This document shows positions 1 through 64,000 of a stretch of 64,000 bases of DNA, piece by piece (position 1 is the first letter of the stretch; the number at the start of each line of letters is the position of its first letter). The notes below the pieces were generated by a model. The model did not search any database, was not told where the DNA came from, and saw nothing but the letters and a program-made list of their open reading frames with translations. A program made the translations under genes and the position numbers. The DNA is from Planctomycetes bacterium syqfu (GTDB lineage: Bacteria; Planctomycetota; Phycisphaerae; Phycisphaerales; Phycisphaeraceae), in assembly GCA_020974905.1 (NCBI GenBank), contig CP087563.1:2914001-2978000 (forward strand). Direction: 5' to 3'.

Positions 1-543
1 TGCGGCCATGTCTCTGTCTTCTGCTTTGCTGAACCAACGATTCATGGCATCGCTAGTGATGTCGGCCAGCTTTTTGATCTTCAAATCCTGAACCAGAATA
101 TTGAGGCGGCTCTTAACGTTCTTGCGGTAGTTGTCCGAGACTTTGCGTCCACGGACGCGTTTGATTTTCAAATGCTCAAGATATTTTTCGATGTGATCTG
201 TGATGGCTGCCTTGCTGTGTTCAGCAACTTCGATTTCCTGCGGCGTGATGAAGCCTGCACGAATCTTTTCCTGTTCGGCCAGGACATCAGAGAGCACACG
301 CTGGGCAGCCTGCTCATCACGGCAGCCAGTGGAGATGCGTTTGTCGTTTCCAGCATGATCGGTGTACCGGGCATACCAAACTTCCGAAACGTACATCATG
401 CGTTTGCCATCTTCGGCCAGTGGCGCGGTTTTGATCCTGCCGTGTTTCGTGCGCCATTGAACGGTAGGCTTGCCGCGACGGGTGACGATTTCCGCTCCGT
501 CGGGCATGGGGATCGGGTAGGTTTTCTTATACAGGTTGGCCAT
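1..543 (-). CDS. Tyrosine recombinase (phage integrase), N-terminal part, cut by window edge
   Basis: The minus strand is open from an ATG at 541-543 to base 1, giving 181 codons with no stop. The product starts MANLYKKTYPIPMPDG. A basic N-terminal arm is followed by 'VWYARYTDHAGNDKRISTGCRD', where integrases usually carry a beta-sheet arm-binding domain, and by an alpha-helical core-binding region (ITDHIEKYLEHLKIKR, then RLNILVQDLKIKKLADIT). The catalytic domain (R-H-R-Y) lies beyond the window, so activity cannot be judged. An AAAGG ribosome site lies 7 nt upstream. It is the last gene of the minus-strand prophage block and follows an excisionase-like gene, the usual integration module. An att site would be expected just left of the window. 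Confidence 0.85.
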   Translation of the reverse strand, partial: MANLYKKTYPIPMPDGAEIVTRRGKPTVQWRTKHGRIKTAPLAEDGKRMMYVSEVWYARYTDHAGNDKRISTGCRDEQAAQRVLSDVLAEQEKIRAGFITPQEIEVAEHSKAAITDHIEKYLEHLKIKRVRGRKVSDNYRKNVKSRLNILVQDLKIKKLADITSDAMNRWFSKAEDRDMAA

Positions 544-659
544 GGTTGCCTTTCACGTAGGTGTCGTGTTGTGGTGACACATTCATCCTCAAACCCGCTT
601 AAACATCAAGGCATGTCGGCAAGCATTTGAAGCTTTATTTTCAGGGGTTTCCGAATGCG

Positions 660-905
660 TCAACGACGCCGAGTATTGGCTTTAACTGGTGGGCAACCGG
701 CATTGATCCACTTTTCAATGACGTTGCGATTCCAGCGAACCAGCATACCAAGCCGGACGGGCGGTGGCATACGCTTTGTGTCGCAGAGGCGGTAGACATG
801 ACGCGAACTACAATTGAGCACGGCGGCAACCTGATCCACAGTGAGCATAACAGAGGACGGTTTGGCATCAGCGGGCGAATCAATAACGGTGGTTTGGGTG
901 ATCAT
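660..905 (-). CDS. Small HTH DNA-binding protein, excisionase/AlpA-like
   Basis: The 81-residue product has one recognisable domain, 'LTVDQVAAVLNCSSRHVYRLCDTKRMPPPVRLG', followed by 'VRWNRNVIEKWINAGCPP'. This is the MerR/AlpA-type winged helix of phage excisionases and AlpA regulators: the first helix pair sets the recognition helix, and the 'R-W-x-x-x-x-I-x-x-W' end closes the wing. The ATG at 903-905 has a strong AGAAGGAA ribosome site. It sits directly upstream of the integrase, which favours a role in excision or in controlling it. A general phage regulator remains possible. Confidence 0.8.
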   Translation of the reverse strand: MITQTTVIDSPADAKPSSVMLTVDQVAAVLNCSSRHVYRLCDTKRMPPPVRLGMLVRWNRNVIEKWINAGCPPVKANTRRR

Positions 906-938
906 GAAGTTCCTTCTATATAGATACGGATGACAGAT

Positions 939-1295
939 TCACAGGGATTGAAGCAACCATCGCCACCAGACACGCGGCAGGCCACTCCAACCGGCACGGT
1001 TCATAGAAGCCATGCGGGATTTGCAACTGGTGCAGGGACGCATCAAGCCGAAGGTGGTGACTTGAATGAACATGGACAGCCATGTGCCCGGTGGCAGAAT
1101 GCGACTGGGCTTGGGTGCGGGAACGTCAGCCCATTTGCCCAATGGACACATGGATGCAGGCGTCTGGGTTCGAGATTTGAGATCGGCACCGTCAATATCG
1201 CAGTTACATTTGCGATCCGGATGGGACAGGCAGGCGACTGCATGTTCGCATTGACGACAGATAGATCGGCGCGTGGTGATGAAGTCGGTGGGCAT
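939..1295 (-). CDS. Cys-rich small phage protein, function unknown
   Basis: The 118-residue product has two cysteine groups that could bind zinc: CRQCEHAVAC and CNCD near the N-terminus, and 'MRPCTSCKSRMASMNRAGW' in the C-terminal third. The latter resembles short 'CxxCxxR...LN' zinc knuckles at the end of phage tail modules. The ATG at 1293-1295 follows an AGGAGAACCC ribosome site. The gene lies between the last tail gene and the excisionase-like gene. I do not recognise a specific family. Overlapping plus-strand frames have no ribosome site. Confidence 0.65.
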   Translation of the reverse strand: MPTDFITTRRSICRQCEHAVACLSHPDRKCNCDIDGADLKSRTQTPASMCPLGKWADVPAPKPSRILPPGTWLSMFIQVTTFGLMRPCTSCKSRMASMNRAGWSGLPRVWWRWLLQSL

Positions 1296-1303
1296 GGGTT
1301 CTC

Positions 1304-2071
1304 CTAGATTCCAGGGGTTGGGTCTACACAGGTTCCATCGCTATTGGAGTCACCGACAATGCAGTTGCCTTCCTCGTCCATACAACTTGTTTCGTCGAGG
1401 ACTTCGATTTGCAGTTGAACGCGAGCGGGATTGTCGTAGATGTTCCAAATGTTGGTGCAGATGCTGTGATTGTGCAGTTCATCACTGAGAATCGATGCAC
1501 TGCGACATGTACCTGGTGCTGAGGGGATGCATGCCGCGAAGATGCGTCCGCAGCTGTCTTCCGATTCTTCATTGGCATAGCCGTCGACCGTAACGTACCA
1601 ACGGGTCGTGCCATCGCCATCGCAACCAGCGAGTACCATCGCATCGACATAACTGCCACAGGCTGCACCTTCGGGGACGATGCCGTATCCCTGCCAGCGT
1701 GGGCCAGTGATGGTGTTGCTTTCGCAGTTGGGTTGGGGGTGACCGCCGATCATGCCGGAGTGGCCACAGCCTGGGCAATATGGCGGGTTCCATGCACCGC
1801 AACTAAATGGAATCTCGATGGTGTTACTCATAAACGCGGGATCGGTACAGCAGCAACGCTCATGTGTGTTACCGTAATCGATTAATTGCCAGGTGATGCG
1901 GATGCGGGACTGGTTGGTAAAGCAACATGGCCCACATGCACACGCATTGGCTGGCACTGGTTCCTGACCGCAGCATTTACCACAGACCATGAAGAAGCCA
2001 TCTTCGGTTAAGCCCAACTCACCTGAGCCGGATTTGAGTGGGTCGAGATCAAACTCACCATCAGTCCCCAT
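1304..2071 (-). CDS. Cys-rich phage tail-region protein, unknown function
   Basis: The 255-residue product is very rich in cysteine and glycine, with clusters such as CGKCCGQE, CACGPCC, CCCTDP and PYCPGCGHSG. It has no signal peptide or membrane segment. The ATG overlaps the end of the preceding gene by 11 nt (ATGGGGACTGA), so the two are probably translationally coupled. Its place downstream of the tape measure and minor tail genes suggests a distal tail or tip component, perhaps zinc-stabilised. That role is inferred from gene order only. Confidence 0.7.
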   Translation of the reverse strand: MGTDGEFDLDPLKSGSGELGLTEDGFFMVCGKCCGQEPVPANACACGPCCFTNQSRIRITWQLIDYGNTHERCCCTDPAFMSNTIEIPFSCGAWNPPYCPGCGHSGMIGGHPQPNCESNTITGPRWQGYGIVPEGAACGSYVDAMVLAGCDGDGTTRWYVTVDGYANEESEDSCGRIFAACIPSAPGTCRSASILSDELHNHSICTNIWNIYDNPARVQLQIEVLDETSCMDEEGNCIVGDSNSDGTCVDPTPGI

Positions 2072-2960
2072 CGTCGCATACCTCCACAGCTAAAGTCTCA
2101 TTGGCGTCATACAGGATGAATTCGCGTAATCCGTCATAGGGGTTGGTGATGTAATAACCGGTGCCGATGACGCCATCGCCGGTTGCTGGTGCGGTGACGA
2201 GTTTGCCTGCTGCGGGACGTTGTTTAAGTGGTGTCATTTCTTCACCGAGAATCGTGCCGTCTTCTTCTTCATCGAAGGCGTCGATGGTTTTGACGAAGTA
2301 GGTACGATCACATTGCGTCGTTGCATTGCCATCGGTGCTGCCACCGTCCTGCCAGACTTTGCAGGGAATGAGCGTGGTGGTATCCACCAGGCTGGGCACA
2401 CCGAGTTTGACGATGGCCCAACATGGTTCGCCGATGGGAACTTCAGGTTGACTCCAAAGAATCTGTGTGCTGCCGGTGGGTGACGATGTCATGATCGCCG
2501 GAACGCCCACGGGTGCTTTGGCAAATTGATGGGTTTCATCAGTAATGATGATTCGCACCTGACACACGCCTTGGATCATCGCCCGGCCAACCTGCCCGGC
2601 ACGAATGGGTTCAAGCAGGATCGCGTGTTTATCCATCGCAACATGCGTGTCCGGTTCAGGGAACACACCACTGAAGACGATTTGATCGACAAAGCTGCCT
2701 TCCAGATCCATGATGGTTTGCGGCTCGTGAACCGAGTCTTCGATGCCGAGTATGAAGTATCGCCAACAATCCATGGGTGAATCGTTCTTCACCCAAATGA
2801 CTCCACCTTGAAGTTGAGAAGATGATCGTTGTGACTGTTGAGCGAGTTTCTGGCGCGGCTTGATACGCTCACGAAAATCCGTTGCCGCATCGATGAACGC
2901 GTTGTATGTGTTGGCCGGGATCACAAGTGGATCACCGGTGCTGACTTTTTTCAATGTCAT
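2061..2960 (-). CDS. Phage tail-region structural protein, unknown function
   Basis: The 299-residue product starts MTLKKVSTGDPLVIPANTYN. Its N-terminal 60 residues hold a basic, Gln/Ser-rich stretch (RIKPRQKLAQQSQRSSSQLQ). The rest looks beta-rich with acidic loops (DAFDEEEDGTILGEE). No catalytic motif is visible. It is cotranscribed with the upstream 287-residue gene and coupled to the next gene. Proteins that open with 'G+PL+IPA.TYN.+IDAA' are familiar to me from phages of planctomycetes, but they have no assigned function. A tail tip or baseplate-like role is an inference from position. Confidence 0.7.
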   Translation of the reverse strand: MTLKKVSTGDPLVIPANTYNAFIDAATDFRERIKPRQKLAQQSQRSSSQLQGGVIWVKNDSPMDCWRYFILGIEDSVHEPQTIMDLEGSFVDQIVFSGVFPEPDTHVAMDKHAILLEPIRAGQVGRAMIQGVCQVRIIITDETHQFAKAPVGVPAIMTSSPTGSTQILWSQPEVPIGEPCWAIVKLGVPSLVDTTTLIPCKVWQDGGSTDGNATTQCDRTYFVKTIDAFDEEEDGTILGEEMTPLKQRPAAGKLVTAPATGDGVIGTGYYITNPYDGLREFILYDANETLAVEVCDDGD

Positions 2961-3002
2961 GATGAATGTTCCGAGGGGTGGGCTGACTTCCGGGGGCGGG
3001 GG

Positions 3003-3866
3003 TTAAGAGCCGATGTCCAGCAAACTGAAGTCGGCTGACTCATAGACTTGTTCGACGTAAGCTGCCACTGGGCGTTTGACCATGGCCATCGCGTCCATGT
3101 CCTCGACGTCGGCATATCGCACCCACAGGTACTCCCAACCCTTCTTGGCAATGCCACTGATGCTGCCGATGGTGATGCCGGTTTTGTTGGGTGACGCTGC
3201 GAACCTGTATGTAATTTCCCAATCACCAGTAGTTTCTGTGTCAGTCTCGGTTCCGTGAAGTGTTCCGGATGCACCGAGGAATAAACACTCGCCTGCAGCA
3301 AGGCCACGGAACCCCCCGGAATTGACCTTGCCGGTGAGTTGAAAGAGCGTGCCCTTGTATTCGGGCGTTACCTGCTCCACGGTGAGGTAATGGGTTTCGC
3401 TGAAGTTGTAGATCGGCACCGTAATGTCCACGCCCTGGACTTCGGCATTGCCATTGGTGTTGGACACGCCGATCGCACCATGGAAGTCGGGCGCGGACGG
3501 AATGGACGAATCCGCATACGAACCGATGGTCTCCAACGATTGGGTGATGTGTTGCGTGCCACCCATCGTGTCGAAGCTGTAGGTGTACTCGCCACTGCCG
3601 GGATCGGGTGTCCCGGAAGTCCCGCCGCTGGATGTGGTGGTTTCAGCGTAGCGAACCGATGCATCCCAGTACTCTTCGCTGATCGGTTCGATCTGTACGG
3701 ACTGCCTGGGCAGACCGTCATAGGTTTCAGGAGCAAAACTCTCAACGGCAGACTTGATCGCAAGATCATCGTCACTGCCACTGGCAATGTATGTCAACGT
3801 CACTTGGGAATTGTTGCCCGTGGTGCTTTGGCGACTGTCATATTTTTCTGCAACGGTGATGGGCAT
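3003..3866 (-). CDS. Phage minor tail/structural protein, unknown function
   Basis: The reading frame is open further upstream, but the extra N-terminal part is rich in Pro, Ser and Arg and overlaps the tape-measure stop. I therefore start at the ATG 3864-3866 (MPITVAEKYDSRQS), giving 287 residues. The N-terminal third, including 'LTYIASGSDDDLAIKSAVESFAPETYDGLPRQ', resembles proteins that assemble after the tape measure in siphovirus tails. The middle, with 'TMGGTQHITQSLETIGSY', is predicted to be beta-rich. There is no signal peptide. Position makes a distal-tail type role likely, but this is not shown by any motif. Confidence 0.7.
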   Translation of the reverse strand: MPITVAEKYDSRQSTTGNNSQVTLTYIASGSDDDLAIKSAVESFAPETYDGLPRQSVQIEPISEEYWDASVRYAETTTSSGGTSGTPDPGSGEYTYSFDTMGGTQHITQSLETIGSYADSSIPSAPDFHGAIGVSNTNGNAEVQGVDITVPIYNFSETHYLTVEQVTPEYKGTLFQLTGKVNSGGFRGLAAGECLFLGASGTLHGTETDTETTGDWEITYRFAASPNKTGITIGSISGIAKKGWEYLWVRYADVEDMDAMAMVKRPVAAYVEQVYESADFSLLDIGS

Positions 3867-3897
3867 ATTGTGGTTCCAAATTCCGGGGTTCCGGGGG

Positions 3898-6270
3898 TTA
3901 GGTGAAGGATAGTGACGATGAACTGCCGCCACCGTTCTGCACTTCGTTGTAGAGCTTCTTGACGTAACGGGCAGTGTCTTCGCTGGCAGCGGCTGTACGT
4001 TGGGCAATGGACTGATTCGTCATCAGGCCCTGCAACGCAGCGGAATTGAACGTGCCGCGTGCTTGTTGGTTGGGACTCAGCGAACCGATCTGGCCACCGA
4101 GTTCGGCTAGTTTCTTCTTGAGCGTGTCGATAAGATTGTCGGGAGATGAAGGCTGATCACCGGATTGATTTGCTTCCGGAGGTTTGTTTTGAGCAGCCTG
4201 CTGTAATAACTGCTGATACTCAGCCCGAGTCTTTTCCAAATCGTCCAAGGCCGTAGCCATCTGTTTTTCGTACTGCGTTTGGCGAGTCTTATTGCCAACA
4301 GCTTGTTCCTGATCAATCAGATTCTGCTGAGTCTGACGTTCGTGATCGATACGTGCAAGGTCTGAATCATATTGTTGCTTGTTCTCAGCCAGAGTTGCAT
4401 CACGTTGCCTGCTGATGTTGGCCTTATCCGCATTGGCATTGGTGCGGGCAATGTTGATCGCCATGTCGACGTTGTAATCCTTGTCGAACAAACCGATCAG
4501 ATGATGCATGCCTTCCTCGACCTTGAGTTGGGCGGAGCGGAACGTCGACTGCAATCCCGCTGTCATCGTCGTCCAGGCATCAGACAGGAACGTTGTGGTT
4601 TGAACCCACAAGATGCGCAGGCCATGCCATGCGTCCACCAATACCTTGGTGACTTTGTAGAGCGTCTGGCTGGCGATATTGACGATGGTGTACTTGAAGC
4701 TGTACCAGAGTGATTCGATCTGGTAGATGCCTCGCTGCCATTCGACTTTGAGTGCTTGCCAGAGAATCTTGGCTGCCAAACTTAAATCCCCAGAAGCCAA
4801 TGCGTCACGGATTCCCTGCCAAGCAATCAAGGCGCGATCCTTGAGTTCATCGAATCGGTCACTTAACCAGCGGAGTGTCTTCGATGCAATGTCCGTCATG
4901 CTCAAGATGGCAATACCAATACCGGTGGCAGCAACAATCACCAGGCCCATGGGAGAGATCAATGCGCCCAGCACCGTGAGTAATGTGCCGATGACACCAA
5001 CACTGCCGGTGATGATGCCGGATAAGCCACCGAAGATGAACGCCACCGCCTGTGCGGCGACGCCGGTAGACATCAGGATCACACCGACAGCAGCGATCCC
5101 GGCAATCACCAGAGCAGCGGATCGTACCAGCGATTGATTCTTACTGAGCAGATCAATCACCACACCCGCATATTGCGAGACAATGGCCGCCGCCTTGGCC
5201 ACAGGTTCACTTAAGGCTTCACCCATGATGCCCAGCGTGATGATGCCCGCTTGCTTGATGCGGTTAAACGCATGTGTGAGGGTTTTACTGAGTTTGGCAT
5301 AGGCTTTGTCGGCCAGACCCGCGCGGCTCTGCATCGCATCCAGGTCAGACTCAAACCCCTTGAGGTTGTTCAGTGCCGGGACGATACCACGCAAGGCAGC
5401 CGAGTCAGGGAACAGCTTAGCCAACACATCGGGCGGCAGCTTGGCCAGTTTTTCCATGACACCGTGCAAGCCCTCGGTCTTGAGCGTCGTGGTGTTCATT
5501 TCAAAGCCAAGCTCATGAGCTAACTTGGTCGCTTCGGCGCTGGGCTTGAGGAAGCTGCGCAGAATGCCGTTAACCGAGTCGATGGCTGTGGTGGTGCGTA
5601 GGCCATTGCGAGTGAGCGTGGCGATCATCGCGCCCAGTTCATCCAGCGGTAATCCAGCACTGGCAGCAGTCGATGCCACCATACCAATCTGTGGTGCAAG
5701 TTCAGCAAAGGTGGTTTTGCCACGTTGGACAATGCCGAACAACCAGTCGGACACATCACCGGCTTGTTCGGCGGCAAGGCCATAACTGTTAAGCACAGTA
5801 GTGATGGCATCGGCTGCGGTACGGGTATCAGTCAAACCCGCCTTGGCAGCCTTGGCCGCGACACCCAATACGTCCAGCGCCTTGGCTGGCGCGATGGAAG
5901 CTGACAGGATGTCATACAAACCGCCCGACAGCGCCTCGGTGGATTCGCCAAAACTCACCGCCATCTTGCGGATGCCCTTGGTGAAGTCATCCATATACTT
6001 CTCGGCATCACTGTCCGAGAGCATGGTGGCGACGGTGGCCATCTGCTGCTGAAAATCAGCATAGATTTTCAGGCCAGAAAGCAGAGGCACCGCCGCCACA
6101 GCAGACACAGCGGTGAGACGCTTGCCGATCTCGCCGACAGACTTGCCGAAGGCTTTGACACGCTTCTGAGCTTTGTCGAGTCCACGCACCAGCTTGCTGT
6201 CCTGTGTGGTCAACTCGATATACGCAGCCCCGGCACGAATGTTCCGACTGTTGGCGATACCTGGCGACAT
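3898..6270 (-). CDS. Tail tape measure protein (TP901-type)
   Basis: The 790-residue product has the architecture of a siphovirus tape measure. Residues about 20-60 form a helical start (KLVRGLDKAQKRVKAFGKSV). Residues about 70-330 match the TP901 core (FQQQMATVATMLSDSDAEKY, TEALSGGLYDILSA, ELGAMIATLTRNGLRT). Residues about 380-470 are strongly hydrophobic (several membrane-like helices, ILMSTGVAAQAVAFIFGG), and residues about 610-700 are coiled coil rich in Gln, Asp and Lys. It sets tail length and probably enters the host membrane during DNA delivery. It follows the tail chaperone pair and a lipoprotein gene. At 790 codons it implies a medium-length tail. Confidence 0.92.
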   Translation of the reverse strand: MSPGIANSRNIRAGAAYIELTTQDSKLVRGLDKAQKRVKAFGKSVGEIGKRLTAVSAVAAVPLLSGLKIYADFQQQMATVATMLSDSDAEKYMDDFTKGIRKMAVSFGESTEALSGGLYDILSASIAPAKALDVLGVAAKAAKAGLTDTRTAADAITTVLNSYGLAAEQAGDVSDWLFGIVQRGKTTFAELAPQIGMVASTAASAGLPLDELGAMIATLTRNGLRTTTAIDSVNGILRSFLKPSAEATKLAHELGFEMNTTTLKTEGLHGVMEKLAKLPPDVLAKLFPDSAALRGIVPALNNLKGFESDLDAMQSRAGLADKAYAKLSKTLTHAFNRIKQAGIITLGIMGEALSEPVAKAAAIVSQYAGVVIDLLSKNQSLVRSAALVIAGIAAVGVILMSTGVAAQAVAFIFGGLSGIITGSVGVIGTLLTVLGALISPMGLVIVAATGIGIAILSMTDIASKTLRWLSDRFDELKDRALIAWQGIRDALASGDLSLAAKILWQALKVEWQRGIYQIESLWYSFKYTIVNIASQTLYKVTKVLVDAWHGLRILWVQTTTFLSDAWTTMTAGLQSTFRSAQLKVEEGMHHLIGLFDKDYNVDMAINIARTNANADKANISRQRDATLAENKQQYDSDLARIDHERQTQQNLIDQEQAVGNKTRQTQYEKQMATALDDLEKTRAEYQQLLQQAAQNKPPEANQSGDQPSSPDNLIDTLKKKLAELGGQIGSLSPNQQARGTFNSAALQGLMTNQSIAQRTAAASEDTARYVKKLYNEVQNGGGSSSSLSFT

Positions 6271-6327
6271 AAAGTAGTTCCGGCAAACGAAGGATCAGAA
6301 CGATTCACACAACAAACGAGTGGGCTA

Positions 6328-6798
6328 CTACGCAGTGGCAACCGTTCCACTCGACACCGTCGTGGTTTTGCGTCCTTCGTCCAGGCCCTTGTTGAAGGAG
6401 GCTTCTTTTTCCTTGCGGAGTTTGCCAGAGCCTAGGAACAAACCGAGTAAACCGGATGCAGCAGGTAACATGGGGCCGAGGACGGGGACACCTGCAACGG
6501 TGGGGCCGATCTCATCGAGAGCCGACAGCGACAACTGGTTGACCATGTTGCGGATTTCATTGGCGTGCTCGATGTTGGATTTCCACTGACTGCCAGCGGT
6601 TTGCATGTGCTGATACCAGAGTTGATATTCACTCTCGGCCTCGTTGAGCGAGATGGTGCTGGCCAAGCCGGTTTGCTGTTGGATGGTGTTGGGCGTCTTC
6701 ACATGGATCATGTCGCCCATGTCACAACCTGCAAAACTCAGCAGACCCAGGACAACGAAGGTGAGGATGAACAGGAAGATCAGGTGATTGGTTTTCAT
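6328..6798 (-). CDS. Phage-encoded lipoprotein with hydrophobic C-terminal segment
   Basis: The 156-residue product begins MKTNHLIFLFILTFVVLGLL and then SFAGCD, a type II signal peptide with lipobox S-F-A-G-C and Asp at +2. In proteobacteria Asp+2 keeps lipoproteins in the inner membrane; whether that rule holds in this host is unknown. A helical middle (ESEYQLWYQHMQTAGSQW) is followed by a Gly/Pro-rich hydrophobic stretch (VAGVPVLGPMLPAASG, LLGLFLG) and a basic tail. The gene sits between the tail chaperones and the tape measure and overlaps the upstream stop by 4 nt. It could be a lysis (spanin/holin-like) or superinfection-exclusion protein. Neither is proven. Confidence 0.75.
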   Translation of the reverse strand: MKTNHLIFLFILTFVVLGLLSFAGCDMGDMIHVKTPNTIQQQTGLASTISLNEAESEYQLWYQHMQTAGSQWKSNIEHANEIRNMVNQLSLSALDEIGPTVAGVPVLGPMLPAASGLLGLFLGSGKLRKEKEASFNKGLDEGRKTTTVSSGTVATA

Positions 6799-7082
6799 TG
6801 TGAATTTTTCCTTGATGGAATGAAAGTTTTCTTGAGCAAGGCCATGGCATCTTCGGTGTCCAAAGGGATCACGGACGATGACTGGCCTTGGGCAAACGGA
6901 TCAAAGTCCGCTGCCTTGAACGTGTGGGAACGATTGAACGTGAGTAAATTGGCAAGCAGTGCCATCAGGTTGGATGTATGTTGCCAATCCTGTTTCTGGC
7001 GGGACTGGGCCATCTCGTACAACTCCCGTAAGGTGAAACTTCCGGGGTGGACACCGAGAATCCCTGCCAGTTGCCAGATCAT
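6795..7082 (-). CDS. Tail assembly chaperone-like small protein (second of pair)
   Basis: The 95-residue product (MIWQLAGILGVHPGSFTLRE) has the length and position of the second tail assembly chaperone, just before the tape measure. The motif 'FTLRELYEMAQSRQKQDWQHTSNLMALLANL' resembles short GpT/GP13-like proteins that begin with a Trp or Leu-rich helix and contain 'M...R...W...A.L.A...N'. The ATG overlaps the previous stop (ATGA). In many siphophages these two proteins are linked by a ribosomal frameshift; here they are simply overlapping genes and I see no canonical slippery heptamer. Confidence 0.6.
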   Translation of the reverse strand: MIWQLAGILGVHPGSFTLRELYEMAQSRQKQDWQHTSNLMALLANLLTFNRSHTFKAADFDPFAQGQSSSVIPLDTEDAMALLKKTFIPSRKNSQ

Positions 7083-7522
7083 GTCTTGGCAGGTTGCAGC
7101 AGGTGTTCGAGTTGCTGTTGGAGTTCCGGACTGTCCAGTTGGGCACTGGCGATTTGAAGCGATTTTTCTTCCACCTCGCGAAGCTTGGTCAGGGCCTTGC
7201 GTAACACCTGCCGCTTCGCTGCGGGGAAAAAATCTGCCAACTCCTGGAGCAATGCCGTGGTGGCATGATCGATGACGTCACCAGCAAGTGCCTGGCCAAA
7301 CTGTTCATCGGTGACGTTGGCACTCTCAGCCTGATCCTTGCAGATGGCATACAACACATCGCATAGCAGGATCGGATCGGTGGAGAGTTTTTCCAGCAGG
7401 TGGGACTTGCTGTCCAACACATCCAACAGGTTAACGCCGACGAGTGCCTGCACACGTTTGATGGTGGCAACGGTGATCTGCACCGTCCAGACATGACTTC
7501 CGTTATCGGTAAATGACTGCAT
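7079..7522 (-). CDS. Tail assembly chaperone-like protein (first of pair)
   Basis: The 147-residue product opens 'MQSFTDNGSHVWTVQITVATIKRVQALVGVNLLDVL'. This beta-hairpin followed by a helical body matches the pattern of phage tail chaperones that act on the tape measure. The C-terminal half is charged helix (LRKALTKLREVEEKSLQIASAQL). The ATG shares one base with the tail-tube stop (TAATG) and the stop overlaps the next gene (ATGA), so tube, chaperone 1 and chaperone 2 form a tightly coupled run. Assignment rests on order and fold-like pattern, not on a conserved catalytic motif. Confidence 0.65.
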   Translation of the reverse strand: MQSFTDNGSHVWTVQITVATIKRVQALVGVNLLDVLDSKSHLLEKLSTDPILLCDVLYAICKDQAESANVTDEQFGQALAGDVIDHATTALLQELADFFPAAKRQVLRKALTKLREVEEKSLQIASAQLDSPELQQQLEHLLQPAKT

Positions 7523-7746
7523 TAGCTGCCACCTCCATCCACCCAGGTCGGCGCGCGGGTGACATACGTGGGCTTGACGGTCACGTTGACGGTGATGGCT
7601 TCTTCGAGTGGTTCGTTACGGGTGAAGTTGGTCACCGAGAAGTCGGCGTCGAGGCCGCTACCGCCTTCGCCATCGAGGACTGCCATGGCAATCGCCTCGT
7701 TGTTGAAGTAGGCATTCTTGATGGCACCAAAGCCTTCGTCCTCGGT
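7522..7746 (-). CDS. Major tail tube protein, exon 2 (after group II intron)
   Basis: After predicted removal of the intron, exon 2 supplies 74 residues beginning TEDEGFGAIKNAYFNNEAIA and containing 'GLDADFSVTNFTRNEPLEEA' and 'ITVNVTVKPTY', the typical C-terminal half of a siphovirus tail tube. It follows exon 1 (68 residues ending FTLMWD) in phase 0, giving a 142-residue protein. Without splicing the only local reading frame would start inside intron sequence and give an unrelated N-terminus. The first exon base is the A opposite 7746, directly after an intron end in AC. The stop shares a base with the next gene's start. Confidence 0.85.
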   Translation of the reverse strand, partial: TEDEGFGAIKNAYFNNEAIAMAVLDGEGGSGLDADFSVTNFTRNEPLEEAITVNVTVKPTYVTRAPTWVDGGGS

Positions 7747-7784
7747 GTGGTGTAGGCCAAGGAGTTGCACCCTGACCCCAACCC

Positions 7785-7821
7785 CAAACCGGGCGTGCAA
7801 GTTTCCAAGCACCCGGCTTTC
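7785..7821 (-). ncRNA. Group II intron domain V hairpin
   Basis: On the minus strand the sequence AAAGCCGGGTGC, a GGAAAC loop region and GCACGCCCGGTTT form the hairpin. It has the catalytic AGC near its base, a GNRA-like GAAA loop and a C/G-rich stem. It lies 16 nt after the reverse transcriptase stop and about 40 nt before the 3' splice site, as in standard group II introns. Confidence 0.85.
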
Positions 7822-7837
7822 CCGATATTTCTTGACA

Positions 7838-9505
7838 TTATTTTGCATAGGTCTTTTCCTTGTGACAAGACAGACACAGGGTCTGCATGTTTTCCAGATA
7901 ACTTGCCTGCACAAAGCTGGCAAAGCTTTCAACGGGTTTGATATGATCGGCCTGTGAGGTTGCTGCTGTGATCGGCTTGCCGCATTGGCTGCATATCATG
8001 CCGTCACGTGCCAGGGCCTGATGCTTCAGGTCCATGCCGCCGGGTCTGTTCTTTTCGTGGATGTAACGATCGCCGTCCACTTCAGAATCAGATTCGTAGT
8101 CGCCGTTGCCCGGTACATAAGGTTCGGGGCCACCTTGGTCCCATGCCATGCGTATGTCGCGGAATTTCGCGAGCGTGCATGTTGAGAACATTCCAATGTA
8201 GCTTCCGAATGTGTACCCGCGAAGGCACTTGGCAGTGGATATGTCCTGTTTGCGACATATCGTTTTGACGGCTATCCAGTAGGCATGATGGTCCAGCAAG
8301 GACGACACGACTGAATAGTTGTGGGCGATCTTGTAATAATGAGCCCATCCCCGTACAACTGCCGAGCCCCGGATCATGCGGACGGCAATCGACTCCTGTT
8401 GGGGTCGATGCCGAATCGCTTTCGCCAGGCTTCGCTTGGCGTTGGCCACTGCTTCCAGCGGAACCTTGATCTTCGCAGCGTGGTGACCACGTCTGACAAC
8501 ACCCATTTCCAAGCGGAAACTAAGAAATTCAAAACCCTCGCGGACATGCGTGATGTGCGTCTTTTCCTCCGAGAGTCGCAGGCCGCAGTTGACGACAAGG
8601 AACTCACGGATTTCCTCACGGAGATTCTCGGCATAACGCTTTGAAGCCCGCGTGATGAACACACACCAATCATCGGCATAGCGGACAAACCGAAGGTTCG
8701 GCTCCCGGTTATACCATGCTCGCCGACTGGCCAGATTGTGTGAACCCTTTGCATGCAGGAACCAGTCCAGCTTGTTCAGGACCACGTTGGCCAGTAGCGG
8801 TGAGACGACACCGCCTTGAGGCACGCCTTTCTCAGTGGGATGGACGATACCCTCAATTTCCACGCCTGATTTAAGGAACAGACGAATCAGATTGAGGAAT
8901 TTGTTATCCATCACCTTTTCCCGCAAGGCTTGGAGTATTGCCTTGTGCGAGATCTCATCGAAACACGCCTTCACATCGCCTTCGATCACCCATGTGAACT
9001 GACGGTTCATCAGGTGTTTGCATCGAAAGATGGCATGATGCGTGCTTCTGTTGGGCCGAAACCCGTAGGAATCGTCATGGAATTCGACTTCAAAGATTGG
9101 TTCGATTGCCATACGGACAGTCTCTTGCACAATCTTGTCCCGCAGGCATGGAATACCAAGCTTACGCGGTTTCCCGTTGGGCTTGATGATCACACTGCGC
9201 CGCAGGGGCTGAGGACGATAGGTTCCATGTTTCAATTCCAACCGAAGTGCTTCCAGTTCCTTGGTCAGTGTTCTTTCAAACACGGACACGGTGATACCGT
9301 CAACACCCGGTGCTTTGCCTCGGGAACGTGTCATCACGCGAGCACAGGCTTCTGCGATCCATTGCGGATGATGCAGCAGGTCCATCAGGTTCCGCACTCG
9401 GCCATCGTACGAATTGACCGGAAACAGAGGTGATCCTGATTCCCTGTGTTGCTTGTGCATACGTGACTGTTCCCACAGTCTTCTCTGGACTTCTTTCACG
9501 TTCAT
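7838..9505 (-). CDS. Group II intron reverse transcriptase/maturase with HNH endonuclease domain
   Basis: The 555-residue product carries the group II RT domains in order. 'GKAPGVDGITV' is near residue 65. 'RKLGIPCLRDKIVQETVRM' and 'YGFRPNRSTHHAI' follow, then 'GVPQGGVVSPLLANVVLN'. The catalytic 'FVRYADDWCVF' (YADD) is near residue 280. A maturase X domain includes 'VRGWAHYYKIAHNY'. A C-terminal HNH zinc finger has 'CSQCGKPI', 'ADHIKP' and 'CLSCHKEK'. All catalytic residues I looked for are present, so the intron may be mobile. The start is the ATG at 9503-9505, behind an AAGGG site. The gene lies in domain IV of the intron, transcribed with the host gene. Confidence 0.95.
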   Translation of the reverse strand: MNVKEVQRRLWEQSRMHKQHRESGSPLFPVNSYDGRVRNLMDLLHHPQWIAEACARVMTRSRGKAPGVDGITVSVFERTLTKELEALRLELKHGTYRPQPLRRSVIIKPNGKPRKLGIPCLRDKIVQETVRMAIEPIFEVEFHDDSYGFRPNRSTHHAIFRCKHLMNRQFTWVIEGDVKACFDEISHKAILQALREKVMDNKFLNLIRLFLKSGVEIEGIVHPTEKGVPQGGVVSPLLANVVLNKLDWFLHAKGSHNLASRRAWYNREPNLRFVRYADDWCVFITRASKRYAENLREEIREFLVVNCGLRLSEEKTHITHVREGFEFLSFRLEMGVVRRGHHAAKIKVPLEAVANAKRSLAKAIRHRPQQESIAVRMIRGSAVVRGWAHYYKIAHNYSVVSSLLDHHAYWIAVKTICRKQDISTAKCLRGYTFGSYIGMFSTCTLAKFRDIRMAWDQGGPEPYVPGNGDYESDSEVDGDRYIHEKNRPGGMDLKHQALARDGMICSQCGKPITAATSQADHIKPVESFASFVQASYLENMQTLCLSCHKEKTYAK

Positions 9506-10228
9506 CGGAAACCCTTCCAATTGTTAAACCTTTCCGTCGTCCAGAACGAAACATCCTGCCTCCCTTCGCCATGTGGACGGCTTTCCCGTCCTCGGACTAC
9601 TACGGAGGCTCCGCCACTTGGTCGCCTCATCGGTGTGGATTCAATCAATTCCATATGGATCGACCTATCCGTGTGAGCACCGTTTGCCGGACCGTCCGGC
9701 GTTCTACTCGACCAAGCTTCACTGGTTCCTTTGCTGACACAATTCGCTTTCGCGTAGGTTCCGACTCTCGGGGCACCCAACAGCGTTCCGCTGCTCCTCC
9801 AAACACCGTCAGATAGTTGACCACTCTGACGACTACGGAACTCCTGCGAGTTCGTCAGGACATTCGACTGGAACAATATCGTTTGTCCGTTTGGATCATT
9901 CCCTATTCTGGACATTACCCCAGACGGCTTCTGTGTTATCAGGAATGAGGCTCTCATTTTCCGAAGGTGCAAGTCAGTTTCCTAATTAAGTAACCATACG
10001 AAAGCACTACCTTGAGAGACTGCCACGGCTAAGAAGCATTGCCTGTGTCTCCCGTTGTCCGGGGAGCTCTTTTGCCGAACCGGCTCACACATTCCGGTCG
10101 ACTTACCCCGTAGGTACGGTGGACGGCCAAACGTCCACGGTGTGCGATCACACATTGTCAAGCAAAGTATCTCGTGCTGTTGATTGCTTGTTGCCAAGCA
10201 CTCAAGCAGCGCGATACATCAGTCGCAC
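9506..10228 (-). ncRNA. Group II intron 5' ribozyme region (domains I-III)
   Basis: These 723 nt hold no believable gene; the open frames on both strands lack ribosome sites and look random. By position they form domains I to III of the intron RNA, from the GTGCGAC 5' end to the RT start. I did not fold the RNA. Confidence 0.75.
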
Positions 10229-10432
10229 ATCCCACATGAGCGTGAACTCGACACTGCCATTCTTGAGCGTAGCGATGGTAGCACGCCAACCATTACTCGC
10301 TCTCGTCGTGACATCGGCCTCGTTGGTCTCGAGGTTAAGCGTGACATCCTTTGTGTTTGTCAGCTCACTTGTTGCGGTTGTGCCGGCCGCGCCGTAGTAC
10401 AACTTGGCCTGCATCCCTAAACGGATGGACAT
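10229..10432 (-). CDS. Major tail tube protein, exon 1
   Basis: The 68 codons from the ATG opposite 10432 encode MSIRLGMQAKLYYGAAGTTA, then 'TNTKDVTLNLETNEADVTTRASNGWRATIATLKNGSVEFTLMWD'. The segment 'N.KDVTLNLE..EADVTTR..NGWRA...TLK..SVEF.M.WD' is the conserved N-terminal half of a siphovirus tail tube. The frame runs eight codons into the intron and then hits a stop, so unspliced mRNA gives a truncated, tail-less protein. Spliced to exon 2 it reads ...FTLMWD-TEDEGFGAIK. It sits upstream of the tail chaperones, as expected. Confidence 0.9.
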
Positions 10433-10468
10433 AAAAAATCTCCTATTTTGAAGGGTTATTTGTGTGGT

Positions 10469-10864
10469 TTATCGAATCGAGCCTGCCCAGAATCGCGGCA
10501 GACGCGGTAAGTTTTTATTCAGTGCTGGCCCCATCAACGCACGTTTTGGGTAACGATGTCCTCTAAATACGCCGCCGAATTCGTGAGCCATCGCTGACGA
10601 GCCAACGTGAGCGAAACCGGGGCCGATCAGGACACGGTCGTTGCCTTCGCGGGCATAGACGATGGCGCGCCGCAATTGGCCATGTCGTGTACGCGGTGGC
10701 GAACCGGGTGGCGCATAACGTTTGCTCCGTCGAATGCTACGTCGTGCGGTTAACCGAATCGCTGCACCTGCATGGCCCAGACTTTGGAAACTCGCCTGGT
10801 CCATCTTCTGCCGAACGAGTTTTTTGTTGAGCCCGTTATGTGGTTTAAAGTGAACTCTGAGCAT
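10469..10864 (-). CDS. HK97 gp10-like / minor tail completion protein
   Basis: The 131-residue basic product contains 'HAGAAIRLTARRSIRRSKRYAPPGSPPRTRHGQLRRAIVYAREGNDRVLIGPGF', the core of phage head-tail completion proteins of the gp10 type, followed by 'MAHEFGG' and a C-terminal 'RYPKRALMGPALNKNLPRLPRFWAGSIR'. Such proteins form the neck/tail-completion ring. It lies between a terminator-like gene and the tail tube. The start is 5 nt after the preceding stop. Confidence 0.75.
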   Translation of the reverse strand: MLRVHFKPHNGLNKKLVRQKMDQASFQSLGHAGAAIRLTARRSIRRSKRYAPPGSPPRTRHGQLRRAIVYAREGNDRVLIGPGFAHVGSSAMAHEFGGVFRGHRYPKRALMGPALNKNLPRLPRFWAGSIR

Positions 10865-10870
10865 GTCTAC

Positions 10871-11302
10871 TCACTTTGTGATCCGATACGTCAACGTCAG
10901 TACCGACGTGAACACTCGCTGATTGGCCAGATGATCCGGATCGTAGATGGGAACATTCTCTACCTTAATCCAGATCGCATACGGCATGTCAGTTAATGGT
11001 TGGCGTTGCAGGTAGTCGGCGATCTGCTGCACCAACCCACTCAGCCCATGTACTGCTGTGTCGATTTCGTCCTGCGGTACGGTGAGTTTTTGCTGGATAC
11101 CGATATCCACCTGACAGTCGTATTGGCTGAGCTTGCGTGTGATACTTTGAATCTGCACACCGCGCGGGACTACGCTGATGGTCAACTCTCGCAACTGTGA
11201 CAGATCGTGAATCGGCAACACCATCCGCTTGGCATTGGTGACGATTTCCGATTGATTGAGTTGTGAAGTCACTGCATCAGCAAGGTCAATGGTCATTTGC
11301 AT
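10871..11302 (-). CDS. Tail terminator-like phage protein
   Basis: The 143-residue product (MQMTIDLADAVTSQLNQSEI) has the length and position of a tail terminator: between the gp10-like protein and the neck genes. The pattern is alternating helix/strand with 'LRELTISVVPRGVQIQSITRKL' and a C-terminal beta strand pair 'VFTSVLTLTYRITK' typical of this fold. There is no catalytic motif. It has an excellent ribosome site (GGGAGGGTAAAT before the ATG). The family assignment is inferred from order and length. Confidence 0.6.
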   Translation of the reverse strand: MQMTIDLADAVTSQLNQSEIVTNAKRMVLPIHDLSQLRELTISVVPRGVQIQSITRKLSQYDCQVDIGIQQKLTVPQDEIDTAVHGLSGLVQQIADYLQRQPLTDMPYAIWIKVENVPIYDPDHLANQRVFTSVLTLTYRITK

Positions 11303-11321
11303 ATTTACCCTCCCCCCCGGA

Positions 11322-11552
11322 TTAACCCCGGAAAATGCTGAAAAGAATGTTCACCAAACTCGTCACGCCTGCACCGGCAATCAGCCACATCCAACGTGCG
11401 TGACGAATCGCATTCTGTTCCAGACGATCCAGACGAATGTTGATGCCCGGTTCACCATTGCCACGGATGGCATGATCGAGCCGGTCGAGTTTGTTGTGCA
11501 GTTCATCAAACTGCAAGCAACTGCCATTTTCATTTTGAGCACATTGACTCAT
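11322..11552 (-). CDS. Small coiled-coil protein with C-terminal membrane helix, XhlA/holin-like
   Basis: I start at the ATG 11550-11552, which overlaps the preceding stop (ATGA), giving 76 residues (MSQCAQNENGSCLQFDELHN). A charged helix with heptad-like leucines (LHNKLDRLDHAIRGNG, NIRLDRLEQNAIRHARWMW) is followed by one C-terminal membrane segment, 'WMWLIAGAGVTSLVNILFSIF'. This is the layout of XhlA-type hemolysin/holin accessory proteins found next to phage lysis genes. Here it lies among head-tail genes and no endolysin is adjacent, so the lysis role is only a suggestion. Confidence 0.65.
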   Translation of the reverse strand: MSQCAQNENGSCLQFDELHNKLDRLDHAIRGNGEPGINIRLDRLEQNAIRHARWMWLIAGAGVTSLVNILFSIFRG

Positions 11553-11914
11553 GTAATTGTGTCTCCCAGTAAACGGGTGTGGATACGGAGGGTGGTGTGG
11601 TACGGATCGCAGTAGCGGTAACAACCGTCATCACCGAAGTTGGTGATTTCGTATTGCTTGTCGTCCATCGTCAGGACATCACCGGGCGTCGGCTCAAACT
11701 CTGCCGGGAAGTCATCAGCATTAATCAAAAAATCCCACATGCTCGACTCGATGGTCACGCCACCGACGGTGGATTTTTCGTACTTACTGATGCCCGGCGA
11801 GGCATGGACGGTGTACGAGGATTCGCCTTGTTTATAGGCGACCTCCTGCGTACACCATCCTGCCCTCACCCTGGCGAGCCACTGCATGCCTTGTTTCATG
11901 TAGTCTCTGGCCAT
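11549..11914 (-). CDS. Phage head-tail connector-like protein, unknown family
   Basis: The 121-residue product (MARDYMKQGMQWLARVRAGW) includes 'EVAYKQGESSYTVHASPG', 'FEPTPGDVLTMDDKQYEITNFGDDGCYRYCDPYHTTLRIHTR', a mostly beta pattern. The 'PGD.....G..YEI......YRYCD..R..LRIHT' signature is what I associate with small neck or head-closure proteins between the capsid and tail genes in planctomycete-type phages. The ATG follows a GGGGGATGC site. Function is inferred from position. Confidence 0.65.
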   Translation of the reverse strand: MARDYMKQGMQWLARVRAGWCTQEVAYKQGESSYTVHASPGISKYEKSTVGGVTIESSMWDFLINADDFPAEFEPTPGDVLTMDDKQYEITNFGDDGCYRYCDPYHTTLRIHTRLLGDTIT

Positions 11915-11927
11915 GCATCCCCCGGAA

Positions 11928-12260
11928 CTATGCGGTTAACTTCACACGAACGCTGGCATCGTTGTCACCCGCATCGGCCACAGCCTTGCCCATGTACTTG
12001 CCTTCGATTTCAGTGGGCGTCACGTACTTGTTGGCCGAGTCCCAGTAAAGCTTCGTGCCGGTGGTGATGGCCATGCCAGGGCCACCGATCTTGGGGACAT
12101 CGAAGATGCCGGTCACCGACAGACTGCCCAACGTGTTTGCAGTGATGTCGAGCTTGGCGATACCCACCAGGTCTTCCTGGACAACCACGTCGCCTGCCGA
12201 GACATCAGCGGCTGGGGTGTAATCGATACTGTCACCTTTGTGAACGAATGTTGCGATCAT
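11928..12260 (-). CDS. DUF2190-family capsid decoration-like protein
   Basis: The 110-residue product (MIATFVHKGDSIDYTPAADV) shows the DUF2190 pattern: an N-terminal 'G..IDYTPA.DV.AGDVV', 'LVGIAKLDITANTLGSLSVTGIFDVPK', then 'ITTGTKLYWDSANKYVTPTEIEGKYMGKAVADAGDNDASVRVKL'. Members are small beta proteins next to the major capsid gene, some shown or proposed to decorate the head. It is directly downstream of the capsid gene with an AGGAGCATTTCTTAC ribosome site. Confidence 0.85.
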   Translation of the reverse strand: MIATFVHKGDSIDYTPAADVSAGDVVVQEDLVGIAKLDITANTLGSLSVTGIFDVPKIGGPGMAITTGTKLYWDSANKYVTPTEIEGKYMGKAVADAGDNDASVRVKLTA

Positions 12261-12373
12261 GTAAGAAATGCTCCTGCGAGAAGAAAAAGATCAAAAACAG
12301 CTTGTTTTCAAGGGAAAAACAATGAATACTTTTTAAGAAGAACTTCCGGGGGTTCCGGAGGTTTCGGGATGGG

Positions 12374-14446
12374 TTAGGCTTCCCCCTTGAGTTTCAGTGC
12401 GCCACGGTGGTCCTGTTCACGGACACCGAAGTCGATAAAGCCACGAAAAAGAATGCCCAACGAATTGAAATCTGCATCCGTTTTTTCAACCGTGGGACGA
12501 TCCACGCCGTTGAGGAATGCCACTTCAATTGAGGGCAGACGATTGGGATCAGCCAGGAGATACCATGCCTTGCTGCTGGCCCCGGTGAAACTGGCATTGG
12601 CCAGGTAAACACTGGAGACGACGTCGAACTTACCCACATGCGGATTAGTCGTCGGCTTGGGTTTGTTCGTGGTGGTGGTTTCGTTGAGCTGAATACTCTT
12701 CATGAGCATCTCCGCTGCAACCTTCAGTGCTGTGGGCACGAGCAGAATGTTGGCAGGCATACCAAGGGGTTTACCGTTGGGCTTGATCTGCTCACTGAAT
12801 TTCACTTCGGCATTGGTCAAGCCATCAACGGATAAAGCGGTGTCCGCACCTTCGAGGTAATTGCCATGATCAGCATGAAAGAAGGCGTTGCCATCGGATT
12901 GGGTGGGATTGCGAAGCCACAGTCCCCAGACTGCATCGGCAATGGCCTCGGCAGCACCCATGCCAATCTGACGCGGGATATCGGTGAACGCGCCCATGTC
13001 ATCGTTGATGATCATCTGGCGAGTCAGGGCAAACATGATGCCGTGGGTGTCGGCGCGCTGGCCAAACTTCTGTTCGTCGAGCTTGCCGTGCTTGAGTTCA
13101 CCGTCCGGACCCACCTGCTCGAATTTGAACGAACCGGTCATGCGATAACGACTGTGTTCCTTGAAGTCATTGACGCTGGCGACCTTGGCAATACGACGCC
13201 AGGCATCTTCGACGTAGTTGTAACCTTCGAGCAACATCTTGTTGGCGATGTTGCTTAAAACCCCCGGAAGTGTGGCCGAGCTGAATGCGGCTTGAAGCCA
13301 GCCGCTGGCATCGCGACGGAAACGCGGCAGTTGCTGACCCGATGCCATCTCGCAGAATTCCTGCACACCGATACCACGGAGCTTGTCGGCGGCTTCCAAA
13401 ACCGGTTCGGCATACATCGCTTCCATGCGGGTGTTGGGCAAACCACTTGCCATCAATGCTGCCGCCTCGAACACCTGCGGATTACCCGCATGCTGATTGA
13501 CCTGAGTATGCATGGCGACAGGAAGTTGCGGACGCGATGCACGGAGGACGTGCAGCTCAGTCTTGGTCACATCCCAACCTTCCTCGATGGCCTGTGCTTC
13601 GACGGCCGGAAGTTTGCCATCACAAATCGAGCGGATGGCCTGGATGCGACGGGTTTCTTCTGCCATCTGCTTGCGCATCTGCATCATCGGGTTTTGATGT
13701 TCCGGGGCCGGGGCATCCGAAACTTCCGGGGGTTGCGTTGCACTCGCAGCGATGGTGGCAGGACGTGCGGGCGACGGATTGCTTTCCGGGGCCGGGGTCG
13801 GCTTCGAGTTTTCGGCGGACGGAGGTGTGGCCGGTTTGGGGTCGATGGTAGTGGTTTGATTTCCGGGGGTTGCGGTTTCATGCATATAGGGTTGCTCCTT
13901 GCTGTTGGCTGCGATGCGGGCAGACGTAGACGAGTCTGCCCCGTTATCGACGAATGAAATTTCTTTGAGGGTTGCTTTGCGGACGACGTGAATCGGGCCG
14001 TCGAACGTCCGGCCATTAACAGTGATGTTCTGGCCGTTGGGAATAAACTGGGCATCGATGACGGCTGCACCGATGCTGGCTTGCCAGGGGAATCCGTTTT
14101 GGCCACTGCGGATCACATCACGCGCCCAACTGGTATCGCGGCTGACTAAACCTTCAGCCACCAACGATCCGTTTTCGACAGCAACGCGTTGCGTGTGGCC
14201 GACGCCTTGACGAGAACTGTGATCCAAGCGAACCGGGATGTCCTGGCGGTCGATGCCTAAACCTTGAAGGTCTACGACGACTGGATGCGGAAAGCCTTCA
14301 ATTCGCATCAGGCCGCCGGTATAGGCGACCATTTTGAACTGAGGCACCCCGGAAGCAGATTTATCCCCAGCAGCTTCAATGGACAGTGGGCAGATGAACG
14401 ACAGTTGATCAGGCAGTTGTTGGGTTGGCGACAGTGTCATCGGCAT
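12374..14446 (-). CDS. Prohead protease-major capsid protein fusion
   Basis: The 690-residue product combines two functions. Residues about 1-190 resemble an HK97-type prohead protease: a conserved His in 'PVRLDHSSRQGVGHTQR', a Ser in 'FPWQASIGAAVIDAQ' and the closing 'LKEISFVDNGADSST'. A Pro/Thr/Ala/Glu-rich linker spans about 195-275. Residues about 280-690 look like an HK97-fold major capsid protein ('SVNDFKEHSRYRMTGSFKFEQVGPDGELKHG', 'IINDDMGAFTDIPRQIGMGAAEAIADAVWGLW', 'DLGVREQDHRG'-like end). Self-cleavage in the linker would be needed to free the capsid subunit. Its start overlaps the portal gene by 38 nt. Confidence 0.9.
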   Translation of the reverse strand: MPMTLSPTQQLPDQLSFICPLSIEAAGDKSASGVPQFKMVAYTGGLMRIEGFPHPVVVDLQGLGIDRQDIPVRLDHSSRQGVGHTQRVAVENGSLVAEGLVSRDTSWARDVIRSGQNGFPWQASIGAAVIDAQFIPNGQNITVNGRTFDGPIHVVRKATLKEISFVDNGADSSTSARIAANSKEQPYMHETATPGNQTTTIDPKPATPPSAENSKPTPAPESNPSPARPATIAASATQPPEVSDAPAPEHQNPMMQMRKQMAEETRRIQAIRSICDGKLPAVEAQAIEEGWDVTKTELHVLRASRPQLPVAMHTQVNQHAGNPQVFEAAALMASGLPNTRMEAMYAEPVLEAADKLRGIGVQEFCEMASGQQLPRFRRDASGWLQAAFSSATLPGVLSNIANKMLLEGYNYVEDAWRRIAKVASVNDFKEHSRYRMTGSFKFEQVGPDGELKHGKLDEQKFGQRADTHGIMFALTRQMIINDDMGAFTDIPRQIGMGAAEAIADAVWGLWLRNPTQSDGNAFFHADHGNYLEGADTALSVDGLTNAEVKFSEQIKPNGKPLGMPANILLVPTALKVAAEMLMKSIQLNETTTTNKPKPTTNPHVGKFDVVSSVYLANASFTGASSKAWYLLADPNRLPSIEVAFLNGVDRPTVEKTDADFNSLGILFRGFIDFGVREQDHRGALKLKGEA

Positions 14447-15935
14447 TGGCAGAAGGCTCCTGTGAAGGTGAAGAAGATGAAGTAGGTTGAACAGGCTGAC
14501 TCTCCGATGTCGTCAGCCCCAGTGTTTGCATGAGTCGGGTTTCCTTGGCACGCTGACGAAGTTCGGTTTCCCAATCCTTGCCCTGGCGGGCATATTCAGC
14601 AGCCAATGTGGTGGTGTGACTACCTAAGCGTTTGGCTTGGGCATTGGCTTCCTTGGCTGGATCCACATGCTCAGTGCCATCAAAAAACCACCCCCGGAAG
14701 TTAAGCAGGCCAGCAGGACGAACAGTGCGGAGCATTGAGAACTCCGGTGTCAGCATGGCCTCGCGTATCCAGGCATTGAAGATTTGATCCAGCACGATTT
14801 CAGCCAGATTCGCCTGCTCCACACGGATGGACTTGTAATACGTCTGATGGTCAAGCCGCCCAGAGGCGTAGTTGTAGCCCGAAGAGTTGCAGGCGGCGAT
14901 GTTGTAGGGAAGGTTCAAACAGCGTGCGATCTCGTTGAGAATCTCGCGTTTGAACTCCGCGTATGTAGTCGCCGGTTGCTGCGAATCGATCTGCCCGAGT
15001 CGCCAACCATCAGGCAGCACCGTGGCCATGCGTTTCTCAAGGTTGACGATGTCCATCGGATCGAGCGGTTGGGCTTCACCATTGGCAGGCGAGTCGGTGT
15101 ACAACACCGCTGCAAAGTCGGCAGCGGTTTCCGCAGCGGCGATCACGGCCAAAGTGTAGCGACGAAGTTGGGCAAACAGTGGCAAAGCCGGAGTAATCTC
15201 CGGTATGCCACGATGCTGCTCGGGTCGATCCGCACGATACCAGTGAATCACCGATCTGGCAGGCACTTCGTCATATTGCGACATCCATGTGCTGTAGTTG
15301 CCCAACCCGCCAGGATGCTGACGCAGGATCGAATAGAACTGTGGGTTGCCAAACGAATCGAGGATCACACCATCCACATCGTTGCGTGTCGGCAACATAA
15401 CCGACGATGGCGACGCGATGCGGTCAGCCTCAATGAGTTGAAGATCAAGAGCAACCGGCGAATCGACATTGGGATTGAAATTCAAAACACCGAATGCTTC
15501 ACCGTCAGTACTCTTGGCCATGCGCATGGTGCGTAACTTGGATGCCAGGCTGACCGCTTTGCTCCACTGAGCAAACGCATCTTCAATCTGGCGGTTGAGA
15601 TTGTCGTGTTTGGTGAGTAACTGCAAGCGAGGGCCGGTGCCGATGCAATCATTAGCCAGCGTCAGGACGATGCCCTTGGCATAACTGTTGTTGGCCACTT
15701 CGTACCGAGCACGCTCCCGCAGCTTCTTGCGGATGTCTGCCGATGCTGCGCAGTCCGCTGACAGCGCATCTGCCATCGCCCAGTGCCGGGCGTTCTCCGC
15801 TGTAGTCTGCGCCGCGTCGTAACGCGCCCGCACCACGTTGGCCACTGGCAAACTGCGCGTCGGCTGCTTGGGTTGGGATTGTTTCCGGAAAAACTTCCAG
15901 GGCTTCCGGGGGTTCCGGGGGTTGAGGAATTGCAT
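14409..15935 (-). CDS. Portal protein, lambda type
   Basis: The 508-residue product has the lambda-portal core: 'RYDAAQTTAENARHWAMADALSADCAASADIRKKLRERARYEVANNSYAKGIVLTLANDCIGTGPRL', then 'AKSTDGEAFGVL', 'LQLIEADRI', 'VIHWYRADRPEQHRGIPEITPAL' and 'NLPYNIAACNSSGYNYASGRLDHQTYYKSI'. It forms the ring at the capsid vertex through which DNA passes. Length is near lambda gpB (533). The N-terminal tail (NPRNPRKPWKFFRKQ) comes from a repeated CCCCCGGAA motif. The ATG shares a base with the preceding stop (TAATG). Confidence 0.93.
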   Translation of the reverse strand: MQFLNPRNPRKPWKFFRKQSQPKQPTRSLPVANVVRARYDAAQTTAENARHWAMADALSADCAASADIRKKLRERARYEVANNSYAKGIVLTLANDCIGTGPRLQLLTKHDNLNRQIEDAFAQWSKAVSLASKLRTMRMAKSTDGEAFGVLNFNPNVDSPVALDLQLIEADRIASPSSVMLPTRNDVDGVILDSFGNPQFYSILRQHPGGLGNYSTWMSQYDEVPARSVIHWYRADRPEQHRGIPEITPALPLFAQLRRYTLAVIAAAETAADFAAVLYTDSPANGEAQPLDPMDIVNLEKRMATVLPDGWRLGQIDSQQPATTYAEFKREILNEIARCLNLPYNIAACNSSGYNYASGRLDHQTYYKSIRVEQANLAEIVLDQIFNAWIREAMLTPEFSMLRTVRPAGLLNFRGWFFDGTEHVDPAKEANAQAKRLGSHTTTLAAEYARQGKDWETELRQRAKETRLMQTLGLTTSESQPVQPTSSSSPSQEPSANADDTVANPTTA

Positions 15936-16129
15936 TAAACCGTGCCTCCGGGATTGATCTTGAAAATCTTCACGCCCAGTCCCTTGGATTGAGCAGCCTT
16001 CTTCGATGCCAGGTAACGGTCTACCGCGATCTGATCTTTCAGTGAATGCTGCTTGACGTGCTGGCCGTCGACCGACACTTCAGCCGGTGCAACTGCGTTT
16101 TCTTCGATGTTGTTATTGGTTTCAGTCAT
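15935..16129 (-). CDS. gpW-like head-tail joining protein
   Basis: Starting at the ATG 16127-16129 the product has 64 residues; a GTG seven codons upstream is the alternative. An acidic N-terminus is followed by 'VSVDGQHVKQHSLKDQIAVDRYLASKKAAQSKGLGVKIFKINPGGTV'. The order (large terminase, this gene, portal) and the pattern 'V.G..V...SL.D...A..YL' match gpW-like head-joining proteins. The match is by eye and moderate. Confidence 0.6.
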   Translation of the reverse strand: MTETNNNIEENAVAPAEVSVDGQHVKQHSLKDQIAVDRYLASKKAAQSKGLGVKIFKINPGGTV

Positions 16130-16201
16130 TGGTGTTTCTTTCTCCGTCACCCTCTATATCTGCAGTTGGGCTCAAAATGTTGCGCTGAAACTGAAGTTTT
16201 T

Positions 16202-18490
16202 TTACCGACGGCCTTGTTGCAGCTCAGACAGCTTCAACCGTTTGACAGGCGTTCTGTTTGAACCGGCAATCCCAGTGAGACTCGCCCCTTGAATACTCGC
16301 TGCCACAGCACAGCCCACCAGGCAATCCAGCCAATGATTGTCGGGACGGGTAGCGCGGAGTTTCCACTCATCGACGATCCGATCGCGGGCCGTAGTCTTC
16401 ACACGGAACTCCGCAGTAAGATGGTCAGCAAGCAGGCGGTGCTGAACTGAGTCGCGGCCAAAAAGGCTCAAGCAACCGGGATCACCCATCACTACACCCA
16501 ACCGTGCGTGAATAAAACTTTTCCAGTAATTGGTGTCCACCAGAACATGTCGAACCTGCCGACGTCCAGTGGTATTGGGAATCCGCCAGTGATGCCCAAC
16601 CCGGTCACCACGTTTGCGTTTGTATTCACTGAAGGGAATACCCGAAGCACCCACATAACGACCATGGCTGGGCAATAAGACTGACGCATAATCGCTCTGC
16701 CGACAGAACTGGTAAACCACATCGGTGGACTGTCCCCAGTTGGCGTCAATCATGCAGCGATCAATTCGCATATCAGCACCATCTTCACGACGGTACACCA
16801 TGGATAATCGCTCGGATGTCAATTGCTCCAGGCCGTGATAAATCTGACCTTCCAAGCCTGCACCGGGTTTGATGCGTTTAAGTGTGGATCGAATGTCGTT
16901 GAGTGTGAAGTAGGATCGTTTCTGATCGGGCCACGTGCCATAGTCCAGCACATAGCCAGTAAAATCCTCCTCGAACCCGCAAAGCATCCAGTAGAGAGCT
17001 TTCTGCTGAACGTCAATGAACATCGTCAGGTGATTACAACCAATGGGGATGGCTGCGCGTGCATAGCCGTTGGTCTTGGCAGCAATCTCATCGGCAGTCA
17101 GCATCTCTTCACCGATGGCTTCGACAATCGGTTCGTTCTGATATTCCGCAAAGAATGCAGATTCATCACGCAGTCGCAGATTCATCGCATGCTGCAAAGC
17201 CGACAGTTCGTCTTCGTTGTAACGCTGTGGCCATGCGACAATACTGCCGGTGTCCATAGCCTGCCTGTGATCACGGTAAAATTCGGTCGCTTGTGAACCA
17301 TCACCATCATTACGTAAACTGTCGGCGCGTATTTCCGCATACTTCGCCCATAACTTCTCCGCATTGGAGTTTGGGAATGAGTACACCATCTTCGTCCGCT
17401 CGCCTTGCCACTCAGGATGTTTGTCCCGATCAAGAATGTTGTCGGCCATATCACCAGGCCGGATCACCGTACAGGCCATGAGCCCAGCGATCTTTTTACC
17501 CGGGCCAGCCATGCCCAATACATCACCAGCCAGGATCGCTTCACGTCGTTGACTCTGCGACGGTGACCATGCCGACTCGGTGGTTTGCGGGTCATCGACC
17601 AGAACGAGTTGCGGGCGCACGACCTGCCCATCGGCGCGGGCATAGTTCTGGCCGCGAATATCGCTGCCCTTCATACCACTGCTGGATATGACGATGCCCG
17701 ACGATAGACTGCCTTCGATCACCGGCAATACCACACGATCCGATGACCAATCAATACGCGTGGGTTCACCTTTATACTTCTGCCCCTTCTGACGATTGGT
17801 GATCCGCTCCAGACACCTGATGGGATATGTCACCTCGGGAAAATCTTCATGCAACAGCGGGTTGGTCTCCAACCAGATCTTGATGTTTTCCAGCAGGTCC
17901 CGGGCGCGTTCAGCACTGGCAGCAACCAGACAGATAAAGGGTGACGCGCCGATCAATGCTGCCCACAACACCGCAGTCTGGCAACAAACCGTCTTTCCAC
18001 TTCCGCGCGGCATCGCCATGGCAAACAGGCCACCGGTACGGACAGCCTTCTCGATCTTCTCAATCACGCGAAGGTGATCGTCGGACCACTGTAAATAGAA
18101 CACCTCAGCAAAATACGTTTCACAGAACCCTCGAAAAGATGCGATTGCTTGAGCTTTTCGATCTGGATTTACGACTGCTGGAATTTCACCGATGTCTTGG
18201 GCTGATCGTACGGCTTCTGCTGCACGTTCAGCTTTGCGGGCTTTCTGCTCTTCATAACTCAATGGACCCGACTTGGGCTTGACATATTCCAACGTCAGCC
18301 ATGCGGCGTAGCGGAACAGATCAACCGTCTGCGGGTTTGATGGATCACTGATGCTGTAGCCCGCGCGATTGCGGTGCCGACGCAGTTGGAATTCCGTCAA
18401 TGGCTCAGCATTTGGAATGTCGATGGCATTGACGATCCGCAACAAATCCGCAGGTCGAAGCTGGCGTGGGTTGAAGGATTTTTTACTCAT
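16202..18490 (-). CDS. Terminase large subunit (GpA-type ATPase-nuclease)
   Basis: I start at the ATG 18488-18490 (MSKKSFNPRQLRPADLLRIV), which overlaps the preceding stop by 8 nt, giving 762 residues. The ATPase domain shows Walker A 'FAMAMPRGSGKTVCCQTAVLWAALIGASPF' near residue 175 and Walker B 'LVLVDDPQTTESA' near 300, followed by a C-terminal nuclease region ('LTMFIDVQQKALYWMLCGFEEDFTGYVLDYGTWPDQ', 'DANWGQSTDVVYQFCR' and 'DRIVDEWKLRATRPDNHWLDCLVGCAVAASIQG'). It packages phage DNA through the portal. The length exceeds lambda gpA (641) because of an extended N-terminal region. Confidence 0.93.
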   Translation of the reverse strand: MSKKSFNPRQLRPADLLRIVNAIDIPNAEPLTEFQLRRHRNRAGYSISDPSNPQTVDLFRYAAWLTLEYVKPKSGPLSYEEQKARKAERAAEAVRSAQDIGEIPAVVNPDRKAQAIASFRGFCETYFAEVFYLQWSDDHLRVIEKIEKAVRTGGLFAMAMPRGSGKTVCCQTAVLWAALIGASPFICLVAASAERARDLLENIKIWLETNPLLHEDFPEVTYPIRCLERITNRQKGQKYKGEPTRIDWSSDRVVLPVIEGSLSSGIVISSSGMKGSDIRGQNYARADGQVVRPQLVLVDDPQTTESAWSPSQSQRREAILAGDVLGMAGPGKKIAGLMACTVIRPGDMADNILDRDKHPEWQGERTKMVYSFPNSNAEKLWAKYAEIRADSLRNDGDGSQATEFYRDHRQAMDTGSIVAWPQRYNEDELSALQHAMNLRLRDESAFFAEYQNEPIVEAIGEEMLTADEIAAKTNGYARAAIPIGCNHLTMFIDVQQKALYWMLCGFEEDFTGYVLDYGTWPDQKRSYFTLNDIRSTLKRIKPGAGLEGQIYHGLEQLTSERLSMVYRREDGADMRIDRCMIDANWGQSTDVVYQFCRQSDYASVLLPSHGRYVGASGIPFSEYKRKRGDRVGHHWRIPNTTGRRQVRHVLVDTNYWKSFIHARLGVVMGDPGCLSLFGRDSVQHRLLADHLTAEFRVKTTARDRIVDEWKLRATRPDNHWLDCLVGCAVAASIQGASLTGIAGSNRTPVKRLKLSELQQGRR

Positions 18491-18704
18491 CGTCGGCCTC
18501 CATCTCCGGTCGGGCCAGGAATGCCACGTAATCAATCAGGCTGAATGTGCCATCGGCGCGGAGCAGTTGGCCATCATCAACGACCTGTTGAATCTGCTCT
18601 TCATCGATCCGGCGGTTGAACGCTTTGGACAGAATCTGAGCCGTCAGCGGCACGGTCATTGCCGTCATTCTCAATGATTTTGGACTATCTATAGCTTGTG
18701 TCAT
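18483..18704 (-). CDS. Small protein upstream of terminase, candidate small subunit
   Basis: The 73-residue product (MTQAIDSPKSLRMTAMTVPL) reads 'LTAQILSKAFNRRIDEEQIQQVVDDGQLLRADGTFSLIDYVAFLAR'. The first half looks like a helix-turn-helix that could select a DNA start site, as terminase small subunits do. It overlaps the terminase start (ATGAGTAA) and is the first gene of the minus-strand late block; the region 18705-18805 must hold divergent promoters. The small-subunit role is inferred from position. The ATG at 18702-18704 is preferred over a TTG just upstream. Confidence 0.6.
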   Translation of the reverse strand: MTQAIDSPKSLRMTAMTVPLTAQILSKAFNRRIDEEQIQQVVDDGQLLRADGTFSLIDYVAFLARPEMEADDE

Positions 18705-18805
18705 CAATTTTCAAAAACACCTTAAAAACAAGGGTAAAAGTCGCATTATTCGCTTGTAATCCGTCTCGAATGATGGCTTCATGTGTCTATAGAAAGGACA
18801 TCAAC

Positions 18806-19000
18806 ATGAAATCCCAAACCACCAAACGTAACCAGGAATACAAAGACGCGATGGTCAACAAAATCGCTCAACGCATTCTGCGTATCTACACGTTGGAAAC
18901 GCGCAAGAACGATTCCTTAGATTTTCACGACATGTCTGTCTGGAACATCAAAGAGGCGCTGGAAGCCGCCTTTGAGGCGGGACGCAAGATCAATCATTAA
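18806..19000 (+). CDS. Small phage protein, DUF6900-like
   Basis: The 64-residue product starts MKSQTTKRNQEYKDAMVNKI and ends with 'ILRIYTLETRKNDSLDFHDMSVWNIKEALEAAFEAGRK'. The 'TLETR.SDSLDFH.MSVW.I..ALEAAYEAG' block is a small conserved domain I associate with DUF6900, common in phage and plasmid cassettes, with no known function. The ATG follows AGAAAGGACATCAAC. It is the first of four plus-strand genes pointing away from the terminase operon. Confidence 0.75.
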   Translation: MKSQTTKRNQEYKDAMVNKIAQRILRIYTLETRKNDSLDFHDMSVWNIKEALEAAFEAGRKINH

Positions 19001-19024
19001 CCCTCGCATAGGAGAAATACATAC

Positions 19025-19285
19025 ATGCGAATCACACGGATCGAATTTGCCGGGCGAACAGGCATCTTCGCCATCATCAAACGACCCCACGAAGCCAAGC
19101 AGATCGAGGTTGAAATCCTGCAACCCAACAAAGAAGGCACCCATTGGGTGAAAGCCGATGACGAAGACGAACTCTTTGCCATGGCCGTCTTCCTGCAGGA
19201 ACTGCTCGATGGCTACCAAGGCACGATGCAGGAGGCTGCCTGCTATTACAACCCACTGCTGTGTATGAGCGACATCGGAATCTGA
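19025..19285 (+). CDS. Small phage protein, unknown function
   Basis: The 86-residue product starts MRITRIEFAGRTGIFAIIKR and includes 'HEAKQIEVEILQPNKEGTHWVKADDEDELFAMAVFLQELLDG'. An alternating-strand start and acidic C-terminal helix suggest a compact soluble protein, without any motif I can name. It begins 24 nt after the previous stop, behind an AGGAGAAATACATAC site, and is followed 12 nt later by the next gene, so the cassette is one transcript. Confidence 0.75.
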   Translation: MRITRIEFAGRTGIFAIIKRPHEAKQIEVEILQPNKEGTHWVKADDEDELFAMAVFLQELLDGYQGTMQEAACYYNPLLCMSDIGI

Positions 19286-19297
19286 GGAGACACCACA

Positions 19298-19540
19298 ATG
19301 ACCACGAAAAAACAAACTGCCCAAGACGCCTACGCCCAACACCGAAAAGACATCACTAGCCTCATGCTCTGGCTTGAACTCGAACTGGAAAAACACCGAG
19401 TCAACGCCAAAGGCCAGCCAGGAAACTTCGGGATGGCAGGCGATCTTGAGTGCCTCAAAAGACAACTGATAGAGGCACTGGCCTCGCTCTCCCACAGCAA
19501 ACAACACGAAATCGAAGACCTGCTCAGCGAAAGTCGCTGA
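19298..19540 (+). CDS. Small helical phage protein, unknown function
   Basis: The 80-residue product (MTTKKQTAQDAYAQHRKDIT) is predicted to be almost all helix ('SLMLWLELELEKHRVNAKGQ', 'DLECLKRQLIEALASLSHSKQHEIEDLLSESR'), with a helix-loop-helix look. It has a clear ribosome site (GAGGAGACACCACA) and lies between two other cassette genes. No family recognised. Confidence 0.75.
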   Translation: MTTKKQTAQDAYAQHRKDITSLMLWLELELEKHRVNAKGQPGNFGMAGDLECLKRQLIEALASLSHSKQHEIEDLLSESR

Positions 19541-19579
19541 GCATTTTTGTTTACCCATTACCACAAGGACAAAATCATC

Positions 19580-20077
19580 ATGAAACAAGAAGACATTCAA
19601 CTCGGCGTTACTTATCTGGTCGGACTCGCAGGCAACCTCGTCCCGGTACTGATCACCGAGAATCACCCATCGGGCAAAGGCTGGATTGGACAGACGGTGA
19701 AAACTGGCAAGCAGATCACAATCAAATCTGCCCAACGGATTCATCGAAAGGCCAGCGACGATAAGCAAATCAACGACGTCGCCAAGCAGGACAATCGCAA
19801 ACCCATGACCACGACGACTGGCAACCAGGACACTGACAAACCCATGAGCCTGATCAACGCGGCAGCCCATATCCTGGCTCAAGACAAACAAACTCCCATG
19901 CGATGCAAAGACATCGTCGAACAGGCTATCGAGCAGAAACTCTGGCAATCGGGCAAGGGACTGACACCTGCCAGCACACTTTATGCAGCCATTGGTAGAG
20001 AAATCAAAACCAAGGGCAGAGATAGCCGGTTCGTCAAAGCAGAGCGTGGCATGTTCACTGTAGCCACCAAGGATTAA
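19580..20077 (+). CDS. HARE-HTH domain protein
   Basis: I start at the ATG 19580-19582 behind AAGGACAAAATCATC, giving 165 residues. The N-terminal 60 residues form a small beta unit ('IQLGVTYLVGLAGNLVPVLITENH'). Residues about 90-165 match the HARE-HTH winged helix: 'SLINAAAHILAQDKQTPMRCKDIVEQAIEQKLWQSGKGLTPASTLYAAIGREIKTKG', then 'SRFVKAERGMFTV'. This domain is seen in RNA polymerase delta, restriction enzymes and chromatin proteins and is thought to sense DNA context or modification. It ends just before the methyltransferase gene on the other strand, which suggests (but does not show) a link to phage DNA methylation. Confidence 0.8.
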   Translation: MKQEDIQLGVTYLVGLAGNLVPVLITENHPSGKGWIGQTVKTGKQITIKSAQRIHRKASDDKQINDVAKQDNRKPMTTTTGNQDTDKPMSLINAAAHILAQDKQTPMRCKDIVEQAIEQKLWQSGKGLTPASTLYAAIGREIKTKGRDSRFVKAERGMFTVATKD

Positions 20078-20085
20078 AACATCAC

Positions 20086-21480
20086 TCATGCCATCACCTT
20101 CCCCTTCACCCCGGCGTTCGTCGGGGTTTTATCAGTGCCTGCGATGCGTTGAGCTTCCTTGCCAGTAAATTCCTCCCATCGTTTGACGATCACGTCGCAA
20201 TAGAGCGTGTCAAGTTCCATCAGGTAGGCATGTCGATCGGTCTGCTCGCAGCCCATGAGTGTTGAACCGCTACCACCGAAGAGGTCAAGAACGTTCTCAC
20301 CGGGCTTGGATGAATACTGAATGCAGCGAACAGCCAACTCGACAGGTTTCTCCGTCAGATGCACCATGGCTTGTGGATTGACCTTCTTCACATGCCAAAG
20401 ATCAGTGGCATTGTTTGGCCCATAGAAATGGTGACCTGCCCCTTCCTTCCAGCCATAGAAGCAAATTTCAAATGCTCCCATAAAATCCTTGCGGGTAAGA
20501 ACAGGATGCTGCTTATCCCAGATCACACCTTGTGAAAAGTAGAGTCCCGCAGCTTTGATCGGTGCAGGATAGTTGCCGAGATTGGCATAACCGCCCCATA
20601 TGTAGAACGACGCCCCGGGCTTCATGACACGTGACGCATTGGCAAACCAGGCCAGCAGCATGTTGTCAAAATCCTCGTCACTGACAAAGTCGTTGGCCAA
20701 GGGGCGATCCTTGGCCCGCATTTTTTGCTTGGCTTTTTTGCCGTCGGTCGCACCACGTGCTTTGTCAAAACTCTGGTGATGAAGTTGGGCTTTCTTATCT
20801 CCAAATGAGCTTAAACCCGCTGCTATAGCGGTGTTACTGCGAGGCTCAACTTTCACATTGTACGGCGGATCGCTTGAAAATAGATCAATAGTTGCACCAT
20901 CCAACAGGCGATCCAAGTCGTCAGGAGAACTGCTGTCACCGCACATCAGTCGATGGTTACCAAGAATCCAGATATCACCAGGCTGAGTGGTTGCGGCATC
21001 GGGTGGTTCGGGAATCGAATCAGGATCAGTTAAACCTTCCGTCACACCCTGAGCCTGGCTCATCAACTGTCCCAACTCCTCCTCATCGAAGGCCAAAATG
21101 TCCATGTCGAATCCACCTTCACGCAGATCGTTGAGTTCAATAGGCAGGATCGACATGTCCCATTCGGCGATTTCCCCAGTGCGGTTGTCGGCAAGACGAT
21201 AGGCACGCACCTGATCCGGTGTCAGGTCAGTGACCACATGCACGGGCACTTTGGCCAAGCCAAGTTTTGTTGCAGCTTTCCAGCGCGTGTGGCCTGCGAT
21301 GATCACACCGTCTTCGTCCACGACAATAGGCTGTCGAAAGCCGAACTCCGACAGTGACGCGGCCACGGCATCCACGGCCTTGTCATTCAAACGCGGGTTA
21401 CGTTCGTATGGCTTGACGTCTTCAATCTTGCGAAGCTCGACTTTGAAATTTGAAGTAACGATGTCTTGGGTTGCGGTCAT
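20086..21480 (-). CDS. ParB-like nuclease domain fused to DNA N4/N6 methyltransferase
   Basis: The 464-residue product has two parts. Residues about 10-100 are a ParB/Srx N-terminal domain ('VELRKIEDVKPYERNPRLNDKAVDAVAASLSEFGFRQPIVVDEDGVIIAGHTRWKAATKLGLAKVPVHV'). Residues about 170-445 are a methyltransferase with the catalytic 'LFSSDPPYNV' (DPPY, adenine or N4-cytosine) ahead of the AdoMet site 'VLDLFGGSGSTLMGCEQ', the beta-class order. No restriction enzyme lies nearby, so this is probably an orphan phage methylase that protects or marks phage DNA. AAAGGAAAAGT precedes the ATG. The two domains are often found fused in phages. Confidence 0.92.
   Translation of the reverse strand: MTATQDIVTSNFKVELRKIEDVKPYERNPRLNDKAVDAVAASLSEFGFRQPIVVDEDGVIIAGHTRWKAATKLGLAKVPVHVVTDLTPDQVRAYRLADNRTGEIAEWDMSILPIELNDLREGGFDMDILAFDEEELGQLMSQAQGVTEGLTDPDSIPEPPDAATTQPGDIWILGNHRLMCGDSSSPDDLDRLLDGATIDLFSSDPPYNVKVEPRSNTAIAAGLSSFGDKKAQLHHQSFDKARGATDGKKAKQKMRAKDRPLANDFVSDEDFDNMLLAWFANASRVMKPGASFYIWGGYANLGNYPAPIKAAGLYFSQGVIWDKQHPVLTRKDFMGAFEICFYGWKEGAGHHFYGPNNATDLWHVKKVNPQAMVHLTEKPVELAVRCIQYSSKPGENVLDLFGGSGSTLMGCEQTDRHAYLMELDTLYCDVIVKRWEEFTGKEAQRIAGTDKTPTNAGVKGKVMA
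20108..20130 (+). terminator. Rho-independent terminator of the plus-strand cassette
   Basis: ACCCCGGC-GTTC-GTCGGGGT followed by TTT forms an 8-bp stem with a tetraloop (one G-U pair). It ends the four-gene cassette and lies inside the 3' end of the convergent methyltransferase gene. Confidence 0.7.
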
Positions 21481-21940
21481 ACTTTTCCTTTGAAAATGAT
21501 GAGTTGATTACTAAATGTTTTGCGGCGCGTTTTTCGGCAAGTCTGTCTAACTGGACGGCTCGTTCCACCGCCATCGAAAAGGCCCATGGGAGAAGGAACC
21601 ATTGCCTGATCGCCCCTGATCGGCCCCTGAGGCCGCCTGCCGTCACAGGCGGCACAGATCTACCTGCCCAGCCCGGACGCCACAGGCGCCAACCTGTGGC
21701 GATGTGCAGGCGACACATTGCTTTGATACTTAACGCGGAGTATGGATTGCCAAACCAAATCTGAAGATTCGAAGATTCACCCCCCTCTCGCGCATAAACA
21801 CATAGAGAGAGGGAGGGGTAGGGTGAAACATGAATATATACATAGAGAAATATATATTTTTTCCTTTATATATAGTCTTTTCTGCCTTTCTGAAGTTTCA
21901 CCCTAAGGGGGTGAATCTTGGTGAATCTTCAGCCTCTGAT
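21481..21940. other. Non-coding stretch with hairpins and candidate phage origin
   Basis: These 460 nt lie between the methyltransferase and prim-pol/helicase genes and hold no believable gene. The left part has two perfect hairpins: GCCGCCTG/CAGGCGGC at 21632-21653 and CGCCACAGG/CCTGTGGCG at 21678-21701. The right part holds nested inverted repeats around an AT-rich core (separate entry). Confidence 0.6.
21761..21932. repeat. Nested inverted repeats around an AT-rich core, candidate replication origin
   Basis: Outer arms: CTGAAGATTC-GAAGATTCACCCCC at 21761-21786 and its near-perfect reverse complement at 21907-21932, each containing two copies of GAAGATTC/GAATCTTC-like units. Inner arms: TAGGGTGAAAC at 21819-21829 and GTTTCACCCTA at 21895-21905, perfect over 11 bp. 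Between them lie 65 nt of almost pure A+T (TATATATTTTTTCC and similar). Iteron-like units flanking an AT-rich core beside the prim-pol/helicase gene fit a replication origin. An autoregulatory site is the alternative. No function is shown by the sequence itself. Confidence 0.55.
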
Positions 21941-24292
21941 TCAGTCGTTTTCACTCGTGGTGGCTTGCAACGACTCGTCCTGCGGGTTCATATTGCGAGG
22001 CAGTCGGTACATCCGAACCGGCCAACCGGGTTTGTTGGTGGTTACGATTTCAATTTCACCTTGTTGACTTAACGTGTCCATGAGCATGGCAAAGCTCTTG
22101 GCATCGGTCTTCATGCGTTTGAGCAAGGTACTGTGTGACAGTTCATGATCCGGCGATTCACGCAGCTTCTGAATGATCTTCAAGCATTCAGCGTGAAACG
22201 GATTCTCGGCTACGTGACCGGCAGCCATGAACAACATGCGGCGTGTCTGGTACGTCACAAAACGTGATGCCCACTGGACGGCAGCAAGGCTGATCATCGG
22301 CTCTTTGTGGTTTTCACTGATGGCGTAAAGCAAAGCCAGCTTGCGTGTCTGTTCACTGACACGTCCCCAGACCGTTGTGCCCACCGAATCATTGTTGGCT
22401 TCGGCCTTCGCATATTCTGCTTCAGCTTCTTCACGTGTCTGCACCATGAAGCGCCGTGCATCATCGCTGCGTTCCACCACCACCGGATCAGGATGCCAGT
22501 CCATCAGATTGCCGGGACCGGGTCGGAATTGTGACCACCATTGAGCAGCTTCCAGAACACGTGGTGGGAGTTCACGGATCGACGGTTCCTGTCCTGTGCC
22601 ACGTTGCCCGGCTTCGAGAATGATCATGCGAGCGAAAAAGCCATTGGTCAGCATGCGTTCACTCAAAGCATCGTAATAGTGATTGGGAATGGCCGTGCCG
22701 AAGACCACCAGGTTGGGTTGATCAATGACACCAGCTGGTTTGGTGGGATTGCCAGCCTTGCGCCGCATGGGAAAGACGCTGTTGGACGCTGAATACATCG
22801 TCAGCAACGTACTCATGATCGATTCATGCCTGGCATCCTTGGCCTTGTTGATCGACTGGAGCATGCCATCGATTTCATCGGTTTGGAACATCATGCATGG
22901 TGATTGGTACAACGCATCCTGAATACCTTCACCGCTGGCAAACCGTTCACCCAGTGCATCAGATAAGCCGACTTCGTGGATGATGCGGGTATTGAGCTTG
23001 CGGGGCCAGTCCTTGCCCGAAGCGGAATGGGCCAAGCCCAGCAGGTAAATGTTGGTACGGTTATCACCATCGTCACGCACCTTGCGCCCAGCCAGAAATG
23101 CCAGCAATGTGAGCGCGCCGCAAAATGCCATGACTGGATTGGGGTACGGAGCGGTTTCCAGGCAATGGTTCATAACCTCACTGATAAACCCCGGCACATG
23201 AAGCATATCATCCGGCATCGGGCCGGGATCGGGAACATAGATTGGCTTATCAACATCATCCATTTGTCCGGGTCGACCAAGCAGCCCGGACAGGTCTACA
23301 TCCGAGTGATCATTGAGATCATCACCAAACCCGTACTTGGCTAACGTACGGGTGGCAGCAGCAAAATCACCGCCATGTTCCAGCAGTGAATACACAGCAA
23401 AGGGTGAATAACCACGGTCGGGTTCAAACGGATCGGCATTAGACGAGAATACATAAAACACACGATCCTTGAGTGTAGCTGACCAGCCGGTGTCTTTGCC
23501 GGGGCGACGCCAGTATTCGTTTTCACCGGGTTCTGCCAACGTCCAACCGTGCGTGCGTAGCAGGTCACGCACATCACCACGCTGGTTGAAATCATCACCT
23601 GGCCTGTGGGCATTGTGCGAATTGTCCGTCGCACAATTGCTCTTGTTCGAAGACATCTGGCACATATGCGAATTGTGGTCCGATGTGCCGCAAATATTCG
23701 AATTCTCTGCCACTGTCTGGTTGACATTCGCACCATCGACTACCGGTGGTAAATACTCGTTAAGTTCCCATGCGGTTTTCAACAACGCATCACGCTGGGC
23801 CTCAGTCAAAACGGGTAAGTCGCATAAGTCACCCTGCATCATTTCATATCCCGGTGTCGGTGAACAGAGGAACAATCCACCTTCACCACGGGTTTCGATC
23901 AAGGTATTAACTTTGTCATCGACCTTGCGTTGGGCCAGTTTGATATTGCCGCAGACGGGAACATCGCAGCGGTAAATCACGTGCATGCCCCCGGAAGGTG
24001 TCGATTCGATCACCAGGCGATCGCGGAGATCAGGATCAATGCGATCCATCCACGCAGGGATCAATTCACCGCCACCGTCAAAATCAATGATCTCCAGATT
24101 GCCGGAGACGGTACCACAGATAATGCACAAAGCATCGTTCCATGGCCACATGGCAATTTCATCGCATTGAGGTAACCGCTGTTGATATTGTTTCCATTTG
24201 CCAATGGCTGGACGTTTTTCAGTACGAATGGCAGGTAAGACAGACAGGCCAGCATTTAAATAGGTTTGAGCAATGGGTAAGGTTTCGGACAT
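21941..24292 (-). CDS. Phage prim-pol/DUF3987-type helicase (replication protein)
   Basis: I start at the ATG 24290-24292 (MSETLPIAQTYLNAGLSVLP), giving 783 residues; upstream ATGs in frame remain possible. Residues about 1-190 are an archaeo-eukaryotic prim-pol: 'ICGTVSGNLEIIDFDGGGEL' (D-x-D metal site), 'ESTPSGGMHVIYRC' (SGGxH). A Cys/His/Asn-rich linker and a winged region follow. The helicase half has a variant Walker A 'LGLAHSASGKDWPRKLN' and Walker B 'MMFQTDEIDGML'. One protein would thus prime and unwind phage DNA. It flanks the candidate origin and is coupled to the Dam-like methylase gene upstream. Confidence 0.85.
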   Translation of the reverse strand: MSETLPIAQTYLNAGLSVLPAIRTEKRPAIGKWKQYQQRLPQCDEIAMWPWNDALCIICGTVSGNLEIIDFDGGGELIPAWMDRIDPDLRDRLVIESTPSGGMHVIYRCDVPVCGNIKLAQRKVDDKVNTLIETRGEGGLFLCSPTPGYEMMQGDLCDLPVLTEAQRDALLKTAWELNEYLPPVVDGANVNQTVAENSNICGTSDHNSHMCQMSSNKSNCATDNSHNAHRPGDDFNQRGDVRDLLRTHGWTLAEPGENEYWRRPGKDTGWSATLKDRVFYVFSSNADPFEPDRGYSPFAVYSLLEHGGDFAAATRTLAKYGFGDDLNDHSDVDLSGLLGRPGQMDDVDKPIYVPDPGPMPDDMLHVPGFISEVMNHCLETAPYPNPVMAFCGALTLLAFLAGRKVRDDGDNRTNIYLLGLAHSASGKDWPRKLNTRIIHEVGLSDALGERFASGEGIQDALYQSPCMMFQTDEIDGMLQSINKAKDARHESIMSTLLTMYSASNSVFPMRRKAGNPTKPAGVIDQPNLVVFGTAIPNHYYDALSERMLTNGFFARMIILEAGQRGTGQEPSIRELPPRVLEAAQWWSQFRPGPGNLMDWHPDPVVVERSDDARRFMVQTREEAEAEYAKAEANNDSVGTTVWGRVSEQTRKLALLYAISENHKEPMISLAAVQWASRFVTYQTRRMLFMAAGHVAENPFHAECLKIIQKLRESPDHELSHSTLLKRMKTDAKSFAMLMDTLSQQGEIEIVTTNKPGWPVRMYRLPRNMNPQDESLQATTSEND

Positions 24293-24345
24293 AAAACAAT
24301 GTATCTCCATGAGATTGAGTGAATCGGTATTGAATGCTGGTGATG

Positions 24346-24981
24346 TCATCGAGCGATGTAGCAGACATTGCCCAGATCATTAAACGCTGTGGTAAAGCCA
24401 ACAGTGTTTTCACCGAGATACAGCACTGCCTGGCCCTGCCTCGGTGTGACGGGTTTGTCGGGATGCCAGAATTGCACACGTCCAATCGGCAAACACACTG
24501 CCGACGCGACAGACAGCAACGCCTGGAACCATCTTGTCTCCGTCGCGTTGTTGACCAGAACAACCGCCTGTGTGACATGGCCCGCCAGATATTGCTCCAC
24601 CAGCTTTTCGCAAAACTGCTGAATGAGTGTCCGGGTATACGGCGGATTCATAAACACGCGACCGAACCACGGCTGATCCAGTCCATCATCTTCAACGGTG
24701 TAATATTGGGCAGCGTCAACGGCTTGGTTGGCTGCATGACATGATGCCGGATCAAGATCAATCCGGCCCATCACATCAGCAGCACGCTGGGCATAAACGG
24801 GTGGGGTGTACCATTCACTTGCAGTTGGCGCATCCGCAAGAGCATGTTGAGTGACCGATTGGCATGCTTGACGAATTTGTCGAGTTGTCGCATTTTTCGG
24901 CAACAAACGTGCAGCATGCACGATGATGTGTTTCGATGAAACGGAGTAGCTTGAGTTGTTTTTACAACTTGCAGTATGCAT
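24346..24981 (-). CDS. Phage Dam-like DNA N6-adenine methyltransferase
   Basis: I start at the ATG 24979-24981 (MHTASCKNNSSYSVSSKHII) because GAAAGG lies 6 nt upstream; the frame is open further up. The 211-residue product has the phage Dam signature 'SEWYTPPVYAQRAADVMGRIDLDPASCHAANQ' and the catalytic 'FGRVFMNPPYTRTLIQQF' (NPPY), then 'AVVLVNNATETRWFQALLSVASAVCLPIGRVQFW'. It lacks the first 50 or so residues of long Dam forms, as expected for this family. It would methylate adenine in phage DNA and protect it from host enzymes. No restriction partner is nearby. Confidence 0.9.
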   Translation of the reverse strand: MHTASCKNNSSYSVSSKHIIVHAARLLPKNATTRQIRQACQSVTQHALADAPTASEWYTPPVYAQRAADVMGRIDLDPASCHAANQAVDAAQYYTVEDDGLDQPWFGRVFMNPPYTRTLIQQFCEKLVEQYLAGHVTQAVVLVNNATETRWFQALLSVASAVCLPIGRVQFWHPDKPVTPRQGQAVLYLGENTVGFTTAFNDLGNVCYIAR

Positions 24982-24991
24982 TGGTAACCTT

Positions 24992-26728
24992 TCAAAAGGG
25001 AATGTCATCGTCATCGGGCCAGTTGTAATCCGGCTCGTCAGGAGCGTTGCCGGCAGCGACTGCCGTAGGGATTGCTCCAAGTTCGTAACGGGTAATGCGA
25101 TCAAATTTTTCACCGGTCACCGAGCGCACAGTGATGGTTAACGGTTGAGCCAACACACCGTTTTCGGCTAACTCGACGGCCTGTTCCACGGTATCGGGCA
25201 TGGGTTCGCTAGACCGGGCCTGCCACCAGGTGCTGGCTTTTTGCCAGGCATAACTGCCCTTGGGATGCGCGACACATATCCATTCGCTGTGGTATTCGTT
25301 AAATCCACAGCGGTAATCGACACGCAGTGTCTTGGGATGTTCCGGTGGCGCGCCACGTTTGGTGTGGATGCTGTAATAGACTGAACTGACGTCGTAATCG
25401 GTTTCAGTTACTTCACCGGATAACACACCCGCCGTCGAGGCACTGCCGTCATGTTTTTCCCGCTCCGGCGGTGGAAACTCATGACCGCAGTCCGGGCAGA
25501 TGCTGTAGGATGCATGGATCAATGCCTGGCAATTGGGACATTCTTTGGCCGGCAGCTTCATTGCTGCCTTTGCGCTCCGATTTATCCTTGATCTGTAAAG
25601 CATCGACCGGACCATGCCGCAGGATGTTGCCACCGAAGTCCAACACGAGGCAGTTGGTTTTGTCGGGATGCAGTCGGAAGCCACGGCCAACGGATTGATA
25701 AAACAAGCCCGGTGAATTGGTCGGACGCAGGAGCACAACGCAATCGATGATGGGCGCATCGAACCCGGTTGTCAGCACATTGACATTGACCAGATATTTC
25801 AGATCACCATTCTTAAAATCGGTGAGTGTCTTGTCCCGTTCAAAGGGCAAGGTTTCACCGCAGACAAATCCACACTGGTGACCCAATTCCTCCAAAATGC
25901 GTTGCACATGCAAAGCGTGTTTGACACCTGCGGCAAAGATCAGCACCGAATGACGGTCACCCGTCTGCTCGAGGATTTCCCGGCAGGCCGAGTGGACGAG
26001 ACCATCGTCATCCATCAGTGCTTCAACTTCACCGGCAATAAATTCGCCGGCTCGGCTATGCAGGTTGGATGTATCAGCCTTACGACGCCCAGCCTTGGTG
26101 ACAAGCGGGCAGAGATAACCCTGGGCTATCAATTCCCGGACACCAACTTCATAACACACATGATTCAACAGATGATCCGGAGCCGGACCACAGATCGTCC
26201 CACTGGTCATGCGATACGGCGTGGCTGTCAATCCGATGAGCCGAACATTGGGATTCACTACCTTGGCGTCAGCCAAAAACTGCCGGTACATCCCTTCGCC
26301 ACCGGAACCACCCGTCGGAATCATGTGTGCTTCATCGACCAGAATGATGTCAAAAGCATCCAGTTGAGCTGCACGTCGATAAACCGATTGAATCCCGGCC
26401 ACGATGATCGCATGGTCGGTGTCCCGGCTTTTCAACCCCGCCGAGTAGCACCCGATCTGGTGCCACAGATCGGGTGCCATGACGTGGAGCTTATCGACGG
26501 CCTGCTCAATCAATTCCTTGACGTGCGCGAGAACCAGAACACGACCGTCCCACTTCTGCACAACGTCCCGGCAAATCGCACCTAGGCACGCGGTCTTCCC
26601 CCAGCTGTCGGGATGACAACACAGGGATTGTCATCCCGACAGCGCAGATGCTCATACACAGCATCAACTGCTTCTGCCTGGTACGGACGCAAGGTGATCA
26701 CAGGTTGTTTAGTGCAAACCTGTGTCAA
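24992..26728 (-). pseudogene. DEAD/DEAH-box helicase interrupted by two frameshifts
   Basis: Three overlapping frames together make one about 570-residue SF2 helicase. Part 1 (TTG start at 26728, overlapping the ParB-like stop, TTGA) reads 'ITLRPYQAEAVDAVYEHLRC' up to 'CVVIPTAGG', the start of Walker A, then shifts. Part 2 continues 'KTACLGAICRDVVQKWDGRV', 'IILVDEAHMIP', 'LIGLTATPYRM', 'LKYLVNVNVLTTGFD' and 'SVGRGFRLHP', then shifts near 25560. Part 3 holds a zinc ribbon, 'KECPNCQALIHAS' with 'CPDCGHEF', and a C-terminal domain ending at 24992. Part 3 also has its own ATG (25561) after an AAAGG, so it could be made alone. One extra G in a five-G run repairs shift 1, and loss of one G in GCCGGCC repairs shift 2. 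Real mutation or sequencing error. Confidence 0.8.
26604..26643. repeat. Perfect 16-bp inverted repeat inside the helicase gene
   Basis: GCTGTCGGGATGACAA and TTGTCATCCCGACAGC, separated by 8 nt, form a perfect hairpin directly beside the five-G run where the helicase frame breaks in Walker A. On the coding strand it encodes the conserved RDDNP-CVVIPT stretch, so it may be partly coincidental. Confidence 0.75.
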
Positions 26729-27549
26729 TCGATCACCTCCTCGGGCAACATGAGTTGCTCGCTTGTCACCGAACGAAGGGCTGTGCAATCATTTGAGAGT
26801 CCTTTCTGGGACCGGAAAATTCGATTCAGTTCAGATGCGACCTGGCGCATGTAGTCTTCGCCGTAGATGCTGATCATGCTCCGGGCCGCTTGGGTGGGAT
26901 TTTTCAGGGGTAGCGAGATGGCCCGCATGGGAACGGGGGCGTTTTCGCTGTGACAGGCTTTGGGACGATAAGCGTTTTTGCCAAAATGCGGTGTCTTGGA
27001 TTTCGATGCACGACCGATGTTGCCCGTTTTCATTTGAGCAATTGTGCCGTGCTTGGTTTTGTAAGTTCGCTTTTGTTGCTCCAATTCAGAATTTTTACTT
27101 GCACATTGGGCAAGTGATGCACGGTACCGTCGAATCGTTGTATTGCACACACCACATTGCCGGGCAATTTCTCTATTCGACCATTGGCCCCACTCTTCAT
27201 CATCCAGCAGGGTTTGAATGGCTTTACGCTTATCCTCATTGGTCCGGCGCAGGCCATGCGTGGCATTGGCACCGACGGAATACAAAATCGCGTCACGACG
27301 CGTGCCCGGCTTGACATCGACCGCAATCGCTTTGCATTCGATCCGTTTGCTGGCCCAGTACCGATGGAAGCCATCAGCAAGCCAGTATGTTGAACCGTCA
27401 TGGAACACAGTCACCGGTGGCAGATCGACACCTTCGTTGTACAGCTCGGCATACTCGGCCACGACATCTTCATCAGTGGCCACACGCGGCTGCGTGCCAC
27501 CATCAATACGAATCTGATTGAGTTGGAGTGTTTGGATTTCAGTTGTCAT
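26725..27549 (-). CDS. ParB-like nuclease/partition domain protein
   Basis: I start at the ATG 27547-27549 (MTTEIQTLQLNQIRIDGGTQ), giving 274 residues, although the frame is open upstream to 28053. Residues about 8-95 form a ParB/Srx domain with 'TQPRVATDEDVVAEYAELYNEGVDLPPVTVFHDGSTYWLADGFHRYWAS' (the D-G-F-H-R box). 'GANATHGLRRTNEDKRKAIQTLLDDEEWGQWSNREIARQCGVCNTTIRRYRAS' is a helix-turn-helix that would bind DNA. The C-terminal 100 residues are basic and low in known motifs. Phage homologues are thought to act in DNA replication control or regulation rather than plasmid partition. It overlaps the next helicase gene by 4 nt. Confidence 0.82.
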   Translation of the reverse strand: MTTEIQTLQLNQIRIDGGTQPRVATDEDVVAEYAELYNEGVDLPPVTVFHDGSTYWLADGFHRYWASKRIECKAIAVDVKPGTRRDAILYSVGANATHGLRRTNEDKRKAIQTLLDDEEWGQWSNREIARQCGVCNTTIRRYRASLAQCASKNSELEQQKRTYKTKHGTIAQMKTGNIGRASKSKTPHFGKNAYRPKACHSENAPVPMRAISLPLKNPTQAARSMISIYGEDYMRQVASELNRIFRSQKGLSNDCTALRSVTSEQLMLPEEVID

Positions 27550-28026
27550 AAAGTTGATTACTTTCAAGGCTGGACATCGGGCTACCACATAACGGGCAAC
27601 GATGAAGTGGGTACTCATGGATTCGCACGACAAGTTGGCCACCGGGGATCGGGAGTCTGCGACGAGTGACAAGCAAATCAACTTGCGAATCGTCGAGATA
27701 TTCAACGCGTTAGCAAGTGACGATCTGAGTGCATGGAGGCAAAGTCGATATCGAACGACATCCCCGGCAAGCAGGCTTGAGCCCGCCTGGTTATCCGTTT
27801 CGTCTCTGACAAGAATATCACCGTCCCGTTGACACGCATTATTCAACGGAAAACCACGGCGGCGGGAAGTAGGGTATGCGGTTGAAGGTGTTTCAAGGGG
27901 CTCAAGGAATCGCTGTGCTACCGATCTCGATTCCCCGCCCCCCAAAACTTGCTGCCACTGGCTCAGGGCAGCGGTGCGATCGGGACGTGACTCAAGCCAC
28001 TCCCAAAACCTCACCATCCTCGGCAC
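27539..28026 (-). other. Doubtful coding stretch upstream of the ParB-like gene
   Basis: One frame (28026 to 27549, GTG behind GGAGGTTGTTG) reads 'MVRFWEWLESRPDRTAALSQWQQVLGGGE' and 'VAQRFLEPLETPSTAYP', then 'DVVRYRLCLHALRSSLANALN', which looks protein-like, and runs without a stop into the ParB gene. A second frame (27709-27539) reads 'DLLVTRRRLPIPGGQLVVRI' and 'HRCPLCGSPM', with a zinc-ribbon look, and its stop overlaps the ParB ATG (ATGACAACTGA), a typical phage coupling. The simplest view is one phage gene broken by a frameshift near 27700. Two small genes are also possible, but the second frame lacks an ATG. Confidence 0.35.
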
Positions 28027-28510
28027 CAACAACCTCCGAATGAGTGACAACATTACAGCAACACATCAGCCATGAAGCTGATGGGTATCGCACGTTCTGG
28101 ACCACGTTGGATTCCTTTCCCCGGCCATGAGAAGACCAGTCAATAAGACCACCCCGCCATCTTGTGGCAGGCAAACTTACAGCAAATGGCGCGCCGAGGA
28201 ACGGATTTTGAGAATATGTTGAATGAAGTGATATATTGAAATGGGCATGCTGCAATGACTGCCACAAATGACAATACGACATGCCGATCTGTCATGCTGG
28301 CAGACCGCTTTATATATCTTGAATCATCACCATCAAAACATACATATCGCCATCATTGACACCCTTTTTCGCCTGATCAGGCTTACCCCAAAGGGTATAT
28401 ATAACGAATATATTTATATAATACCAATGGCCCTTGAAAACATATATTTATATTGATATTTTGTTACCCCGCCTGTCTATTTGTTCCCCATTTTTTAACA
28501 GGAGTTCCCC
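28027..28510. other. Intergenic region at right end of prophage, no gene seen
   Basis: No believable gene. The right half is AT-rich (TATATATAACG, TATATTTATATAATACC) and must contain the promoter of the AT-hook gene. The prophage boundary may lie here or just to the right. I could not identify an att repeat, since the partner end is outside the window. Confidence 0.5.
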
Positions 28511-28924
28511 ATGACAACATCCAATGTAGCAATCGAACTGCGCAGGCTTGTGCAACAGCTTCATAACGAGCGTGCAGAACACGTTAATGCTATCGAGGCC
28601 ATTGATCAGACGTTCCAAGAATTGGGACTTGATGCGCACAAGACAACCGTCAAACCACGACGCGGACGTCCTTTCGGCAGCAAAAGCACTGTAAATAATG
28701 GGGCAATTGGCAAATGCAAGATACCTACAGTCACTGCTGACGCATTTGTCTTGTCGTTCATTCAAGCCAATCCTGATTGCACAACGGCTCAAGTCAACGA
28801 ACACTGGATAACGGAAGGCCGTAACGGCAAGGCCGATCAGGCTCTGTTCAAACTCACCAGGAATGGTCAGATTTCTCGCAAGAATATTAAGGGACGGCGA
28901 GGAAGTATGTATACCATAAAATAG
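28511..28924 (+). CDS. AT-hook/coiled-coil small DNA-binding protein
   Basis: The 137-residue product starts MTTSNVAIELRRLVQQLHNE. Residues about 5-40 form a coiled-coil helix (LRRLVQQLHNERAEHVNAIEAIDQTFQEL). 'VKPRRGRPFGSKST' is an AT-hook (RGRP core) near residue 50. Residues about 75-137 ('ADAFVLSFIQANPDCTTAQVNEHWITEGRNGKADQALFKLTRNGQISRKNIKGRRGSMYTI') look like a winged helix. The layout (oligomerisation helix, AT-hook, winged helix) suggests a nucleoid-associated or regulatory protein, but no named family is certain. It has an AGGAG site 9 nt upstream and its own terminator, so it is a single-gene unit at the prophage border. Confidence 0.75.
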   Translation: MTTSNVAIELRRLVQQLHNERAEHVNAIEAIDQTFQELGLDAHKTTVKPRRGRPFGSKSTVNNGAIGKCKIPTVTADAFVLSFIQANPDCTTAQVNEHWITEGRNGKADQALFKLTRNGQISRKNIKGRRGSMYTIK

Positions 28925-28953
28925 TTATTATTGCCACAAATTAGGTCATATAT

Positions 28954-28977
28954 AACCCAGCTTGACGCTGGGTTTTT
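28954..28977 (+). terminator. Rho-independent terminator of the AT-hook gene
   Basis: AACCCAGC-TTGAC-GCTGGGTT followed by TTT gives an 8-bp stem, 30 nt after the stop at 28924. Confidence 0.85.
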
Positions 28978-29280
28978 AATATATATATTTAACTATTTCA
29001 AATCTCCATATCCATATTAAGTAAGACCGTTTCGGCGGCGGTACAAATCTACGGACGTTCAAAATCACCATGCACCGTCTTGCAGCGTAAAACCTAACCC
29101 ATATCTACATATTTACTGATTGATAAATGAAGATCAAAATACTGCCACACCTGCATTAAAGTGTTTTTGAACGGAATTAAATAAAATCAGGCATTTCAAA
29201 AAACGAAAACGTATCAAACCAGCATTAATCTATTTTCTAATTGGTCCACCTACGTGAATTTTGTACATGCTGTTTCTTTA
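28978..29280. other. Intergenic region, no gene seen
   Basis: No gene, tRNA or clear repeat. It is AT-rich and separates the plus-strand AT-hook gene from the 3' end of the sugar operon. A terminator for the operon would be expected, but I see no strong hairpin with a T-run on the minus strand. Confidence 0.5.
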
Positions 29281-30621
29281 TCAATTGCTGAATTCATGAT
29301 TGATTTCCGATGCCAGTGCTTCAAACATCTCATCCGTCATCGCCTGAATCTCATCCAAGGAACAAACTGCTGCGGTCAACGGATCCAGAGCGATTGCCTG
29401 GAAAACTTTCCTCCGTGATCCTTCCAAAGCAGCTTGCGCGCCCATCATCTGGAAGTTGATCATGTTACGATTCAAGCCTGCCAACTGCTCGGGATAATCG
29501 GTCACCTGGCAAGGAGTGATTCCGTTGGCGTTCACCATACAGGGCACTTCTACAGAGCATTCGCTGGGCAAGTTCGGGATCAAACCGTAATTCATCACAT
29601 TCAGATTAGCGCACATCATCTGGTCATTTTCGATCGCGTCAATCAACTGCACGCCATATTCATCACTTGGTGACAAGTCGATTTCCTGTTTACCTACGAC
29701 GATATCTGCAATCTTCTTTTCATTGTCGATTTGCATTTGATCACACACATGCAATGAAGCGCCGGATGTGCCATGCTCCATGCTGTAAGTTAAATCAAAA
29801 CCTTCAGGAAGACTGCAATACTTTTCAATGAGATCAGCGCGTTTGCGGAAGTATGGGATATATTCACTTCCATGCCCGCTGGACTCGGTGGAAAAATAGC
29901 CGAAGTGTCGCATCAATTCAAACCGCACACGGTCCTGTTTATATATATTCGGTTGTCCCATCGCTTTGTGCAATTGAGGATAGGCATCCTGACGATTGAC
30001 TTCAAACTTCAGGAAAAAAGCTTGATGGTTTACCCCTGCAACAAAATGATTAACCTGATTGGGATCCACATCAATATACTTTGCCAACTGCGCGACAGTA
30101 TGTTGCACACTGTGACATAGCCCATAAACCTTCACTGTCTTGGCGCGATGGCTCGCAGCAATCGTATTCAGTGACATGGGATTGACATAGTTAAGCAAAT
30201 AAGCACCCGGGCAAATCTGCTCCATGGCATCGATTACTTCAAATAAATGCTTAAGCGTCCGCAAACCACGGAACATGCCACCTGGCCCCATGCTGTCAGC
30301 AACGACCTGATCAACACCGTATCTCCGGGGAATTTCCTGTTCGATGCGTTGATGTGCCAATGTGCCGGATCGGAAAATCGTAATGACGTAATGGGCATCC
30401 TGCAAGGCTTTGTTCAGATCGGTTGTTGCAATGAAGTTCGGTTTGACATCCAGTTGCTGACCGATCTTTTGGGTAAAGACAACCGCAGCATCCAATCGCT
30501 TTTGATCAATATCCATCAGAGCGATTCGACTGTCCCTGAGTTTGGGGTTACGCAGAATGTCCTTGATAAAATTCTGAGTAAAAATCACCCCACCCGCACC
30601 AATGATTGCAATATTTGCCAT
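29281..30621 (-). CDS. GH4 NAD-dependent glycosidase, alpha-galactosidase (MelA)-like
   Basis: The 446-residue product is a family GH4 glycosidase, which uses NAD and a metal and oxidises C3 of the sugar. It begins MANIAIIGAGGVIFTQNFIK (NAD-binding G-x-G-G). 'RYGVDQVVADSMGPGGMFRGLRT' follows, then 'YLLNYVNPMSLNTIAASH', 'KVYGLCHSVQHTVAQLA' (catalytic Cys/His metal ligands) and 'GVNHQAFFLKFEV'. The CHSVQ form is that of MelA alpha-galactosidases rather than phospho-glucosidases. It has no signal peptide and acts in the cytoplasm. It is the last gene of the eight-gene operon, 38 nt after the isomerase gene, and probably feeds the sugar the operon processes. Confidence 0.92.
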   Translation of the reverse strand: MANIAIIGAGGVIFTQNFIKDILRNPKLRDSRIALMDIDQKRLDAAVVFTQKIGQQLDVKPNFIATTDLNKALQDAHYVITIFRSGTLAHQRIEQEIPRRYGVDQVVADSMGPGGMFRGLRTLKHLFEVIDAMEQICPGAYLLNYVNPMSLNTIAASHRAKTVKVYGLCHSVQHTVAQLAKYIDVDPNQVNHFVAGVNHQAFFLKFEVNRQDAYPQLHKAMGQPNIYKQDRVRFELMRHFGYFSTESSGHGSEYIPYFRKRADLIEKYCSLPEGFDLTYSMEHGTSGASLHVCDQMQIDNEKKIADIVVGKQEIDLSPSDEYGVQLIDAIENDQMMCANLNVMNYGLIPNLPSECSVEVPCMVNANGITPCQVTDYPEQLAGLNRNMINFQMMGAQAALEGSRRKVFQAIALDPLTAAVCSLDEIQAMTDEMFEALASEINHEFSN

Positions 30622-30659
30622 GACGGCTTATTCCTATCAAAAATATCTTTGAAATTCAT

Positions 30660-32024
30660 TTAATTGAGCACAATCGGTTCGATGTTCATGACTCTGCAAA
30701 GATCGACAAGTTGATCACCAATCTCCCCATGCACCACGGAGAAATGATGTTCGAATCCTTGATAGACCAGCGTCTGTGCCAAGGTCGGTAAATCGACATC
30801 GAATTTAATTTGTAATGGATTGCCACGGAGCAGTTGTGGAGTTTGGATGGCAGTACCCGTGGTGATGAGCATGCGGTATCCGTCGCCTGTTTGGTTTTCA
30901 CTGAGTCTTGCGATGGTTACGCGGCCGGGTTTGAGTGGGAACTCCACGGTGACACCCTTCTTTTCTCCGCCGTCGATGATGGAGTGCTTATGCAGCTGTG
31001 GTTTCGTGTCGGCGCTGCAAAGTGATTGTGGGGCTGCCCCGCAATGCCAGGTGATGCCGGTGTTGTTTTCACCATCGATTGAAATCAGGTCACAGAAGAA
31101 CGGTAAATTGCCTGACAGTGCGTGTTGGATCGCCATGGTGACCGTGCCATAGACATCACCCTCGCAGCCGGAGAGGATACCGATGTCGTTGAGCATGCTG
31201 GAGACCGCGCACACGCCAACGCCAAACAGATCACCAAACTCCGGCCAACATCGGATGGCAAAGCTGTCGAGTTGGTACTTGTCTTTGAGCTGCATAAACG
31301 CCTGATACAGCGCAGCACTTTTATCCAACTCATCCTGCGATGCATCGTTATTGGATGCCGATTGCGTGAGTTGCACCAGGCCTTGCTGTTGTAGAGTTGG
31401 GTCGATTTTTCGAGATAGTTCTACGAGTTCGTACAGCGTAATCAGCTCAATCTCCACACCCAATTCCCGACGCAACAACAATTCATTAGCATCCGAGGTA
31501 TAGAAACCCGGCACGCGATTGCCCACCAAACCGAGCTTCAATTGCGAGAGTCGTTTGACACACGCACAGACCTTTAATTGGCCTTGCAACATGAGCAATA
31601 CCTCGTCAATGTCAGCATGCACATGCAGGTAATCGTGCCCAAGCTTCCAAAGTGTATGCGCATTCATATTCACCGCACAGAATGAGTTGGCACTTAGCCG
31701 CCCCCCTTGCATCGGCGGTTCAGGCATCGACCAGAATATCACCGGCACCTTCAATCGCTTGGCCAGCATCGGGACAATGGTCCCCAGGGCAAACGTCGTA
31801 AAATGAACCACCAATACATCGACCTGCGATTGGGCCAAGGTCTCGGCAAGATCGGCAGCTTCCTGATCGGTGGTGATCAGTTTTTCACCCCCTGCAACGG
31901 TCGTATCGGGCATTGCTTCTTTGAGGATTGCCAATCCATGTATACGGATATCATCTAATCGCGCATCGGCCCAACTGCTTTTGGCGCATGGGACGTATCC
32001 AATGGTAAACGTGCTTTGTGACAT
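30660..32024 (-). CDS. L-fucose/L-arabinose isomerase-family protein
   Basis: I start at the ATG 32022-32024 (MSQSTFTIGYVPCAKSSWAD), giving 454 residues. The pattern is that of the FucI/AraA-like isomerases: a Rossmann-like N-half ('ALAETLAQSQVDVLVVHFTTFALGTIVPMLAKRLKVPVIFWSMPEPP'), 'LGLVGNRVPGFYTSDANE', then 'SFAIRCWPEFGDLFGVGVCAVSSMLNDIGILSGCEGDVYGTVTMAIQHAL' with metal ligands (E in CWPEF, E and D in CEGDV) and a late H in 'EHHFSVVHGE'. It should interconvert an aldose and a ketose; the exact sugar is unknown. It lies between the GH4 and aldolase genes. Confidence 0.85.
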   Translation of the reverse strand: MSQSTFTIGYVPCAKSSWADARLDDIRIHGLAILKEAMPDTTVAGGEKLITTDQEAADLAETLAQSQVDVLVVHFTTFALGTIVPMLAKRLKVPVIFWSMPEPPMQGGRLSANSFCAVNMNAHTLWKLGHDYLHVHADIDEVLLMLQGQLKVCACVKRLSQLKLGLVGNRVPGFYTSDANELLLRRELGVEIELITLYELVELSRKIDPTLQQQGLVQLTQSASNNDASQDELDKSAALYQAFMQLKDKYQLDSFAIRCWPEFGDLFGVGVCAVSSMLNDIGILSGCEGDVYGTVTMAIQHALSGNLPFFCDLISIDGENNTGITWHCGAAPQSLCSADTKPQLHKHSIIDGGEKKGVTVEFPLKPGRVTIARLSENQTGDGYRMLITTGTAIQTPQLLRGNPLQIKFDVDLPTLAQTLVYQGFEHHFSVVHGEIGDQLVDLCRVMNIEPIVLN

Positions 32025-32044
32025 GCTCGAATTCAACTTTCAAA

Positions 32045-32887
32045 TCAATGGACGGGCTGGGTCATACTTGCCAAACGTATTTTACGCCCAGCTAACTCCG
32101 AAATGCGATTGACGATGGGGTCCATGAATAAATCAACCGGGACAAAGTTTTCGCCATGCGTTTGAATCTCATCACGAACCGCATGAAGAAACTCTGCCAT
32201 GAATTCGGTAGCAATGTTGAGCTTTGCAAAACCGGATGTAATGACCTGCTGGACTTTATCATCCGGCGTATCTGAACCGCCATGTAAGACCAGTGGAATT
32301 TTCACCAGTTCACCGATCTCTTTAGCCAAGTCCGTCTGAATCACCGGCGCCGTTTTGTAAAAACCATGGGATGTCCCCACCGCTGCTGCCAAAGCATCCA
32401 CCCCCGTCTCATTGGCAAACTCCAAGACCTCTTGGGCTGTGGGCAAAGGTGTCTTGTCATTTTCAGTATATGGGATATGCCCCACTTCACCTTCAATGGT
32501 CAGACCTGCATCATGAGCTAACTTCACAGCTACAGATGTCTGCTTAATATTTTCCTCGTAAGGCAACGTTGAACCATCAAACATCACCGACGTAAAACCA
32601 TAGTCGATGGCCTGCTTGATCTGCTTGAGTGTCTGCCCGTGATCCAAGTGTAAAGCGACGTTCAAGTCCGTCTGCTCTGCCAGATGTCGAACCAGTGCTG
32701 CGACATAGTGCGCCTTACCGGTATCAAACAACCGACGAAACACCTGGCAAATCACAGGTTGCTTTTCGCGTTCAGCAGCCTGCAACACAGCCGTGACTGT
32801 TTCACAATTCACGACATTAAACGCACACACCGCTCGGCCTTCAGCACGAGCTTGTGGCAGGATTCCATTAAAATCAACCAATGGCAT
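32045..32887 (-). CDS. Class II (zinc) fructose/tagatose-bisphosphate-type aldolase
   Basis: The 280-residue product has the class II aldolase core: 'AFNVVNCETVTAVLQAAEREKQPVICQV', 'VALHLDHGQTLKQIKQAIDYGFTSVMFDGSTLPYEEN' (catalytic Asp and a zinc His), 'GLTIEGEVGHIPYTE', 'DALAAAVGTSHGFYK', 'IPLVLHGGSDTPDDKVQQVITSGFAKLNIATEF' (zinc His in LHGGSD). It would split a 6-phospho or bisphospho ketose into two three-carbon units. The family covers FBP, tagatose-BP and 5-dehydro-2-deoxy-6-phosphogluconate (IolJ) aldolases; the nearby IolB makes the last an attractive choice, but sequence alone cannot decide. Confidence 0.9.
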   Translation of the reverse strand: MPLVDFNGILPQARAEGRAVCAFNVVNCETVTAVLQAAEREKQPVICQVFRRLFDTGKAHYVAALVRHLAEQTDLNVALHLDHGQTLKQIKQAIDYGFTSVMFDGSTLPYEENIKQTSVAVKLAHDAGLTIEGEVGHIPYTENDKTPLPTAQEVLEFANETGVDALAAAVGTSHGFYKTAPVIQTDLAKEIGELVKIPLVLHGGSDTPDDKVQQVITSGFAKLNIATEFMAEFLHAVRDEIQTHGENFVPVDLFMDPIVNRISELAGRKIRLASMTQPVH

Positions 32888-32911
32888 TGAACTTGTTCAC
32901 TTTCTTATGAC

Positions 32912-33949
32912 TTAAGCTTTTGCGGAGCAAGCCAACAGGGCTTCTTCCAGACTCATCACATCTATCCCTGCTCCGCGAAGTATCCGCAACGTGTATGGGC
33001 TGGCGGTCACGATCCGATCAAGCGGTTGATCCATCATGCTTTTGAATCGCTCAACCATCATCTGAACCAGCTTGGGATGCAATTGATCCAGGACCATTGC
33101 CGCTTCTCCTAACGCGTAGGACTCTTCGGGATTCGTGCCGAAGGGGTTGAGTTGATAGCCAGCCTGCTCAAGTAATTGCCGGGGCTCAACCGTGATGTCG
33201 TTGTAGTTTCGCAGATAGTCACTGTCGATGTAATAGACCACCTCGTCATTGCACTGAAGTGTCACCTTCTTCGCGTCGACCAGTTTTGTGAGATAGGTTG
33301 AGCTGTGCTCAATGGTGATACCATCCCAATCGATCTCCCATGAGGGATAGTCGTTTTTCAAAGCATCAAATGCAGCAGGCGAATTAGTCACGACAGTTGA
33401 GCAGCCGGACTTTTTGATCATGGCAGCAATCTGTTTTGCCATTTCTTTGGCCTGATCAGTCAATCCAAGGACGGAAGGTATTTTACCAGTGTCATTGACT
33501 TGCAATACCTGAACGGTCTTGTCTGTGAGATGCACAAGCTGATGCTCGAAAGTATCTTTCTGCGTGCTCAAAATCAAGACATCCTGCCCCTCGCCGGTGA
33601 GTTTGGGGTCAAATTGCTCCTGGATCGATTGGGCTAACTGAGACACTGCTTCGGGCACCAGATTCTGCTCGACAATGTCTCGTCTTGCCTGAAGAACCAA
33701 ACCCGCTTCGTCATAATGACTGACACAATGCTTGCGGCACGCAGCACTGAGTGTGCTTTGATACATGACATTGATAAAGTCGGGATTGGCCAACTGCTCG
33801 GGATTCATACGGATGCGATCGAGAACCAAAGCCCGGCCACGTGGAGTATCCGCTTCGCGAAAAGTCACATTGCCGGTGGTGTCCAAATGCCGACACATAA
33901 AACAGAATCGGCAAGCACTGATGACGTCTGTGTGTGTTTGAATATGCAT
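32912..33949 (-). CDS. Fe-S cluster protein, GlcF/heterodisulfide-reductase-like partner of FAD oxidase
   Basis: I start at the ATG 33947-33949 (MHIQTHTDVISACRFCFMCR) because GAGG lies 9 nt upstream, giving 345 residues; the longer frame runs into the previous gene's strand shadow. 'ACRFCFMCRHLDTTGN' gives a C-x2-C-x2-C set, and 'AACRKHCVSHYDE' may supply further ligands, so a 4Fe-4S cluster is likely though the usual fourth C-P is missing. The C-terminal 'CCG' motif of GlcF-like proteins is also not clear. It should pass electrons from the adjacent FAD oxidase to the membrane chain. Confidence 0.75.
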   Translation of the reverse strand: MHIQTHTDVISACRFCFMCRHLDTTGNVTFREADTPRGRALVLDRIRMNPEQLANPDFINVMYQSTLSAACRKHCVSHYDEAGLVLQARRDIVEQNLVPEAVSQLAQSIQEQFDPKLTGEGQDVLILSTQKDTFEHQLVHLTDKTVQVLQVNDTGKIPSVLGLTDQAKEMAKQIAAMIKKSGCSTVVTNSPAAFDALKNDYPSWEIDWDGITIEHSSTYLTKLVDAKKVTLQCNDEVVYYIDSDYLRNYNDITVEPRQLLEQAGYQLNPFGTNPEESYALGEAAMVLDQLHPKLVQMMVERFKSMMDQPLDRIVTASPYTLRILRGAGIDVMSLEEALLACSAKA

Positions 33950-34023
33950 GGTAAAAACCTCGCTCTGATTGAGCTTGTTATTGATTCGAGAAACGACCGG
34001 GGCGTCCGGGAAACTTCCAGGGA

Positions 34024-35463
34024 TTAGTTGCCAAAGCCCATTTTGCCGGGGTTCATGATGTTGTTGGGGTCCATGATTTTTTTGATGCGTTTGAGGATGT
34101 CGAAAGCATTGCCATAGAGTTCGGGCATCATGCGTCCGAGTTTGAGTCCTACGCCGTGGTGTTCGTTGATCACGCCACCGTTGTCCATGGCAGCGCGGAT
34201 GGCCATGTCCCAAATCTTGTTGTACAACGCAGTCGCTTCGGCTGGATCACTTGGCGGATCATCGATAATAAAACGAGCATAGAGCATGCAGCCCCATTCG
34301 TACCAGTGTGAAAAGTGGCCAATGAATGTGGCTTGCGGGAAGTTTTCAGTGACCACTTTTTTCATCGCCCAATAGACATTTTCAATGTTGGCAAAAGTAG
34401 CAACGGTGTCCAACGTGCCAAAGGCTTGAGGCATGTGGAACATGTATGGTGGGTAGAAAAACTTGTAACGGTTGTCCCACCAGGTCTGCCCCATCTCCGT
34501 GCCGAGGTCTTCGGGATTCTGCTTACGACAGATTTCGCAGGCCCTGGCCATCTCTAAATCCACCATCTCTTCAGGGCCATCAAAACCGAAGACCAGATAC
34601 GAACCTTCACGGTCAATACCCAGAACTTTCTTGATGAGCTTGGCAGTCTCGGGTGTATCGTACAAACGAATCACCGCCGGACGCAGGCGACTGGTCATCA
34701 ATTCCGAACCGGCTGCCATGGCAGAGGTCATATTCTTGAATAAAAACGCATGGAACTTGCGGCATTCGGGGATCGGGTGAATCTTGAGTGTCACCTTGGT
34801 CATCACACCCAACGTGCCTTCACTACCCAGAAACATCTGCGTGAGGTCCGGCCCTGATGCGTGACGTGGAACGGGAAGCGTGTTGATCACTTCGCCCTCA
34901 GGTGTCACCATTTCAATGGACATCACCATGTCTTCAATCTTGCCATACTTGGTTGAAAGCACACCAGTCCCGCGATGAGCCAGGAATCCGCCGAGAGTCG
35001 CACAGGCAATGGAGGCAGGAAAGTGCATCGTTGAGTAGCCTGCTTTTTCCGTCGCCCATTCGAGTTGTTGCATGTTGCAACCGGTCTCAGCGGTGATGGT
35101 CAGCGACTTCTCATCAATCTCAAGCACTTTATTGAGCTTCTTGGTATCAAGGCTGATCCCACCATAAATCGGTAACGCACCACCTTGCGACCCCGAACCG
35201 CCGCCCCAGGGCGTGACCGGGATTTTGTAGTTGTTTGCAATCTTCATCACCTTGGCCACATCCTGCGCAGTCTCGGGCGTGACGATGATCTGCGGGGGCT
35301 GGGGTGGGCAATTGCGATCATGCCAAAGCTCGGGAACCCAGTAATAGTCGATCGAATGGCCGAGCTTGTCCGCATCGTCGGTTCGCACATTGTCCGCACC
35401 CACAGCCCATTTCAATTCGCTGTGAATCATTTCAAAGTGATAGTTGTCAGTCTGCAAAAGCAT
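34024..35463 (-). CDS. FAD-linked oxidase (GlcD/VAO family)
   Basis: I start at the ATG 35461-35463 (MLLQTDNYHFEMIHSELKWA) behind GAAAGG, giving 479 residues. The PCMH FAD domain shows 'QIIVTPETAQDVAKVMKIANNYKIPVTPWGGGSGSQGGALPIYGGISLDTKKLNKV', 'SIACATLGGFLAHRGTGVLSTKYGKIEDMV' and 'LTQMFLGSEGTLGVMTKVTLKIHPIP'. The C-terminal oxidase cap carries 'NGGVINEHHGVGLKLGRMMPEL' (HHGVG, flavin-contacting in this family) and 'IKKIMDPNNIMNPGKMGFGN'. It would oxidise a hydroxy acid or polyol and hand electrons to the Fe-S gene next to it. Substrate unknown. Confidence 0.9.
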   Translation of the reverse strand: MLLQTDNYHFEMIHSELKWAVGADNVRTDDADKLGHSIDYYWVPELWHDRNCPPQPPQIIVTPETAQDVAKVMKIANNYKIPVTPWGGGSGSQGGALPIYGGISLDTKKLNKVLEIDEKSLTITAETGCNMQQLEWATEKAGYSTMHFPASIACATLGGFLAHRGTGVLSTKYGKIEDMVMSIEMVTPEGEVINTLPVPRHASGPDLTQMFLGSEGTLGVMTKVTLKIHPIPECRKFHAFLFKNMTSAMAAGSELMTSRLRPAVIRLYDTPETAKLIKKVLGIDREGSYLVFGFDGPEEMVDLEMARACEICRKQNPEDLGTEMGQTWWDNRYKFFYPPYMFHMPQAFGTLDTVATFANIENVYWAMKKVVTENFPQATFIGHFSHWYEWGCMLYARFIIDDPPSDPAEATALYNKIWDMAIRAAMDNGGVINEHHGVGLKLGRMMPELYGNAFDILKRIKKIMDPNNIMNPGKMGFGN

Positions 35464-35525
35464 GTTGGTAAAACCTTTCAAGTGGTCATGGTTCACGCTG
35501 CGATGTTTATCCACGCAGCATCCAT

Positions 35526-37028
35526 TTAATCTTGAGCATAATCGTGATAGACATCCGCCAGGACGTCGTGAATGCGGTAGTAATGTTGGATCGCTTTTTC
35601 ATACACTGCCTGATTCTGCGCGTTGGGCAAAACAGGATCACGATGTGATAAACACTGATTCACAGCAGTACGTTGATCTTTAAAAATGCCGATCCCCACG
35701 CCAGCAAGCAAAGCTGAACCAAACGAAGCATCGCAAGCTTGGGGGCGAAGCACCGGTTTGCCAAAGACGTCCGCGATCATCTGCGACCATAGATCGCTTT
35801 TGGCGCCACCGCCGATGAGTCGAAATTCGGTGACCGGCAACTGCATCTGTTCAATGGTTCGAAAGCAATCCCGCAATGAGAAGACAACACCTTCAAGCAG
35901 CGCGCGGATGAAGTCGGCCTGCGTATGCTGCATCGTTGCCCCGACAAAGCTGGCTCGCAGATCGGCATCCCAATACGGGGCGCGTTCACCTTGCAGATAA
36001 GGATGAAACATCAAACCATGAGCACCGGGACAACTCGTGACTGCTTGCTGATCCATCCATTGATAGATGTTTTCACATGCATCTGGGAGTCGCTTATCCT
36101 GAAAAAACACATCACGAAACCAGCGTTGACAGCGTGCTGCGGAGTTGGTTGCCACAACTGTGAACCACATCCCCGGGATGATGTGCGAGTACGTCAATGT
36201 CCGACGATTCGGCACCGGTTTGTCAGTCATCACATTAACGTTACCAGCAGTAGCTAACTTGAGAATACAACTGCCGGGCGTGATCGCACCAGCTGCAAAA
36301 TCTTCAATCGCCGCATCACTGCTGCCGCAAATTACTGGCAAGCCTTGAGGCAAGCCAAACTCTTTACTGCCCTTCTCAGAAATCCGCCCCGCGATGTCCG
36401 TCGGTTCAAGCAACGGTGGCAGGACATCCGTTTTCAAACCCACCAGATCAAGCAACGGATCGGACCAACTCTGATTTGCCATATCGAAAAACAAGGTCCC
36501 TTGCGCGTCGATCCGATCTGTTGCCCATTGGCTGGTCATCCGCCACCTGACATAGTCTTTGACGAACATGATGTAACGGATTTGTATTAAGGTTTGTGGT
36601 TCATGCTGCTTTAACCACAAAAACTGTGGCAATGTCCATGTCGGTGCAGCCGCTTGATAAGCGGTTTTAAAAATCAAGTCGCCATACTGGTCATTGAGAT
36701 ATTTTGATTGCTCAACACTTCGTTGATCCGTCCACATGATCGTCGGACGGATGACATTGAAATGCTGGTCAAGCAAGACCGCGTTGTGGGTCGAACCATC
36801 AACAGCTAAAGCTGCGATATCCTGAAAATCAAACGCAGCTCGATCGCGCATCTGAGACAGGATCAATCGAACCACGTCACACCAATCTTCTGGATTCTGC
36901 TCTGCAAAACCGGGTTGGGGATGCAAGGTTACATACTCAGCAAAGCCTTCGTCGAGGACCTTGCCTGCCTCATCAATCGCGGTGATCTTGCAACCGCTGG
37001 TTCCAATGTCAATGCCAAGTAGAGCCAT
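35526..37028 (-). CDS. FGGY-family carbohydrate kinase, xylulokinase-like
   Basis: I start at the ATG 37026-37028 (MALLGIDIGTSGCKITAIDE), giving 500 residues. FGGY signatures: 'GIDIGTSGCK' (phosphate 1), 'ALAVDGSTHNAVLLD' and 'PTIMWTDQRS', 'GLPVICGSSDAAIEDFAAGAITPGSCILKLATAGNVNV', 'HPYLQGERAPYWDADLRASFVG', 'FRLIGGGAKSDLWSQMIADVFGKPV'. These enzymes phosphorylate a ketose or polyol in the cytoplasm; xylulose or a relative is the likeliest class, but substrate residues cannot be read safely. It is 62 nt from the oxidase gene and just after iolB in the operon. Confidence 0.9.
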   Translation of the reverse strand: MALLGIDIGTSGCKITAIDEAGKVLDEGFAEYVTLHPQPGFAEQNPEDWCDVVRLILSQMRDRAAFDFQDIAALAVDGSTHNAVLLDQHFNVIRPTIMWTDQRSVEQSKYLNDQYGDLIFKTAYQAAAPTWTLPQFLWLKQHEPQTLIQIRYIMFVKDYVRWRMTSQWATDRIDAQGTLFFDMANQSWSDPLLDLVGLKTDVLPPLLEPTDIAGRISEKGSKEFGLPQGLPVICGSSDAAIEDFAAGAITPGSCILKLATAGNVNVMTDKPVPNRRTLTYSHIIPGMWFTVVATNSAARCQRWFRDVFFQDKRLPDACENIYQWMDQQAVTSCPGAHGLMFHPYLQGERAPYWDADLRASFVGATMQHTQADFIRALLEGVVFSLRDCFRTIEQMQLPVTEFRLIGGGAKSDLWSQMIADVFGKPVLRPQACDASFGSALLAGVGIGIFKDQRTAVNQCLSHRDPVLPNAQNQAVYEKAIQHYYRIHDVLADVYHDYAQD

Positions 37029-37034
37029 CACAAA

Positions 37035-37826
37035 TTATCCCACAGAGCCTGCATGAACCGGATCCAGAAAACGTACAAAACCGCGGGAATCGCCCGTCAT
37101 CACCCACAGGTAATACATTGTGTAACCTGGCGCATTGACCACGGGATGATAGCCTTCGGGAATGGCAACGGTGTCGTTGTTCTGCACGACATAACGCGCA
37201 TCAGTGCTGCGGTCATCGGTGTATACCTGCTGTAATCCATAACCGTGCTGCGGGTTGAATCGGAAGAAGTAGATCTCCTGCATGTTCAACTCGTCAGGTG
37301 GATTGTCAAAGTCGTGACGATGCGGCGGATAGCTTGCCCAATTGCCCGAAGGCACCCAGGCTTCACCCACGAAAAAGTGTCGCGAAGGGAAGTCATCGCC
37401 GATCATCACGACTGCATCACGCAGATGGTTGTCAGTCCCCAGTGACATTACTTTGCATTGATCAGGCGTCACCACAGCAGGTTTACCCGCTTGATCGCAA
37501 GGCGAAAGTGCAATGGCAATTTCCACATCCGTAACCCCCGTGATCTTGCAATCACAATCCGGGGGCAGGTACACGGTGTAAGGCTTGCCGGAGAAGACAT
37601 CTTCGCGTTGGCCGAGTTGCCCCAGGTTTTGTGAACCTGCCTGTATCTCACACTTGCCGCCGAGGATTACGAGGACTGCTTCGGTGTTTTGGGTTTGTGT
37701 TTCCCAGGTTTGATCTGCCGTCAGATTGAGTAAACCAAAACCGGTCAGGTCCATATCCTTGTCGCCGATTTCAAGAATCGTGTTGTATCCGTTATTAGCT
37801 GGACATTGAATCAAGTGATCATTCAT
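37035..37826 (-). CDS. iolB: 5-deoxy-glucuronate isomerase (IolB)
   Basis: I start at the ATG 37824-37826 (MNDHLIQCPANNGYNTILEI); AAAGGG lies 8 nt upstream and the start overlaps the PfkB stop (ATGAATGA). The 263-residue product has the IolB cupin motif 'WASYPPHRHDFDNPPDELNMQEIYFFRFNPQHGYGLQQVYTDDRS' with H-x-H and E metal ligands, and 'NNDTVAIPEGYHPVVNAPGYTMYYLWVMTGDSRGF' with the closing His. IolB converts 5-deoxy-D-glucuronate to 5-dehydro-2-deoxy-D-gluconate in inositol breakdown. The upstream inositol enzymes (IolG, IolE, IolD) are not in the window. Confidence 0.92.
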   Translation of the reverse strand: MNDHLIQCPANNGYNTILEIGDKDMDLTGFGLLNLTADQTWETQTQNTEAVLVILGGKCEIQAGSQNLGQLGQREDVFSGKPYTVYLPPDCDCKITGVTDVEIAIALSPCDQAGKPAVVTPDQCKVMSLGTDNHLRDAVVMIGDDFPSRHFFVGEAWVPSGNWASYPPHRHDFDNPPDELNMQEIYFFRFNPQHGYGLQQVYTDDRSTDARYVVQNNDTVAIPEGYHPVVNAPGYTMYYLWVMTGDSRGFVRFLDPVHAGSVG

Positions 37827-38778
37827 GGCTATTGCCCTTTGCCTTTCGTTGCAGGTCGACCCAATCAATGGACTGCAATTTTTCGAGTGTTTGTTGATGG
37901 GTTGGGATCGCAGTTCGACCACCTAACTCCGTGCATTTGATGGCAGCCACTACACTGGCATATCGCATGCAATCGAGCATGAATGGCGGCTCGTTCTGGG
38001 TCTGTAAATAGCGTGCTGCAAGTGCACCGTGATACACATCACCGGCACCGGTGGTATCCACGACACTCACACGAACCGATGGCACGTAATGTGTTTGTTG
38101 ACCATCAAACCCCATACTGCCACCGGAACCGAGCGTGACACCCGTCCATTGGGAGCCCTGTTGATGCAGGTATTCAATGGCTTGTTGCGGATTCTTCTTG
38201 CCGGTGTAACATTGGGCAAAATCTTCAGAGACAAAGACGACATCGCTTATCGCGATCAACTCGTCAATGCGATTCACCAAAGTTCCCGCATCCAGGAAAA
38301 CAGGGATGTTGTGTTGTCGAGCGATTTTCGCAGCCGTTAGTGCGGCATCGATTTGGTGACCATCGCAATGAATGGCCGATGCACGCTGCACCCATTCGGG
38401 ATTGACCTCATCAGGTTGAATCGGTTTTGCCGTACCCGCATGCCAGGGGATGCTGCGTTTGCCAGTCTGTTGATCAACCAGGCAGATCGCAGCAGCAGAC
38501 TGTGCGTATTCACGTTGAACCAGGCAATCGGTTTGCACCTGCTCCTTCTCAAACGCATCGCGAATCATCCGGCCAATGGCATCATCACCAACCACACCCA
38601 TGAAAGAAGCCTGGCAACCAAGACGTGCAGCAGCCACAATCGCCGTCGCTGCCGGACCACCGCCCTGCATGAGCATCTGATCGGCTTGGACCTTCTGATC
38701 CATCGCCATCGGCGGCACTACGCACAGCGTGTCCATGCTGCAATAGCCAATTCCCATGATGTGCTTCTGCATTGACAT
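37819..38778 (-). CDS. PfkB/ribokinase-family sugar kinase
   Basis: I start at the ATG 38776-38778 (MSMQKHIMGIGYCSMDTLCV), giving 319 residues. It has 'MQGGGPAATAIVAAARLGCQASFMGVVGDDAIG' (ribokinase N-terminal signature), 'RSIPWHAGTAKPIQPDEV', 'IPVFLDAG' and the C-terminal anion hole with catalytic Asp, 'VSVVDTTGAGDVYHGALAA'. The GGGPAAT form occurs in several poorly defined PfkB kinases. In this operon it could phosphorylate 5-dehydro-2-deoxygluconate (IolC role) or another ketose. It is the first gene of the operon, directly after the promoter. Confidence 0.85.
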   Translation of the reverse strand: MSMQKHIMGIGYCSMDTLCVVPPMAMDQKVQADQMLMQGGGPAATAIVAAARLGCQASFMGVVGDDAIGRMIRDAFEKEQVQTDCLVQREYAQSAAAICLVDQQTGKRSIPWHAGTAKPIQPDEVNPEWVQRASAIHCDGHQIDAALTAAKIARQHNIPVFLDAGTLVNRIDELIAISDVVFVSEDFAQCYTGKKNPQQAIEYLHQQGSQWTGVTLGSGGSMGFDGQQTHYVPSVRVSVVDTTGAGDVYHGALAARYLQTQNEPPFMLDCMRYASVVAAIKCTELGGRTAIPTHQQTLEKLQSIDWVDLQRKAKGNSHE

Positions 38779-38897
38779 GACTAAGTTCAAGTCTCCTGAC
38801 TCACCCTGTAAAAGCAAGACTCTTTTTCAGAACTTAAAAAACAATCTCTTACCTGAAAAATCCGAATCAAGCCTTTTCCTTCCGGCTTATTGGTGCA

Positions 38898-38925
38898 ATA
38901 ATAGACCGTCAAGACAATTTGTCAA
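38898..38925 (-). promoter_or_regulatory. Sigma-70-like promoter of the sugar operon
   Basis: On the minus strand TTGACA (38925-38920), a 16-nt spacer and TATTAT (38903-38898) lie about 120 nt upstream of the PfkB gene. This is close to consensus. Confidence 0.7.
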
Positions 38926-38933
38926 TGTTATTT

Positions 38934-38971
38934 ATTGATAATTTTTGTTATTTTATGTAATATTTATCAAT
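38934..38971. promoter_or_regulatory. Candidate DeoR operator: inverted repeat ATTGATAA/TTATCAAT
   Basis: Perfect 8-bp arms at 38934-38941 and 38964-38971, 22 nt apart, lie between the operon's -35 box and the DeoR gene start. DeoR-type repressors bind such repeats, so both directions could be controlled. TGTTATTTAT-like direct repeats overlap. Inferred from position only. Confidence 0.5.
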
Positions 38972-38998
38972 CGCCGATTTAACTCAGGAATCACACCG

Positions 38999-39778
38999 AT
39001 GACCAAACCCAGCCAAGTCCGACAGAAAGAAATCCTCGACCTGCTAGAGGATTCACATCACTGCACGATCACACAGTTATGCGATCGCTTCTCTGTTTCC
39101 ATCCCCACAGTGCATCGCGATATTGATGAACTGGTTTCAAATGGTAAAGCGGAGAAAATCCATGGTGGGGTCCAGTATCTGCCCGTACATGACAATGGAA
39201 GCTCAGGCAATGCCAGCTTTCAGGTTCGCGTCAATCGGCAGAAACAGGCCAAACGCGAGATCGCACACAAAGCCCTGAGCCTTATCGAAGAAGACGATGT
39301 GATTTTCATGGACTCCTCCACCACCGTGCTGCATCTGGCACGTGAACTGGCCAATTCAAAAATTGGGCGCGTCACCGTGATCACCAACTCATGCAGCGTC
39401 GCCAACGAATTCCACACCTTCCCCCAACACATGACCCTGATCAGTATCGGTGGTGCCTACAACGCACAACTACACTCCTTCCTTGGCAGTATCACACAAC
39501 AAACATTGGATCAATTACCCATCACCAAAGCATTCGTCTCTGCAGTGGGTGTTTCAGAAAATGGTCTGTATACATTTCATGAACCACATGCTGATTTCCT
39601 TAAGCATCTTTTGAGTCGATCCAGCAACAATATCCTGTTGGCCGATGCGTCCAAATTCAATCGACAAGCGGTTTTTCACATCTGCGATTTGAACCAAATC
39701 AATACCATTGTCAGTGATAGAAAAATACCCAAAGAAGCAATCAAATACCTCAAAACAAAAAAGTCTGTCATTTTGTAA
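38999..39778 (+). CDS. DeoR-family transcriptional repressor
   Basis: I start at the ATG 38999-39001 (MTKPSQVRQKEILDLLEDSH) behind AGGA, giving 259 residues. The N-terminal winged HTH reads 'RQKEILDLLEDSHHCTITQLCDRFSVSIPTVHRDIDELVSNGKAEKIHGGVQYLP', the DeoR signature. The effector half has 'EDDVIFMDSSTTVLHLARELANSKIGRVTVITNSCSVANEF', 'LISIGGAYNAQLHSFLGSITQQTL', and 'KAFVSAVGVSENGLYTF' where phosphorylated sugars bind. It is divergent from the eight-gene operon and probably represses it until a sugar-phosphate accumulates. Confidence 0.92.
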   Translation: MTKPSQVRQKEILDLLEDSHHCTITQLCDRFSVSIPTVHRDIDELVSNGKAEKIHGGVQYLPVHDNGSSGNASFQVRVNRQKQAKREIAHKALSLIEEDDVIFMDSSTTVLHLARELANSKIGRVTVITNSCSVANEFHTFPQHMTLISIGGAYNAQLHSFLGSITQQTLDQLPITKAFVSAVGVSENGLYTFHEPHADFLKHLLSRSSNNILLADASKFNRQAVFHICDLNQINTIVSDRKIPKEAIKYLKTKKSVIL

Positions 39779-40207
39779 ACAAGATCATTGCACTCTTGCC
39801 ACTCCAAAAATTGTTTTAGACATGTGCAGCAAAATCCGGCAGCGCATGTGCCGCATAGCAGCTTGTGCGACGCGGGGATGCCGCCGGTGACGGCCATGTG
39901 GGTGCCGAAGGTGGTTCGCCAACTTCACGAGTTGATCATAACACCCCTTTTGGGATTTTTAGATCTATATTCGTGTTCAACTCAACCGATTCGCCAGTGG
40001 TGTCAATCTGCTGGCAATTAACATCACATTGAACCTTTTCAGATCGAGAACCCGATCTAAACCGACATATCCGCGCTCAAAGCGAACCAACACGAATACT
40101 GTTACATGTGTGTTATGTTTTTTTAAATGGCATTATGCTAAAGCCAGTGAATTTAACACATACGAAAGCGATCAAAATGTCATAACAACCTGCTACGCCG
40201 TTCTACA
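39779..40207. other. Intergenic region, no gene seen
   Basis: Convergent gap between the DeoR gene and the GH5-like gene. The GC-rich stretch near 39875-39925 (ATGCCGCCGGTGACGGCC) differs from its AT-rich surroundings and might be a remnant of inserted DNA, but I can assign it to nothing. No clear terminator hairpin with a T-run was found. Confidence 0.45.
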
Positions 40208-41467
40208 TCAGTCAGCAATCGCCACACGTTCCAATATCTTTCCGTTCATTAGGTGAACCACAGCTTTCACAACATCACCGGGCATCAGGAATGTCCCTCC
40301 TTGAATCCATGTTTCTTTATAGTCCACAAAAAAAGGTTCCTGGTACGCCAAATCGATCATCCTGTCATTAACCAAAAAGACAACTCTACGAATCGTCTCA
40401 GGATTTTCAGAGGCCAAGCGAATCCATCGTTTGCCAGAATCCATAAAGCGCCCCTGCACTCCCTCAAGTACATAAGCTTGATCTGATGAAATGCAAGGAA
40501 TATCAATCCCCAGACCACGTGCCATACGGCGGGCAAAGAACATATCTTCCGCACCTGCAAACCCCCAATCAACCGGCGGTTCCTGTTTCGTGAGATTGTT
40601 GTAATATCCCCATGATGTATAAGTATCAAACGCCACATCCAATTGAGAGATCAACGGCGAGTCTTCATTACAGACAATCGGCTTGTTCAGGTTCCATGAT
40701 CTGACGAGTTTGATCAGTTCGTAGTACCGTTGTTTATATGTTCCATTACCATGAATCAAAATTAGGTCGCACGATTCGGCAACTTCACGATCGACGTGAC
40801 TACCGCTACCGCTGGCGGCAACCGGGATGCCATCAGCAGCTTGTCGTGCAATCTCAATCAGGGCAGTCATACATTCCGGGCTGGACACCTGCGGTCGCTT
40901 GCGGAAATTGCCAATGTCATATTCATTGGCAATCTCAATGATAACATTGGTGAAGTTCTGCTCGCCAAGCCAGGTCGCAGCGGTGCATACGGCATTACGA
41001 ATGGCGGCGCCGTCTTTCATTCGCATCACCTGCCCCTCGTAAAGAAGACTTACGATGACCACCATGCCAGCTTCATCTGCTCCCCGTATCAAGTTGGAAA
41101 GTCGTAAAAGATAAGCAAGATCGATTGCTTTGCCATCATCGGCATAGGGGTTGTTGTCGATAGATGCATTCTCAATCGTAAATACCGGCATACCCCCCTG
41201 AAGTCCGACAGTAAACGCCCGTAAACCGTACCGATGCCATAGTGGTAATGACTCAATTAATCCTTGTGTGTTTGCTTCCGGATCCCAACGATTGGCTCCA
41301 AATCGAACAAATCGCTCCGGGTTTGCCTGATCATCAAAAATCCCCTGAACAAATCGAGCGTTCATCAGTAGACCGTGATATTCAGGAGCACAATCCGGAA
41401 TTTCCGAGTAGGTCGGCATGCCGTTGATTAAAAATCGCTCACCCTGAATTGATAGACGTGTATTCAT
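40208..41467 (-). CDS. GH5-like (clan GH-A) glycoside hydrolase, cytoplasmic
   Basis: The 419-residue product (MNTRLSIQGERFLINGMPTY) opens with the 'F.INGMPTY' strand of GH-A barrels. 'VGLQGGMPVF' and 'RLSNLIRGADEAGMVVIVSLLYEGQ' match beta/alpha repeats. The acid/base Glu is in 'NVIIEIANEYDIG' (N-E), and the nucleophile Glu in 'NKPIVCNEDSPLISQ'. No signal peptide is present, so it works on imported oligosaccharides or is exported by another route. Specific family (GH5, GH42-like or a new subfamily) is not resolved. It is divergent from the GntR-type regulator. Confidence 0.75.
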   Translation of the reverse strand: MNTRLSIQGERFLINGMPTYSEIPDCAPEYHGLLMNARFVQGIFDDQANPERFVRFGANRWDPEANTQGLIESLPLWHRYGLRAFTVGLQGGMPVFTIENASIDNNPYADDGKAIDLAYLLRLSNLIRGADEAGMVVIVSLLYEGQVMRMKDGAAIRNAVCTAATWLGEQNFTNVIIEIANEYDIGNFRKRPQVSSPECMTALIEIARQAADGIPVAASGSGSHVDREVAESCDLILIHGNGTYKQRYYELIKLVRSWNLNKPIVCNEDSPLISQLDVAFDTYTSWGYYNNLTKQEPPVDWGFAGAEDMFFARRMARGLGIDIPCISSDQAYVLEGVQGRFMDSGKRWIRLASENPETIRRVVFLVNDRMIDLAYQEPFFVDYKETWIQGGTFLMPGDVVKAVVHLMNGKILERVAIAD

Positions 41468-41585
41468 GACTTAACACCTTGAATGATTTTTATGCATTAA
41501 AACTGGTTAATTCGGTCAAAATTGCCTTCGAAAGGTTGCTGACAAACGCAGGCAAACCTATCTGTACCTTGATGTTCCTGCCAAA

Positions 41586-41680
41586 TGAACAAATGCGTGG
41601 ATGTTCCCCAACACACTACTGTATGATCACTATATCAGATGCTATTGAATTAATTTTGTACATTTATGTTGATTTGTTCA
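41586..41680. promoter_or_regulatory. Paired half-sites TGAACAAAT / ATTTGTTCA in the divergent promoter region
   Basis: TGAACAAAT at 41586-41594 and its perfect reverse complement at 41672-41680 lie between the GH5-like gene and the GntR/LacI-type regulator. Two distant sites bound by a dimer could form a loop. Binding is not shown. The intergenic region is 281 nt. Confidence 0.4.
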
Positions 41681-41748
41681 CTATTAATGCGTAATGTTAA
41701 CAGACATTTGCTTTGCCCCTCCCTACGTTTCAATCATAGAGATGACAC

Positions 41749-42987
41749 GTGCCACAAATCATTGACTTACAAACGCGACAAAGACGATCTAAAGCCCAGC
41801 TTAAATCCCAGGTCATTGCGGATCTGGTGAATGAGATGAGCTGGATCCTATCACAGCCACCAACTTGCATCGGCGCTCGAATCCGACCTGAAGAAGACTT
41901 GGCCAATGAATTGGGGATTACTCGTCGCATGGTTCGCCAAGCGATCAAAGCCTTCACAGACAAAGGTGTTCTCGTCCGACGACAAGGCAGTGGCACCTAC
42001 GTCCGTCGCGTCCACTCACATCCGGCAGATGCTGCTGAATCGTCTGTCTTTGGATTGACGCATGAACATCTATTCCTGGATTTGCAAACCACTGACACCA
42101 AGACGCAACACCTAAACCATGAACTTATTGGCAAGGCGGTCCAGAGTCTTCGTATCGGGTTATGGTCCGACTGGCAGCTTTCACCACCCCATACCACAAC
42201 ACACGTTGTGCTCTCCATGTTCATGCGCCATGCCCAGCTTGCAGGTCACACAATGACCATCCACTCACAGGTCACATCGTCACAAAAAGCATTGCCTGTC
42301 CAAGAGATGGCCAAACAACTCGAACATGCCAGCGATGATGGTTTTCTCGTAGGCACTCAATATGCCGATACTTTTCTTAAAGCAAGAAAAATGGCTGGCT
42401 CTGTTTGCCCTTATCTGTTTCACAGCATGGGCAGTAGTGATTTTGACCTGCATCCGTCTATTTATGTCGACACCGAACGTGCCTGTCAACGTGCCTTACA
42501 GCATTTGATCGAACTGGATTACCAACGAATCGGCACAATTGCACTGCATACAACCAAACAATGTGATATCGAACATCATGTTCATCGTGGGATGATGCTT
42601 CGAGCCAACTTATGTCAGGACTTTCATGCTTATGCACATGATATGGGGGTGGCATCAAGTATGCAGGCTACACGCGAATTACTCGCCAAAGCAGATCGAA
42701 AGCTTGATGCTATATACGTGACCAACGACATGGTTCTCGTCGGGGTTGTTGAAGCATTAAAGCTCGAAAAACTGATCCCTGGCAAAGACATCGCCATCAT
42801 CACATTAGCAAACCGAGGTTATCCATTACCTCGTGGATATAACTGGTCAAAAATGATGTTTGACCCCGAAAGTTATGCTTCCACAACCATTCGTCTGATC
42901 AGTCAACAAATAGAACACCCAGACATGCCTGTATCAAGTATGGCGATCCAGGCTACATATATTGAAGGTGATACGCATCTTCTTTGA
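41749..42987 (+). CDS. GntR-type HTH fused to LacI-type sugar-binding regulator
   Basis: The 412-residue product uses a GTG start (AGAG 7 nt upstream). Residues about 15-85 form a GntR winged HTH: 'AQLKSQVIADLVNEM', 'RIRPEEDLANELGITRRMVRQAIKAFTDKGVLVRRQGSGTYV'. Residues about 130-405 form a periplasmic-binding-like effector domain ('SDDGFLVGTQYADTF', 'IYVDTERACQRALQHLIELDYQRIGTIALHT', 'LDAIYVTNDMVLVGVVEALKLEKLIPGKDIAIITLANRGYPLPRG'). This hybrid class is common in planctomycetes. It is expected to sense a sugar and control the divergent hydrolase and perhaps the genes downstream. Confidence 0.88.
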   Translation: MPQIIDLQTRQRRSKAQLKSQVIADLVNEMSWILSQPPTCIGARIRPEEDLANELGITRRMVRQAIKAFTDKGVLVRRQGSGTYVRRVHSHPADAAESSVFGLTHEHLFLDLQTTDTKTQHLNHELIGKAVQSLRIGLWSDWQLSPPHTTTHVVLSMFMRHAQLAGHTMTIHSQVTSSQKALPVQEMAKQLEHASDDGFLVGTQYADTFLKARKMAGSVCPYLFHSMGSSDFDLHPSIYVDTERACQRALQHLIELDYQRIGTIALHTTKQCDIEHHVHRGMMLRANLCQDFHAYAHDMGVASSMQATRELLAKADRKLDAIYVTNDMVLVGVVEALKLEKLIPGKDIAIITLANRGYPLPRGYNWSKMMFDPESYASTTIRLISQQIEHPDMPVSSMAIQATYIEGDTHLL

Positions 42988-43026
42988 AAAGAGATCAATC
43001 TCATCATTAACATCATCAGGAGAATT

Positions 43027-43779
43027 ATGATGCATTTTACATTTCAGGCAAGACGTTATGCTGGAGGTTTCACGCTCATTGAACTGCTGGTTGTCATTTC
43101 CATCATTTCAATCCTCATCGGAATTCTGCTCCCGGCATTGTCCTCAGCAAAAGAACAAGCCAGAGCCACACAATGCCAATCGCAACTCCGGCAGATCGGC
43201 TTGACGCAAATGATGTATGTGCAGGACAATAAGGATTATTTCAGTGTTGTCCAACTCTCCGGAGCCAATGCTACTTGGGTTGCAAAAATCATCCCGTACC
43301 TGTCCAACGATGGGGAAGGGCAAACATGGGGGGATCTTGCTGGACACATGCAATTGGTCTGCCCTTCACATCCAGGCATGGCGATCATTGGCTCGACAAG
43401 CTGGCCTAACTACGGCATGAATTTCCGACTCGGGCCTGGGCCCTACCCATTTCAAACCAACTGGACACGTATCGACGAATTACCCATGCATGGTAAAACT
43501 CTCATGTATACCGAAGCTGGTTTTAATAACACGTCATTACTTTTCAACGCAGCACCATGGGAGACTTACAAATCCAGTTATGTCGGTGGTGCCTATGGAT
43601 ACGGCGGTGTCTATAAACCAGGCATCCATCAACGCAAATACAATAACATTGCTTATATCGATGGACATGTTAATACCTTTGCCGATATTGCTCGAGTTAA
43701 TACCGAACCCTATAAACTCTACGATGGCGATACAGGCAGTCTCTTTTCACCTGGTGTTGCGGCAAATCCAACTTGGTAA
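43027..43779 (+). CDS. Prepilin-type secreted protein (planctomycete DUF1559-like class)
   Basis: The 250-residue product has the prepilin cleavage site G-F-T-L-I-E-L in '[47 protein letters not shown]' and a long hydrophobic helix. A soluble C-terminal domain holds 'LVCPSHPGM' and ends with '[20 protein letters not shown]', the D-G-H-V motif of this class. It is presumably assembled or anchored by a type II/IV pilus-like system. Here it opens a run with two secreted GH71-type enzymes, so a role in glycan capture or surface presentation is possible. The ATG follows AGGAG. Confidence 0.88.
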
Positions 43780-43814
43780 AGATTACTTTTCTCGTGATAT
43801 GAGGAGTATTTAAC

Positions 43815-45857
43815 ATGTTCAAGTTGTTACAACAGGCCTTGTTACTCACCGGGTTTCTAACTGTCACGGTATTGGCTCAATCGACACCACAATGGCCATT
43901 TGATCAGACTTCACCATCATCACTTCGCCAGATGTCACGGAAAGTATTTATTCATTATTTCAGTCCATTTCCAATATCAATTGATAATAAAGATGGTTGG
44001 GATGACTATTACGTAAACGGTTATCTAGATCCAACAGGTGAAAATAACAAACATATTTCTTATGGCGGCTATCTACGCCAGCGACCGTTGCCACGCATCA
44101 AACTGACGGATTCGGATTGGCATATACAAGATATGAAAACCGAAATCCAACGCGCTGCTGCATTGGGGGCTGATGGCTTTAGCTACGACATGCTGTCAAC
44201 TGATTCGACGAGCATTCACTGGCAAAGACTGTTGTATCTCCTCCAGGCTGCCAACGAGTTGAATATTGGGTTCAAAATCCTCTTGATGCCCGACATGACC
44301 GCAGGCTACAAGACTATCACTGCTTCATCCATGGCTGATAAAATTGCAACTTTTGCTTCCAATCCAGCAGTGTATCGTTTGAATGATGGAAGATTGGTTG
44401 TTGCACCATATAACTGTCAATCGCGGCCATTATCATTCTGGCAGGACTTTGAGGATGAAATGGATACGCGAAATATTGAGTTTGTTCTCTGGCCAACTTA
44501 CCAAGGATGGTGGCAATACATTGGAACGTATGCCCCGGTCTCCTTCGGGTTTTCTGATTGGGGTGTCTCAGCAGTAGCATGGCAAGCCGGCCGGGCTGAC
44601 AAGTTAGCCAATGAGTGGCATTGGGGAATGGACTTCATGGCTCCTGCCAGGCCACAAGATTTCAGGCCCCAACATCAGCTTGGCTTTGAGGGTGGCAACA
44701 GTGCACTGTTTCGTACACAGTGGGACACTGCCATGAATGAAGCTGATGCCCTGTGGGCGCAGATCATTTCCTGGAATGATTATTCCGAAGCGACGGAAAT
44801 TTCACCATCAACCTGCACACGTCATGCCTTTTACGACTTGGCATCATATTACATCAGTTGGTTTAAGACTCAGCAACAACCACTCATCGTACGCGATGCC
44901 ATATACTATTTTTATCGCACGCAACCCACGAATGCGATTCCTTCCTCACCCTATCAGACCGCACCATTTTCAATTCAGGGCGGGCCTCAAAATCAAATTG
45001 AATTACTGGGATTTCTCACCGCACCTGGCATACTGGAAATCACCATTAATGGGCAAACCTACAGCAGCAGCGTAGGTGCGGGTATACAATCATTCTCAAT
45101 TCCACTAGATAACGGAACGCCACAGTTCAAACTCAAACGTAGTGGACAGACCGTCATGTCACGTGTTGGCAATTGGGAGATATCGGATCAGATTCAATAT
45201 TCAAATTTGTTGGTCCATGCAGACGGAGGAACAGATGAACGTCCACGTGTTTATCTAGAAATGGGCAAACTGATTGTCGCCATCGATGAATATGAAACGA
45301 CCAATTGCAATGTGATCCTGGGCGATCCGTCGTTGATGGCACTACCGCAGTCACAACCCCCGTATTATGCCAACCTAACAGATAATCAGTTGGGTTCCTG
45401 GACCATGACTATTGGACCAGCAACATCGACATCAAACGGAAAAATGAACTTTGGTAATCAAATCCAATTGGACAATGGGCAGGAGGTTCTTTTTCACGTT
45501 AACAGACATGAAATGAATGATGCAGGTGGTTGGGTCGCAAATTTCTTGAGTATTAAAGGTAGCAACGGCAACAAGATCAACATTGTTTTGCGTGATCCGA
45601 CCAATGCCTATATCTCGTCATTCTTACCCAACTTTGCGGTAGAAACCAATAATATCGCAGTAAAATACCCAGCTGTTTTTCGTATTCGCAAGCAGGGCAA
45701 CACACTGGCCTTTCTTTACAACAATACTGTCATATACACGGCCGATGCGACGGATTCTACAGGTCTTGATGAGATTGAAATTTATATGACAGCTCAGAAT
45801 GCTTCAGCAAAATCCCTGATCGAGTTCAAGGCGATACAGATCAGGAACATTCCTTGA
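43815..45857 (+). CDS. Secreted GH71-type (alpha-1,3-glucanase-like) glycoside hydrolase with C-terminal module
   Basis: The 680-residue product has a signal peptide (MFKLLQQALLLTGFLTVTVL, then AQS). Residues about 35-380 are a GH71-like barrel: 'KVFIHYFSPFPISIDN', 'AALGADGFSYDMLSTD', 'FKILLMPDMTAGYKT', 'IISWNDYSEATEISPSTCTRHAFYDLASYY'. The W-N-D-Y-x-E box matches GH71. Residues about 400-500 form a first beta module, and 500-680 a second, sheet-like module ('GQEVLFHVNRHEMNDAGGW'), perhaps carbohydrate-binding. It lies directly after the prepilin-like gene and before a related enzyme. Confidence 0.82.
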   Translation: MFKLLQQALLLTGFLTVTVLAQSTPQWPFDQTSPSSLRQMSRKVFIHYFSPFPISIDNKDGWDDYYVNGYLDPTGENNKHISYGGYLRQRPLPRIKLTDSDWHIQDMKTEIQRAAALGADGFSYDMLSTDSTSIHWQRLLYLLQAANELNIGFKILLMPDMTAGYKTITASSMADKIATFASNPAVYRLNDGRLVVAPYNCQSRPLSFWQDFEDEMDTRNIEFVLWPTYQGWWQYIGTYAPVSFGFSDWGVSAVAWQAGRADKLANEWHWGMDFMAPARPQDFRPQHQLGFEGGNSALFRTQWDTAMNEADALWAQIISWNDYSEATEISPSTCTRHAFYDLASYYISWFKTQQQPLIVRDAIYYFYRTQPTNAIPSSPYQTAPFSIQGGPQNQIELLGFLTAPGILEITINGQTYSSSVGAGIQSFSIPLDNGTPQFKLKRSGQTVMSRVGNWEISDQIQYSNLLVHADGGTDERPRVYLEMGKLIVAIDEYETTNCNVILGDPSLMALPQSQPPYYANLTDNQLGSWTMTIGPATSTSNGKMNFGNQIQLDNGQEVLFHVNRHEMNDAGGWVANFLSIKGSNGNKINIVLRDPTNAYISSFLPNFAVETNNIAVKYPAVFRIRKQGNTLAFLYNNTVIYTADATDSTGLDEIEIYMTAQNASAKSLIEFKAIQIRNIP

Positions 45858-45945
45858 CACTTCGCAGCTTCCCTCATGATGCTGATACAAAATTTTCGGT
45901 TTAACATACCAGACAACCTATTTATTGGTATCAAAGAATCAAAAT

Positions 45946-47412
45946 ATGACCATCAAAAAAATAATGCTATTATCCGTTTCAGTCTTATTGACTTGTATGA
46001 ATACTTTGTCAATAGCTCAAAGCACACCGCAGTGGCCTTTTGACAGAGCTGCCCTATCGGAACTGCAAAAGACAGAAAAGAAAGTTTTCGCTCATTACTT
46101 TTCACCGTTCCCTATCTCCATCGACAACAAACCACCTGGGAATGATTACTATCAACGCGGTTTCCTGACTGACAATGGAGAGAAGAATAAGCATTTGAAA
46201 TATGGCGGTTTCATTCGTCAGCGTCCTTTGACACGTTTACCGCGTGATGAACAGAATTGGGTTGAATCGGATCTTCGCCAGGAAGTCCGTATGGCATCTG
46301 AGTTGGGACTGGACGGATTCAGTTATGACATGCTTTCGATTCCTGGCTCCAGTAAACATTGGGCAAAGCTGTTAAAGCTGTTGGACGTGGTCAAGGATTT
46401 GGACAATGGATTTAAAATCTTGCTCATGCCGGATATGACTGCTGGTTACAAAAGTAATCCTGAAGCGTTGGTGCCTGCGATTACCCAACTGGCCAATCAT
46501 CCGTCAGTGTATCGCAATGACGAAGGCATACTCGTCATTGCTCCTTACAATGGCTATGCACAAAAGCCCGAGTATTGGGTCAACGTCCGTAAGCAACTCA
46601 AAGCACAAGGTATTGAGATATCGCTGTGGTTGACGTTCCAGGGTTGGTGGAAGTTTATGGATGATTACGAGTCAGTCATGGATGGCTTTGCAGATTGGGG
46701 CGCGAGTACCTTCAACGAACAACATAGTTGGCGACGTAAGGCTTTGGCTGAACATGACCGCAAGGGTCTGCCTTTCATGGCTCCAGTGCGGCCACAGGAT
46801 TTTCGCCCCAAGAATTTTCATGGGTCAGAGTCAAGAAACTCGGCCTTACTCCGAGAAATGTGGCATACCGCGATGGATCACGCTCAGTGGGTCCAACTGG
46901 TGACATGGAACGACTACTCCGAAGGCTCAGAAATTGCTCCGTCCACCGCAACCCGTCATGCGTTCTATGACTTGACAGCGTATTACACCAGTTGGTTTAA
47001 AACCGGCAAACAACCTCAAATCGTGCGTGATGCGATTTACTATTTCCATCGCGTCCAGCCAACCACTGCCAGTGCGTCCTCCCCCAATCAGGCCAAGCCC
47101 TTTAAAGTCATTGGCAAAGCCTTCAACGAAATCGAACTGCTCGGATTTCTCACCAAGCCGGGGATCCTGGAAATCAGCATTGATGGCATAACTCACCGCA
47201 AACAAGTCCCAGCGGGTATCCAAAGCTTTACCATTCCTTTAACTCTGGGGACACCTGCTTTCCGTTTGATACGTGATGGCAAAACGATCATCGAGCATCA
47301 AGGTGCTTGGGAAATTTCAGATCAAATTGAATATAGTAATCTTCTGGTCCATGCCGATGGTGGCACAGCAGAGGCACAACGTGATTATTCTGCATCAACG
47401 CAACACAAATAA
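45946..47412 (+). CDS. Secreted GH71-type hydrolase, shorter paralogue
   Basis: Starting at the ATG 45946-45948 the product has 488 residues with a signal peptide ending near 'NTLSIAQSTPQ'. It is clearly similar along its length to the preceding protein ('KVFAHYFSPFPISIDN', 'ELGLDGFSYDMLSIP', 'FKILLMPDMTAGYKSN', 'LVTWNDYSEGSEIAPSTATRHAFYDLTAYY', 'QIEYSNLLVHADGGT'). Similarity stops at 'HADGGT'; only about 14 residues follow before the stop, so the last 190 residues of its neighbour (the second beta module) are absent. The loss coincides with the tRNA-Gly repeat that begins 6 nt before the stop codon ends. It may be a truncation caused by that event, or a natural short form. Confidence 0.82.
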   Translation: MTIKKIMLLSVSVLLTCMNTLSIAQSTPQWPFDRAALSELQKTEKKVFAHYFSPFPISIDNKPPGNDYYQRGFLTDNGEKNKHLKYGGFIRQRPLTRLPRDEQNWVESDLRQEVRMASELGLDGFSYDMLSIPGSSKHWAKLLKLLDVVKDLDNGFKILLMPDMTAGYKSNPEALVPAITQLANHPSVYRNDEGILVIAPYNGYAQKPEYWVNVRKQLKAQGIEISLWLTFQGWWKFMDDYESVMDGFADWGASTFNEQHSWRRKALAEHDRKGLPFMAPVRPQDFRPKNFHGSESRNSALLREMWHTAMDHAQWVQLVTWNDYSEGSEIAPSTATRHAFYDLTAYYTSWFKTGKQPQIVRDAIYYFHRVQPTTASASSPNQAKPFKVIGKAFNEIELLGFLTKPGILEISIDGITHRKQVPAGIQSFTIPLTLGTPAFRLIRDGKTIIEHQGAWEISDQIEYSNLLVHADGGTAEAQRDYSASTQHK

Positions 47413-47488
47413 ACAACGGCTGACATTTGCTGTCAGCCGTTGTCAAAGAGCGGGTGAACGGACTCGAACCGTCGACAATCACGTTGGC
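47407..47488 (-). repeat. tRNA-Gly(GCC) 3' half plus terminator, copy 1 (attachment-site-like direct repeat)
   Basis: On the minus strand this reads as the 3' half of a tRNA-Gly gene: anticodon-loop end GCCAA, T-arm GACGG-TTCGAGT-CCGTT, acceptor strand CACCCGC. A perfect 12-bp terminator hairpin follows, with arms TGTCAGCCGTTG and CAACGGCTGACA on the plus strand. The 5' half is missing; the break is at the GCC anticodon. It matches copy 2 at 80 of 82 bases. Confidence 0.85.
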
Positions 47489-47584
47489 GGGGCGAGGCCA
47501 AAATACAAATATGATTCAGAAACCATATAGACCACAGGCTTATCCCATACGAGTTTCGGGGATTGATCGAGAGCAAAAACAAAA

Positions 47585-47672
47585 CAAGTTCTAGGCTGAG
47601 CAACGTGAAATCTGAAATCGTGTGTCGATTGATATACGATATCCCAAACTTCGCTTCACTCAGCCTAGGACT
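47585..47672. repeat. Long-armed inverted repeat with T-run
   Basis: AAGTTCTAGGCTGAG (47585-47599) and CTCAGCCTAGGACTT (47658-47672) pair over 14 of 15 bases with a 58-nt interior, followed by T-rich sequence. It may be a terminator between converging genes or a tiny insertion element. No protein is encoded. Confidence 0.5.
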
Positions 47673-47683
47673 TTTTTATCTAT

Positions 47684-50158
47684 TTACTCTGGCAAGTTAA
47701 CCAACTGCACATTGCGAATTTGAAGCTGTACTTGCTTGTGTTTGAATCTACTGCCAAAGCGGATGGCTACGATCTTATCCACATCCATAAAACCGTTATC
47801 CATATCCGTCTTTCGTTCGACAACAACCATCTTGTCAAAGAATACGGTCACCTTCTGCCAATCAGTTTGAGCCAATGTTCCCTTGGTGTTTGAGTAGATC
47901 GTTTGGTCTTCTTCAACCAGATGGACTCGGATCGGCCCAATGTTGGGAGTATCGGATTTCATTTCAAACTGAATGGCATTAAACGCACTCATATCCATCG
48001 GCCTATCAAACGATATTGTTGGGAAAGCCCACACATGTTTCACACTGTTGGCGTTGGCCTTGATCTCAAAGCCAATGGTCCCCGCTTCGGTGCGTTTGAT
48101 TTGTGTCTGACCGATGGAAGCAGTGTTGGGTTGCCAGCGAGACAAGTCATCGATCGGAATCGTTTGCGTTTGCTCAGCTTCCTTCTTGCTCATGTCGATG
48201 CACAGGTTCAAGACAACGTGATCCGCAACCTGCCCATGGGTATCCAGCAAATCAAATACAACGGGATTGGACAACCGGTTTGTGGTGTTTTTTGCCTGTA
48301 TCGTCACGTCAATGCTCGCACGTGACATGGCTGGGATTTGGACATCGGCTTGATGTGGTTCGATGAGCCAATTGGAATTGGACTTAAATTGGATCTTGCC
48401 TGTAAACGGTGTGTCATCCAAATTGTAAACTTCAAGCGCAGCCACATTGGCTTGCGACGGGTCCATGCGATAGGCCAAGGCTTTTTCGTCAATCAACTTG
48501 GCGGGGAAAACCAGACGCGCGACCTGACGGCTTTGAGCATGCGTCGCCTGACTGGGCTTAGTGGTGGGTTTGGCCGGGGTCAATGCCAACGCATCCAAAG
48601 CCAACTGGCGTGGCAGGACGATGTACTGCGTCTGCTCAGCGACCGGAAAAACCAGTGACGACTTCGCAGGGACCGTGACAGGTGATCCCAGATAATCCCG
48701 CCAATCCTTGACGGCACTGCCAGCGACAGGCAAGGTCACTTCGACGGGTGAGGCCGTTTCACTTTGATTCCAAATCGCCAGACACACGGTCTGGTTACCG
48801 CGATCAAAAAGCTCGGCCCTGACATCCGAGTGCAGGCCTTGGATCTGTCCCAGGTATCGTCCATCAGCAAGCATGTGCGCGGTATTGGACAAGGCACACA
48901 ACGCCGGCAAAGCAAGCCCCTGCTTGTTGGGCTTTCTCACATTCTTGGCATCCGGGAGATAGGACAACAGGCTATGCCATTTGCCCGACGGCGTGATCCA
49001 TGTCGTTGCCACGTACCAGAACATACGCTCTTCACCTGCAGCAAGTCCGCTAGGATACATCTGAGAAAGGAACGTCGCCTGCTGACGTTGCATCGTTTGA
49101 TCAATGTAACTTTTCTCATCGACATCAAACGCCATCGTGCCCGATTCACTGGACCAGCAAGGGATATCCGTGAGTCCCACGTCATCGAGTTGTTGACGGA
49201 CAGTTTCATACAACAGTTTGTAATTTTTTACCGCACCGTAATGATGGATGTTCATCACATCGAAAAAGCGTCCTGCATGGTTTGCCAGATACAGCGCAGG
49301 TAGTCTTGATCCCATGTGTAGGTTGGATGCATCCGCGTGAAAGCTGGCGCGAGGACGCGGATGTCTTTGTTGCCATCCTTCATCCCCATGTACCAGACTT
49401 TTTGAACCGATGCGAGCTTGTCGGGCAACCCATGGAAAAAGTGCAGGTTCGGTTCGTTCCAACCTTCGAACGCATAGACTTTGCCTTTGAAACGATCAGC
49501 AAAGTCGCGGGCGAATTCATATGCTTCGAGCAGATTGTCTGACGGGGCTTTACCGCTGCCGTCGGCACGTGACCAGCGTGGGACGTTGTGATACGCCTGC
49601 ATGACTTTCAGTCCCGCACGATGCAATGCACCCACTGCGCGATCCGGCGATTTCCAATTGTACTGGTCGCGCTTTTCTTCAATCCATCCCCAATGCACAC
49701 GTTCACGAACCCATTGCATGCCACAGGCTTTGATGAGTGCCGCCACATCATCCATCTCCTCGGGGACGACCTGCCAGGTAATATTGCTATCCAGCCGCCA
49801 CGACCGAGCTTGGCCCCAGCCGCGATGAAGCACCGGCAATCACCGCAAGCGGACATTGATGCTCGCCAAAGGTAATCGTGTAATACCCCGCATCCAGTTT
49901 CGGCAAGATCCACTGCGTTCTCCCCGCAGGTATCGCTTCAACCAACACCTGATCCCCGCCCCATTTTGAAACCTGTAATGACTGCACCTTCGACAAAGCA
50001 GGCAGGATCAGTTCCGCACGCTGCTCATCAGTCACCACACTGGCATAAGCATCAACCCGCAATGGTGCATAATGGTCTGCTTGCGCTCTTGGTAGCGTCA
50101 TGGCATACAACAAACACAAAACCCCGAAAAAAATAGGCAAACGACAGCGTAAAGGCAT
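47684..50158 (-). pseudogene. Secreted GH39-like glycoside hydrolase, broken by two frameshifts
   Basis: Three frames make one protein of about 820 residues. Part A (ATG 50158 behind AAAGGA) has a signal peptide (FFGVLCLLYAMTLPRAQA) and a beta module. Part B carries 'WRLDSNITWQVVPEEMDDVAALIKACGMQWVRERVHWGWIEEKRDQYNW' and 'VYAFEGWNEPNLHFFHG' (acid/base Glu in W-N-E-P-N). Part C carries 'FFDVMNIHHYGAVKNY', 'IPCWSSESGTMAF' (nucleophile Glu) and two C-terminal beta modules. Removing one G from GGGG near 49815 and adding one T to the five-T run near 49265 restores one frame. All catalytic residues survive, so this could be fresh decay or sequencing error. Confidence 0.8.
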
Positions 50159-50217
50159 GGATAAATCCTTTATCAATTCATTTCACAAAAACAGGTATTC
50201 AGTTGCGTTCAATGAGA

Positions 50218-50886
50218 TCAATCACGATCCCACAAATCCGGATGCAAGCTAATCGTGTCCACAGCGCGACGGTCCACGTGTCCATCGACCCATAGAATAT
50301 TGGCAGTCTGTGAATCGTGGCGCGGGTAGACATAGCGATCGCTTAGTCCCTGGGCGATGGTCATGGATGCCTTACCGTCTTCTTCAGCATGGCCACTATC
50401 GCCAAGCATGACGGTTCGTGATGGATCTTTGACATCCATGCGTTTGTAGAAGTTGGCTTTGGTGATATCGCCGTTGCCCTCGCCCAAATGGTAATAGTTG
50501 TAGCCATAGGAAGGTTCCTGCTGGTGATACGCGCCATTTCTGAGATTAAACAGCGTGTCGGAAGGACAATTTAAAATCTCAGGCAATCGCTTGGTGGAAC
50601 TGTCATATTCAAAGTTGAGGTATCGAGCGATATGCAGATATTGCCAATCTCCTGTGGGACTTCCCTGGCCGCCGTTGCCGTTCCAGTTCAAGGGAAAATG
50701 TCCTTTGTGATCATCGGTGTACATTTGAAAAATCAAGCCCAGCTGTTTGAGATTCACCCCGCAATTGACTGCCTGGGCCGCCTGCCTAGCAGATGACAAC
50801 GCAGGCAGGAGAATGGCAATGAGTAATGATACGATCGAAATAACCACCAACAGTTCGATCAATGTAAAGGCCTTGCGTGATTGCAT
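50218..50886 (-). CDS. Prepilin-type secreted protein, second copy
   Basis: The 222-residue product starts '[50 protein letters not shown]', a textbook prepilin N-terminus for planctomycete-type proteins, and ends '[27 protein letters not shown]' with the D-G-H-V motif. 'VDGHVD' proteins in these bacteria are very numerous and mostly of unknown function. It lies between the GH39-like pseudogene and the LacI-type gene, all on the minus strand, so it may have been part of the same transcript. Confidence 0.88.
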
Positions 50887-50915
50887 GGCTTAATCCTTTC
50901 GTTGTGATTTTGCAT

Positions 50916-51990
50916 CTAATTCCCACCACCCACCACTGCGGTACTTTGCCGGACAATGAGCTTGGGCTCAATCACACGACGCTGCACTGCATGCTCCGAA
51001 AGGGATTGGTCTGATTGTTTCTCACCCAGGCCCAATCGGTCAAAGACCATTTGCGCAATACCTTCTACGTATTGTTCCAAGTCGAAGTTGAAAGTTGTGA
51101 TCGTCGGGATCGCGATACTGCTGATCGATTGATTGTCCATGCCGATCAGTGAGACATCACCAGGAACTGACAAGCCGATATCATGCAAAGCGCGGATCAT
51201 CTGGGCTGCGACCCAGTCGTTGTGACACAGCCAGGCTGTGGGCATGTGATTCTTCTGCTTCAATGCGGATAAGAGTTTGACCAGCTCATCGACCCGCGCT
51301 TCGTTAAATCGAAGCTGGCATTGTTCATCGACAATCAGCCAGTCCGAGACAAAATTACGTTTTTGATACGCCAGCGCATCGCGATAGGCCGTGTAGCGGT
51401 TACGCACACCGGGAATCTGCGTCTCCATCTGCATCGAACCGATGTAGCCGATATCCCGATGTCCCAATTCATGAAAGTACTGCATCGCCTCGATCGCGCC
51501 TTGGTACACATCGTCCGTACAGTGATCAATCGGCAAGTTATCCACCGCACCAAAAGACACTACGTTGGGTAACTGTGCAAGCTGGTCGGCAATTTGCAGG
51601 TATTGGTTGGTGTAACCCAGAAACCCAATAACCGTTGCCTCTACCCGTTGTTCTGCCAATTGCGTTAAGGCATGACGCACATTCTCCAACTTGCCATCCG
51701 TGATCATGATATTGAGCGTATAGCCATGCGGCCTGACTGCCAGACTCAAGCCATCAAGAATGCTGGCAATGCGTGAGTTACGCGGGCTAGATCGTAGACA
51801 TATCCCAATGGTCTGAGTGCGTCCTTTTGAAAGCACCCGCCATATGTGACGGACGATACCCAATTTTTTCGGCATACTCCCGGATGCGTTGCGCGGTCTT
51901 CTCCCCCACGCCTTTTCGGTTATTCAATGCATTACTCACCGTAACCGAAGAAACTCCTAAATCTTTTCCTATTTTATATATAGACGTCAT
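50916..51990 (-). pseudogene. LacI-family regulator, frameshifted after the HTH domain
   Basis: Frame 1 (ATG 51990) encodes the LacI HTH 'MTSIYKIGKDLGVSSVTVSNALNNRKGVGEKTAQRIREYAEKIGYRPSHMAG', then runs to an early stop. A second frame (to 50916) continues 'VLSKGRTQTIGICLRSS' through a full sugar-binding domain ('IGFLGYTNQYLQIADQ', 'LGHRDIGYIGSMQ', 'LCHNDWVAAQMIRALHDIGLSVPGDVSLIGMDNQ', 'EPKLIVRQSTAV'). One extra base in GGCGGGTG near 51840 would join them as a normal 340-residue LacI protein. The 18-bp palindrome just upstream and the divergent nucleoside hydrolase gene suggest the protein was functional in this context. Confidence 0.82.
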
Positions 51991-52008
51991 TTAATATCTC
52001 GTTACAAT

Positions 52009-52026
52009 AACTTAACCGGTTAAGTT
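52009..52026. promoter_or_regulatory. 18-bp palindrome, LacI-type operator
   Basis: AACTTAACCGGTTAAGTT is a perfect palindrome centred on CG, the hallmark of LacI-family operators. It sits 19 nt upstream of the lacI-like ATG and 174 nt before the nucleoside hydrolase start, so it probably controls both. Confidence 0.75.
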
Positions 52027-52199
52027 TATGTCGCAAAATGAAGCAAGTCAAGCATCCGCCATGCAAAATCATGATCAATACCACAAACATCCATCATACG
52101 ATTCATTGACAACGATCATGCCAGCTTGAACTGTCACAACCATTCAGAATAAGAACAACAACTGTCATACCGAACAAAATCAAACAGGGATAAGATCGC

Positions 52200-53189
52200 A
52201 TGAAACAAGACGTCACATTTACCAGTTCATCACACAAACCCGCTCAACTGATTCTCGATACCGATATGGGTAATGATATTGATGACGCACTGGCATTGGT
52301 CATGATCCACAACCTGCAGGCACGCGGTGAATGCCAGCTACTGGGAGTAACGGTGAGTAAAGACAATCTGTACGCCCCTGCCATGGTCGATGCCATCAAC
52401 ACGTTTTATGGCAACGGAGAAGTCCCGATCGGCATGGTGCAAAATGGAGCGACACCAGTAGTCGGCCAATTCAATCGCGTGATCGTCGAACGGAAAACAC
52501 CTGATGGACACGCACAGTTCCCGACTACGCATCCTTTGGGAGGTTACATGCCAGCAGTTATCCTGCTACGCCGTTTACTCGCCCATGCCCACGATCACAG
52601 TGTGACACTGGTCCTCATCGGATTTTGCACCAATCTGTATCAATTGCTTAGGACACCACCTGACAACATTTCATCACTGAATGGCAAGGAACTCCTTGAA
52701 CAAAAATTAAGTCACGTGGTCATGATGGCTGGCAACTTCACTGACATCACCTGCAATACACCAAACACCCATCGAGAATACAACATCATCGAAGACCTGC
52801 CTGCATCGACTCATTTTATTCACGAATGTCCCGTGCCAATCTTTTTCAGCGGGTGGGAAGTTGGTGCGTCAATCACCTATCCAGCTCATAGCATTCTCAA
52901 CGATTATAAATGGACTGATTGTCACCCGGTTGTGGAAGCTTACAAACTTTATAAGACAATGCCATACGATCGACCAACCTATGACCTGACTGCCGTACTC
53001 TATGCCGTGAGACCGGATCGTGAGTATTTTCATGTCTCCCAACCAGGTAAAGTACATGTCGATGATCAAGGCATCACCCATTTTTCCCACGACCCGCAAG
53101 GCAATCGTCATCTTCTATCAGTCGATGATGCACAGCGAAAAATCATCCAAGACGTGCAAATCGAATTAGCCTCCCAGCCAACCACGTAA
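52200..53189 (+). CDS. Inosine/uridine-preferring nucleoside hydrolase-like protein
   Basis: The 329-residue product has the IunH calcium site 'LILDTDMGNDIDDALALVMIHN' (D-T-D-x-G-x-D-x-D-D). It continues 'LLGVTVSKDNLYAPAMVDAINTFYG', 'LVLIGFCTNLYQLL', 'HVVMMAGNFTD', 'EYNIIEDLPASTHFIHECPVPIFFSGWEVG' and 'PTYDLTAVLYAVRPDREYF' (D in T-Y-D-L). There is no signal peptide. Members cleave nucleosides to ribose and a base, or related N-glycosidic substrates. The divergent LacI-type regulator suggests sugar or nucleoside control. Real substrate unknown. Confidence 0.9.
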   Translation: MKQDVTFTSSSHKPAQLILDTDMGNDIDDALALVMIHNLQARGECQLLGVTVSKDNLYAPAMVDAINTFYGNGEVPIGMVQNGATPVVGQFNRVIVERKTPDGHAQFPTTHPLGGYMPAVILLRRLLAHAHDHSVTLVLIGFCTNLYQLLRTPPDNISSLNGKELLEQKLSHVVMMAGNFTDITCNTPNTHREYNIIEDLPASTHFIHECPVPIFFSGWEVGASITYPAHSILNDYKWTDCHPVVEAYKLYKTMPYDRPTYDLTAVLYAVRPDREYFHVSQPGKVHVDDQGITHFSHDPQGNRHLLSVDDAQRKIIQDVQIELASQPTT

Positions 53190-53949
53190 CCACCCCAGTA
53201 AAAATCAGTGATCCAAACCAAACAAATTGCGACAGCAACTGATATCACCAAACCACCGATGAATACTGGAATCTCGGCCAGCACAACGCCTAGATCCCAG
53301 TGCCAAAAACGGTGCCAAGAAAACCACCCCGGTGCCAGAAATGGTGCCAAACGGCAGTCTGGGATAGGCGTTTTCTGTCAATTGCTGACAAAAGAACTGC
53401 ACCCCGGAAACCAATACAATTCCCCCTAACTCTCGCCCCATGCGCAAAATAAACAACGGCTGACAGTTGCTGTCAGCCGTTGGCAAAGAGCGGGTGAACG
53501 GACTCGAACCGTCGACAATCACGTTGGCAACGGGGTGTTGTGGGTTGCAAGTGGCGATTTGTTCGATAGTTATATGGCGCACACAAAACGGGGCCGGATT
53601 CGGTGACATAGGGACGTTTTACGTAAAGAACTGTGCCAAAAGGTGTTGCGAATATTGACCCACAGTGCCGATCCTCCCTGGTTTGACCCCATGGCCACGA
53701 CGTTGGGCCGTGTGGCGTTCGGGAGGAGAGGGGTGGCCACGGATACAACCAAGCGTCCGGTACGCCCGTGTGGCGACGTGACGTCTGAAGCCCAATCGCC
53801 TCTGACAAAACCCTTCTCAACAATTCCCCAACCCCACCTGATGGCTCGCTATTGGGGGTTTTGTCAGTTTTGATAACATCTCCATATCCACATACACCTG
53901 TATCCGTGTTCAACTTCTCTACGTCGATAGCGATGTCGTTAATTTTTAA
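53190..53949. other. Intergenic region with tRNA-Gly repeat copy 2, no gene seen
   Basis: This 760-nt gap contains the second tRNA-Gly half (53447-53528). Left of it are GGTGCCA-type repeats (GTGCCAAAAACGGTGCCAAG, CCGGTGCCAGAAATGGTGCC). Right of it is a GC-rich stretch with no convincing coding frame. It looks like the debris of several insertions next to the ISL3 element. Confidence 0.5.
53447..53528 (-). repeat. tRNA-Gly(GCC) 3' half plus terminator, copy 2
   Basis: The same 82-bp unit as at 47407-47488, in the same orientation, with two differences (T/G in the hairpin loop and T/G before CAAAG). This copy extends to the full anticodon loop TTGCCAA but loses the 5' stem: the bases before CG no longer pair with CGTGA. 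The 3' acceptor CACCCGC, T-arm and terminator hairpin are intact. No CCA end is encoded. Confidence 0.85.
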
Positions 53950-55491
53950 GGTTCTTCCGCAGAATTTGTGGATGGGATATAGCAGGGGCTCTGCCTCTTG
54001 CCCCGGCCTCCGGCGGCCCCGGGAAGGGTTGGATGGCGGCTGGTTGAGGATCCGGCGCTGGTTGGCAACTGCTTGGCGTTAGACGCTGAGCAACTGGCAT
54101 GCAGCAGGTGGGGTTGAATCAAACGCATCGCTGGCGCATGGTGTTTGTTGATTAGATTCAAATGCCATGGAGAACCAGCGATGCTACTGAAGACTTTGCT
54201 CAATCGGGTCCATCCTGTCAAGGGGTTTGTGTATGTTCAGGATCAAATGGTTGACGACCCGGATCGTCTCAACGGGGTGCGGATTGAGACAACGCTGCGG
54301 GCGCGGCGTGGCTGTCGCGGTTATTGCTCGGGCTGTGGACAACGCGGACGGACGTATGACACGTTGCCGACGCGGCGGTTTGACTTCATCCCTTTGTGGG
54401 GGATGGCGGTGATGCTGCTCTATGCCCCGCGCCGAATTGACTGCTCGCGTTGTGGCACGCCGAAGGTGGAGATGTTGCCCTGGTGCGTGGAGGGGGTTCC
54501 GGGGGCGGGCAGCAAGAGTCCGATGACGCGGGCGTTGACGGTGTTCCTGGCGACGTGGGCCAAGCGCTTGAGCTGGCAGGAGACGTCTCGTTGCTTTGGC
54601 GTCTCGTGGGACAGTGTGTATCGCGCGGTGAAGTCGGTGGTGCAATTCGGCTTAAATCACCGGGATTTAACAGGTATTTCTGTCATCGGCGTCGACGAAG
54701 TGGCGTACAAAAAAGGGCATCGCTACGTGACACTGGTGTACCAATTAGATGAAGGTTGCCGCCGCCTGCTGCATGTGTGTGAAGGTCGCAGTGCCAAAAG
54801 TCTGCTCTCGTTTTTTGTGATGCTGCGGCGTGAAGGCCGACGCGCGGGCACAAACTTCGTCGGTTCGATCCGCTATGTTTGTTCGGATATGTGGCGGGCC
54901 TACTTGAAAGTGATCGCCAAAAAACTCCCGGAGGCTGTGCATATATTGGATCGCTACCACATCGTGGCAAATCTCAACAAAGCCTTGGATCAGGTGCGTG
55001 CCGCCGAGGCCAAAAAGTTGCAGGCCCAAGATTGGGACGTGCTCAAAGGTTCGCGTTGGTTGCTCTTGCGTCGCCGCAAACGGCTCGATGGCAAGCAGCG
55101 TTGGAAGCTTCACGAGATTCTCAAGTGGAATCTCAAAACGGTGCGTGCCTACATTCTGGTGCAGTCGTTTGATGGGCTGTGGGAGTACAAGCGTCCCAGC
55201 GCTGCGCGGAAGTTTTTGCGGACGTGGTGCAGTGGGGCGATGCGCAGTCGGATCGAACCAATCAAGCGCGTGGCTCGAAGTCTGCGCGAGCATGAGCCGC
55301 TGATCATCAACTGGTTTATCGCCAAAAAGCAGTACAACTCAGGCATCGTCGAAGGCCTGAACAACCGCGTGAAACTGCGTACGAGAAAAGCTTATGGCAT
55401 GCGAACGTATGATGCCCTGCAAGTGACGCTGTATCACGAACTTGGAAAACTACCTGAACCGATAGTCATCCACAGATTCTGCTGAGGAGGC
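53950..55491 (+). mobile_element. ISL3-family insertion sequence
   Basis: 1542 bp, bounded by imperfect inverted ends: GGTTCTTCCGCAGAATTTG at the left and, as reverse complement of the right end, GCCTCCTCAGCAGAATCTG, with GTGGATG following both. One transposase gene fills the interior. ATTTTT lies next to both ends, but the 8-bp flanks (ATTTTTAA and ATTTTTCT) are not identical, so a clean target duplication is not shown. Confidence 0.85.
54181..55485 (+). CDS. ISL3-family transposase
   Basis: I start at the ATG 54181-54183 behind GGAGAACCAGCG, giving 434 residues. It has the N-terminal zinc ribbon 'GCRGYCSGCGQRGRTYDTL' and 'APRRIDCSRCGTPKVEMLPW', the HTH 'LSWQETSRCFGVSWDSVYRAV', and the DDE domain: 'ISVIGVDEVAYKKGHRYVTLVYQLD' (first Asp), 'IRYVCSDMWRAYLKVIAKKLPEAVHILDRYHIVANLNKALDQVR' (second Asp) and 'QYNSGIVEGLNNRVKLRTRKAYGMRTYD' (Glu). 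Nothing is missing, so the element may be active. It is much GC-richer than its surroundings. Confidence 0.95.
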   Translation: MLLKTLLNRVHPVKGFVYVQDQMVDDPDRLNGVRIETTLRARRGCRGYCSGCGQRGRTYDTLPTRRFDFIPLWGMAVMLLYAPRRIDCSRCGTPKVEMLPWCVEGVPGAGSKSPMTRALTVFLATWAKRLSWQETSRCFGVSWDSVYRAVKSVVQFGLNHRDLTGISVIGVDEVAYKKGHRYVTLVYQLDEGCRRLLHVCEGRSAKSLLSFFVMLRREGRRAGTNFVGSIRYVCSDMWRAYLKVIAKKLPEAVHILDRYHIVANLNKALDQVRAAEAKKLQAQDWDVLKGSRWLLLRRRKRLDGKQRWKLHEILKWNLKTVRAYILVQSFDGLWEYKRPSAARKFLRTWCSGAMRSRIEPIKRVARSLREHEPLIINWFIAKKQYNSGIVEGLNNRVKLRTRKAYGMRTYDALQVTLYHELGKLPEPIVIHRFC

Positions 55492-55497
55492 ATTTTT

Positions 55498-55713
55498 CTA
55501 CCTGCCTATTCACCGAATCTGAATCTGATCGAACGTCTGTGGAAATACTTTCGCAAGACGGTTTTACACAATCAATACTATGAAAAGTTCAGCGAATATA
55601 CTCAGGCAGCCAAATCTTTTTTCAAGAATATCAAATCACACCGCAAAAAACTCAAAACGCTACTCACTGAAAACTTCCACCTGTGCCCTGCGCAGGTAGG
55701 ACATTCTCATTGA
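55498..55713 (+). pseudogene. IS630-family transposase, C-terminal fragment
   Basis: The frame reads LPAYSPNLNLIERLWKYFRK, then TVLHNQYYEKFSEYTQAAKS, FFKNIKSHRKKLKTLLTENF and ends with a stop at 55711-55713. 'LPAYSPNLNLIERLWKYF' is the last catalytic segment (with the final acidic residue) of IS630/Tc1 transposases. The rest of the gene is missing: the fragment begins within 10 nt of the ISL3 right end, and the sequence left of ISL3 does not continue it. Confidence 0.85.
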
Positions 55714-55918
55714 CGATGGGTATAATATTTATATTTGTGTTTTATCGGCAACAACAATTCGCAGTACCGCTACAAACGGCACAAACAAACGCTAGAAAAA
55801 TCACTTTTATACTGTGAACCACTTTAATACTTCTTATCATAGTATAAATTGTATTACAACATAAAAAAATATTGGCATAACTATCAATTGTTATTCATAT
55901 CGATTAACCAATATGGAC

Positions 55919-58900
55919 TTAATCTACTCGGGTCACAATACGATCAAAAGATATTGAACTCTGCAATTCATTTAAAACGTTATTGCCGACAATTAAATGG
56001 GTGTATGCCAATGTCCATGCCGACCAGTCAACGTGGTGATCCCAGTTTTCAAACAATAACAAATCCTGCCCGCTGGCAGATTTGTGAAGGTACACTTTTT
56101 CCACGGCATTCCTGTTGTAAACCGCAATCAATTGATCGCCAGCCTCTGGAGCATATCCATCTCGTTCATTTTTCATTATTACTTTTGAATATAAAACTGA
56201 TGTTGCATTTTTACTTGAAAGCATGAAATACACACCACCATTGCTATATCTATGCACATGTACGCAGAGAAAGCGGTGGCTATTGTAAGACCATTCTTTT
56301 TCTGTATTTGTCGAATCACAGAGAACCATCTTGATATATGGTTTTGATGTCGTTTCAGTATAAGGTCGATTGGATGTAAATGGTCCTCCAAAAGTTAGAG
56401 CCTGTGTAATTCGCTTTGTTGATGCAGAAGCGGGTGAAATACTTGTTAAATCCTGCGACAAATTTATACCTGAGCTTTTTGTCGGTGTATTGGAAGATAC
56501 AACCGTTAAACAACTGCCGCTTTGAATTATTTCAGCTTCTGTAGTATTATACGATTTACCCGCAGACCAGCTATTCGGCAGTGAACTACTATTGAACTCA
56601 TAATTCGTAAAATCTTCATCACAGTCATAGTGATCAGGAACCATAATATCAAGAATTTCCGATTCCGTAAGCGCCCTGGAATAAACACGTACATCATCAA
56701 TCATCCCCTTAAACTTAAATTCGGAAGTATCACTTCGTTTTCCGATACAAAAAATACTTGCTGCGTTAGGAACATACGATTTAGACCATGGTCCAGTAAC
56801 CCTTACACCATTAACAAAAAGGCATACATTGCCTGTAGTAGCATCATATGTTGCTGCTAAATGCGTCCATCTATTTGGCACAACAGGCATATCAACTGGC
56901 GAGCCAATGTATTCCCAACCACTACCTTTAGCTAGCACTAAATACCAACGAAATACACTTGTATTATTAATAATCATTAGCCTGTACCCACCAGACATAC
57001 CTGATGAGGATGATATTATAGCCCTTTTAGTCAGGGGTTTTTCCGGACAAACCCATGCTGTAATTGCAAAACTTGCCCCATTGAGGTTTACATTATATGG
57101 CACTTGAACACCATCATTAATACCATTAAAAGCCATTGCAGAGCCAATTCTTCCTTTTTTTTGCTTTGGCGAACCTACAATTGTCCCTTTGTTATTGTAT
57201 TTTGTATGATCCAAAACCAGCTTACCAACGCGTTGATTTAGTGGCCACCACCCACAAAGATCAGAATTAAGATCGACGTATTCATATGCCCCCATATCCG
57301 GAAAACTCCCAGATGGACGTATAACACCTTGCATATCCCATGGAACATCGTTCTTGAGGACGCCATTTAGCATCAGATTCTCTTGAGAAACACATGACGA
57401 ATGATCAATTGCCGTTGAACTTTGCTGCAATTGAAAACTAGCTTTTTCTTTGTCCACATTATTGGGATCACGAAAATCTGCCACTACAGCAGAAAGATTA
57501 TTGGAATACGGAAAATATGAAGTATGATAGTTGATATATTGTCCCAGGTTATTGGAATAAACATTGGCTGAGTTACAGATGGAAGATATATACAGATCCG
57601 GCTTACTCAATGATACATCATAATTATTAAACATGGTATTATGAAACGCATCGATTTGTTGCTGATATAAATCAACTCCCGGATACCCTCCCACAACGAT
57701 CCCTCTGTCCTGATTCAAGTAACAGACATTTCCATAACACGTTGCACCGGCGCCTTGCAAACTGATTCCGACGCCTGAAGTATATGTCGTGTCGACTTTT
57801 GAAAAATCATGAATAAGATTATATCGAATAACATGGCCACGATGACTATAGGGAAGGTAAGCCGGCTGATCCCCCTGACTTAAGGTATGAGTAGGACCAT
57901 TTCGAATTCCCTCTACATGGATCCCGCCATTGCCACCAACATCGCAGATTCCGTCATGAACATGGTTATACTCGCAGATAGAATTAAAAGTCTCGCTTTT
58001 TATATTAATACCTTCAGCCTTAGTCTCGTAAATTTCATTTCCTATTACAAAGATATTTCTTGAATTATCGGGAAATGTTGACCTGTACGATTCAGTATAG
58101 CCACCTTGTCCAATATAAATACCTTCGCCATATGAATAACCTGAACCATTACAGTATGTGTCATAAATCTCGTTATTCAGAATATAAATATTCTCACTAG
58201 GTATGGTGTACACAGCCCCCTGGGGGTCCAACTCGTTTTGATCGACACCTTGGGCAGCTTTTCCAATTTTCAAACCAACAATACCAACATGATGCAACAT
58301 GCAGTTCTGCAAAACACAATTTTTACAACTTTTGATCGCTGCCCCGTAGTTAATCACTGACGTGGAACCCACGACTTCAAAACCATCAACTATGACCCAC
58401 TCACATCCCAGAAGTCGGATGCCATTTTGACTACCGACAGGCACGCTGGTAAAGCGGACATTTTTGCCTGGCTCAGCCATTACTGTAATTGGTGCATCAG
58501 CTGTTCCACACAGATAACGAATATCGATACCGATATAATCCCCTTCCTTGTACATGATAGTATCGCCAGGCTGCACCAAAGTCAGTGCATGAGCAATTGT
58601 CGTCGGCAGTGCATAGGTACCTGGATTTGTCGACAAGCCACTGGTTGACACTACAAACCGTGTACTTATGTGGTTTAAATACAGATCATCCAGCTTGTAA
58701 ACAAGTGGCGAAGAAATTGCATTATTGTCTTGCAAGATAATTTGAGGATAGGTTTGATCCACCAGTGAACTAACAAAGGGAAAGCAACTTGATCCATCTG
58801 AAGAAATCTGGACGACATTATCAGCCACCAACGTAAACTCATTGGTCGCATAATTGATTGTTCCCTTAATATTGATATATCTTCCAGAATTGTCTTCGGC

Positions 58901-59431
58901 AAAAGAAAAATTGTTACCTAGCTTATCTTTCACATTTACCGCTGTTGATGTGTTGGAATGGTAAAACTCGAACGTACCATTTCGTCTTACTACCAACCTT
59001 AACGCAATTTTATCAGTGCTGTTCTGTCCTAAAATCATTGTAAACAGTTCATTGGAGTCAAGTTCACTTGTACTGTTTAAACAGAATCTAAGGTGATAAC
59101 TCAACTCTGAACTGTCAGATAAAAATCTTCCGCCAAGATCATCGTTGGAATAACTTGTCAGATATTGATAAACACAAGGTGTATTGTTTGTACGAGTTGA
59201 ATTTTGAATCCCATAATCGCTGGTAACATCACCAGCAGAGGAATTAACCTTCAATGCAGCATCAGTCCCCTGCAATTGAATCCATTGTGTCCCAGAAGAA
59301 GGTTGCCCGTCTAAAGAACCAGAATTGTAGCCCTCGGTCGTTTCAAAACCAATCTCACGTGCTGATAGCGAGCAACATAGAAAAGTCCAACATAACAATG
59401 TTAAAGAAATTATAAAGTGCATCTGTCGCAT
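55919..59431 (-). CDS. Large secreted protein with parallel beta-helix and LamG domain
   Basis: The 1170-residue product has a signal peptide (MRQMHFIISLTLLCWTFLCC, SLSARE). Residues about 25-250 are a beta module. About 260-720 form a right-handed beta-helix ('RFVVSTSGLSTNPGTYALPTTIAHALTLVQPGDTIMYKEGDY', 'NIYILNNEIYDTYCNGSG', 'NIFVIGNEIYETKAEGINIKSETFNSICEYNHVHDG', 'GVGISLQGAGATCYGNVCY'), the DUF1565/pectate-lyase-like layout. About 740-930 form a LamG lectin-like domain ('GWWPLNQ', 'AITAWVCPE', 'FKGMIDDVRVYSRALTESEI'). The end is another beta module. The ATG follows GAAGGGCAATTAA. It probably binds or cleaves an extracellular polysaccharide, perhaps as a lyase. Confidence 0.85.
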   Translation of the reverse strand: MRQMHFIISLTLLCWTFLCCSLSAREIGFETTEGYNSGSLDGQPSSGTQWIQLQGTDAALKVNSSAGDVTSDYGIQNSTRTNNTPCVYQYLTSYSNDDLGGRFLSDSSELSYHLRFCLNSTSELDSNELFTMILGQNSTDKIALRLVVRRNGTFEFYHSNTSTAVNVKDKLGNNFSFAEDNSGRYINIKGTINYATNEFTLVADNVVQISSDGSSCFPFVSSLVDQTYPQIILQDNNAISSPLVYKLDDLYLNHISTRFVVSTSGLSTNPGTYALPTTIAHALTLVQPGDTIMYKEGDYIGIDIRYLCGTADAPITVMAEPGKNVRFTSVPVGSQNGIRLLGCEWVIVDGFEVVGSTSVINYGAAIKSCKNCVLQNCMLHHVGIVGLKIGKAAQGVDQNELDPQGAVYTIPSENIYILNNEIYDTYCNGSGYSYGEGIYIGQGGYTESYRSTFPDNSRNIFVIGNEIYETKAEGINIKSETFNSICEYNHVHDGICDVGGNGGIHVEGIRNGPTHTLSQGDQPAYLPYSHRGHVIRYNLIHDFSKVDTTYTSGVGISLQGAGATCYGNVCYLNQDRGIVVGGYPGVDLYQQQIDAFHNTMFNNYDVSLSKPDLYISSICNSANVYSNNLGQYINYHTSYFPYSNNLSAVVADFRDPNNVDKEKASFQLQQSSTAIDHSSCVSQENLMLNGVLKNDVPWDMQGVIRPSGSFPDMGAYEYVDLNSDLCGWWPLNQRVGKLVLDHTKYNNKGTIVGSPKQKKGRIGSAMAFNGINDGVQVPYNVNLNGASFAITAWVCPEKPLTKRAIISSSSGMSGGYRLMIINNTSVFRWYLVLAKGSGWEYIGSPVDMPVVPNRWTHLAATYDATTGNVCLFVNGVRVTGPWSKSYVPNAASIFCIGKRSDTSEFKFKGMIDDVRVYSRALTESEILDIMVPDHYDCDEDFTNYEFNSSSLPNSWSAGKSYNTTEAEIIQSGSCLTVVSSNTPTKSSGINLSQDLTSISPASASTKRITQALTFGGPFTSNRPYTETTSKPYIKMVLCDSTNTEKEWSYNSHRFLCVHVHRYSNGGVYFMLSSKNATSVLYSKVIMKNERDGYAPEAGDQLIAVYNRNAVEKVYLHKSASGQDLLLFENWDHHVDWSAWTLAYTHLIVGNNVLNELQSSISFDRIVTRVD

Positions 59432-59572
59432 TTAATTGCCCTTCACTGTATGGACTTGTAGAACAGTCACTCATCAGCAATACTGATATTTTTTTTCGAG
59501 TAACATCTATTTGTTCATCAATCTGACTTCATCCTGCCAACACTTTCCTCACTGTCAATATAACAAGATGTG

Positions 59573-62500
59573 TTACCATCTATAATAGCGGTAAGGGTCA
59601 TCACCCAATACAAAATCCGTACGGTAGTCGGGATCGTAATGACCATGTGCCTCAGGTAGACCATCCAGTCGAATATTCATATTATTATTCACGGGGCTGA
59701 AGCCGCCTTTACCAAAATTGTCAAATACTCGTACAGCTAAGACTTGGGGCTGATCCGTGCGTACCAACGAGGCAGGGATACGATAACGACGCTGTAATGA
59801 CCATGCACGTGGTGTTTTACTGTTAGTATGTCCAACTTGCTGACCATTGAAGTAGGTCGTATCGTAATCATCAATGATGCCAAGATCCAGGATTAGATCA
59901 TGGCCATGCCAATTCTCCGGTAAGGTCAACTGCTTGCGATACCAAATCACACCGTCAAAATTACTCATCTTTTTATTGATATTTTCCAGGTAACCTGGCA
60001 GTTTTGTTTGTTTCCAGGATTGTGCCTCATTCAATAATGGCATGGCCCACCCATTTTGATAACCGGTATTTCCCGGATCTTTCGCAACCCGTTTGGCTGA
60101 TGCCGCTTCTGGAACCCTGCACTCAACACGGTAAGACCAAGAACCATCAAGGTTAATTGGAGCTGCGGGGTCGACGTACCATTCAAAAAGTTGATCTGCT
60201 GGCAGTAACCGGCCGTTCATATTGGTGATCAGTTGGTTAACAGTCCGCTGGTTGTGCCATAGGGTACGACGCATATAACTGTACTTTTTGACATCCATTT
60301 GTCTGCCCATGAGCATCAGAAATACTGCACGCCCCTGGCCAACTATATAGCGTCCGAGCAGTCCATTGGCAGCAATTGCTCCTTTCGGATCATTAGCCGC
60401 AGAAGAAGCGAGTAATGGCAACTGCAAATTCCCTCGCAAATGCAAATCAGCAACTGATAACCCTTCACAAACCGGCCAATGGGGTAAAGTGGCTGTCTTA
60501 CCATATGTTATATTTTTGGCGTTAAAGCCTAAGGGTAAATGCTCGGGGACATGTTCACCTGGAATAAAAAGAATCTGTCCTCCGCTACGTAGAAAACTGA
60601 GTATGGCATCTTGATTATCAAATGTCCCCAGTTCGATGATCACCATCGCAGGTTCCACAGGCAGGTGATCGATCTTTTGGTAATCCACATGGCAACGTTT
60701 CAGAAATTCTTCGCTCCAATCCGTGCCTATGTAATAGGTTGGCAAATTGTTCTGCTTCTGGCGAGGTTGTGCTGCAAAAGCAAGCAATCGATTAAGCAAT
60801 CCTTGTGCGACGGGATCAACTTCAGTTCTGTCGATTACATCCAAGGTACACCAGATAAAGAGCCCCTGATTGAATCGCCGCATCATTAACGGGGTGTAGG
60901 CCAGGTCAAATTCACCTTGAAGAATCGGTGTCCAACCGCCATAGTGAGGTATTTCAATCATCGCACTACAGACACTACCATCATTGCCCCATCGCCAGCC
61001 ATGGCTCGTATCCTTGGCCCATTGCTGTGTACTGGTATTTTCAGTTTGCGATATAAGTTGCCCTTTACCAGTCCAATCACGTAAATCTTCAGTATCCAAT
61101 CCCTTCACGATGGGATGTTGTGGATTCACAGGAAATAATCGTCGTGAGACATGATGAGCGATTCGGAAACCTGCATTGTTTTCCAACCAACTCCGATCCT
61201 GTCCCATCGCAATAATTGCCCCACCGGCCTGTAGATAATTCTGAATTTTTTCAGATAAGTTGGGAATTCTTTGCACCTTGACATCCAGTGCATGCTGACC
61301 AAGAATTAGAATCTCACTACCATGCGGTTGGCCATCCCAGTCAATGGCCTGAACGCCAAGTTCGTGTAATGCCTGACGTGTTTTACCTGTCGAATCAAGC
61401 AATTGGACATATTTGATTTCATGATTCTTTGTATTGACAACGGGATAAGTTCGATAAATAAAATGGTCCGTGTGTGTCACATTCCCGATGTTTGCGGTCA
61501 ATTCAATTGTGCCCGATGTTTTAGTGGCGACTTGAGGTAAGTGAAAATCAAAAGGCTCGAAGCTGATCTGCCCGACGGATAATTCTCCGGCATGTTTCCC
61601 GGAGGCAATCAACTTATCCCCCAACTGTGACTTCCATGTGTATGTGTAGGTTTGGGGTTTACGGGTATCATTGATCAGAACGATGCGTTTTTCGACTTTT
61701 TGTCCTGCAAAAAAATGATGATGCTTGTTTGTAAACGAGTCTCCCCCACCGGCAATCCAAGCGAGTGTTGGGCTGTTACCAGATGTCAGTGCTTCGCCCA
61801 AAGGGAGCTTGGGACGACCACCAGGAAGCAGGTTATAATAAAGCCATTGCGGAACCTGCTTCTGATAACATCCAAGTTGACCTGGGGCAAATGGTGGCAT
61901 GTCCACCGGATCAGATGGGGTGCGACTCTTCCAACTGCTGCCATCGCTCCAGGGAATCATTCCGCCGGAGATGCCCCAAGTACGCCAACTCCGCCAAGTG
62001 TGTTTTGTAAAAAGTGAGAGTATCTCCTGAAATGCAGGCTCATGCTCAATCACTTCGTTGGCATGCCATCTCTTGAAAACAAAATCATGCAGATAGCGGT
62101 CAGTCAGTTCCTGACGGTAGCCAGACGTTTCCATACCATAAGCTTTGGGGCCAAGGTAAATCGCAGCGTATTCTGTCAAAAAAGGTTCGGTTGCACTTGC
62201 CTTAACATAATTGCTGCGACCACGTAACAATGTGGTGTACAATGGCAACCCAAACTCAACAACCATATATGGTTTATCACCATGCACCGACCAGTCACTT
62301 AACCAGTTCTCACGTTCCTGTAACGGGATCATGTTCAGATAACAATTGGTAGTCTGGTAATCACCGACATTTCCACCAGAGTGCGAGGTGACAGGGCGGG
62401 TCGGATCCATAGCATGAATCATGTCGACGGCCTGATAAGCTGGCTTGACGCGATGTTGGTAGACAGGACTGCCGGAGAGAAATTCTGATTGTCCGATGCG

Positions 62501-64000
62501 TTTGGGATTTTGATCATCTCTGAAGCCGAATCGGTTGGCTGTAAAAACCCATGAAACAATCGAAGGATGATTGCTGACTCTTCGATAAGTTTCGTCAACC
62601 TGTGTTTGCCACTGCCTCTGTACTTGTGGATCATCCCAATGAGACAGGTACGAGTTAATTTTGGGCAAGGGATAAATCAACAGCATGCCCTGTTCGTCAG
62701 CGATATCTGCCCAGTGTCTGGCAAAACGATATGCTCCGCGTTGCTCGGGGCGTTGATGATCGGTGTAGAGTTCCAGTACATTAAAATTTGAGTGCAGATA
62801 GCCACGAATTGCATTGGTAATCAGATGTCTATTTGATGCGTAAAACTGATGGCTATATACACGGTTGGGTTTCAAATGAATCAGCTTTTCATTGAGCAGA
62901 AACTCTCGTCCATCAATACGAAATTCCCTGTAACCAAAACGCTGAGTATATTCATCCAGCAAATCGTCGGAGGTCATTTGCACATGGAGAGTATAAAGAT
63001 AAGGCTTGCCAACTTCCCATAAAATGGGATCCGACCAATTTTGGGTCAGATCAACGGTCTGCGATTCTGAAGGTTGCAACAGGCAGTTCTTCGAAAAGCG
63101 CAATACCTCCTTATTATCAGAATCCTTCACAATGGCAGTCAGTTCGACTGTTTGTGCCCGGCTAATTTTCGCAATATCAACCGCAACATCCAAACGTTTC
63201 TGTCGTACACTGGTCTGGATTACAACGCTTTGGACATGCATATTTTCAGGGCGTGATTCAAGCCAAACATCATCTGTCAGACCGCGTGTCTGCATGCTGG
63301 ATTTGATCTTGACCACCACGTCAGCGTCCATGTACTGATCAATGAACTTTTCATCACCAGTCGCTATGACTAATAGATCGAGCGTCGCTTCCTTCCCGGG
63401 TTGGACAACCCCGGTCAAGTCGACATCGCCTCCACCGGGCCAATGAACTTCACCAACCTCCCGTCCGTCAATAAATATTTTGGCATCCGTGGAAATTGAT
63501 TCGAAATGCAGGATGATCCGTCGCCCATGCCAATCAGTCGGCACTTTGATCCGACGTCTGTACCAAGCTCGATTTAATGTTTTCAATTGCATATCTTGCC
63601 AAGGCGACCCATTACCCTGAGCAATCACACCATCCAGTGACAGTCGCGTATCTGGCGAATACCATGAGCCGGGAACACGGATATAGCCCCATCCGTAAGC
63701 CAGTGGCTGGCTGTCGGACTTGAGCCTTGCAGGCATAAAGCCCCACAAACCGTTTAGTACTTGTCGAGATCGCGTAGCTGAAACGGTTTGAACCGGCTCC
63801 TGCCCCCAATACATTTTTTCGTCATCAGGCAGCACCGCATCAATCAATGCACCACGTTCAAAGGCAATCATCTTGAGATCTGAACACTCCAATGATCCAG
63901 TGGCATGTAAAAGCCCCGGCACGATCGTCAGGGTTTTGGCACCTTTGGGGATCGAATAATCCATTGTGAAGGTGAACCAATCCGTATCAGTTTTTATGTC
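59573..64000 (-). CDS. Giant GH2-like glycoside hydrolase, 5' end beyond window
   Basis: The frame is open to the window edge (12 more codons, reading DIKTDTDWFTFT, precede the first visible Met), so the start lies outside; 1475 residues are visible. GH2-like features: a sugar-binding domain ('LNRAWYRRRIKVPTDWHGRRIILHFESISTDAKIFIDGREVGE'), an immunoglobulin-like domain, and a barrel with 'RRVSNHPSIVSWVFTANRFGF' and 'KPYMVVEFGLPLYT'. The usual acid/base 'G-N-E' appears as 'A-N-R', so one catalytic Glu seems lost; the nucleophile position (V-V-E-F) is present. A GATase-like segment and a second sugar-binding domain ('VIWYRKQLTLPENWHGHDLILDLGIIDDYDTTYFNG') follow. Probably exported, but the signal peptide is not visible. 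Confidence 0.82.
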   Translation of the reverse strand, partial: DIKTDTDWFTFTMDYSIPKGAKTLTIVPGLLHATGSLECSDLKMIAFERGALIDAVLPDDEKMYWGQEPVQTVSATRSRQVLNGLWGFMPARLKSDSQPLAYGWGYIRVPGSWYSPDTRLSLDGVIAQGNGSPWQDMQLKTLNRAWYRRRIKVPTDWHGRRIILHFESISTDAKIFIDGREVGEVHWPGGGDVDLTGVVQPGKEATLDLLVIATGDEKFIDQYMDADVVVKIKSSMQTRGLTDDVWLESRPENMHVQSVVIQTSVRQKRLDVAVDIAKISRAQTVELTAIVKDSDNKEVLRFSKNCLLQPSESQTVDLTQNWSDPILWEVGKPYLYTLHVQMTSDDLLDEYTQRFGYREFRIDGREFLLNEKLIHLKPNRVYSHQFYASNRHLITNAIRGYLHSNFNVLELYTDHQRPEQRGAYRFARHWADIADEQGMLLIYPLPKINSYLSHWDDPQVQRQWQTQVDETYRRVSNHPSIVSWVFTANRFGFRDDQNPKRIGQSEFLSGSPVYQHRVKPAYQAVDMIHAMDPTRPVTSHSGGNVGDYQTTNCYLNMIPLQERENWLSDWSVHGDKPYMVVEFGLPLYTTLLRGRSNYVKASATEPFLTEYAAIYLGPKAYGMETSGYRQELTDRYLHDFVFKRWHANEVIEHEPAFQEILSLFTKHTWRSWRTWGISGGMIPWSDGSSWKSRTPSDPVDMPPFAPGQLGCYQKQVPQWLYYNLLPGGRPKLPLGEALTSGNSPTLAWIAGGGDSFTNKHHHFFAGQKVEKRIVLINDTRKPQTYTYTWKSQLGDKLIASGKHAGELSVGQISFEPFDFHLPQVATKTSGTIELTANIGNVTHTDHFIYRTYPVVNTKNHEIKYVQLLDSTGKTRQALHELGVQAIDWDGQPHGSEILILGQHALDVKVQRIPNLSEKIQNYLQAGGAIIAMGQDRSWLENNAGFRIAHHVSRRLFPVNPQHPIVKGLDTEDLRDWTGKGQLISQTENTSTQQWAKDTSHGWRWGNDGSVCSAMIEIPHYGGWTPILQGEFDLAYTPLMMRRFNQGLFIWCTLDVIDRTEVDPVAQGLLNRLLAFAAQPRQKQNNLPTYYIGTDWSEEFLKRCHVDYQKIDHLPVEPAMVIIELGTFDNQDAILSFLRSGGQILFIPGEHVPEHLPLGFNAKNITYGKTATLPHWPVCEGLSVADLHLRGNLQLPLLASSAANDPKGAIAANGLLGRYIVGQGRAVFLMLMGRQMDVKKYSYMRRTLWHNQRTVNQLITNMNGRLLPADQLFEWYVDPAAPINLDGSWSYRVECRVPEAASAKRVAKDPGNTGYQNGWAMPLLNEAQSWKQTKLPGYLENINKKMSNFDGVIWYRKQLTLPENWHGHDLILDLGIIDDYDTTYFNGQQVGHTNSKTPRAWSLQRRYRIPASLVRTDQPQVLAVRVFDNFGKGGFSPVNNNMNIRLDGLPEAHGHYDPDYRTDFVLGDDPYRYYRW

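Follow-up and report, generated by a model that had tools for sequence, protein, structure and literature searches.

A group II intron lies on the minus strand of the window (the whole 64,000-nucleotide stretch analyzed, part of a 7.38-Mb single-contig chromosome). It runs from position 10228 to position 7747, is 2482 nt long, and starts with GTGCGAC and ends with CTACACCAC. These ends (GTGCGAC...CAC) are of the GUGYG type on the 5′ side and the AY type on the 3′ side, sit exactly at the exon boundaries, and are conserved in relatives of the intron; the boundaries could be fixed because copies of the empty site are available. The interrupted gene encodes a tail-tube protein and is split after codon 68. 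The joined exons encode a 142-residue protein that matched Pfam Phage_tail_2 (9e-9) and the PHROG major tail protein, and the neighboring genes (terminase, portal, protease-capsid fusion, and tape measure) are those of a siphovirus-type prophage. The features are listed in Table 1.

Table 1. Features of the intron locus, related prophages, and target genes of related introns (a slash in a motif marks the insertion point)
Feature	Position or contig	Strand	Detail and basis
Group II intron	7747..10228	-	2482 nt; empty-site comparison, Rfam RF00029, ends conserved in relatives
Exon 1, tail-tube gene, codons 1-68	10229..10432	-	ORF from ATG 10432; frame same in 8 uninterrupted paralogues
Exon 2, tail-tube gene, codons 69-142 and stop	7522..7746	-	Joined product matches Phage_tail_2
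Ribozyme domains V and VI	7747..7821	-	RF00029, 50.4 bits; two-sided changes
Intron-encoded protein, 560 aa	7838..9520	-	RT with YADD, maturase domain, HNH endonuclease; Pfam and TIGR04416
EBS1 GTTCCA, intron nt 355-360	9869..9874	-	Pairs with IBS1, 6/6 including G-U; covaries with target
Delta nucleotide T, intron nt 354	9875	-	Pairs with first base of exon 2 (delta prime, 7746)
EBS2 ATGAGA, intron nt 272-277	9952..9957	-	Pairs with IBS2, 5/6; covaries with target
IBS1 TGGGAT, 3′ end of exon 1	10229..10234	-	Pairing with EBS1
IBS2 GCTCAT, in exon 1	10236..10241	-	Pairing with EBS2
Tract identical to B2754, 289 nt, upstream of insertion	10229..10517	-	Proposed 5′-exon co-conversion tract; flank comparison
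Uninterrupted ParB-type DNA methyltransferase of window phage	20086..21480	-	Empty sites DPPYN/V at 20857/20856 and IWD/K at 20515/20514
Small gene next to terminase	18483..18707	-	Apparent homologue interrupted by related intron in L076 (by eye and gene position)
Eleven related prophages	G000:C1 2.68-3.70 and 5.70-5.78 Mb; window 1-28000		Tail-tube flanks ~80-88% identical
Relatives after DPPY motif, ParB-type DNA methyltransferase	L066, L067, L068, L074, L075, L078, L080, L081, L086		
Relative at second methyltransferase site, VWD/KQHPVLTRKDF	L089		
Relative in tail-tube gene, DVTIT/LD	L070		
Relatives in tail-tube gene, EADV/TTR	L071, L073, L085; L084		L084 by exon 2 only
Relative probably in tail-tube gene, PLEE/	L083		Exon 1 only
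Relative in small gene beside terminase	L076		By eye
Relative in gene resembling window ORF 6795-7082	L072		By eye
Relative in gene of unknown function	L079		
Element of ~11.2 kb in tail-tube gene	L160 (record G682 22000-35500), L142, L143, L147, L150		

The intron and its exon junction

The RF00029 match covers the last 75 nt of the intron, up to its exact 3′ end, and is the only Rfam match at gathering score within the window. When 23 introns were compared, 10 of the 24 domain V/VI pairs showed changes on both sides. Rfam models of domains I to IV, which cover known diversity only partially, gave no match to the intron at E values up to 1, and the 5′ 689 nt folded more stably as a single sequence than shuffled versions (z, -3.5). 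The intron-encoded protein matched RVT_1 (8e-35), GIIM (7.5e-5), and HNH (1.5e-7) in Pfam and scored above the equivalog cut-off for group II RT/maturases (TIGR04416, 5.7e-103). It is related in sequence to LtrA (PDB 5g2x; E, 6e-49), and its catalytic residues are invariant across 18 relatives. The preliminary description of this DNA had placed a complete group II intron in the tail-tube gene, and its coordinates proved exact; the ribozyme match, the three protein domains, and the conserved ends all agree with it, and the strand, which it did not give, is added here. A distant group II-type RT was also observed elsewhere in the chromosome (G000:C1 1066157-1067230), with 37% identity and an open frame of 921 aa.

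The same description held that the exons join in phase and exactly. Extra residues between WD and TED were sought, and none were found: the eight uninterrupted paralogues in the chromosome align through the junction (WD or WN, then xxDxxF) with zero inserted residues, as do 32 homologues on viral contigs. The claim of an exact, in-phase junction therefore stands. A search of an annotated phage collection with the tail tube gave no match. The unspliced message would yield a 76-residue product, and the tail-tube message is predicted to be spliced.

Occupied and empty prophages in one chromosome

The tail-tube gene is present 11 times in related prophages of this chromosome, uninterrupted in eight and split by the intron at the same codon boundary in three. 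The three intron-bearing prophages are that of the window (D), B2754 (B), and I3699 (I), and in all of them the exons are intact and the intron-encoded protein is open. The intron in the tail-tube gene is not an assembly oddity, because one genome holds it in three divergent prophages, each time at the same site. Two of the prophages, E3070 and G3177, are ~100% identical around the tail-tube gene. Elsewhere in the window, a ~450-base segment (53297-53749) recurs near several prophages of the main cluster, and a transposase ORF is found on the plus strand at 54145-55485 (PHROG transposase, 6e-61).

The introns of D and B differ at 1 of 2482 nt, and their RT dS is 0.003 against 0.48 to 1.10 for the flanking genes; between D and I, the corresponding values are 0.062 and 0.67 to 1.07. 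Since the D and B introns are only 1 nt apart, the movement is dated as recent, and these values indicate that the intron moved recently between prophages of the chromosome. Upstream (5′) of the intron, identity between D and B extends unbroken for 289 nt, but downstream (3′) it stops after 2 nt, and the compared flanks (roughly 9 to 12 kb on each side) contain no further identical D-B run longer than 61 nt. In the yeast mitochondrial introns aI1 and aI2, retrohoming is accompanied by 5′-exon co-conversion, which leaves one-sided conversion of the upstream flank beside the inserted intron. If an unspliced precursor undergoes target-primed reverse transcription and recombination then takes place upstream, as in those introns, the expected trace is identity on the upstream side only. 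The 289-nt tract thus probably reflects 5′-exon co-conversion during retrohoming rather than ordinary recombination. Unlike the yeast cases, this would be a trace left in nature, between two prophages that share a bacterial chromosome.

Related introns, their target genes, and their guides

Viral and genome contigs were scanned, which yielded ~20 full-length relatives, whose RTs are mostly 57 to 66% identical to that of the window intron (70% in L090), and a genome of the same genus (G001) contains relatives. A repeat viral scan with RT alignment returned the same contigs again. The clade is rare: almost no new members came from wider searches, which covered 298 and 392 genomes. The target genes were established by joining the exons of each relative, except for L072 and L076, which were assigned by eye; several relatives lie on short MAG contigs, with targets uncertain for L069 and L087 and no matching exon 2 for L083. 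The joined methyltransferase and tail-tube products matched the expected Pfam families (L073 just under the curated cut-off), and wherever the coding context was clear the insertion was in phase 0. The tail-tube insertions are not monophyletic in the RT tree, where they occupy three or more positions; the window intron clusters with L076 and, with less certainty, L079. These placements indicate that the clade has settled repeatedly in phage genes, including those for the tail tube, the methyltransferase, and others. The preliminary description considered the placement unusual on the grounds that group II introns avoid essential genes. This holds for bacterial group II introns in general, and PMC6003770 describes housekeeping genes as seldom interrupted, but it does not hold for this lineage, which is found mainly in phage genes.

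Several contigs showed peculiarities. L083 carries a tail-tube exon 1 ending in FSRSEPLEE/ (~152 and 2593) with no matching exon 2, and may be a chimeric contig or hold a relocated intron. The methyltransferase-site copy at L086:5001-6674 has 3 stop codons in the matched RT stretch, as in a decaying copy or a sequencing frameshift. Automatic alignment placed the 5′ ends of L070 and L072 at AGGTTCC, which was wrong; the reading frames give GTGTGCC and GTATGCC. In two viral records, the tail-tube homologue is split near codon 70, a few codons from the intron site, by the ~11.2-kb element. The element encodes a primase-type protein and a protease-capsid fusion of its own, along with a large serine recombinase whose frame runs on into the 3′ half of the gene, and it looks like a capsid-carrying satellite integrated in a phage tail gene. 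L142 and L143, tried as further introns at the window site, were rejected as examples of this element.

EBS-IBS pairs, whose presence the preliminary description had anticipated, were identified for the intron (7747-10228), with 6/6 positions for EBS1-IBS1 and 5/6 for EBS2-IBS2. Their positions were transferred from the window intron to the relatives through the alignment. Over 8 distinct targets, EBS1 formed 44 of 48 pairs with its own exons, a score equaled in 2 of 40320 exon-intron reassignments. EBS2 formed 39 of 48 (1 of 40320 reassignments); its register was picked by inspecting several of the tested introns, which makes this test less independent than the EBS1 test. When all 797 alignment columns were ranked by their pairing with exon 2's opening base, intron nt 354 came first (18 of 20 introns); this count is inflated by relatedness yet comprises three kinds of pair in unrelated targets. 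A hairpin loop at intron nt 311-318 was tried as EBS2 and rejected, as it did not covary with the targets and nt 272-277 did. L070 and L072, which are outside the guide tests, show 5/6 EBS1 positions and the delta pair in a by-eye reading if shifted by one base. Group IIA introns, including Ll.LtrB, recognize their exons through EBS1, EBS2, and delta. On these pairings, the window intron is assigned group IIA-type exon recognition, with delta adjoining EBS1.

The guides of the D and B introns match their site. The I3699 intron matches its own site poorly (EBS2, 3/6; delta mismatch) and may splice or home less well there; because of this bad fit, its guides may be tuned to another allele. Between D and I, 6 of 13 guide positions changed compared with 56 of 2469 positions elsewhere (p = 3e-7). 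By this measure the guides are the fastest-evolving part of the intron, as retargeting predicts. The guides of relatives also fit empty sites in the window. Those of the methyltransferase introns fit its methyltransferase site (5/6, 6/6, and delta), and those of the EADV/T introns fit the EADV/T codons of its own tail tube (5/6, 5/6, and delta). The L076 guides match the site in the small gene at EBS2 (6/6) and delta, with EBS1 only 3/6. The simple explanation that the occupied prophages are those with guide-matching alleles is not clean on two counts: I3699 fits its guides poorly, and in B or D the transfer has probably replaced the original 5′ flank.

Mobility, alternative readings, and known systems

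It is very probable that the element is a mobile group II intron, recognizes its exons in the group IIA manner, and persists as a selfish passenger of planctomycete phages through splicing and retrohoming. The anatomy, the in-phase exons, the empty sites, the guide-target covariation, the signs of recent transfer, and the repeated settlement in phage genes all point to this reading. The intron would be transcribed along with the late tail genes, and its own maturase would assist splicing of the intron RNA to give an uninterrupted tail-tube message, thereby sparing the host. The excised RNA and the RT-HNH protein would then reverse splice into the same site in uninterrupted alleles of other prophages or incoming phages, and moves to new sites would be rare, occurring once EBS2, EBS1, and delta drift to match. 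We infer splicing, reverse splicing, and use of the HNH nick. Related phages would share virion genes and the motifs of DNA methyltransferases as conserved targets, by the same logic as for group I introns and inteins. The preliminary description had left the intron as either a control point or a selfish hitchhiker in a virion gene; the empty sites, covariation, and recent transfer favor the latter, and no support emerged for a control point; all findings fit a selfish mobile element.

Spread among the prophages of the chromosome by ordinary homologous recombination instead of retrohoming is unlikely. Some prophage pairs do recombine: long identical runs are common to D and F, one of 1632 nt is common to H and J, and the methyltransferase of prophage F, elsewhere in the chromosome, is ~100% identical to that of D. 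However, the sole long D-B identical flank run abuts the 5′ side of the intron and ends 2 nt into exon 2, where recombination into an empty site would normally carry some 3′ flank too, and the spread of the clade to unrelated genes and the guide-target covariation would be left unexplained. Recombination between two already occupied prophages is a possible source of the D-B tract: D, B, and I have the same final 163 nt of intron, so that a conversion with its end in that stretch would leave the same picture, and the D-F and H-J pairs recombine. It is very improbable that the intron is dead cargo that no longer splices and has inactivated the tail-tube gene of three defective prophages. In favor of this reading, I3699 has a weak EBS2 and a delta mismatch, and a chromosome that holds 11 related prophages may well include defective ones. 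Nevertheless, the intron-encoded protein is open in 3/3 copies, the codons that differ in it between D and I comprise 22 synonymous and 8 non-synonymous changes, the D and B guides match their site, all exons are intact, and the single difference between the D and B introns argues for recent movement.

The position of the intron early in an essential virion gene, the 76-residue unspliced product, and the reported inhibition of host gene expression by Ll.LtrB (PMC6003770) would suit a domesticated switch, in which tail production depends on splicing and the prophage is helped to stay silent. This is extremely unlikely, as the intron is absent from 8 of 11 sister prophages, site use varies among relatives, and a mobile element is what fast guide change and recent transfer point to. 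A quite unlikely extension of the selfish mobile intron is that the clade acts as a phage-adapted gene drive in phage-phage competition, in which the RNP would nick or invade uninterrupted genes or mRNA of rivals and the guides would track rivals' alleles. If so, the targets would be the tail-tube or methyltransferase gene of co-resident or superinfecting relatives.

Ll.LtrB of Lactococcus lactis, a group IIA intron, encodes the related RT/maturase protein LtrA, but its host gene is a plasmid relaxase gene instead of a phage tail tube, and the targets of the window clade are phage genes. The introns of Cluster J mycobacteriophages (PMC3706429) likewise lie in virion structural genes (capsid and tail) with intronless relatives, and splicing was shown there; they are group I introns, one with a homing endonuclease, whereas the window intron is a group II ribozyme with an RT-maturase-HNH protein. 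The kind of element is already known, since phage group II introns were reported systematically in 2025 (PMC12350094). Those introns, of types IIA, IIB, and IIC, similarly lie in phage coding genes, some with an RT protein and some in prophages, and their ends were placed by intronless homologues. The window intron agrees with that description, with a phage host gene and 8 + 32 intronless homologues. A word search of the main text of PMC12350094 gave neither Planctomycetes nor a target of the tail, capsid, or methyltransferase kind, and that text describes no clade with repeated phage targets, no occupied/empty prophage set in one chromosome, and no co-conversion tract. A literature search that covered few subscription papers found no description of a phage-specialist clade or of an occupied/empty prophage set. 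What is apparently new is the phage-gene specialization with guide-target covariation and retargeting, the transfer within a chromosome, and the set of occupied and empty prophages with a co-conversion trace.

Like group I introns and inteins, the lineage appears to make conserved phage genes its habitat, and it appears to switch targets through three short guide elements. With three occupied and eight empty prophages and target alleles that match and do not match the guides, the chromosome is a natural experiment. It makes testable whether placement in a virion gene is tolerated through efficient splicing, how group II introns spread in polylysogens, and 5′-exon co-conversion in bacteria.
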